Virus record (IMG/VR): IMGVR_UViG_3300025890_002527
Location: 1-24,487 of that record
Length of the DNA stretch: 24,487 bases
Direction: 5' to 3' (one strand)
Origin: a virus
Position numbers and translations under genes: made by a program
The notes under the pieces: generated by a model
Told to the model about the DNA's origin: nothing
Database searches by the model: none
The model's input: only the letters and a program-made list of their open reading frames with translations
In this document: positions 1-24,487 of the stretch, piece by piece
Layout: each line of letters opens with the position of its first letter
Numbering within the stretch: position 1 is the stretch's first letter

Positions 1-1
1 T

Positions 2-28
2 TAAGTAGTTGTTTTTAAACGAAACAAA
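2..28 (+). repeat. AT-rich repeat copy 1, upstream of a promoter
   Basis: This 27-base stretch begins TAAGTAGTTG and ends with AAACAAA. It matches 6648-6674 at 24 of 27 positions and resembles 22997-23024 more loosely. All three copies lie between the end of a gene and a promoter of the TTTACA family. The copy at 22997 starts exactly on a TAA stop, so the TAA at 2-4 may end a gene lying left of the window. The role is unknown: it could be an UP-like element, a weak terminator or a protein site. Confidence 0.5.
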
Positions 29-47
29 AATTCAATAAAATGCATTT

Positions 48-72
48 AAGGGGTTTACAAACCCCTTTTTTT
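48..72 (+). terminator. Hairpin plus T run, probable intrinsic terminator
   Basis: AAGGGGTT, the loop TACA and AACCCCTT form a G+C-rich stem of 6 to 8 pairs, followed by seven T residues (66-72). This is the usual form of a rho-independent terminator for a gene to the left of the window. The loop also contains the -35 box of the promoter at 54-82, so termination and re-initiation are packed into one element. Confidence 0.6.
49..66. repeat. Palindrome copy 1, AGGGGTTTACAAACCCCT
   Basis: The two 8-base arms are perfectly complementary around a central AC. An identical copy is at 331-348; including one more A on the left, the shared string is 19 bases. Both copies place TTTACA in the centre, in register with a -10 box 17 bases downstream. 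A dimeric regulator binding the palindrome would cover the -35 box, so an operator is as likely as an RNA hairpin. Confidence 0.65.
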
Positions 73-82
73 AGTATAGACT
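54..82 (+). promoter_or_regulatory. Promoter for the 72-aa protein gene
   Basis: TTTACA (54-59), a 17-base spacer and TAGACT (77-82) match the layout of the other four promoters here. The -10 assignment is less certain than at the others, because TATAGA (75-80, spacer 15) is also possible. Transcription would begin near position 89, just upstream of the AAGGAG ribosome site of the gene at 108. Confidence 0.55.
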
Positions 83-107
83 ATATTAGTTAAAAGGAGA
101 AAACAAC

Positions 108-326
108 ATGACTTACATTCTTATATCGGATATCGCCTACACTTCAACTAAATCAGAAATCAATAAATTCGCAAAAGAACATAATTGTGTACTTTCACTA
201 TTCCAACAAAACGGACCTGCCGGTGGAAATCATTTATGTCATTTCACATCTAACAACTTAGATTATATCCAAGAATTATGTGATCAATTACAACTACCCC
301 ATACAAAAATAATAACATCATCATAA
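108..326 (+). CDS. Small protein of unknown function (72 aa)
   Basis: I do not recognise this protein. It starts at ATG behind a strong AAAGGAG site 9-10 bases upstream. It is a short, soluble, mixed alpha/beta sequence with no membrane segment, one Cys at residue 27 and another near the middle of the chain. The alternating pattern (beta start YILISDI, helix KSEINKFAKEH, beta CVLSLF, then helix DYIQELCDQLQ) resembles a small ferredoxin-like or ACT-like fold, but that is only a guess. It stands alone between two copies of the same palindromic promoter element, directly before the DNA polymerase gene. That makes a regulatory role, for example binding the palindrome, worth considering but unproven. 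Confidence 0.75.
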   Translation: MTYILISDIAYTSTKSEINKFAKEHNCVLSLFQQNGPAGGNHLCHFTSNNLDYIQELCDQLQLPHTKIITSS

Positions 327-330
327 AAAA

Positions 331-348
331 AGGGGTTTACAAACCCCT
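331..348. repeat. Palindrome copy 2, AGGGGTTTACAAACCCCT
   Basis: Identical to 49-66. Here the hairpin is preceded by a run of A (324-331) and followed by TAAAAAT, so it lacks the T run of a + strand terminator. Read on the minus strand it would have one, but no minus-strand gene is visible. This makes an operator or -35 role the better reading for this copy. In read-through transcripts from the upstream promoter it would form a hairpin 3' of the 72-aa gene. Confidence 0.65.
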
Positions 349-364
349 AAAAATATGGTAGAAT
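336..364 (+). promoter_or_regulatory. Promoter for the DNA polymerase operon
   Basis: TTTACA (336-341), a 17-base spacer ending ATATGG, and TAGAAT (359-364). The start of transcription would be near 371, giving a leader of about 18 bases with GGAGG at 377-381 in front of the TTG start at 389. The -35 box is the centre of the palindrome at 331-348. Confidence 0.75.
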
Positions 365-388
365 ATAAATCTAACTGGAGGTATTCTA

Positions 389-2965
389 TTGTCATTCTAT
401 ACGTCTGTGAATCGTTATGGCAACACAATCATGTATCGTGGATATAATGATAGTGGCGCACCTATTTCATATAAAGAAAAATTTAAACCAACTCTTTATA
501 CACGGTCTCAAACTCCTACTAAGTTTGTTTCCTTTGATGGTGGACATGTAAAGCCTAGATCGTGTGATAGCATGAAAGAAGCTAAAGAATGGTTGGCGTT
601 TCATGGTGAAATGGATGGCTTTAAAGCTTATGGTACTACGAACTATATTCATCAATTCATTACAGATAAGTTTCCATCAGACATTAAATTTAACACTAAT
701 CATATTAATATAGTGAACTTTGATATTGAGGTAGCTTCAGATGATGGATTCCCTGTTCCAGAAGCAGCAGCTCATCCTATTACAGCAATTACTTTAAAAT
801 CTAGTAAATCATCTATATTTCAAGTTTGGGGTTTAGATAATTATGATCCTTCTAAAACTGAACTGGATCTAGATGGAAGTCTTATTCAATATCACCATTG
901 CAATTCTGAAGAAGAATTACTTGTTAAGTTCATAAATTATTGGACTAAAAATTATCCTGATGTAATCACGGGTTGGAACTGTCGTTTCTTTGACGTTCCT
1001 TATATTGTAAATCGTATTCATAATCTTGGTACACAAGAAGCAGTAAACAAACTTTCTCCTTGGGGACTGGTTAATGATCGTCCAGTATATCGATCCAATC
1101 GCCAGCTTCCAGCTTATGAAATTGTTGGAATACAACAAGCTGATTATTTAGAATTATTTACTAAATTTGGATATTCATATGGCCCTCAGGAATCATACAA
1201 ATTAGATCATATCGGTTATGTTGTAGTTGGTGAACGTAAATTATCTTATGAAGAACACGGTAATTTATATACATTGTATAAAAAAGACCATCAAAAATTC
1301 ATTGACTATAATATCAAAGATGTTCAATTAGTTGATCGCATTGATGCTAAAATGGGTTTGATTGATTTAGCTTTAACTATGGCATATAAAGGTGGTGTAA
1401 ATCTAAGTGATACATTTGGAACAACTAACATATGGGAATCGATCATTTATCGTAGATTGCTTAGTAAAAATGTTATTACTCCGCTTAAACAAATAGATCA
1501 AATTCGTTGGTATCAAATTGCTGGAGCAACAGAAACATCGAAGACTAATCCTGGTTCTGAAGCAAGAAAGAAAGGGAAGTCTCATTCCATTGCTGGAGGC
1601 TTTGTAAAGGATCCACAGGTCGGCGGACATGATTGGGTGGTTTCCTTTGACTTAAATTCCCTGTATCCTAATATTATTGTTGAATATAATATTTCTCCAG
1701 AAACAATGATCAGAGATCCACGCATTTGTTTTGCTCAAGGTCCAGACAATTATATGAAAGATGATAACAAAGTTAATGATACTTATTCTATTGCTGCTTC
1801 TGGTGTAGCATTTAGTAAAGAAAGACAAGGCATAATTCCAGAATTGATTGTAGACTATTATGCTGAAAGATCATTAATTAAAAAACGAATGTTGGCCGCT
1901 AAGTCTGAATACGAAAAGTCAAAGAATTCTAAATTGGAATCTGAAATCAATCAACTTGAAAATAATCAGATGGCAATTAAAATTCTTTTGAATTCTCTTT
2001 ATGGCGCTCTAGCAAATCAATACTTCAAATATTTCGATAATGCTTTAGCTGAATCTGTAACACTTACAGGACAGCTTTGTATTAAGCGTGCAGAAAAAGC
2101 AGTTAATAATGAAATGACCAAACTGCTAAAAACTAACAAAGATTATGTTATTGCAATTGATACTGATTCTGTTTATATTAACATGGGTCCTTTAGTTGAA
2201 AAATTGCAATTAAAGAATCCAGTACAAGATTTAGATAAACTTTGCAGTAAACATTTTGAGCCAATCATCGCGGCTGAATATTCTAAACTGTTTAATAAAA
2301 TGAATGCCTTCACGCCTCGTATGGAAATGGGTAGAGAAGTTATTGCTGATCGTGGCATATGGACTGCAAAGAAACGATACATATTAAATGTACATAACAA
2401 TGAAGGTGTACAATACGCTGAACCAAAACTTAAGATTATGGGTATTGAAGCTATTAAATCATCAACGCCAGCCGTTGTACGTGATAAATTTAAAGAAGTA
2501 TTTAAAATCATTGTTACTGGTGATGAACAAAAAACTCGCAAATTCATAGATGATTTTAGATCTACTTTTAAATCTTTGCCCGCTGAACATGTTTCTTTTC
2601 CTCGTGGCGTAAGTGCAATAGACAAATGGAAAGATCGTAAAGCAATCTACGGTAGAGGCACTCCTATTCATGTAAGAGGTTCTTTACTATATAATCATTA
2701 TCTTCGCGATCATGCGCTTGATAAAAAATATAGTGAAATTAAAAGTGGTGAAAAGATTAAATACTCTTATTTAAAATTACCTAATCCAATACGTGAAAAT
2801 GTAGTTTCATTTCCAGACTATTTGCCGCCAGAATTTAATCTTCATAAATACATTGACTATGACTTACAATTTGAAAAAGCATTTATTGAACCAATTTTGC
2901 CAATTCTAAATGCAGTAGGTTGGTCTTTAAAAGACGAAGCAACCCTGGAGGACTTTTTCGTATGA
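389..2965 (+). CDS. 43: DNA polymerase, family B, T4 gp43 type
   Basis: This is the replicative DNA polymerase with a 3'-5' proofreading exonuclease. In 858 aa (T4 gp43 is about 898) the exonuclease motifs come first: FDIE with D112 and E114, the same numbers as in T4 as I recall it; GWNCRFFDVPYI at 195-206 with D202; and YNIKD with D311. The polymerase motifs follow: motif A SFDLNSLYPNII with D421, motif B KILLNSLYGALANQYF near 531-546, and motif C DTDS at 591-594. The start is a TTG codon with GGAGG seven bases upstream; no ATG in frame would keep the N-terminal strand. The C-terminus TLEDFFV fits a sliding-clamp-binding tail. Its coding DNA also holds the GGAGG that serves the next gene, which overlaps by 4 bases. 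Confidence 0.97.
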   Translation: MSFYTSVNRYGNTIMYRGYNDSGAPISYKEKFKPTLYTRSQTPTKFVSFDGGHVKPRSCDSMKEAKEWLAFHGEMDGFKAYGTTNYIHQFITDKFPSDIKFNTNHINIVNFDIEVASDDGFPVPEAAAHPITAITLKSSKSSIFQVWGLDNYDPSKTELDLDGSLIQYHHCNSEEELLVKFINYWTKNYPDVITGWNCRFFDVPYIVNRIHNLGTQEAVNKLSPWGLVNDRPVYRSNRQLPAYEIVGIQQADYLELFTKFGYSYGPQESYKLDHIGYVVVGERKLSYEEHGNLYTLYKKDHQKFIDYNIKDVQLVDRIDAKMGLIDLALTMAYKGGVNLSDTFGTTNIWESIIYRRLLSKNVITPLKQIDQIRWYQIAGATETSKTNPGSEARKKGKSHSIAGGFVKDPQVGGHDWVVSFDLNSLYPNIIVEYNISPETMIRDPRICFAQGPDNYMKDDNKVNDTYSIAASGVAFSKERQGIIPELIVDYYAERSLIKKRMLAAKSEYEKSKNSKLESEINQLENNQMAIKILLNSLYGALANQYFKYFDNALAESVTLTGQLCIKRAEKAVNNEMTKLLKTNKDYVIAIDTDSVYINMGPLVEKLQLKNPVQDLDKLCSKHFEPIIAAEYSKLFNKMNAFTPRMEMGREVIADRGIWTAKKRYILNVHNNEGVQYAEPKLKIMGIEAIKSSTPAVVRDKFKEVFKIIVTGDEQKTRKFIDDFRSTFKSLPAEHVSFPRGVSAIDKWKDRKAIYGRGTPIHVRGSLLYNHYLRDHALDKKYSEIKSGEKIKYSYLKLPNPIRENVVSFPDYLPPEFNLHKYIDYDLQFEKAFIEPILPILNAVGWSLKDEATLEDFFV

Positions 2966-3687
2966 ATTATATTTTTGATGTCGACGGCACGTTAACTCTC
3001 AGCCGTCAAGAAATAGATACTGAGTTTAAAGAATTCTTTTTAAATTTTATTAAAAAGCATAATTGTTATTTAGTTACAGGTAGTGACTATGCAAAAACAC
3101 TTGATCAACTAGGAAAAGAAATTTGTGAAAGTGTAACAGCATCTTTTAATTGCGCAGGAAATAGCGTGTGGCAAAAGGGTAAACAAACGTGGGCTAATGA
3201 GTGGAAGCTTCCTTCTGATGCAAGAGAATGGTTAGAAGGAATGCTAGATGAGTCAGGCTTTTATCGTAAAACTGGTAAACATATTGAAGAACGTCCTGGT
3301 ATGGTTAATTTTAGTATCGTTGGTCGTAATTGCAACCTTGAAGAAAGAGCAATGTATAGAGAATGGGATGAACAAAAAAATGAACGTAGCTTTATAGCTG
3401 CTGTGTTTGAAGATACGTTTGGTCTTTCTGCACAAGTAGCTGGAGAAACAGGAATTGACATCGTCCCGCCTGGCGCAGATAAAAGTCAAGTAGTAGAATG
3501 GATTGAAAAACCAATTGTTTTCTTTGGTGATAAAATGCAATTAGGTGGAAATGACTTTCCACTAGTAAAAGCTCTTGAACAATATAACAAATGTAGTTCT
3601 ATTCAAGTTAAAGATTGGAAAGACACACAGAGAATGCTATGGGCATTAGAAAATTCTATTGTACACGAACATGTAGGTGTGGTATAA
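2962..3687 (+). CDS. Phosphomannomutase, eukaryotic (PMM2-like) HAD type
   Basis: It probably interconverts mannose 6-phosphate and mannose 1-phosphate. The 241-aa length matches eukaryotic PMM (about 246 aa). The motifs also fit: nucleophile FDVDGTLT with D6 and D8, VTGSD at 38-42, ERPGMVNFSIVGR at 110-122 (substrate-binding in the family), GIDIVPPGADKS at 164-175 with the HAD lysine K174, and FFGDKMQLGGND at 187-198. Bacteria normally use the unrelated phosphoglucomutase-fold enzyme, so a PMM of this type in a phage is unusual. The start chosen is the ATG overlapping the polymerase stop (ATGA), with GGAGG upstream; a longer in-frame start inside the polymerase gene would add an unrelated N-terminus. 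It could belong to a GDP-mannose pathway with the isomerase-type cupin at 5730-6497. Sister HAD IIB sugar phosphatases cannot be excluded. Confidence 0.85.
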   Translation: MNYIFDVDGTLTLSRQEIDTEFKEFFLNFIKKHNCYLVTGSDYAKTLDQLGKEICESVTASFNCAGNSVWQKGKQTWANEWKLPSDAREWLEGMLDESGFYRKTGKHIEERPGMVNFSIVGRNCNLEERAMYREWDEQKNERSFIAAVFEDTFGLSAQVAGETGIDIVPPGADKSQVVEWIEKPIVFFGDKMQLGGNDFPLVKALEQYNKCSSIQVKDWKDTQRMLWALENSIVHEHVGVV

Positions 3688-3688
3688 T
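3660..3688 (+). promoter_or_regulatory. Possible promoter inside the end of the phosphomannomutase gene
   Basis: TGTACA (3660-3665), a 17-base spacer and TATAAT (3683-3688) match the promoter family of this window. The next gene begins at 3694, six bases after the -10 box, so a transcript from here would have almost no leader. The gene also lacks a clear ribosome site. Either it is a promoter for leaderless mRNA or it is a chance match. Confidence 0.4.
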
Positions 3689-3693
3689 ATATC

Positions 3694-4206
3694 ATGCGTT
3701 TCAAGAATGTTGTGGTGATTGTCGATGCATGGCAAACTTGGCCTGATAAAGACACTATAAGTCATGCACTTATTACAACAGAAGCACGTACATTTGGTAA
3801 TTACATAAATACAATGTTACCTTATATAAGAAATGTTAGTGAAGTATTTCATTACACTGGTTATCCAGAATATAAAAAATATGGATTAATGGAATCTATA
3901 GACAGAAAAAATGATAAAGTGATACACAAATTAAGTGATGTAATTGACGATGATAGATATATCCATCACTGGACAAATAACGTAAATAGAATTTATGTAT
4001 GTGGATTTCATTATGATATTTGTGTAAATAATGTATTAGAAAAATACGAGAAAAAATGGGACATTCCAAAAGAAAAATTAGGAGTACTTTTAAACATGAC
4101 AATTCCACATCCATGTGGCACATATAAATTTAGTCAACCTGACTATGATCATTATATGTTTACGATTAGAGGATCATTTGAAAAAATTAAGGAGTTTAAA
4201 TTATGA
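3694..4206 (+). CDS. Isochorismatase-fold cysteine hydrolase-like protein
   Basis: The 170-aa protein has the layout of the isochorismatase/nicotinamidase superfamily. An N-terminal strand VVVIVDAWQTW carries the expected acidic residue D11. A central segment around KVIHKL may give the lysine (K79). The late strand-turn IYVCGFHYDICV places C110 where the family has its nucleophile (usual form V-G-x-x-T-D-x-C-V). The substrate is not predictable. The fold covers amide, N-carbamoyl and vinyl-ether hydrolysis, and the usual cis-peptide region is diverged. The gene follows the phosphomannomutase by 6 bases and overlaps the next by 4. There is no good Shine-Dalgarno sequence, and a -10-like TATAAT sits just upstream. 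A degenerate, non-catalytic member is also possible. Confidence 0.6.
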   Translation: MRFKNVVVIVDAWQTWPDKDTISHALITTEARTFGNYINTMLPYIRNVSEVFHYTGYPEYKKYGLMESIDRKNDKVIHKLSDVIDDDRYIHHWTNNVNRIYVCGFHYDICVNNVLEKYEKKWDIPKEKLGVLLNMTIPHPCGTYKFSQPDYDHYMFTIRGSFEKIKEFKL

Positions 4207-4616
4207 GTGACTGGGTAAATGACATCTATATGATGCATAATAAATTTGGAGTACGCGAGTGGTTCGAAAAAAATAAAGATGATAAAGATCTCATGCGAAA
4301 ATATATTATGTTTCGTATGCTAATGATTGGTGAAGAATATCAAGAAACATTGTCTGCTATTAATAATTCTGACGCTGAGGAAGTAGTTGATGGCCTTATT
4401 GATATGTGTGTATTTGCTATCGGTACTCTTGATGTTATGGGAGTAGATGCTAATGAAGCATGGGATAGAGTCTATAACGCTAATATGGCGAAAGAACCTG
4501 GTGTAAAACCTGGTCGTCCTAATCGTTTTGGTCTACCTGATTTATTAAAACCAAGCGGATGGCAAGGCCCCACGCATGAGGGAAATGTTGGTGATATACC
4601 AAGCATTGTCAACTAA
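4203..4616 (+). CDS. MazG-like nucleotide pyrophosphohydrolase
   Basis: This is an all-alpha NTP pyrophosphatase-like protein of 137 aa. The metal-binding pattern is clear: GEEYQE at 43-48 (E44, E45, E48), then EEVVDGLID at 59-67 (E60, D63, D67), which is the EExxE, spacer, ExxD signature of MazG, dUTPase-2 and HisE families. The helix AWDRVYNANMAK at 86-97 is also typical. Such enzymes hydrolyse (d)NTPs to the monophosphate and PPi; in phages they are proposed to clean nucleotide pools or lower alarmone levels. Here it could remove unmodified dCTP or dUTP, which T4-type hydroxymethylcytosine phages need, but the substrate is inference. It has a ribosome site (AAGGAG) at about 4189-4194 and overlaps both neighbours. 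Confidence 0.8.
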   Translation: MSDWVNDIYMMHNKFGVREWFEKNKDDKDLMRKYIMFRMLMIGEEYQETLSAINNSDAEEVVDGLIDMCVFAIGTLDVMGVDANEAWDRVYNANMAKEPGVKPGRPNRFGLPDLLKPSGWQGPTHEGNVGDIPSIVN

Positions 4617-4795
4617 TGACTGAAGGTCCTTTTAAGAGTGCATTTGATTCTGACACTGAAAGTGTAATCAGACGTGAAATTATTACTTATCGTATGCGAA
4701 ATGGCATTATGATAAAGGAAGAAGCAAGTCGTGATTATTACAAATCAGGTGACTATCATGATACATGTAGCACTAAGCCTTTGGTTCACCAGTGA
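4616..4795 (+). CDS. Small conserved-type phage protein (59 aa)
   Basis: The frame starts at an ATG that overlaps the stop of the MazG-like gene (TAATG) and runs to TGA at 4793-4795. The product has the central pattern EIITYRMRNGIMIKEEASRDYY followed by SGDYHD, which suggests two or three beta strands. I recall similar short proteins with a TTYR...VKE...RxY...DYHD pattern in marine T4-like phages, without known function. Translational coupling to the gene upstream and codon use like its neighbours support it as real. It fills what would otherwise be the only sizeable gap in this operon. Confidence 0.65.
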   Translation: MTEGPFKSAFDSDTESVIRREIITYRMRNGIMIKEEASRDYYKSGDYHDTCSTKPLVHQ

Positions 4796-4809
4796 TACGG
4801 TGGTATAAT
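4781..4809 (+). promoter_or_regulatory. Weak promoter-like match upstream of 4808
   Basis: TTGGTT (4781-4786), 17 bases, then TATAAT (4804-4809). The -10 box overlaps the ATG at 4808, so a transcript would begin inside the gene. It shares GGTATAAT with the site at 3681-3688. If functional, translation from it would need a later start (for example Met20 at 4865). The evidence is weak. Confidence 0.25.
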
Positions 4810-5737
4810 GGAAACAACCTTAACTATATTCAAATCAATATTTGATAATAAGACTCATCGTAAGATGGAGTTTTCAACCTTTATGGAATTTGAAAACTTT
4901 CTTTATAAATTGTCAAAGACTAAATATAGTAATAAAAAACAAGCATCACTCATTTCACCTGCTACATATGTATTAGACTCAACACGTGCTAATAAGAATG
5001 TAGTTGATTGGGGTGGATGGTGCGCAATTGACGTAGATGATCATCAATTTAATGGCGATCTAAAAGAGGAGCTAATAAAAAAATATGGTGAGTATCATTT
5101 TATCTGCTATTCTACTGCTAGCTCTAGAGAAAACTTTCCAAAGTTTCGTATGGTCTTCCCAATTACGCAAAGAGTTGCAGCAAATAACCTTCCACATTTC
5201 TGGTTCGCACTCAACCACGAGTTTGGATCCATTGGTGATAAACAAACTAAAGATTTATCACGAATGTATTATATCCCTGGTACGTACGCTGGCAGTTTCA
5301 ACTTTATCTTTACTAATCCTGGCGTATATATTGATCCACTAAAACTTATGCAAAAACACGCTTATGTTGAAAAGAAATCAAATTCCTCTTTCTTAGATCG
5401 TATGCCAGAAGAATTACAAAAACAAGTAATAGAATATAAAAAATCTAAATTAACAAATACAGACGTCACTTGGACTGGATATAGAGATTGCCCATTCTTT
5501 CCTCGTAGATTAGAGTCAGAATATAAAACAATAAGTAACACTGGTTGGTATCATAAGATGTATCAAATCTTGGTTGCTTTAGCAGGAAATGCTTTGAAAA
5601 ATCAATATCCAATAACTGCACACCAGATGGCAGATTTATGTAGAGAACTAGATATTGAAACTGGAAACTGGTATGGAAATCGTCCGTTAGAAGTAGAAGC
5701 CGATAGAGCATTGGAGTACGCTTATAGAAATGTCTAA
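4808..5737 (+). CDS. Possible archaeo-eukaryotic-type (AEP) primase-like protein
   Basis: The 309-aa product resembles the AEP/PrimPol-like replication proteins of mobile elements. WCAIDVDDHQ (71-80) gives the acidic hhhDhD motif I (D75, D77). FICYSTASSRENFPKFRMVFPI (98-119) is the usual second block before a strand. KDLSRMYYIPGTYAG (148-162) looks like the third block, where related proteins have an R-x-x-x-hPG pattern. The C-terminal part (about 200-309) is helical and unrecognised. The window has a gp41-type helicase but no DnaG/gp61-type primase, so this gene is a candidate for the missing primase; that is inference. No Shine-Dalgarno sequence is visible before the ATG, and no longer in-frame start exists because of a stop at 4793. 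It overlaps the next gene by 8 bases. Confidence 0.5.
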   Translation: METTLTIFKSIFDNKTHRKMEFSTFMEFENFLYKLSKTKYSNKKQASLISPATYVLDSTRANKNVVDWGGWCAIDVDDHQFNGDLKEELIKKYGEYHFICYSTASSRENFPKFRMVFPITQRVAANNLPHFWFALNHEFGSIGDKQTKDLSRMYYIPGTYAGSFNFIFTNPGVYIDPLKLMQKHAYVEKKSNSSFLDRMPEELQKQVIEYKKSKLTNTDVTWTGYRDCPFFPRRLESEYKTISNTGWYHKMYQILVALAGNALKNQYPITAHQMADLCRELDIETGNWYGNRPLEVEADRALEYAYRNV

Positions 5738-6497
5738 AATTGTATTAGTCACAGGTGGATTTGATCCTATACACTCTGGCCATATTTCTTACTTAACTCA
5801 AGCTAAAGCATTAGGTAATAGATTAGTAGTCGGATTAAATTCTGATGAATGGTTATCAAGAAAAAAAGGGAAAGCCTTTTTACCATATAAAGAAAGAGTA
5901 GCTATTGTTGAAGCACTTAAAGTTGTTGATTGGATTGTTGAGTTCGATGATAGTGATGATAGTGCTATTAACGCTATTGACAAGATTCTTTCTGACACTA
6001 TGGACACTGTTGTATTCGCTAATGGGGGAGACAGAAATAATGAAAATACTCCTGAGTTTTTAAAATATAAAAATCATCCTGACGTAGAATTTGTTTTTGG
6101 TGTTGGTGGTGATAAAACAAATTCTTCTAGTTGGATATTAGATGAATGGAAAACACAAAAGACTGAACGTGACTGGGGTTATTGGCGAGTACTTGACGAT
6201 AAACAGCCAAGAGTTGGACAAAAAGTAAAAGAGCTTGTTATTAAACCTGGCTGTAGTTTAAGTGATCAACGTCACAAGTATAGGAGTGAACATTGGTATG
6301 TACTAGAAGGTGAAATACAAATTGACTTAGAATTTCCTAATGGGGATTGGCAAATGCAAATCCTACAAGCACATACAAATTTTTTAATAAGACCTGAATG
6401 GTGGCACAAGACTACTAACATAGGAGATACTCCAGCACACATAGTAGAAATACAATACGGCGAACAGTGTGTGGAAGATGATATAGAGAGAAGATGA
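5730..6497 (+). CDS. Fusion: HxGH nucleotidyltransferase and phosphomannose-isomerase-type cupin
   Basis: Two domains are joined in 255 aa. Residues 1-140 form a nucleotidyltransferase of the RfaE/TagD kind: TGGFDPIHSGHISYL with HSGH at 15-18 binds the NTP, and TNSSSWI near 130-136 stands where the family has its ISSTxxx motif. Residues 145-250 match the cupin of type II mannose-6-phosphate isomerase: ERDWGYWRVLDD, VKELVIKPG, then SDQRHKYRSEHWYVLEG at 178-194 with H182, E187 and H188 as metal or substrate residues, and H226 late. Known type II enzymes fuse this cupin to a GT-A guanylyltransferase; here the partner is a different nucleotidyltransferase fold. Together the domains could make an activated mannose or heptose-like sugar. 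The acceptor and nucleotide are unknown. It overlaps the next gene by 4 bases. Confidence 0.8.
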   Translation: MSKIVLVTGGFDPIHSGHISYLTQAKALGNRLVVGLNSDEWLSRKKGKAFLPYKERVAIVEALKVVDWIVEFDDSDDSAINAIDKILSDTMDTVVFANGGDRNNENTPEFLKYKNHPDVEFVFGVGGDKTNSSSWILDEWKTQKTERDWGYWRVLDDKQPRVGQKVKELVIKPGCSLSDQRHKYRSEHWYVLEGEIQIDLEFPNGDWQMQILQAHTNFLIRPEWWHKTTNIGDTPAHIVEIQYGEQCVEDDIERR

Positions 6498-6658
6498 TAA
6501 AAGCAGAAAAAGAAATAATATGGCATTTGACTTGTACTAGTTGTTCTAACTGGTTCACATATGCGACAATGGAAGATAAACTTTGTATCGAAAGATTTCA
6601 ATTTTATTGTCCGCATTGTGGTAAAAAAGAATCTGTTGAAAAAAACGTAAGTAGTTGA
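6494..6658 (+). CDS. Small zinc-ribbon protein (54 aa)
   Basis: The frame begins at an ATG overlapping the previous stop (ATGA) and ends at TGA 6656-6658. The product has two knuckles, CTSC (C14, C17) and CPHC (C39, C42), separated by 21 residues, which is the layout of a treble-clef or zinc-ribbon domain. No other domain fits in 54 aa. Such mini-proteins in phages often bind nucleic acid or host RNA polymerase, but nothing here shows a specific target. The last codons run into the AT-rich repeat at 6648-6674. Overlap with the gene upstream and the intact Cys pairs argue that it is real. Confidence 0.7.
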   Translation: MIKAEKEIIWHLTCTSCSNWFTYATMEDKLCIERFQFYCPHCGKKESVEKNVSS

Positions 6659-6674
6659 TTTTTAACAAAACAAA
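6648..6674 (+). repeat. AT-rich repeat copy 2, upstream of a promoter
   Basis: 24 of 27 bases match 2-28, beginning TAAGTAGTTG and ending AAACAAA. It ends four bases before the -35 box at 6679. The last four codons of the zinc-ribbon gene overlap its left end. Confidence 0.5.
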
Positions 6675-6678
6675 GTTG

Positions 6679-6707
6679 TGTACAATTGAGAAGAACTATG
6701 GTAGTAT
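6679..6707 (+). promoter_or_regulatory. Promoter of the 6759-15080 operon
   Basis: TGTACA (6679-6684), a 17-base spacer, then TAGTAT (6702-6707). The 18-mer AAGAACTATGGTAGTATA at 6691-6708 is identical to 23050-23067, which is strong support for a real promoter class. Transcription should start near 6714. No terminator or other intergenic gap is seen until 15080, so about 17 genes may depend on it. Confidence 0.8.
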
Positions 6708-6758
6708 ATAATTAAGATTAAATTACATACTACTATTGAAACTCTTAAAGGTGGACCA

Positions 6759-7355
6759 ATGTGTAAAAGTAAAGAAAATCACTACGAAATATACTCTGCA
6801 ATCTTAAAAGTAGCTAAACAACTTGAACCATTATATGGTACTGGTGAAGAAGTTGACGGTGTAATTACTTTCTCACTAGGAAATGGGCTCTTCGGTGCAC
6901 CTAATATTTTTAATGGAATGTGTACGCCATCGTGCCAATACAGTCAAAAACCTGGACCAGGTAGAGACACAACATGGGAACATATATGGGGTCGTAAAAA
7001 TTCATCAATCAAAATCATAGAACAAATTCGTAAAGGCAAAAGCGATAAATTTTTAATTAATCTTATTAAGTCTCGTTGTAGAGTAGCTGTTACTTTGAAG
7101 ATAGAAAATCAAGCTCTGAAACCATATCAGAATGATGAAGAATTGTCAAAGAAACATCCTCGACAAGCATACAAAGCAGCGGGACTTACTTGGGTTAATT
7201 GGGTTGGAAACAAGGTTTACATTATTGAAGGAATAACTTATAATACTCGTGAGGCAATATTAAATGATTATGATATCACGCCTGAACAGCTGTCATATCG
7301 TTTAAGTAAAGCCGCAACAAAATGGAAGGACTGGACAATTGAAAGAATCACTTAA
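6759..7355 (+). CDS. Protein of unknown function (198 aa), NUMOD-like C-terminus
   Basis: I do not recognise the full protein. Residues 1-65 are enriched in Gly, Pro and Cys (two Cys in MCTPSCQYSQ). The middle (about 75-115) is basic and helical (HIWGRKNSSIKIIEQIRKGKS). The end, IIEGITYNTREAILNDYDITPEQLSYRLSKAATKWKDW, resembles the helix-turn-helix-like NUMOD repeats found after homing endonuclease domains (a short strand, then a helix that binds DNA, then a variable-length helix). No HNH or GIY-YIG catalytic motif is visible, so an endonuclease cannot be claimed. It is the first gene after the strong promoter at 6679, with an AAGGTGG ribosome site. A DNA-binding early regulator would fit this position. 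Confidence 0.7.
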   Translation: MCKSKENHYEIYSAILKVAKQLEPLYGTGEEVDGVITFSLGNGLFGAPNIFNGMCTPSCQYSQKPGPGRDTTWEHIWGRKNSSIKIIEQIRKGKSDKFLINLIKSRCRVAVTLKIENQALKPYQNDEELSKKHPRQAYKAAGLTWVNWVGNKVYIIEGITYNTREAILNDYDITPEQLSYRLSKAATKWKDWTIERIT

Positions 7356-7701
7356 AGTTTTAAAACGCGCTGCAGATATTCAAGCTAAAAAAGGTAATGA
7401 CTATCAAAATCCTAATTCACGCGTACGCCAAGCTATGTATTATCCACGTGGTTGCGCAACTATTCTTGATACAATGCAAGCTAAAGTATTACGTATGCAA
7501 TCTGTTCTTGAAGCTATGGAACAATCAAAAGATTATGATCCTAACTTTGAATCACTCGAAGATTCGTGCATAGATATAATTAACTATGCTTCATTCTTTG
7601 TAGCGTATATGAATAATGGCATTGATGGTCAGAATCCTGAGCATGATTTTTTAAATAGACCTAAAGGGAAAATAAATGAATCAGAAAACGTGGAAAGCTG
7701 A
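7339..7701 (+). CDS. DUF1599/Nmad1-like all-alpha protein
   Basis: The 120-aa protein has the pattern of the nucleotide-modification-associated domain 1 family. KKGNDYQNPN is followed by a helix, then ATILDTMQAKVLRMQSVLEA and SLEDSCIDIINYASFFVAYM, where the family has D-x-x-x-K-x-x-R and E-S-x-x-D-x-x-x-D-x-x-N-Y-A. The fold is related to MazG-type pyrophosphatases, and family members often sit beside DNA-base-modification genes, which fits this window. The catalytic role is not established. The start is a TTG codon with GGAAGGA about eight bases before it; the frame overlaps the previous gene by 17 bases, and the first in-frame ATG is 33 codons later and would cut the conserved region. Confidence 0.65.
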   Translation: MKESLKVLKRAADIQAKKGNDYQNPNSRVRQAMYYPRGCATILDTMQAKVLRMQSVLEAMEQSKDYDPNFESLEDSCIDIINYASFFVAYMNNGIDGQNPEHDFLNRPKGKINESENVES

Positions 7702-7885
7702 TATTGGCGAAGACTCAAATGGAGAATTAGTAGTCAATTTACCAGTAGAAATTCTTAACCAAATGGGTTGGGATGCTGGTACTGAATTAATTTGGGAAGA
7801 ACATAACGACGGAACATGGAGTTTTAAAGAAAATGCGGATCCTGATAATGGGACTGCCGGGAGCAGGGAAAACACACCTAGCTAA
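7676..7885 (+). CDS. AbrB/SpoVT-like small DNA-binding protein
   Basis: In 69 aa, residues 10-52 show the swapped-hairpin AbrB pattern: an acidic start, GELVVNLPVEILNQMGWDAGTELIWEE, and a final strand GTWSFKE. The family signature is G-x-h-x-h-P-x-x-h-h-x-x-h-G-h-x-x-G-D/T-x-h. Members act as transition-state regulators or antitoxin DNA-binding parts; no toxin gene is adjacent. The tail (about 53-69) is polar and is read over the start of the next gene, which overlaps by 53 bases. A local transcription regulator is the best guess. Confidence 0.65.
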   Translation: MNQKTWKADIGEDSNGELVVNLPVEILNQMGWDAGTELIWEEHNDGTWSFKENADPDNGTAGSRENTPS

Positions 7886-8255
7886 ACGGCTACAAATTCA
7901 TTTAAATAGTGCTTGGTATAATGCTGATAAGATTAGAGAGCAAGCTAATGATTGGGACTTTAGTCCATCTGGTAGAAATAGACAAGCTGAAAGAATGAAT
8001 ACTCTCGCGACGTTTGAAGGAGTTCGAGGTCGTACTGTTATTTGTGATTTTGTTTGTCCTACTGGAGAAACGCGTAAACAATTTCTAGCTGATATTACAA
8101 TATGGATGGACACGATAGAAGAAGGTCGATTTGATAATACTAATAAAATATTTGAAAGACCTGCAGAAGTTAATTATCATGTAAAATCTTTTATGTCTGA
8201 TGAAGAAATAATTAACTTTGCAAAAGTATTAAGAGAGGATTTTCCAAGTGTTTGA
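7833..8255 (+). CDS. P-loop kinase, adenylylsulfate-kinase (CysC)-like
   Basis: The 140-aa protein begins MRILIMGLPGAGKTH, with the Walker A GLPGAGKT at 7-14. It then has NADKIREQANDWDFSPSGRNRQAERM, which parallels the CysC segment D-x-D-N-V-R-x-x-L-N...F-S-x-x-D-R-x-E-N, and TVICDFVCPTGETRKQF, which parallels the CysC segment ending P-x-x-x-x-R. It is shorter than CysC (about 200 aa). The start at 7833 is preferred over a later ATG because it keeps the first beta strand. The substrate may be APS or another small nucleotide or sugar nucleotide. A hydroxymethyl-dCMP kinase role, expected in a T4-like pathway, cannot be read from the motifs. The next gene, an HxGH nucleotidyltransferase, overlaps by 8 bases, so the two may act in sequence. 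Confidence 0.75.
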   Translation: MRILIMGLPGAGKTHLAKRLQIHLNSAWYNADKIREQANDWDFSPSGRNRQAERMNTLATFEGVRGRTVICDFVCPTGETRKQFLADITIWMDTIEEGRFDNTNKIFERPAEVNYHVKSFMSDEEIINFAKVLREDFPSV

Positions 8256-8658
8256 ACATCAGGAACCAACAACACAAATGCTAGGTCGATGGCAGCCTTG
8301 GCATCCTGGGCATACAGAATTGTTTAAAAGAGCTTTAAAAGAAACTGGTCAAGTTGTTATCATGATTCGTGATGTTGGTGGAATTGTTGGATCAGATGTT
8401 GGTGGCGGAAGAACTGAATCACAGGATGATAATCCATTTGAATATAGTGATGTTGTAAAAAACATTCAAGTAGCTTTACATAAAGAAGGATTTAAATATA
8501 ACGACAAATATATTATTATGAAAGTTCCTAATATAGTAGACATTAGTTATGGAAGAGGTGTAGGATATACATTCTCTGAGCATGATTTAGGAAAAGACAT
8601 ACATAGTATTAGCGCTACAAAAATTAGAGCTAAGATGCGTAAGGATGGTGATCTGTGA
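8248..8658 (+). CDS. HxGH nucleotidyltransferase (NMNAT / ATP-sulfurylase-like)
   Basis: The 136-aa protein has GRWQPWHPGHTELFKRAL, with the HPGH loop at 19-22, and a late SISATKIRAKM with ISATKIR at 121-127. These are the two NTP-binding motifs of the nucleotidyltransferase superfamily. The G-R-x-Q-P form and a following DNPFEYSDV block are like NMN adenylyltransferases, while HPGHTELFKRAL also recalls ATP sulfurylase. Next to a CysC-like kinase the second reading would give a short sulfate-activation pair, but neither assignment is firm. The start is GTG; the overlap with the kinase gene supports it. It is the second of three HxGH proteins in the window. Confidence 0.75.
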   Translation: MFEHQEPTTQMLGRWQPWHPGHTELFKRALKETGQVVIMIRDVGGIVGSDVGGGRTESQDDNPFEYSDVVKNIQVALHKEGFKYNDKYIIMKVPNIVDISYGRGVGYTFSEHDLGKDIHSISATKIRAKMRKDGDL

Positions 8659-9221
8659 AAAATTTTATTGGTATATATGACAACTCTATTGATGATGATT
8701 TAGTTAATGACTATTTAAATTATTGGGATAATAATCAAGTTTTTATTAAAAATGGTATGGTCGGACACAATGGAGATATTGTTGTAAAAACCGATGTAAA
8801 AGATTCACGAGATATTACGTCTAATAATCTTCCTGCTGAATTAATCATGAGGTATCAAACCTCATTACAAAAAGCTTTAAACGAGTATTTAGAAGAATAC
8901 AAGGAAGCTAATCATGTTTCTAAGTTTAAAATTGTACAAGAATATAATTTTCAATGTTATCCTCCAGGTGGAGGTTTTAAGACTTGGCACCATGAATTAG
9001 CTGCGCATAGAACAGATGGCACTCGTCATTTAGTTTTTATGACATATCTGAATACTATTAAAGATGGTGGTACTGAATTTTTATATCAAAATTTAAAAGT
9101 TGATGCGGTTAAAGGCAGAACAGTCATATGGCCACCCGGCTTTACGCATACTCATAGAGGTGTGATATGTCAAGAACCTAAAGCAATTTTAACAGGATGG
9201 TGGAGCTTAGTACCACAATGA
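8655..9221 (+). CDS. 2-oxoglutarate/Fe(II) oxygenase, prolyl-4-hydroxylase-like
   Basis: The 188-aa protein has the double-stranded beta-helix motifs of phage P4H-like dioxygenases. YPPGGGFKTWHHEL (102-115) supplies the HxE pair (H112, E114). RHLVFMTYLNTIKDGGTEF (124-142) is the core strand set. GRTVIWPPGFTHTHRG (154-169) holds the distal histidine (H165 or H167), and the following CQEPKAILTGWW has a basic residue for 2-oxoglutarate. Enzymes of this shape hydroxylate protein side chains or nucleobases; in marine T4-like phages they are common and mostly uncharacterised. A DNA-base or sugar target would suit this operon but is inference. The start is a GTG overlapping the previous stop (GTGA). 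Confidence 0.85.
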   Translation: MKNFIGIYDNSIDDDLVNDYLNYWDNNQVFIKNGMVGHNGDIVVKTDVKDSRDITSNNLPAELIMRYQTSLQKALNEYLEEYKEANHVSKFKIVQEYNFQCYPPGGGFKTWHHELAAHRTDGTRHLVFMTYLNTIKDGGTEFLYQNLKVDAVKGRTVIWPPGFTHTHRGVICQEPKAILTGWWSLVPQ

Positions 9222-9994
9222 GAATTATCGCTGGACCGTGTCAACATGAAACCTTTGAGCAAAGTTTAGAAATTGCTTTACATTGTAAAGACGTTTGTGA
9301 CAAATACGAAGCCGAATATTATTTTAAAGCTAGTTTTGATAAAGCAAACCGAACTCATGTTAGTGGAATTCGTGGCAGAGGATTGAACGCTACTTTAGCA
9401 TCATTCTTAAATATGAAAGAAGAAATACCTCAGTTAAGGACTCTTACTGATGTACACTCTGTAGAAGATATATGGGAACTTGTAGACCACTTTAATGATG
9501 CAGTAGATGTTCTACAAATACCCGCATTTCTTTGTCGCCAGACAGACATAATTGAAGCTGCTTGCGAAACAGATAAAATTGTAAATATAAAGAAAGGCCA
9601 ATTTTTAGCTCCTTGGGATGTTACAGGAATTTTAAGTAAAACACAAAATGCTAAAGAAATTTGGATAACCGAAAGAGGTACTAGCTTTGGATATAACAAT
9701 CTTGTTGTTGACTTCACTGGGGTTGACTATATGCTTAACAATTATGACTGTGACGTTGTTCTTGATGTTACTCACTCTGTCCAAAAACCCAGCGGAATTG
9801 GACATTGTTCGGGCGGTGCTCCTATTCACGTGCCTGGGTTGGCTCGTTGTGGGGCTGCTTTGGGGGTCACTTCCTTCTTTATCGAAGTCCACCCTATGCC
9901 TGAAAACGCACCCAGTGATTCGGAAAGTATGCTTAGATTAGATGAATTTGAAAGGGTTGTAGATGAAATCCACCGCTATTCTTATACCCGCTAG
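9218..9994 (+). CDS. kdsA: 3-deoxy-8-phosphooctulonate (KDO-8-P) synthase
   Basis: This enzyme condenses phosphoenolpyruvate with arabinose 5-phosphate to KDO 8-phosphate, the first committed step of KDO synthesis. Nearly every family motif is present in the 258 aa: IAGPC (4-8), FKASFDKANRT (36-46), TDVH (77-80), QIPAFLCRQTD (100-110), NIKKGQFLAPWD (123-134), TERGTSFGYNNLVVD (151-165), VLDVTHSVQ (181-189) and FFIEVHPMPENAPSD (220-234). C8, H186, E223 and D234 match the four metal ligands of the metal-dependent class (the other class has Asn for Cys). The start is the ATG overlapping the oxygenase stop; a frame start 21 bases earlier adds residues absent in the family. The last third (9772-9905) is much richer in G+C than its surroundings. 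Confidence 0.95.
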   Translation: MRIIAGPCQHETFEQSLEIALHCKDVCDKYEAEYYFKASFDKANRTHVSGIRGRGLNATLASFLNMKEEIPQLRTLTDVHSVEDIWELVDHFNDAVDVLQIPAFLCRQTDIIEAACETDKIVNIKKGQFLAPWDVTGILSKTQNAKEIWITERGTSFGYNNLVVDFTGVDYMLNNYDCDVVLDVTHSVQKPSGIGHCSGGAPIHVPGLARCGAALGVTSFFIEVHPMPENAPSDSESMLRLDEFERVVDEIHRYSYTR

Positions 9995-10640
9995 ATACGG
10001 AAGCACACGTTTTGCTGGTAAGCCACTAACACTTTTAGATGGGGTGCCTATGGTTAAACGGGTGTATGATAAGTGCGTAGCGACTGGTTATGACACATAT
10101 GTCCTTACAGATGATATGTCTATTGCAAAACTATTTAATGATAATACTTGTAGAGTAGATACTACTGATTATCAAAATGGAACTGAAAGATGTGCAGGTG
10201 CAGTAAATCTAATTCGTGAGTATGATCAATATATCAATGTTCAAGGTGACATGCCAGATGTGACGCAAGAGATGATTGAAAAGACTGTGTGGCATTTAAA
10301 AAATTATTCTGTTACTACTATGTGTGCTATGATGCCAGAAGAACAGCAGAATGATCCCAACACAGTTAAGTTAGTGAGAGCAGCTGATAAATGTTTGTGG
10401 TTTGGTAGAGGCATAACAGGATATGGAGATTGGCATTTAGGTATCTATGGATACAAGCGAAATGCCCTAGAAATGTATCCAGATTTGACAGGCACTCGCG
10501 AAGAACGAATAGAAGGATTAGAACAATTACGTTGGCTAAAAAATGGCTGGGATATAGGTGTATTTCCTTGCGAATTTAATGGAATTGAGATTAATGCACC
10601 AGAAGATGCTGAAAAATGGAATATGAAAAAGGAGATATAA
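9963..10640 (+). CDS. kdsB: CMP-KDO synthetase
   Basis: This enzyme activates KDO with CTP to CMP-KDO. The 225-aa protein (E. coli KdsB is 248) has the GT-A-like cytidylyltransferase motifs: [15 protein letters not shown] (8-22), TERC near 74-77, [10 protein letters not shown] (91-100; the family usually has QGDEP), [12 protein letters not shown], and the late block [18 protein letters not shown]. It overlaps kdsA by 32 bases and has GAAAGGG upstream, so the two enzymes are translationally linked. No KDO-8-P phosphatase (KdsC) is visible in the window. It may come from the host, or the HAD protein at 2962-3687 could substitute, which is speculation. CMP-KDO is normally used for lipid A-core assembly. 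Confidence 0.93.
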
Positions 10641-10641
10641 G

Positions 10642-10866
10642 ATGGCTAAACTGTATGATTTAGAGCAAATGATAATGGACTGCTGGCATGTCTGTGATGA
10701 CTTAAAGGTAGTGTTCAAACAGATAGGTGATGGTGAGCGTGACCCTACACAAGATGAACTGATGAACGCTCTGATGGGTATGCAACAGGTATATCAGTGG
10801 AAATTTGAGCAACTGTTTTTTATGTATGAGCAGGTAATAAAATCACAGCGAGGAGAATTGGAATGA
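10642..10866 (+). CDS. Small helical phage protein (74 aa)
   Basis: An all-alpha, soluble protein with the pattern [23 protein letters not shown] and, later, [29 protein letters not shown] recall proteins of the same design in cyanophages and other marine T4-like phages, where function is unknown. It has an excellent AAGGAG site and lies between kdsB and a cupin gene, overlapping the latter by 4 bases. Two aromatic-rich amphipathic helices suggest a homodimer or a small binding partner. No catalytic residues stand out. Confidence 0.75.
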
Positions 10867-11252
10867 AAGCAGGTAAGGTATGGGGCACAACGGAACTTAT
10901 TGAAGCCAATGGTGCTTTAGAGTTTCATCGTATTGAAATGGAAGAAGGTGGTGTCTGTTCTAAACACTTACATAGATATAAGTGGAATGGATTTTATGTA
11001 GAGTCAGGCAAAATGCTTATTCGCACATGGCAACGTGACTATGATTTATGTGATGTTACAATTCTTAATGAAGGTGATTATCATAAAGTTAAACCCGGCC
11101 TTTATCATCAATTTGAGTGCCTAGAAATGGGAGTGGCTTATGAATTATATTGGGCAGAGTTTAATCATAATGACATTGAACGTGAGTCTGTTGGTTATCA
11201 TATGGATGATATAGATGACGATCCACACAGTGTAGATAAAATCGGTTGTTAA
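10863..11252 (+). CDS. Single-domain cupin, phosphomannose-isomerase-like
   Basis: In 129 aa, residues 15-100 form a cupin. [34 protein letters not shown] (18-50) carries the first metal motif with H35 and H37 and E47; [20 protein letters not shown] (69-88) carries the second with H82. The acidic tail (about 105-129) is not part of the fold. It resembles the cupin half of the fusion at 5730-6497 and is followed after one base by a separate HxGH nucleotidyltransferase. The fused pair at 5730 therefore exists here as two genes in reverse order. The role could be sugar-phosphate isomerisation or epimerisation. The ribosome site GAGGAG is strong. Confidence 0.75.
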
Positions 11253-11253
11253 T

Positions 11254-11691
11254 ATGAAAGTAGGATTTACATGTAGTACGTTTGATTTGCTTCACGCCGG
11301 CCATATCGCAATGTTAAGAGAAGCAAAAGAACAATGTGATTGGCTTATATGTGCATTACAAGTTGATCCATCTTGGGACCGCGCAGAAAAAAACTCACCT
11401 ATTCAAAGTGTGGTAGAAAGATATAAGCAGCTTTCTGCAGTAAAATATGTAGATGAGATCATTGTTTATTGTACAGAATCAGATTTAGTTGATATAATAA
11501 ACATGTATCCAATTGATGTACGTATACTTGGTGATGAATATAAAGACAAAGATTTTACTGGTAAAGATGAATGTCGCCGTAGAAACATTTCTTTATATTT
11601 TAATAAACGAGACCACAGATTTTCGTCATCTGATTTGCGTAAACGAGTATTTGAAAAAGAGCTAGAAAAAAATGATTCTCCAAACGGTTAA
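11254..11691 (+). CDS. Glycerol-3-phosphate cytidylyltransferase-like protein (TagD type)
   Basis: The 145-aa protein has STFDLLHAGHIAML (8-21) with HAGH at 14-17, VERYKQLSAVKYVDEII (54-70), which in TagD holds the E-R-x-x-x-h segment, and RFSSSDLRKRV (122-132) in place of R-x-S-T-T-x-x-h. These motifs fit CTP:glycerol-3-phosphate cytidylyltransferase and close relatives that activate glycerol phosphate, sugar phosphates or choline phosphate. The length is about that of TagD (129-140 aa). The substrate is not certain. It follows the cupin gene by one base and overlaps dCMP hydroxymethylase by 20 bases. No strong ribosome site is seen, so translation may be coupled. Confidence 0.8.
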   Translation: MKVGFTCSTFDLLHAGHIAMLREAKEQCDWLICALQVDPSWDRAEKNSPIQSVVERYKQLSAVKYVDEIIVYCTESDLVDIINMYPIDVRILGDEYKDKDFTGKDECRRRNISLYFNKRDHRFSSSDLRKRVFEKELEKNDSPNG

Positions 11692-12373
11692 TGACATACG
11701 TCAATTTTTTATTGACGAATTAAATGATGAAGCGTTTACAATTGATAAGACAGGCCAAAGAACTGTTGAATTAATCGGCGCAAACTTTCTTGCAACTGAG
11801 CCAGCAATCTTTGGTACACCAAACGAAGATTATATTAAAAAAGAAATTGCATGGTATGAATCACAAAGTACTAACATATATGATATTAACGGTGTAGACT
11901 CAGATGCTCCTCCACAAGCATGGCAGTATTCCAGTAATAAACACGGTGAAATTAATTCTAATTATGGCCACTTAGTATTCTCTAAAAAATACCATAACCA
12001 ATTTCAAAATGCATTTGATGAATTATGGAATAACCCTGATAGCCGTCGTGCTCAGATGATTTATAATCGTCCATCAATTTGGCTTGAATTCAATGAGCAA
12101 GGTAAGTCTGATTTCATCTGTACTAATGCACAAACATTCTATATTCGTGACGGTATCCTTTCAATGGTATCTCAAATGCGTTCTAATGATGTTGTGTTTG
12201 GCTACAAGAATGATTATGCATGGGCTCAATACCTAATGGATAAGATGGTAGCTCAATGGAACGATAGGTGCAAACTTCCAGGCAATAAGCATTTTTCTAT
12301 TGATAAAGGTATGCTTACGTGGCAAGTAATGAATTTGCATGTTTACGAGCGCCACTTCCATTTAGTTAAATAA
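11672..12373 (+). CDS. 42: dCMP 5-hydroxymethylase, T4 gp42 type
   Basis: This enzyme converts dCMP to 5-hydroxymethyl-dCMP with methylene-tetrahydrofolate, for use in phage DNA. The protein is co-linear with T4 gp42 as I recall it: FTIDKTGQRTVELIGANF, EPAIFGTPNEDYI, EIAWYESQS, GEINSNYG, NPDSRRAQMIYNRPS, SDFICTNAQTFYIRDG and MRSNDVVFGYKNDYAWAQY. The catalytic Cys is C150 (T4 C148). D181 (T4 D179) replaces the Asn that thymidylate synthase uses to select dUMP, so specificity for dCMP is expected. The length is 233 aa (T4 246). ThyX elsewhere in the window covers dTMP synthesis, which fits this gene not being a thymidylate synthase. It predicts hydroxymethylcytosine in the genome. Confidence 0.93.
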   Translation: MILQTVNDIRQFFIDELNDEAFTIDKTGQRTVELIGANFLATEPAIFGTPNEDYIKKEIAWYESQSTNIYDINGVDSDAPPQAWQYSSNKHGEINSNYGHLVFSKKYHNQFQNAFDELWNNPDSRRAQMIYNRPSIWLEFNEQGKSDFICTNAQTFYIRDGILSMVSQMRSNDVVFGYKNDYAWAQYLMDKMVAQWNDRCKLPGNKHFSIDKGMLTWQVMNLHVYERHFHLVK

Positions 12374-12382
12374 GGATATGAA

Positions 12383-13066
12383 ATGAAAGAATTTAGATGT
12401 GGTCCTGTATGGGATGAAAGAATTGTAAAACTAAATCCAGCTAAAAAGATTGGTGTGTTAATGTCATCAGGAGCTGATAGCACTACACTTTTTAAACTTT
12501 TATGGGACAACTTTCCAGAAACAGAAATTAGAATTTTTAATGTACAAACTTCGTGGGATCCTAAGAAACCTTTAATTGAAGAAATCCTTGAAAAATTAGG
12601 TGTTGATTTAGAATTAGAAATCATTGGAGAAAAGTATCATAATTGGGAAATGAAAAATCATTTTGCTAGACTTATGCTTGCGTTTCAAGATGTAAGAAAT
12701 GATGAAGATATTGAAGAACTTTATTGTGGTAATATTTTGCCTCCACATCCTCAATGGTTTCCTCGTTGGAATGTAGACCAAAAGGGAATGGCTAAGCGCC
12801 CATGGCTAACTAATGACAAATTTTGGAAGAATCCATTTGAACATGTTGAAAAATATCATGTTATTGATTTAGGAAGACGAAATGGATTTGACGACATTTA
12901 TAACACAACTATTTCATGTAACACCCACGCTACTGAACCTTGTGGTTATTGTATGGGGTGTAGAGAATTAGAATACGCATATGATCAATTAGATAATGAA
13001 GAAGGTTTGTCTCTTGATAAGTGCGCTAAAATTGCAGTAAATATGTATGGAGATATAGGATGGTAG
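12383..13066 (+). CDS. PP-loop ATPase, QueC-like
   Basis: The 227-aa protein has a PP-loop SSGADS at 28-33 (family S-G-G-x-D-S) that would adenylate a carboxylate or similar group. It ends in a zinc site of QueC form: SCN (C179), then PCGYCMGCRELEYA (C187, C190, C193). QueC makes 7-cyano-7-deazaguanine (preQ0), and phages with 7-deazaguanine DNA carry it. In this window no FolE, QueD, QueE or DpdA is seen, and the middle of the protein (HPQWFPRWNVDQKGMAKRPWL) is not standard QueC. So it may be a paralogue acting on another substrate, possibly within the DNA-modification set around it. The start has AAGGAT upstream. It overlaps the next gene by 7 bases (ATGGTAG). Confidence 0.75.
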   Translation: MKEFRCGPVWDERIVKLNPAKKIGVLMSSGADSTTLFKLLWDNFPETEIRIFNVQTSWDPKKPLIEEILEKLGVDLELEIIGEKYHNWEMKNHFARLMLAFQDVRNDEDIEELYCGNILPPHPQWFPRWNVDQKGMAKRPWLTNDKFWKNPFEHVEKYHVIDLGRRNGFDDIYNTTISCNTHATEPCGYCMGCRELEYAYDQLDNEEGLSLDKCAKIAVNMYGDIGW

Positions 13067-13617
13067 ACTTAGCTGAAAAATATAATCGCGCCGCTAAATC
13101 ATATTATGAAGAAAAATATGTAGATGGCGGATGGGAAAACAACATTTATATGCAAGATGAGAAAGATGCTCATAAGTTTTGGATGGAAAATAGAGAAGAT
13201 GGAAAATACATTTCATTAGGTGTTGGATCTGGACAAGATATTCCTATTTTAGGCTGGCCTGGAAAAGAAAATTTTACAGGATATGATTTATCTCAAGGTA
13301 TGTTAGATAATGCTAAAGAAAAGTTTTCAGATCATAATTTTATTTTAGCTGATTGTAATGAAAATATAGATGATAGCTGTGATGTTCTTGTTAGTTTATT
13401 TGGTGTACCTAATTACATAGGTCTTCCTAAGTTGATGGAGCACTATAACAATTTTAATGCTCAGCATGCTTTTTTTGTATTTTATGCAGAATGGTATGAT
13501 GATGGCATTGCAGATGACTATAATAGGTACACCAAAGAAGAATTAGAAACACTGTTGTCTTCTCATAATCCTATTATTAAACAACTAAATGAGAATTATT
13601 ATATCGTTAAATGGTAG
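13060..13617 (+). CDS. Class I SAM-dependent methyltransferase
   Basis: In 185 aa, motif I is ISLGVGSGQD at 51-60, the acidic end of strand 2 is GYDLSQGML (D76), and FILADCNE around 94-101 gives the residue that contacts adenine. DVLVSLFGVPNYIG stands at motif IV but has no D/N-P-P-Y/F, so it is not an obvious DNA N-methyltransferase. The C-terminal part is short. Small-molecule or sugar methylation is more likely than DNA-base methylation. Both its ends overlap neighbours in the same manner (ATGGTAG), which ties it to the QueC-like and deaminase genes. Confidence 0.75.
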   Translation: MVDLAEKYNRAAKSYYEEKYVDGGWENNIYMQDEKDAHKFWMENREDGKYISLGVGSGQDIPILGWPGKENFTGYDLSQGMLDNAKEKFSDHNFILADCNENIDDSCDVLVSLFGVPNYIGLPKLMEHYNNFNAQHAFFVFYAEWYDDGIADDYNRYTKEELETLLSSHNPIIKQLNENYYIVKW

Positions 13618-14060
13618 AACGTAAAATGAAATGGGATATAAGATATTTAAAATTAGCAGAAGAAGTATCTAAGTGGTCTAAGGACCCTTCTTCTCAAATT
13701 GGAGCAGTTGCAGTAGGATCCAAAGGTCAAGTTTTATCTCAAGGATATAATGGTTTTCCTCGAGGCATAGGAGATTCTTTATCAAGATATTCAATAAGAG
13801 AAACTAAATATAAGTACATAGTACATGCTGAACAAAACGTAATTTACAACGCAACTTACAACGGAGTATCTTTATATGGAGCTACCTTATATGTTTATGG
13901 CTTGCCTGTTTGTAACCATTGTGCTCTTGGTGTTATTCAGGTAGGAATCACAAGAGTTGTTATGTCAAAACAAAAAATAAAAGAACAATGGATTGACTCG
14001 TGGAATATGACTAAACAATTATTTGATGAAGCGGGTGTGGAATATGAATTCATTCTCTGA
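13611..14060 (+). CDS. cd: dCMP deaminase
   Basis: It deaminates dCMP to dUMP, the substrate of ThyX. The 149-aa protein has the zinc-dependent deaminase motifs: VHAEQN at 71-76 (zinc ligand H72, catalytic E74) and LPVCNHCALGVIQVGI at 98-113 with zinc ligands C101 and C104 (the family has P-C-x-x-C; here Pro is one residue farther). DPSSQIGAVAV and QGYNGFPRG match phage and ComEB dCMP deaminases. It lacks the extra zinc insert of T4 Cd (193 aa). Feeding dUMP to ThyX competes with the hydroxymethylase for dCMP, so the two fix the thymine to hydroxymethylcytosine balance. Confidence 0.9.
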   Translation: MVERKMKWDIRYLKLAEEVSKWSKDPSSQIGAVAVGSKGQVLSQGYNGFPRGIGDSLSRYSIRETKYKYIVHAEQNVIYNATYNGVSLYGATLYVYGLPVCNHCALGVIQVGITRVVMSKQKIKEQWIDSWNMTKQLFDEAGVEYEFIL

Positions 14061-14769
14061 AATGTATTCCAAAATTATAGAAGGATATAGGTGGACAGTA
14101 ATAAATATAGACACTACGCATAGATGTTTACTTCAGTGTCAATTTTGTTCACGCCAATCTGAAATTCAAGGGAAACCTATGATTTCTGATTACCGGAAAT
14201 CTTATGGCGATTTAAAAACAAAAGAATTAATAAAGTTAACCGACTTCGTAAGAAGCGGCATTTCTTTTTGTGGCCAGATTTCTGATCCGATATATCACAA
14301 AGATTTTATTTCATTGTTGTCATCAATAGATGATGTAACATATTTAGAAAAAATAGAGATCCATACAAATGGATCTGGAAAAAAACAAGAGTATTGGGAT
14401 GAACTTGTAGATGTAGCTTGGCAACTTGAAACTAGAATAGAATGGCATTTTGGTATAGATGGTATAGATGAAAAGGCTGCTATTCATAGAGTTGGCCAAG
14501 ATTTTCATTCAGCCTTTGAAGCAATGAAATATGTAGCATCAAGACAAAAAAAAGAACCTGAACATGAAAGATGGCGAGTCATTTGGCAATACATTCCATT
14601 TGCATATAATGAGCATGAAATAGTGAAAGCAAAAGAAATGGCAGATGAAATAGATGTAGAATTAATATTACTTACTTCAGGTAGGTTTACTCCTGATAGT
14701 CCAGTTGCTCCTCCTACAGATATAAACTTAATTTCTGAAAAATTGTTTGGTGAGAAAAAGAGAGTATGA
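14044..14769 (+). CDS. Radical SAM enzyme core domain
   Basis: The 241-aa protein has the [4Fe-4S] motif CLLQCQFC (C28, C32, C35), then SFCGQISDPIYHKDF where the family has its G-G-E block, EIHTNGSG, and HFGIDGIDEKAAIHRVGQDF, all typical of radical SAM enzymes that carry a C-terminal SPASM domain. The SPASM part is not in this frame; it is the next gene, overlapping by 4 bases. SPASM-type enzymes modify peptides or carbohydrates and other metabolites by H-atom abstraction. The start is taken as ATG 14044; in-frame TTG 14023 and ATG 14026 lie within the deaminase gene without a ribosome site. The substrate is unknown; context suggests a nucleotide, sugar or modified base. Confidence 0.82.
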   Translation: MNSFSEMYSKIIEGYRWTVINIDTTHRCLLQCQFCSRQSEIQGKPMISDYRKSYGDLKTKELIKLTDFVRSGISFCGQISDPIYHKDFISLLSSIDDVTYLEKIEIHTNGSGKKQEYWDELVDVAWQLETRIEWHFGIDGIDEKAAIHRVGQDFHSAFEAMKYVASRQKKEPEHERWRVIWQYIPFAYNEHEIVKAKEMADEIDVELILLTSGRFTPDSPVAPPTDINLISEKLFGEKKRV

Positions 14770-15080
14770 AACTTTATCCTCAATGCTGGTGCGTAACAAT
14801 GGAAGGTGATTATAAACCTAATGATGGATTTCCTGGTGCAGGAAATGGTTTAGCCTTTACTGCTTCAGGACATCTTCTCCCTTGTTGTTATTTAGATAAG
14901 TATCACAACTATAAAAATAATACTAAAAATCTGTGGGATGATGAATTAAGAGTTGATCGAAATGACGATCTTCTTGATATTATAGAATCAGAACAGTGGT
15001 ATAATTTTCATAAAGAATTATATGAACATCCTGAAAATGCGTGTAAAGAATGTCATACGCATTGCTCTAAACCAAAATAA
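14766..15080 (+). CDS. Stand-alone SPASM-like Cys-rich protein, partner of the radical SAM gene
   Basis: The 104-aa protein has seven cysteines (C7, C9, C40, C41, C93, C96, C100) in the order of a SPASM or twitch auxiliary-cluster domain: GLAFTASGHLLPCCYLD (28-44), NTKNLWDDEL (52-61), then ESEQWYNFHKELYEHPENACKECHTHC (74-100). In single-chain phage and bacterial enzymes this block directly follows the radical SAM barrel; here it has its own start overlapping the upstream TGA (ATGA). It most likely docks on the 14044-14769 protein to supply one or two auxiliary iron-sulfur clusters. A sequencing frameshift in a single gene is the main alternative. It is the last gene of the operon. Confidence 0.75.
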   Translation: MKLYPQCWCVTMEGDYKPNDGFPGAGNGLAFTASGHLLPCCYLDKYHNYKNNTKNLWDDELRVDRNDDLLDIIESEQWYNFHKELYEHPENACKECHTHCSKPK

Positions 15081-15093
15081 TAAAAAAAAATAG

Positions 15094-15122
15094 TTTACAT
15101 TTGTGTAAAAATATGTTAGAAT
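15094..15122 (+). promoter_or_regulatory. Promoter of the Agt-to-ThyX operon
   Basis: TTTACA (15094-15099), a 17-base spacer ending ATATGT, and TAGAAT (15117-15122). The -35 box is the left arm of an inverted repeat, TTTACA-TTTG-TGTAAA (15094-15109), echoing the palindrome at the first two promoters. Transcription should start near 15129, leaving a leader of about 50 bases before the gene at 15180. Confidence 0.75.
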
Positions 15123-15179
15123 TATATTTAATAATCATAAATACGTATATCACACACTTGTAAATTTAAGGAATCATAA

Positions 15180-16427
15180 ATGACTAGAATTGCTATTATC
15201 CTTGGCCGTGGTACTGAAGGCTGCGGTGTAACACAATGTGCTATTCAAATGCAAAAAGTTACAGATGCTGATATTTTCTCAGCCGTTGATAAAAAATGGG
15301 GACGAGCAAAGGGATTAGAAATAGATCAAAAAGAATTTGTAATGGGTACGCAGTGGGAATTAACTGCAGACACTATTAATTCAATGTATGATTTAGCAAT
15401 CATTTATTCAGTACCTTCTAAGTCTCACCCACAAGATTGTCAAGATAATTTTGTGCCATTCTTAAAAAGATTAAAGATACGTAAAGCATTTATTAATGTA
15501 GACCATAAAGCTGCTTCAATAGCACGTAATGCTAATCTAAAAGAAGTTTGCGAAAACGTTGATGTCATTATGACTCACAGTCTTGAAAATGATTTCTCAA
15601 AATTTATGAAGAAACATAAAATTCAAACTCCATTAACTAAGATGGGTTTAGGTTTTGACTATGATAACCATCGTCAAAAATATTGGAGGCCAATTGAAGA
15701 ACAGCAACATAATATGGTTCGTTGGATTGGACGTACTGCAATGTGGAAAGGCCCTAGCTTGATGATTGATTTTCATCAGGATGCATTAATGGATCAAGGA
15801 TTCATAACTGTTCTTGAAGGTCTAGAAGCTTCGATACAATATCCGCTTGTTTTATATCGTGATAATAAAGAAGAAAATCCAGTTGATCGTCGTATAGTTG
15901 AAAATCATTTTAGACCAGAAAAGAAATTTAATGAAGTTAAGTTTACTTCTGATTTATATGGTAAAGAACAAACTAACAAAGGCGCTTATCTATATCCTCA
16001 ATACATAAATAATGAAGCAATGATGAGGATGGCACGTTCAGCTTTTGGTTCTGATTTATATTTTTTAAAAGCAGAACACTATGGTAATAATATTGAAAAT
16101 TGTCACGCTGAATGCATCGCATCTGGCACTGTACCATTATTCCATAAACACTTTTGTGATAACGTAATACATCCTGTACAGGGTGATCCTATTAGTCAAT
16201 GCAATAATTCCGGCACTCTTGGTGTTGACTATACTAACTTTAAAGAGTGTCAAGAAATAATGACAAAACTCAAAAACGATCCGTCTATGAGAGATGATTG
16301 GAGAGAAATGGCATTTGAATTTTGGAGACAGCATTCTAATGGTAAAGATGTTGTAAATGAAATTATTGATCTTGCTATTAACACAACTGAAAACCAACCA
16401 CAAGGACTAGAGGAATTTTTCGTATGA
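15180..16427 (+). CDS. agt: DNA alpha-glycosyltransferase, T4 Agt homologue
   Basis: T4 Agt moves glucose from UDP-glucose onto 5-hydroxymethylcytosine in DNA. The 415-aa GT-B protein aligns along its length with T4 Agt (about 400 aa) from memory: the N-terminal IAIILGRGTEGCGVTQ, IYSVPS, RWIGRTAMWKG (181-191), VLEGLEAS (211-218) and CHAECIASGTVPLFH (308-322). T4 has H114-D115-H116 in the active site; here the aligned residues are V107-D108-H109, so one histidine is lost. The two following genes oxidise and epimerise UDP-glucose, so the donor may be UDP-GlcA or UDP-GalA. The C-terminus GLEEFFV resembles the DNA polymerase tail and would suit sliding-clamp binding, reported for T4 Agt. The site AAGGA precedes the ATG. 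Confidence 0.85.
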   Translation: MTRIAIILGRGTEGCGVTQCAIQMQKVTDADIFSAVDKKWGRAKGLEIDQKEFVMGTQWELTADTINSMYDLAIIYSVPSKSHPQDCQDNFVPFLKRLKIRKAFINVDHKAASIARNANLKEVCENVDVIMTHSLENDFSKFMKKHKIQTPLTKMGLGFDYDNHRQKYWRPIEEQQHNMVRWIGRTAMWKGPSLMIDFHQDALMDQGFITVLEGLEASIQYPLVLYRDNKEENPVDRRIVENHFRPEKKFNEVKFTSDLYGKEQTNKGAYLYPQYINNEAMMRMARSAFGSDLYFLKAEHYGNNIENCHAECIASGTVPLFHKHFCDNVIHPVQGDPISQCNNSGTLGVDYTNFKECQEIMTKLKNDPSMRDDWREMAFEFWRQHSNGKDVVNEIIDLAINTTENQPQGLEEFFV

Positions 16428-17383
16428 AAATTTTAGTAACAGGAATTGCCGGTATGATCGGCTTCCACGCAGCCAAGCACTTCGCAGAAAACAAATGGGA
16501 AGTATGTGGCTTAGACAATTTTAATGATTATTACGATCCACAATTAAAAGAAGATCGTGCTAACATTTTACAAGAAGAATATAATGTTCCTATTATGCGA
16601 GGGGACATTGAAGCATTTAAAGAAATTAATAACAACACGTCATTCATGAAAGATGTAGATATTGTATTGCACTTAGCTGCATATGCAAATCCAAGACACG
16701 CGCTAGAAGAACCACAACCATACATTGATACTAACATAACTGGAACTCAGCGTATTATAGAAGTATGTGAAGAACTAAACATACCAGTTGTGTATGCATC
16801 AAGCTCATGTGTTATGCATGGTCAGCCTTTACCTTGGAATGAACATGATCGACCAGATTTACAAAACAATCCATACGGCTGGTCTAAACGAGTAAATGAA
16901 TGTCAATTTGCTCATTCTAATATTCCACGTTCAGCTGGTCTTCGTTTCTTTACAGTGTATGGTCCATATGGTCGACCAGACATGGCTCTATTTAAATTTA
17001 CAGATGGAATTGTAAAAGGCGAACCAATTACACTTTATAACTATGGTGACATGAAACGTGATTTTACCTATGTACAAGACATCGTAAATGGTATAGAATT
17101 AGTAGTAGATAAAGCTGTAAACGAACATAACCAAGATTGGCATGAGATTTACAATATTGGCTATGGCGAACAAGTTAATCTATTAGATTTTGTAGATGAG
17201 ATTGAACAAAATCTTGCTAGGAAAGCAATTAGAGAATTTGCCCCTAAGCATCCTGCAGATGTCCCTGAGACGTGGTCTGACACTACTAAGTTACAAGCGT
17301 TAGGTTATAATCCTAAAACTTCTATAAACGATGGTGTTAAAGAATTTGTTACTTGGTATAAGAGTTATTATGGAGTGAATTAA
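16424..17383 (+). CDS. UDP-glucuronate 4-epimerase-like NAD-dependent epimerase
   Basis: The 319-aa short-chain dehydrogenase/reductase has TGIAGMIG (G7, G10, G13) for NAD, and DNFNDYYDPQLKEDR (31-45), a signature of the CapI/GAE UDP-glucuronate epimerase group. The active site consists of S127/S128 and YGWSK (Y151, K155), and the block FFTVYGPYGRPDMALFKFTDGI (175-196) with MKRDFTYVQDIVNGI is also of this group. The reaction expected is UDP-glucuronate to UDP-galacturonate. Its substrate would come from the next gene, UDP-glucose dehydrogenase. It overlaps the Agt homologue by 4 bases, and the AGAGGA inside the Agt C-terminal codons acts as its ribosome site. Another UDP-hexuronate or pentose activity is possible. 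Confidence 0.88.
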   Translation: MKILVTGIAGMIGFHAAKHFAENKWEVCGLDNFNDYYDPQLKEDRANILQEEYNVPIMRGDIEAFKEINNNTSFMKDVDIVLHLAAYANPRHALEEPQPYIDTNITGTQRIIEVCEELNIPVVYASSSCVMHGQPLPWNEHDRPDLQNNPYGWSKRVNECQFAHSNIPRSAGLRFFTVYGPYGRPDMALFKFTDGIVKGEPITLYNYGDMKRDFTYVQDIVNGIELVVDKAVNEHNQDWHEIYNIGYGEQVNLLDFVDEIEQNLARKAIREFAPKHPADVPETWSDTTKLQALGYNPKTSINDGVKEFVTWYKSYYGVN

Positions 17384-18201
17384 TGAAAATGACAATTGTA
17401 GGCCACGGATTCGTTGGCAAAGCAGTAGACTTTGGATTTTCAAATCCAAGTGTTACTAAAACCATTATTGACCCTCTTTATAATATTACTTTAGAGGATG
17501 CAAGTTTAAATGAAGATGTAACATTTGTCTGTGTCCCTACACCTATGGGTGAAGATGGTGCCATTGATTGTTCTATTGTAGTTGATACTGTAAGACAACT
17601 TTTGCTACGTAGATCAGGAATCATTGTTATTAAATCAACTGTGACACCTGACGTAATTGAAAAATTTACAACACCTCATGGCTCACTTAGAGTAGTTTAT
17701 AATCCTGAATTCTTAACTGAAAAAAATGCATGTGAAGATTTTGTAAATCCATCTATGCATATTTTTGGTGGAAATAAAGATGCTACAGAACGGTTAGAAG
17801 GAATCTATAAAGACTATAGTTTATGTAAGCCATGCCCTGTATATCACATGTCAGCTACTGATGCAAGCTTTGTAAAATATGGAATCAATTGTTTTCTTGC
17901 ATCAAAGGTCACGTGGATGAATCAATTTTATGATGTTATAAAAAACTTTGGAGGCAATTATGGTATTATCAGTAATGCAATTGGAACGGATCCAAGAATT
18001 GGCGGGTCACACATTACTGTTCCTGGTTTCGATGGCAAGCGTGGTTATGGTGGTGCTTGTTTTCCGAAAGATACATCAGCATTTGCAAAGTTTGCTAAAT
18101 CTTTTTCCGTTTTAGAAAAGGTTATCGAAGAGAATAATAACTATCGTAGTTGTTACGATAAAGACGAAAGAGAAAAGGCTCAGAATGTGAACTATGGTTA
18201 A
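17383..18201 (+). CDS. ugd: Short UDP-glucose 6-dehydrogenase
   Basis: It oxidises UDP-glucose to UDP-glucuronate with two NAD+. The N-terminal Rossmann domain begins IVGHGFVGKAV; VPTP (51-54), STVTP (85-89) and NPEFLTE (107-113) are family motifs. The central domain has KYGINCFLASKV (165-176) and the catalytic C226 in GYGGACFPKD (221-230). At 272 aa it ends shortly after the catalytic loop, lacking the C-terminal UDP-binding domain (usual length about 390-450). The last 20 residues are charged and unlike the family. Either it is a minimal phage form that dimerises differently or a trimmed enzyme with lower affinity. The gene starts on the stop codon of the epimerase gene (TAATG). Confidence 0.88.
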   Translation: MKMTIVGHGFVGKAVDFGFSNPSVTKTIIDPLYNITLEDASLNEDVTFVCVPTPMGEDGAIDCSIVVDTVRQLLLRRSGIIVIKSTVTPDVIEKFTTPHGSLRVVYNPEFLTEKNACEDFVNPSMHIFGGNKDATERLEGIYKDYSLCKPCPVYHMSATDASFVKYGINCFLASKVTWMNQFYDVIKNFGGNYGIISNAIGTDPRIGGSHITVPGFDGKRGYGGACFPKDTSAFAKFAKSFSVLEKVIEENNNYRSCYDKDEREKAQNVNYG

Positions 18202-19384
18202 TTATGCAAGTATAGTTCCACTAATAGGTGGAGAAACAATCGCGATGCAAAATGTATTTGGGACAAAGCCTGAATATATATTATCGTATACGGACTTTGA
18301 AGCAAATGATAGCCAACTTCTTAATTACTACAACAATAGTGTTCCTTATTATAAGCTTGACGTGGGTGGTCTTGCACCTCACAGTGTCGATATTGTCAAC
18401 ACTGTTTGCCCTTGTGCTGGCCTGTCTTCCCTTTCTCCTAGCAGCAATGCTAATAGCAGCACTAATGACTGGATGGTCAAGTCAGCCGAATATGTTTTGG
18501 AATCAATCCAGCCAACAGTTTTTTGGGGAGAAAACGCTCCAAGATTAGCAAGTAAAATGGGTGAAAACGTTGTAGCTCAGCTTCGTCAACTAGCGAGGAA
18601 GAATGGTTATACCTTTAGCATTTATAAAACTAAATCTATTTTACATGGACTGAGTCAAATTAGAGATAGAGCTTTCTATTTCTTTTGGAAAGGTAATTCA
18701 GTTCCAAAATTTAATTTTTATAAAAGACCATATGAAAGAATTGAAGACGCTATTCGTTCTGCTGCAACAAATGAAGCAGATCCAATGTTTGAAACTTTAG
18801 CTAATAATAAAACTCCATCTGAAGAACCGTTTTACCAATACGTATTACAAGAAATGCATAGTGGTATCAGCCATATGGAATTTTTTAATTTAATTGAAAA
18901 AACAACTAATCCATTACATTATATTGAACAGAAAAAAGTTGATTACGAAGATGTAGCAAAGTGGATGGATGCTAATGATCATGAAAATCATGCACGAAAA
19001 TGTCGTAGGATGGGTGAGAAACTAAAAGCTGGCGGCAACATTATGAGAAAAACCACAGAAATTGGTAAAGATTATATTGGAGCTTTTGTTGGTCACTTTC
19101 CAATGGAACTTACTCATCCAGATCAAGATAGATATTTGAATATTAGAGAAGCTTTGTCTATTATGAAAATGCCTAAGGATTTTCAATTAGTAGGTGGTCG
19201 AAAAAACATTAATATGATTTGTCAAAATGTTCCAGTGACTACTGCGCAAGACATGGCAGAGAATGTAAAAAGATTTATAAGTGGTGAAGCTGATTTAGTT
19301 GAGTCAGACTTTGTAATTCAAGATAATAAATCAGAAACTTTCTGGTCTGAAAAACAACCAGCAACATTAGAAGAATTTATGTAA
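18194..19384 (+). CDS. Divergent DNA cytosine-C5 methyltransferase homologue
   Basis: The 396-aa protein follows the C5-methyltransferase motif order. IVPLIGGETIAMQNVFG (7-23) stands for motif I (D-L-F-A-G-x-G-G), TVCPCAGLS (70-78) for P-P-C-x-x-F-S with C74 as the candidate nucleophile, WGENAPRL (111-118) for E-N-V, and GLSQIRDRAFYFF (152-164) for the Q-x-R-x-R block. Near the end, LNIREALSIMKMPKDFQL and MICQNVPVTTAQDM match motifs IX and X. Motif I lacks the usual Asp and Phe, and a 110-aa helical region replaces a normal target-recognition segment. In a genome whose cytosines are probably hydroxymethylated, it may act on a minority of bases or a different C5 group. The tail ATLEEFM again resembles a clamp motif. 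It overlaps ugd by 8 bases. A sharp G+C-rich patch covers the catalytic motif (18360-18480). Confidence 0.7.
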   Translation: MVNYASIVPLIGGETIAMQNVFGTKPEYILSYTDFEANDSQLLNYYNNSVPYYKLDVGGLAPHSVDIVNTVCPCAGLSSLSPSSNANSSTNDWMVKSAEYVLESIQPTVFWGENAPRLASKMGENVVAQLRQLARKNGYTFSIYKTKSILHGLSQIRDRAFYFFWKGNSVPKFNFYKRPYERIEDAIRSAATNEADPMFETLANNKTPSEEPFYQYVLQEMHSGISHMEFFNLIEKTTNPLHYIEQKKVDYEDVAKWMDANDHENHARKCRRMGEKLKAGGNIMRKTTEIGKDYIGAFVGHFPMELTHPDQDRYLNIREALSIMKMPKDFQLVGGRKNINMICQNVPVTTAQDMAENVKRFISGEADLVESDFVIQDNKSETFWSEKQPATLEEFM

Positions 19385-19394
19385 GGAGAATCAT

Positions 19395-20447
19395 ATGTCT
19401 ATTATGGATAAACTAAAAAAGAACTCAAAGTTAAGTCATACTGAAGTTCTTTCAGAATCAAAATTTTTTACTGAAAAGGATATGGTTCCAACTGACGTTC
19501 CGATGGTAAATGTTGCACTATCAGGATCAGTTGACGGTGGCCTAGCGCCTGGACTTACTGTTTTAGCTGGTCCTTCAAAACATTTTAAAACTTCATTTGC
19601 TCTTTTAATGGCTGGAGCATATATGAAAAAATATCCAGATTCTGTTATGCTATTCTATGATTCAGAGTTTGGCTCACCTCAGAGTTATTTTGAACAATTC
19701 GGTGTTGATACAAGTAGAGTATTGCATACACCTATTACAAACGTAGAAGAATTAAAGTTTGATTTAATTGGACAACTAGAAAATTTAGATAGAAATGATA
19801 AAGTCATTGTGGTTATAGATTCCATTGGTAATCTTGCTTCAAAGAAAGAAATGGAAGATACTCTTAATGAAAAATCTGTAGCAGATATGTCTCGCGCTAA
19901 AGCACTCAAAGGACTTTTCCGTATGGCAACACCTTATCTTGCTATGAAGAACATTCCTTTGCTTGCAGTAAATCATACATATAAAGAAATCGGATTATTT
20001 CCTCGAGATATTGTGGGCGGCGGCACAGGCATTTATTATTCTGCTGACAATATCTGGATTCTCGGCAGACAACAAGACAAAAAAGGTACCGAGATTCAAG
20101 GTTATCATTTTGTTATTAATGTGGAGAAGAGCAGATATGTTAAAGAAAAGTCTAAGATTCCTATTACTGTTTCCTGGGACGGCGGTGTTCGCAGCTATTC
20201 TGGGTTGCTTGACGTGGCTATTGTTGGTGGGTACGTTGTTAAACCTTCAAATGGCTGGTATGCAGCGGTTAATATGGAAACAGGTGAAATTGGCCAAAAG
20301 GTTAGGCATGATCAAACTTTAGAAAAAGAATTTTGGGATAGTATCTTTGCTGATACAGATTTTAAAGAGTTTCTGAAAAAGCAATATTCAATTGGATACC
20401 AAGACCAAGTATCAATGGATGCTATTGTAGAAGAAGTAATTGAATGA
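19395..20447 (+). CDS. uvsX: UvsX RecA-like recombinase
   Basis: This strand-exchange protein drives recombination-dependent replication and repair. The 350-aa protein (T4 UvsX 391) has Walker A AGPSKHFKTS (58-67), close to the T4 form G-P-S-K-S-F-K, FYDSEFG (87-93) with the catalytic-type Glu, Walker B VIVVIDSIGNL (137-147), and AVNHTYKEIGLFPRDIVGGGTGIYYSAD, which holds the L2 DNA-binding region. The gene has an AAGGAG site, follows the C5-methyltransferase homologue by 10 bases, and is followed by a small unknown gene and the gp41 helicase. The C-terminal acidic segment is shorter than in T4. A G+C-rich patch lies at about 20020-20230. Confidence 0.93.
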   Translation: MSIMDKLKKNSKLSHTEVLSESKFFTEKDMVPTDVPMVNVALSGSVDGGLAPGLTVLAGPSKHFKTSFALLMAGAYMKKYPDSVMLFYDSEFGSPQSYFEQFGVDTSRVLHTPITNVEELKFDLIGQLENLDRNDKVIVVIDSIGNLASKKEMEDTLNEKSVADMSRAKALKGLFRMATPYLAMKNIPLLAVNHTYKEIGLFPRDIVGGGTGIYYSADNIWILGRQQDKKGTEIQGYHFVINVEKSRYVKEKSKIPITVSWDGGVRSYSGLLDVAIVGGYVVKPSNGWYAAVNMETGEIGQKVRHDQTLEKEFWDSIFADTDFKEFLKKQYSIGYQDQVSMDAIVEEVIE

Positions 20448-20731
20448 AATACAAAGAAAATATTGACTATGAATTAATACCATCATCAACAGATGATGAT
20501 CATTGGAACGTAAGATTTTTAACAGGAGATTATGTTGAAACTGTAATTGCTTATGGTAAAATTTCATTGGAAGGTAATGGAGTTGGTGATACAGATACAA
20601 GGATGTCATTTAACTTAGAAATTGTTAACACGCCAGATCCAGATTTAACAGACAAAAATGAAGACTTTCAAAGTTATGCGGGTGACATATTGTTATCAAT
20701 TATTTCAGAATCACTTGAAAGGCCAAAATGA
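20444..20731 (+). CDS. Conserved-type protein between uvsX and helicase (95 aa)
   Basis: I recognise a similar gene between uvsX and the helicase in marine T4-like phages, but no function. It is a soluble, acidic, beta-rich protein (DYELIPSSTDDDHWNVRFLTGDYVETVIAYGKISLEG) with a C-terminal helix DFQSYAGDILLSIISESL. The position is the usual place for recombination or helicase accessory factors (UvsY- or gp59-like), though no sequence likeness to T4 UvsY or gp59 is visible. Overlaps of 4 bases at both ends show tight coupling with uvsX and gene 41. Confidence 0.75.
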   Translation: MKYKENIDYELIPSSTDDDHWNVRFLTGDYVETVIAYGKISLEGNGVGDTDTRMSFNLEIVNTPDPDLTDKNEDFQSYAGDILLSIISESLERPK

Positions 20732-22095
20732 ATTCCATTGAACAAACTATAATTAAAAACATTATTACTAATGAAACGTTTATGAGAAAAGTCTTACCTT
20801 TTATTAAGCCAGACTATTTTGAAGGTACGTATCAAAAAATATTTAAAGAGGTTGCAAAGTTTGTTTCTAAATATAATAAGCTTCCGAATGAAGAATCATT
20901 TAAAATTGAGATTGAACAGAGTGAATCATTTACTGAAGAGCAATATCGCCATGCTGTAGAAATTATTCCACAGTTATTTGATAAAGAAGAAAGCGATCAA
21001 CAATGGCTTTACGATACTGCAGAAAAATGGTGTCAAGATCGAGCTTTATATAATGCTGTCATGGAATCAATAACTATTATTGATGGTAAACACCAAAGTT
21101 TGTCTAAGAATGCTTTGCCAGAAATTTTAACTAAAGCCTTAGGTGTTTCCTTTGATACAAACATTGGACACGATTATATAGAAAATTCTGAAGAACGATA
21201 TGAGTTCTATCACCGTGATGAAGAAAGACTTCCATTTGACCTTGACTTCTTTAATAAAATCACTAAAGGTGGTTTACCGAACAAAACGCTTAATATTTGT
21301 CTTGCAGGCACTGGGGTTGGTAAGTCTTTATTTATGTGTCACTGCGCTGCTTCAAATTTAACAGACAATAAAAATGTTTTGTATCTTACTATGGAAATGG
21401 CAGAAGAAAGAATTGCTGAACGTATTGATGCTAATCTTCTTGACATACCAATTGATCAAATTCCAAATTTAAGTAAGTCTATGTACGCTGAGAGAGTGAC
21501 AACACTATCTAAAAAAACCAATGGTAAACTAATTATAAAAGAGTATCCGACTGGTCAAGCTAATGCAGCACACTTCCGTGCCTTGCTCAATGAGCTTAAG
21601 TTGAAACGATCATTTGAACCTGATATTATATACATCGATTATTTAAATATTTGTGCTTCAAGTAGAATGAAAGGAATGGGCGGTGCAATTAACTCGTATA
21701 ACTACATTAAAGCGATTGCTGAAGAACTACGTGGCCTTGCGGTCGAGTTTGACGTACCGATCGTCTCTGCAACGCAAACGACTCGTTCTGGTTATTCTAA
21801 CACAGATGTTGGGCTTGAAGATACGTCCGAGTCTTTTGGATTACCCGCTACCGCAGACCTCATGTTTGCACTTATCTCAACAGAAGAATTAGAAGGTATG
21901 GGTCAACTTGCAGTCAAACAATTAAAGAATAGATATAATGATCCAACATATAAAAAGCGTTTTGTAATTGGCGTAGATCGATCTAGAATGAAATTATATG
22001 ATGTGGATGATAAAGAACAAACTTTGATAGATGATACTCCTACATTTGATAAAACAGATGTTGGAAACAAATTCGCAGATTTTAAATTAAACTAG
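20728..22095 (+). CDS. 41: Replicative DNA helicase, DnaB family, T4 gp41 type
   Basis: This hexameric 5'-3' helicase opens DNA ahead of the polymerase. The 455-aa protein (T4 gp41 about 475) has a helical N-terminal domain (1-150), then RecA-like motor motifs: Walker A LAGTGVGKS (192-200), VLYLTMEMAEERIAERID with the catalytic Glu, Walker B DIIYIDYLNIC (near 300), and VPIVSATQTTRSG with the sensor Gln. ADLMFALIS and KQLKNRYND are typical of the last motor motifs, including an arginine finger. No DnaG/gp61-type primase is in the window; the primase-like gene at 4808-5737 is a candidate partner. G+C-rich codons cluster at about 21720-21860. Confidence 0.93.
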   Translation: MNSIEQTIIKNIITNETFMRKVLPFIKPDYFEGTYQKIFKEVAKFVSKYNKLPNEESFKIEIEQSESFTEEQYRHAVEIIPQLFDKEESDQQWLYDTAEKWCQDRALYNAVMESITIIDGKHQSLSKNALPEILTKALGVSFDTNIGHDYIENSEERYEFYHRDEERLPFDLDFFNKITKGGLPNKTLNICLAGTGVGKSLFMCHCAASNLTDNKNVLYLTMEMAEERIAERIDANLLDIPIDQIPNLSKSMYAERVTTLSKKTNGKLIIKEYPTGQANAAHFRALLNELKLKRSFEPDIIYIDYLNICASSRMKGMGGAINSYNYIKAIAEELRGLAVEFDVPIVSATQTTRSGYSNTDVGLEDTSESFGLPATADLMFALISTEELEGMGQLAVKQLKNRYNDPTYKKRFVIGVDRSRMKLYDVDDKEQTLIDDTPTFDKTDVGNKFADFKLN

Positions 22096-22104
22096 GAGAA
22101 CTAA

Positions 22105-22791
22105 ATGCATGCACGTCTCATATCCTATAGCCAACCCTCAGGTCGTATCTACGCAGGAGAACCTGCAATCAAGGGGCTTGATAACATCCAAGACCTCATC
22201 GCTTATTGCGCCCGTGTCTCCAACCCACAAAACCAAGCTAACACCAGAACAACGGCAAAATTACTTGAGTATCTCATCAAGCACAAGCACTGGTCACCAT
22301 TCGAAATGTCATCAGCCTGTATTGAAGTCGAAACAACAAGAGATATTGCCCGACAACTCCTCCGACATAGGAGCTTTAGTTTTCAAGAGTTTTCTCAGCG
22401 GTATGCTGACATCCGTGATCTTAATGACAATTTTATTATAAGAGAAGCTCGTTTACAAGACACTAAAAATCGTCAAAATAGTATAAGTACTGATGATACA
22501 GAATTGCAAATGCAATGGGAAGGATACCAACAAAGTGTTATCAATCAAGCAAAAGCTGCATACGAATGGGCAATCGAAAACGGGATCGCTAAAGAACAAG
22601 CCAGGGTTGTTTTGCCAGAAGGAAACACCGTCTCTCGTCTTTATGTTAATGGTACCATTCGTTCTTGGATACATTACATTGATCTCCGCTCGTCAAATGG
22701 AACACAAATGGAACATATCGAATTGGCAAAAGAAATAGCAAAAGCTATATCTGCAATTTATCCTAGCATTATGGAGGTGGTAGATGGGTAA
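22105..22791 (+). CDS. thyX: FAD-dependent thymidylate synthase
   Basis: It makes dTMP from dUMP using FAD, NADPH and methylene-tetrahydrofolate. The 228-aa protein has the ThyX motif RHRSFSFQEFS at 87-97 (R-H-R-x7-S) followed by QRYAD, HWSPFEMSSACIEVETTRDIARQLL upstream (63-86), and late ARVVLPEGNTVSRLYVNGTIRSWIHYIDLR with the substrate arginines. It uses dUMP from the dCMP deaminase at 13611-14060 and explains why the ThyA-fold protein of this window can be a hydroxymethylase. A TAGGAG site precedes the ATG. The first 300 bases are richer in G+C and use C-ending codons, unlike the rest of the gene. Confidence 0.95.
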   Translation: MHARLISYSQPSGRIYAGEPAIKGLDNIQDLIAYCARVSNPQNQANTRTTAKLLEYLIKHKHWSPFEMSSACIEVETTRDIARQLLRHRSFSFQEFSQRYADIRDLNDNFIIREARLQDTKNRQNSISTDDTELQMQWEGYQQSVINQAKAAYEWAIENGIAKEQARVVLPEGNTVSRLYVNGTIRSWIHYIDLRSSNGTQMEHIELAKEIAKAISAIYPSIMEVVDG

Positions 22792-22999
22792 AAAATTATT
22801 AACCTATTATTCAGAACTCAATGATGATTATTGTGAAGTTCATTTTGATTATAAAGAAGAATACGGTTATATTAAGTATTTCAATTCAGCTGGTAAAATT
22901 ATTTTTACAGAAGATTTTAAAGGTAAATCGATTCATTATGTAAAAGATGCTGCTGAAAACTGGACAACCGGTATAAAAAAACTTAATAAAAAAACGTAA
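22784..22999 (+). CDS. Small protein of unknown function (71 aa)
   Basis: The product is a beta-rich sequence (LLTYYSELNDDYCEVHFDYKEEYGYIKYFN, KIIFTEDFKG) ending in a helix with SIHYVKDAAENWTTGIKKL. The D-A-A-E-N-W pattern recurs in small proteins of marine T4-like phages that I recall, function unknown. GGAGG and the overlap with thyX (8 bases) support the start. It closes the operon begun at 15180; the stop codon TAA is the first three bases of the AT-rich element at 22997. Confidence 0.75.
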   Translation: MGKKLLTYYSELNDDYCEVHFDYKEEYGYIKYFNSAGKIIFTEDFKGKSIHYVKDAAENWTTGIKKLNKKT

Positions 23000-23024
23000 G
23001 AGATTGTTTTTAATAGTAAACTAA
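22997..23024 (+). repeat. AT-rich repeat copy 3 (diverged)
   Basis: It starts TAAG, contains TTGTTTTTAA, and then has AAAC as in the copies at 2-28 and 6648-6674, with several changes. Like them it lies between a gene end and a TTTACA-type promoter, 13 bases before the -35 box. The flanking AAAAAC (22990-22995) and GTTTTT (23006-23011) could pair as a weak hairpin. Confidence 0.35.
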
Positions 23025-23037
23025 TTGCACTTTTTCC

Positions 23038-23066
23038 TTTACATTCGGTAAGAACTATGGTAGTAT
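23038..23066 (+). promoter_or_regulatory. Promoter of the lysin operon
   Basis: TTTACA (23038-23043), a 17-base spacer, TAGTAT (23061-23066). The 18-mer AAGAACTATGGTAGTATA at 23050-23067 is identical to that at 6691-6708. Transcription should begin near 23073, about 26 bases before the gene at 23099. Confidence 0.8.
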
Positions 23067-23098
23067 AGTATTATAAAATGGAAAAGAGGAAAACTTAA

Positions 23099-23395
23099 AT
23101 GTCACAATCTGTAGCATACTGGATCGAAACTAAACTTTCAAACGTAGAAAAATTGTGTGATCAAACATTTAGTTATTCAATTGAATCAGAAACAAACAGC
23201 ATGAAAGAATGCTATGCTGATGATTTAAAAGATTTCAAATTAGCTATCGCATTATTTCGTCGGTCTGACGCTGAAGGACTTGCACAACATATCCAGTTTA
23301 TGGATACAGCTCCGCGTGAAGAATTAGTTATAGCATTCAATAAAGATTGTGGTTCAGAATTTGTAGAACATGTTTTAGGCTATGAGTTGGCATAA
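23099..23395 (+). CDS. Protein of unknown function (98 aa)
   Basis: I do not recognise it. It is a soluble, mostly helical protein, moderately acidic (KECYADDLKDFKLAIALFRRSDAEGLAQHIQFMDTAPREELV), with no membrane segment. It is the first gene after the promoter at 23038 and has a GAGGA site; the lysin gene starts two bases after its stop. First genes of early phage operons often encode host-directed proteins, but nothing more specific can be said. Confidence 0.75.
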   Translation: MSQSVAYWIETKLSNVEKLCDQTFSYSIESETNSMKECYADDLKDFKLAIALFRRSDAEGLAQHIQFMDTAPREELVIAFNKDCGSEFVEHVLGYELA

Positions 23396-23397
23396 AA

Positions 23398-23886
23398 ATG
23401 AAACTATCGAGCATATTTTCCGGCGCAATAAATTGTGCAATTGTTATTTCAATTGCTACATTAGCTTCTGCAAAATCACATGATGTACAAGAATTTGTTA
23501 AATCATTTTCTGATGATGACAAATATTGCTTACAACAGAATGTTTATTTTGAAGCTCGTAATGAAAGTGTGGTTGGCCAAGCTTCTGTAGCTTGGGTTAC
23601 ACTAAATAGATGGAAGTCTAATAAATTTCCTAATGATGTATGTGAAGTGGTGTGGCAAAGAAAACAATTTAGCTGGACACATGACGGAAAATCAGATCGT
23701 CCTAAAGAAATGGAAGCATGGGAACGTGCTGGTCGTGTTATAAAAATGGTATTAGAAGATTATGGATGGGAAAGAGAGGATCCAACACTTGGAGCAACTC
23801 ACTATCATGCAACATATGTTTCACCATATTGGACTATATCTTTATCAGAGGTTAAGAAAATCGGCACACATGTTTTTTATAAATAG
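23398..23886 (+). CDS. SleB/CwlJ-type cell wall hydrolase with signal peptide (lysin)
   Basis: The 162-aa protein has an N-terminal signal sequence (K2, hydrophobic 10-23, cleavage likely after ASA at 23-25). The Hydrolase_2 (SleB) domain follows at about 42-162: CLQQNVYFEARNES (44-57) with catalytic-type E52, GQASVAWVTLNRWKSNKFPNDVCEVVW (60-86), QFSWTHDG (90-97) and ATHYHATYVSPYW (133-145). Family members cleave peptidoglycan glycan strands. A signal peptide implies Sec-dependent export, as in signal-type endolysins of Gram-negative phages. No holin gene is seen nearby. SleB-type lysins are common in phages of alphaproteobacteria, which supports the host guess. The motif TATAAATA overlaps its last codons. 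Confidence 0.9.
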   Translation: MKLSSIFSGAINCAIVISIATLASAKSHDVQEFVKSFSDDDKYCLQQNVYFEARNESVVGQASVAWVTLNRWKSNKFPNDVCEVVWQRKQFSWTHDGKSDRPKEMEAWERAGRVIKMVLEDYGWEREDPTLGATHYHATYVSPYWTISLSEVKKIGTHVFYK

Positions 23887-23906
23887 TGTATATGGAGAAC
23901 CTATAC

Positions 23907-24101
23907 GTGACACCTTGTATCGGTGTTTGTCAAATCGATAAAGAAACAAAGATATGTTACGGTTGTGACAGAAGCATTGAACAAATATCTCAGTGGATTA
24001 ACTATTCGCATGAGAAAAGAATGAAAATAATGAAGGAACTTGGTTATGGACAACGAAGACTCAAGCGTAGGAATAGACCCCTCGCTAACAGTAACGATTG
24101 A
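23907..24101 (+). CDS. DUF1289 protein
   Basis: The 64-aa protein matches the DUF1289 pattern common in proteobacteria: TPCIGVCQID at the N-terminus, then TKICYGCDRSIEQISQW and YSHEKRMKIMKEL, with four conserved cysteines (C-x3-C, C-x2-C), probably a small zinc or iron-sulfur site. Function is unknown. The GTG at 23907 is preferred because GGAG lies nine bases before it and family members begin with S/T-P-C. The frame is also open to GTG 23886 and ATG 23892, which would add up to seven residues. It overlaps the next gene by 56 bases. Presence in a phage suggests acquisition from a proteobacterial host. Confidence 0.75.
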   Translation: MTPCIGVCQIDKETKICYGCDRSIEQISQWINYSHEKRMKIMKELGYGQRRLKRRNRPLANSND

Positions 24102-24438
24102 TACATCGGATTATGAAGACTTTAAAGATTGGGGACCTACTATTACAGTCCCTATCCCTAACAGTAACGTTGATTATAAGTTCAATGAAGGTGCTCTTAT
24201 TAATGAATTTAAAACGTACATTGACTCAACCTATGATGCTCATTATGCTAAAGATAAATTTCAAGCGACAGAGTTTATTGTAGATGGTGGGCATGGTACC
24301 GGATTTTGCATGGGTAATGTATTAAAGTATGCTCAGCGATATGGTAAAAAAGGAACCCATGCTGATGCAAGAAAGGATTTATTGAAGGTATTACATTATG
24401 CCCTCATCCAACTCTACATACACGATACGGAAGTATAG
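24046..24438 (+). CDS. DUF3310-like protein
   Basis: In 130 aa, the C-terminal half has FIVDGGHGTGFCMGNVLKYAQRYGKKGTHADARKDLLKVLHYALI. This resembles DUF3310 phage proteins (G-x-x-x-G-N-V-h-K-Y-h-x-R-x-x-x-K, then D-h-x-K-h-x-x-Y). The family is loosely called nucleotide-kinase-like, but has no visible P-loop. The first 45 residues are acidic and low in order. The ATG at 24046 has AAGGA eight bases upstream and is preferred over an in-frame TTG at 24040. Function is unknown; a helical nucleotide-binding role has been suggested for the family. Confidence 0.65.
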   Translation: MDNEDSSVGIDPSLTVTIDTSDYEDFKDWGPTITVPIPNSNVDYKFNEGALINEFKTYIDSTYDAHYAKDKFQATEFIVDGGHGTGFCMGNVLKYAQRYGKKGTHADARKDLLKVLHYALIQLYIHDTEV

Positions 24439-24487
24439 ATCGAACTATATTGCTTATGACAGCAAGACAGGGAACGTGATAATTATA
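24398..24487 (+). CDS. Start of a gene running off the right edge (partial)
   Basis: An ATG at 24398 with GAAGG about nine bases upstream opens a frame that stays open to the window end (30 codons). The product begins MPSSNSTYTIRKYRSNYIAYDS and continues KTGNVIII. It overlaps the DUF3310-like gene by 41 bases, as other genes here do. The translated pattern looks like a small beta-rich protein, but too little is present to name it. Confidence 0.45.
   Translation, partial: MPSSNSTYTIRKYRSNYIAYDSKTGNVIII

Follow-up and report, generated by a model that had tools for sequence, protein, structure and literature searches.

A predicted hexuronate-hydroxymethylcytosine writing block in a marine T4-like phage

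With moderate confidence, we read a run of genes in a marine T4-like phage as a block that writes a hexuronate onto 5-hydroxymethylcytosine (hmC), its AGT-family DNA glycosyltransferase (AGT) adding a hexuronate that is most likely galacturonate. The genes lie in the window, by which we mean the whole stretch analysed (24,487 nucleotides; IMG/VR virus record IMGVR_UViG_3300025890_002527). In the proposed pathway, a dCMP hydroxymethylase (HMase) would convert dCMP to 5-hydroxymethyl-dCMP (hm-dCMP), which would enter DNA in place of dC, and a phage dehydrogenase would turn UDP-glucose into UDP-glucuronate (UDP-GlcA), from which an epimerase would then make UDP-galacturonate (UDP-GalA). The AGT, kept at the replication fork by a clamp-like C-terminal tail, would attach the hexuronate, in the likeliest case galacturonate, to hmC in newly made DNA through its hydroxymethyl group, probably in alpha linkage as in T4 AGT. 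The modified base, bulky and charged, would stand in the way of restriction and nuclease-based defence.

All of these genes are on the + strand. The HMase, of the T4 gp42 type (11672..12373; 233 aa), is followed by a dCMP deaminase (13611..14060; PF00383, 66 bits; phrog_174, dCMP deaminase) and, starting 2.8 kb downstream of the HMase end, by the AGT (15180..16427; 415 aa), the predicted hmC-glycosylating enzyme. Next come a UDP-glucuronate 4-epimerase-like SDR enzyme (16424..17383), a two-domain UDP-glucose 6-dehydrogenase-like enzyme (17383..18201; 272 aa) and, as the conserved fourth gene of the block, a C5-cytosine DNA methyltransferase homologue (18194..19384; 396 aa), with overlaps of 4 bases, 1 base and 8 bases in turn. 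A preliminary description had placed HMase, AGT, epimerase and dehydrogenase here, with the same spacing and the first two overlaps; profile and PDB matches confirmed the four families. It did not mention the methyltransferase and the deaminase, which fall within its range. That the block forms one operon, as it also proposed, is suggested by the gene overlaps and the conserved order. QueC-like, methyltransferase and radical-SAM genes lie between HMase and AGT; QueC was seen only in the closest relatives of the window (L001-L005).

In a PDB sequence search, the best solved relative of the HMase was T4 dCMP hydroxymethylase (1b49, 213.7 bits). Its C150 and D181 align with T4 C148 and D179, which we take to be the catalytic Cys and the cytosine-specific Asp; D181 had already been singled out as the dCMP-specific residue. 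The enzyme is 46% identical to T4 gp42 versus 24% to RB69 ORF048c, probably a 5-hydroxy-dCMP synthase, and retains T4 E60, W82, N178 and W182, whose roles we likewise presume and which ORF048c has lost. The sequence thus favours hm-dCMP as the product, over 5-hydroxy-dCMP or 5-methyl-dCMP, and 5-hydroxycytosine chemistry of the RB69 kind was rejected for this T4-like HMase. HMase and dCMP deaminase lie upstream of the AGT in 38 of the 39 loci with at least 3.2 kb of upstream sequence.

The AGT matched PF11440 with 106 bits (cut-off 25), and although only 28.6% identical to T4 AGT, its predicted model had T4 AGT as all nine best PDB matches (TM 0.76-0.82, by query). T4 E306, E311 and R204 are retained. 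Of the three glucose-contacting His residues of T4 AGT (114, 116 and 140), the window keeps 116 and 140; the first, named as such in the available part of PMC6024577, is replaced by Val107 (codon 15498..15500), and Val occupies this site in 71/71 AGT rows covering it. However, an AGT lineage of about 35% identity (L108, L110, L111) retains His114 beside the same donor genes, and the AGTs of L334 and L343, which lack donor genes, are identical to that of L108 at the residues checked. Val at this site is therefore not a clean donor marker and was rejected as a decisive one; the AGT residues give weak evidence for the donor sugar.

For the epimerase, the best PDB matches were 5u4q (237.6 bits; titled dTDP-glucose 4,6-dehydratase), 6zl6 and 6zlj, and 6kv9 (MoeE5), of which we take 6zl6 and 6kv9 to be UDP-GlcA 4-epimerases. 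Its R184 aligns with Arg185 of the B. cereus enzyme, which holds the UDP-GalA carboxylate (PMC12338863, where MoeE5 is also named). By its nearest solved relatives and this carboxylate Arg, the predicted enzyme bears the signature of a UDP-glucuronate 4-epimerase, which favours a hexuronate, most simply galacturonate. The preliminary description had left the sugar among glucuronate, galacturonate and a derived pentose; the hexuronates stand, and a pentose is less likely because the part of the window that was searched showed no gene resembling a UDP-glucuronate decarboxylase. The 36 PDB matches with E values of 1e-15 or below likewise included no decarboxylase, and the reading of the epimerase as a UDP-xylose synthase was rejected. 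No NCBIfam model reached its own cut-off with the epimerases, so that no equivalog name was obtained.

The dehydrogenase matched PF03721 (66.9 bits) and PF00984 (59.2 bits). Two results weigh against our reading: the Pfam search gave no match to PF03720, the C-terminal UDP-binding domain, and TIGR03026 scored 144.9 bits, below its cut-off of 189.8. Because of both, and because complete dehydrogenase ORFs are 270-286 aa long in every one of the 58 loci counted, we class the enzyme as UGD-like and two-domain. Residues E109, E113, K165, N169, R205, C226, K229 and D230, to which we ascribe the presumed catalytic roles, were invariant in 25 sequences. The predicted model (pLDDT 92.8) was matched by UDP-glucose dehydrogenases in all 50 of the Foldseek matches listed.

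The block is conserved among relatives, in counts that include near-identical loci (L002-L005, for example, share one match profile) and come mostly from one T4-like lineage. In all 57 related loci with at least 2.6 kb downstream, the AGT is followed by epimerase and methyltransferase; the dehydrogenase adjoins the epimerase in 52 of these, and of the remaining five, L022 and L038 carry it at another place on the contig. Among 75 partly near-identical loci in which both AGT and epimerase were found, 70 show an overlap of 1 or 4 bases between the two genes, and the arrangement is therefore more than chance. Moreover, the four genes recur in an unrelated context (L073), with a methyltransferase only 35% identical, and in L108, L110 and L111 epimerase, dehydrogenase and methyltransferase remain where the AGT has been swapped for the divergent lineage. 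The same epimerase type lies elsewhere beside a divergent AGT, TAGT or a family of about 370 aa for which no Pfam family or PHROGs name was found. Of 40 dehydrogenase/epimerase loci that lack AGT, 13 have a TAGT; conversely, an SDR epimerase adjoins TAGT in 64 of 80 TAGT-seeded loci, being of the window's type in 23 and of another type in 41 (best PDB match UDP-GlcA decarboxylase, GalE nearly equal). The association of the four genes is not accidental, and the co-variation, the L073 transfer and the shared epimerase beside other DNA glycosyltransferases tie the donor genes to the DNA glycosyltransferase, as had been proposed. Against this count 27 of 92 epimerase/dehydrogenase loci with neither AGT nor TAGT, partly owing to contig ends, and L125-L129, where a 56-57% identical epimerase sits inside a glycosyltransferase-like gene cluster in which no DNA-modification gene was recognised.

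The strongest alternative, which we consider improbable, is that the AGT uses UDP-glucose, the donor of T4 AGT, whose E306, E311, H116, H140 and R204 it keeps, while the UDP-GalA from the donor genes goes into glycans of the envelope or virion or serves superinfection exclusion. KDO genes are present in the window, which counts against our reading and, with the L125-L129 epimerase, speaks for envelope use. However, kdsA (a KDO gene) was found in only 6 of the 27 AGT loci with 5.5 kb upstream; envelope-type neighbours are therefore optional, and a purely envelope role was discarded on this count. Plain UDP-glucose is also hard to reconcile with the retained AGT-epimerase overlap and with donor genes that follow the AGT to L073 and persist with other DNA glycosyltransferases; in addition, two AGT loci without epimerase (L334, L343) had no dehydrogenase within reach either (for L334, the contig was searched). 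Less probable still, the DNA sugar is glucuronate and the epimerase merely balances the pool or has another use: UDP-GlcA is the dehydrogenase product, and a glucuronate moiety occurs on SP-15 DNA according to the accessible part of PMC5977210, but of the two genes the epimerase is the more strictly conserved (57/57 versus 52/57 adjacent), and L316 and L318 hold it at the transferase with the dehydrogenase elsewhere. We give slightly less weight again to a UDP-pentose donor, which another enzyme, of phage or host, would derive from UDP-GlcA. T4 His114 presumably faces O6 in the GT4 fold; Val in its place would fit a sugar that lacks the C6 hydroxyl, and the second SDR type of the TAGT loci points the same way. 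RB69-group DNA carries arabinose, as stated in the available parts of PMC6024577 and PMC13390438, but the window SDR retains the carboxylate-holding Arg described above, and the block yielded no further SDR (24.5 kb of genome covered). Hitch-hiking by descent within one phage lineage, without common function, is very unlikely: most loci are of one T4-like lineage and many near-identical, but L073, the AGT swap, the TAGT loci and whole-block exchange at one site speak against it.

The methyltransferase homologue matched PF00145 with 64 bits (cut-off 22) and TIGR00675 with 31.6 bits, below the cut-off of 100.65. PCAGLS, GENAPRL and Q.RdR, presumably the catalytic PC, ENV-like and QxRxR motifs, were conserved in 56 sequences, and what we take to be the SAM-binding motif I reads VPLIGG versus the usual FxGxGG. 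It shares an LE.FF-like C-terminal tail (TLEEFM, 19364..19381) with the AGT (GLEEFFV, 16404..16424) and the polymerase (TLEDFFV, 2942-2962), the reference for this comparison, which we take to be a family B DNA polymerase (polB; 389..2965, + strand) from its position and blast neighbours. Such tails end 12 of 12 polB ORFs with their end in reach, 123 of 139 AGT and 112 of 133 methyltransferase ORFs, and none of 166 epimerase, 147 dehydrogenase and 98 HMase ORFs. T4 gp43 ends in SLDFLFG, whereas T4 AGT ends in FKEQFDIITK, without a polymerase-like tail. In the AGT model, residues 405-415 have pLDDT <50. The tail looks like a sliding-clamp tag, a predicted docking peptide, and by the same argument the methyltransferase would also be placed at the fork. 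If so, the tail could serve in these phages as a simple marker, readable from sequence, of DNA modification enzymes coupled to the replisome; it flagged unannotated candidates here. For the L148/L340 transferase candidates, no Pfam family or PHROGs name was found.

The T4 glucosyl-hmC system (gp42, AGT, BGT) shares HMase and AGT homologues with the window (AGT fold TM about 0.8); there, hmC is written before replication and the sugar is added after it (PMC6024577, available part). T4 draws on host UDP-glucose, whereas in the window donor-making genes overlap the AGT, and a C5 methyltransferase follows. In the RB69/Mosigvirus group, the accessible portions of PMC6024577 and PMC13390438 likewise describe phage genes for sugar modification that lie close to the DNA glycosyltransferase, in the interval from polymerase to uvsX, and the latter source has them kept with the group's DNA arabinosyltransferase; in contrast to the window, the genes are others (isomerase, NTP transferase and more) and the sugar sits on 5-hydroxycytosine. 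The Bacillus phage SP-15 combines an acidic DNA sugar with a phage UDP-glucose dehydrogenase, as proposed here, but its glucuronolactone is attached through a phosphodiester to dihydroxypentyluracil, and the available part of PMC5977210 names no AGT or UDP-GlcA 4-epimerase. In environmental phages with HMase and carbamoyltransferase (5cmdC), the second hmC step is exchangeable while the HMase stays, although a carbamoyl group replaces the sugar (PMC8670742, accessible part). TAGT and TET phages such as C48C1 have the same epimerase-dehydrogenase pair as the window; C48C1 carries TET/JBP, a protein of the ~370-aa family and UDP-galactopyranose mutase in one overlapping run, its whole record gave no PF11440, PF20691 or PF00303 match, and its 344-aa protein matched solely phrog_14998, of unknown function. 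The claim of a new kind of hypermodification went too far, because SP-15 and the RB69 group, as far as these sources extend, provide precedents: glucuronate on phage DNA and donor genes beside the transferase are known, and the window is an unusual variant. No precedent for a hexuronate joined glycosidically to hmC was found in the literature searched.

A survey seeded with the C5 methyltransferase, counting the 45 of 80 loci with 3.2 kb upstream, revealed exchanged blocks at one site between HMase/deaminase and methyltransferase: the ~370-aa family with UDP-galactopyranose mutase or with the window-type epimerase, a divergent AGT alone, and a DNA 5-hm kinase-like protein with an inositol phosphate synthase-like protein. 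We tentatively suggest, at a little under an even chance for the reading as a whole, that the DNA-sugar locus of marine T4-like phages is exchangeable, with a logic like that of bacterial O-antigen loci. Its fixed chassis, next to uvsX, would be HMase, dCMP deaminase and the clamp-tagged C5 methyltransferase homologue, and its swappable block one hmC-modifying enzyme together with the genes that make this enzyme's donor. The variants of the block would be AGT with or without UDP-GlcA/GalA genes, the ~370-aa family with mutase or epimerase, and the kinase-like and synthase-like pair, and galacturonosyl-hmC would be one 'DNA serotype' among those selected by modification-dependent restriction.

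If the hexuronate reading is true, most cytosines of the phage DNA would carry a glycosidically bound, negatively charged sugar. Recognition of this DNA by restriction enzymes, type IV enzymes and Cas nucleases would then change, and the sequence of a donor block would by itself suffice to predict which sugar an uncultured phage puts on its DNA. Since related phages swap sugar-making blocks in and out, their DNA sugar coat may vary and so evade bacterial defences; with entire transferase-plus-donor units exchanged inside constant flanks, the diversity of DNA sugars would become an arms-race trait open to testing.

The genes that the preliminary description had placed in the block were borne out by ORF, family and PDB-relative searches: a T4 gp42-type dCMP hydroxymethylase (HMase; 11672-12373) and, on the same (+) strand, a PF11440 DNA glycosyltransferase (AGT; 15180-16427), an epimerase (16424-17383) and a dehydrogenase (UGD; 17383-18201). 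A C5 methyltransferase homologue (18194-19384), which that description does not mention, comes next. On this reading AGT would transfer a hexuronate, most likely galacturonate, to hmC, with UDP-GalA supplied by the two donor genes, dehydrogenase and epimerase. Among 80 AGT-seeded viral loci, 57 extend 2.6 kb past AGT; in this set, redundant through its many close relatives, the epimerase and the methyltransferase were each found in 57/57 and the dehydrogenase in 52/57. Two of the five loci lacking an adjacent copy (L022 and L038) carry the dehydrogenase elsewhere on the contig, and it was found nowhere in the 7 to 20 kb contigs of L010, L012 and L042. In 50 of 56 loci the end of UGD shares 8 bases with the methyltransferase gene. 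HMase and dCMP deaminase (13611-14060 in the window) lie upstream in 38 of the 39 AGT loci with 3.2 kb of upstream sequence; in the exception, L073, unrelated genes surround the four-gene block. AGT, epimerase, dehydrogenase and methyltransferase form one unit.

The window, a single IMG/VR virus record of 24487 bases, can be placed with T4-like marine phages by its presumed uvsX, DnaB-type helicase and family B polymerase (polB) genes, so named in part after annotated neighbours in the TET phage C48C1. A second IMG/VR contig (L001) is 100% identical in the AGT region; only six of 50,697 phage records matched the window at the DNA level, each covering ≤ 4% of it. Envelope-sugar genes also occur in this phage: the stretch 9197-10640 encodes a KDO-8-phosphate synthase, which reached 301.8 bits against NF003543 (cut-off 242), and a protein resembling CMP-KDO synthetase that scored below its cut-offs. 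Immediately 3′ of the DNA polymerase, a phosphomannomutase-family protein (2920-3687, likely start 2962; PF03332, 87.3 bits) could supply sugar-1-phosphate. In the HMase-AGT interval (12383-15080), QueC-like (27.2 bits against a cut-off of 22), methyltransferase-like and radical SAM ORFs occur, with SPASM encoded separately; QueC was seen in L001-L005 only, among the 80 AGT loci.

HMase shares 46% identity with T4 gp42 and 24% with RB69 ORF048c, which matters because RB69-group phages reportedly contain 5-arabinosyl-C derived from 5-hydroxy-C through an HMase homologue (PMC13390438). T4 residues E60, W82, N178 and W182 are unchanged in the window HMase and nine aligned relatives and altered in RB69 ORF048c; together with the T4-like identity, they make hmC the favoured, if not proved, product of this route. 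Because a ThyX thymidylate synthase is encoded at 22105-22791 (PF02511, 144.3 bits), the TS-family gene at 11672 would be free for dCMP.

AGT scored 106 bits against PF11440, and the nine best PDB matches of its AlphaFold model (mean pLDDT 80.4) were T4 AGT chains; T4 residues E306, H309, E311, R204, H116 and H140 are retained. His114, reportedly one of three His residues touching glucose in T4 AGT (PMC6024577), is replaced by Val in 71/71 AGT rows covering that position. His stands there in the AGTs of T4, S-TIM5 and locus L108 and in both AGTs of phage G, and searches of the whole S-TIM5 and phage G records gave no dehydrogenase match. However, the AGTs of L108, L110 and L111 have His114 although donor genes adjoin, and those of L334 and L343 share their checked residues despite having no donor genes; the change to Val is therefore suggestive of the donor for the main AGT lineage only.

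The best solved relatives of the epimerase were 5u4q (titled dTDP-glucose 4,6-dehydratase), 6zl6/6zlj and 6kv9 MoeE5. Its R184 aligns with Bacillus cereus Arg185, which is reported to hold the UDP-GalA carboxylate (PMC12338863). The RFFTVYGP.GRPDM stretch occurs in 16 of the 17 SDR proteins compared, L162 being the exception. Active-site residues of the dehydrogenase are kept, and are invariant across 25 sequences; its confident model (pLDDT 92.8) matched UDP-glucose dehydrogenases in all 50 Foldseek matches listed, among them BceC and Cj1441. A Pfam search found the C-terminal UDP-binding domain missing, but 58/58 complete relatives counted are 270-286 aa long, which makes the short form usual for the group rather than a break.

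For other TRANSFERASES beside donor genes, 92 further epimerase/dehydrogenase loci comprised 52 with AGT, 13 with TAGT (the PF20691 family) and 27 with neither. All five TAGT proteins tested were far over the PF20691 cut-off. An SDR epimerase adjoins TAGT in 64 of 80 TAGT-seeded loci (23 of the window type, 41 of another). Of the 16 loci without epimerase, one carries just the dehydrogenase and 15 lack both genes; eight of the 16 end within 440 bases. For the other SDR type, the protein at L162:4051-4989 matches a UDP-GlcA decarboxylase (best PDB match, 93.7 bits) and a GalE entry (90.3 bits) almost equally, so that more than one product is plausible. Epimerases 56-57% identical to the window's also occur in L125-L129 among clusters of glycosyltransferase-like genes, where no DNA-modification gene was recognised (ORFs read for L125).

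The complete C48C1 record contains the epimerase-dehydrogenase pair and gave no PF11440, PF20691 or PF00303 match, which at first counts against donor genes serving a DNA glycosyltransferase. The objection is softened by one overlapping run (L192:5584-9031) of a TET/JBP oxygenase, then a protein of 344 aa, then a UDP-galactopyranose mutase. The 344-aa-protein and mutase families recur in HMase loci L303, L309 and L313, suggesting a galactofuranose-type DNA sugar. C48C1 also encodes a NodU-like carbamoyltransferase (L193:2705-4222), possibly a second hmC decoration by analogy with the 5cmdC paper.

As to the C5 METHYLTRANSFERASE, catalytic motifs are retained, motif I is altered and TIGR00675 falls under its cut-off. 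S-TIM5, an AGT carrier, has a distant relative, and so do phage G (gp301, close to the gp306 AGT) and XG4, where an HMase-like gene is present and PF11440 gave no match; the window's enzyme may act on residual C or on hmC itself. The window's polB, AGT and methyltransferase end in TLEDFFV, GLEEFFV and TLEEFM respectively. By a strict pattern applied to ORFs of at least 100 aa (a redundant set, cut ORFs included), such tails were present in polB (12/12), AGT (123/139), methyltransferase (112/133), TAGT (1/17) and the L148-type transferase (2/4), and in none of the epimerases (0/166), dehydrogenases (0/147), HMases (0/98), uvsX (0/111) or DnaB (0/88) proteins. Five of 632 unassigned ORFs had one: a D12 DNA methyltransferase and, in each of L336 and L323, an HMUDK_hel protein plus one neighbour, whose tails are clamp-like. 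Outside polB, AGT and methyltransferase this amounts to 8/1840 ORFs, where shuffled ends would give 0.7. In C48C1 the TET protein (SLEEFFV) also fits; the ∼370-aa proteins and most TAGT are without the tail, and T4 gp43 ends in SLDFLFG. Because of these polB-like tails and the reported interaction of T4 AGT with the gp45 clamp (PMC6024577), it is very likely that AGT and methyltransferase work on DNA at the replication fork.

The strongest reason for tying the donor genes to the hmC enzyme is that both change together. Among 80 methyltransferase-seeded loci, 45 with 3.2 kb upstream were counted: 29 carry AGT (either lineage), epimerase and dehydrogenase, six AGT and epimerase, two a divergent AGT alone, and eight are without AGT. 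Three loci (L303, L309 and L313) hold a ∼370-aa protein, related at 27-35% to the C48C1 344-aa protein, alongside an SDR and a UDP-galactopyranose mutase, which scored 170.5 bits in L303. In L316 and L318 the same ∼370-aa family is combined with a window-type epimerase (54%), the dehydrogenase lying elsewhere in the contig. In L323 (1541-3594) and L336 (763-4511), an HMUDK_hel (5-hmdU DNA kinase-like helical-domain) protein takes AGT's place (38.2 bits in L336, on which Pfam was run), with an inositol phosphate synthase-like protein in L336; these loci possibly specify another hmC hypermodification. L340 has a candidate transferase, 33% identical to that of L148, with a nucleotidyltransferase-like protein. 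At methyltransferase loci, the hmC enzyme and its donor genes are thus exchanged together, some of the transferases being candidates only.

The proposal that an acidic DNA sugar would be a new kind of hypermodification must be narrowed, as SP-15 phage DNA is reported to carry one (PMC5977210); in searches of open-access papers that paired hmC phage DNA with uronate routes or with routes through UDP-xylose/UDP-glucose dehydrogenase, none was found to describe the block itself. Donor-making genes stand with a DNA glycosyltransferase in the RB69 group, as in the window, and reportedly in the pentose system of Thanatos (PMC12838424). If true, the exchange of hmC enzyme and donor genes as one locus would be more than a variant of known DNA-sugar systems.
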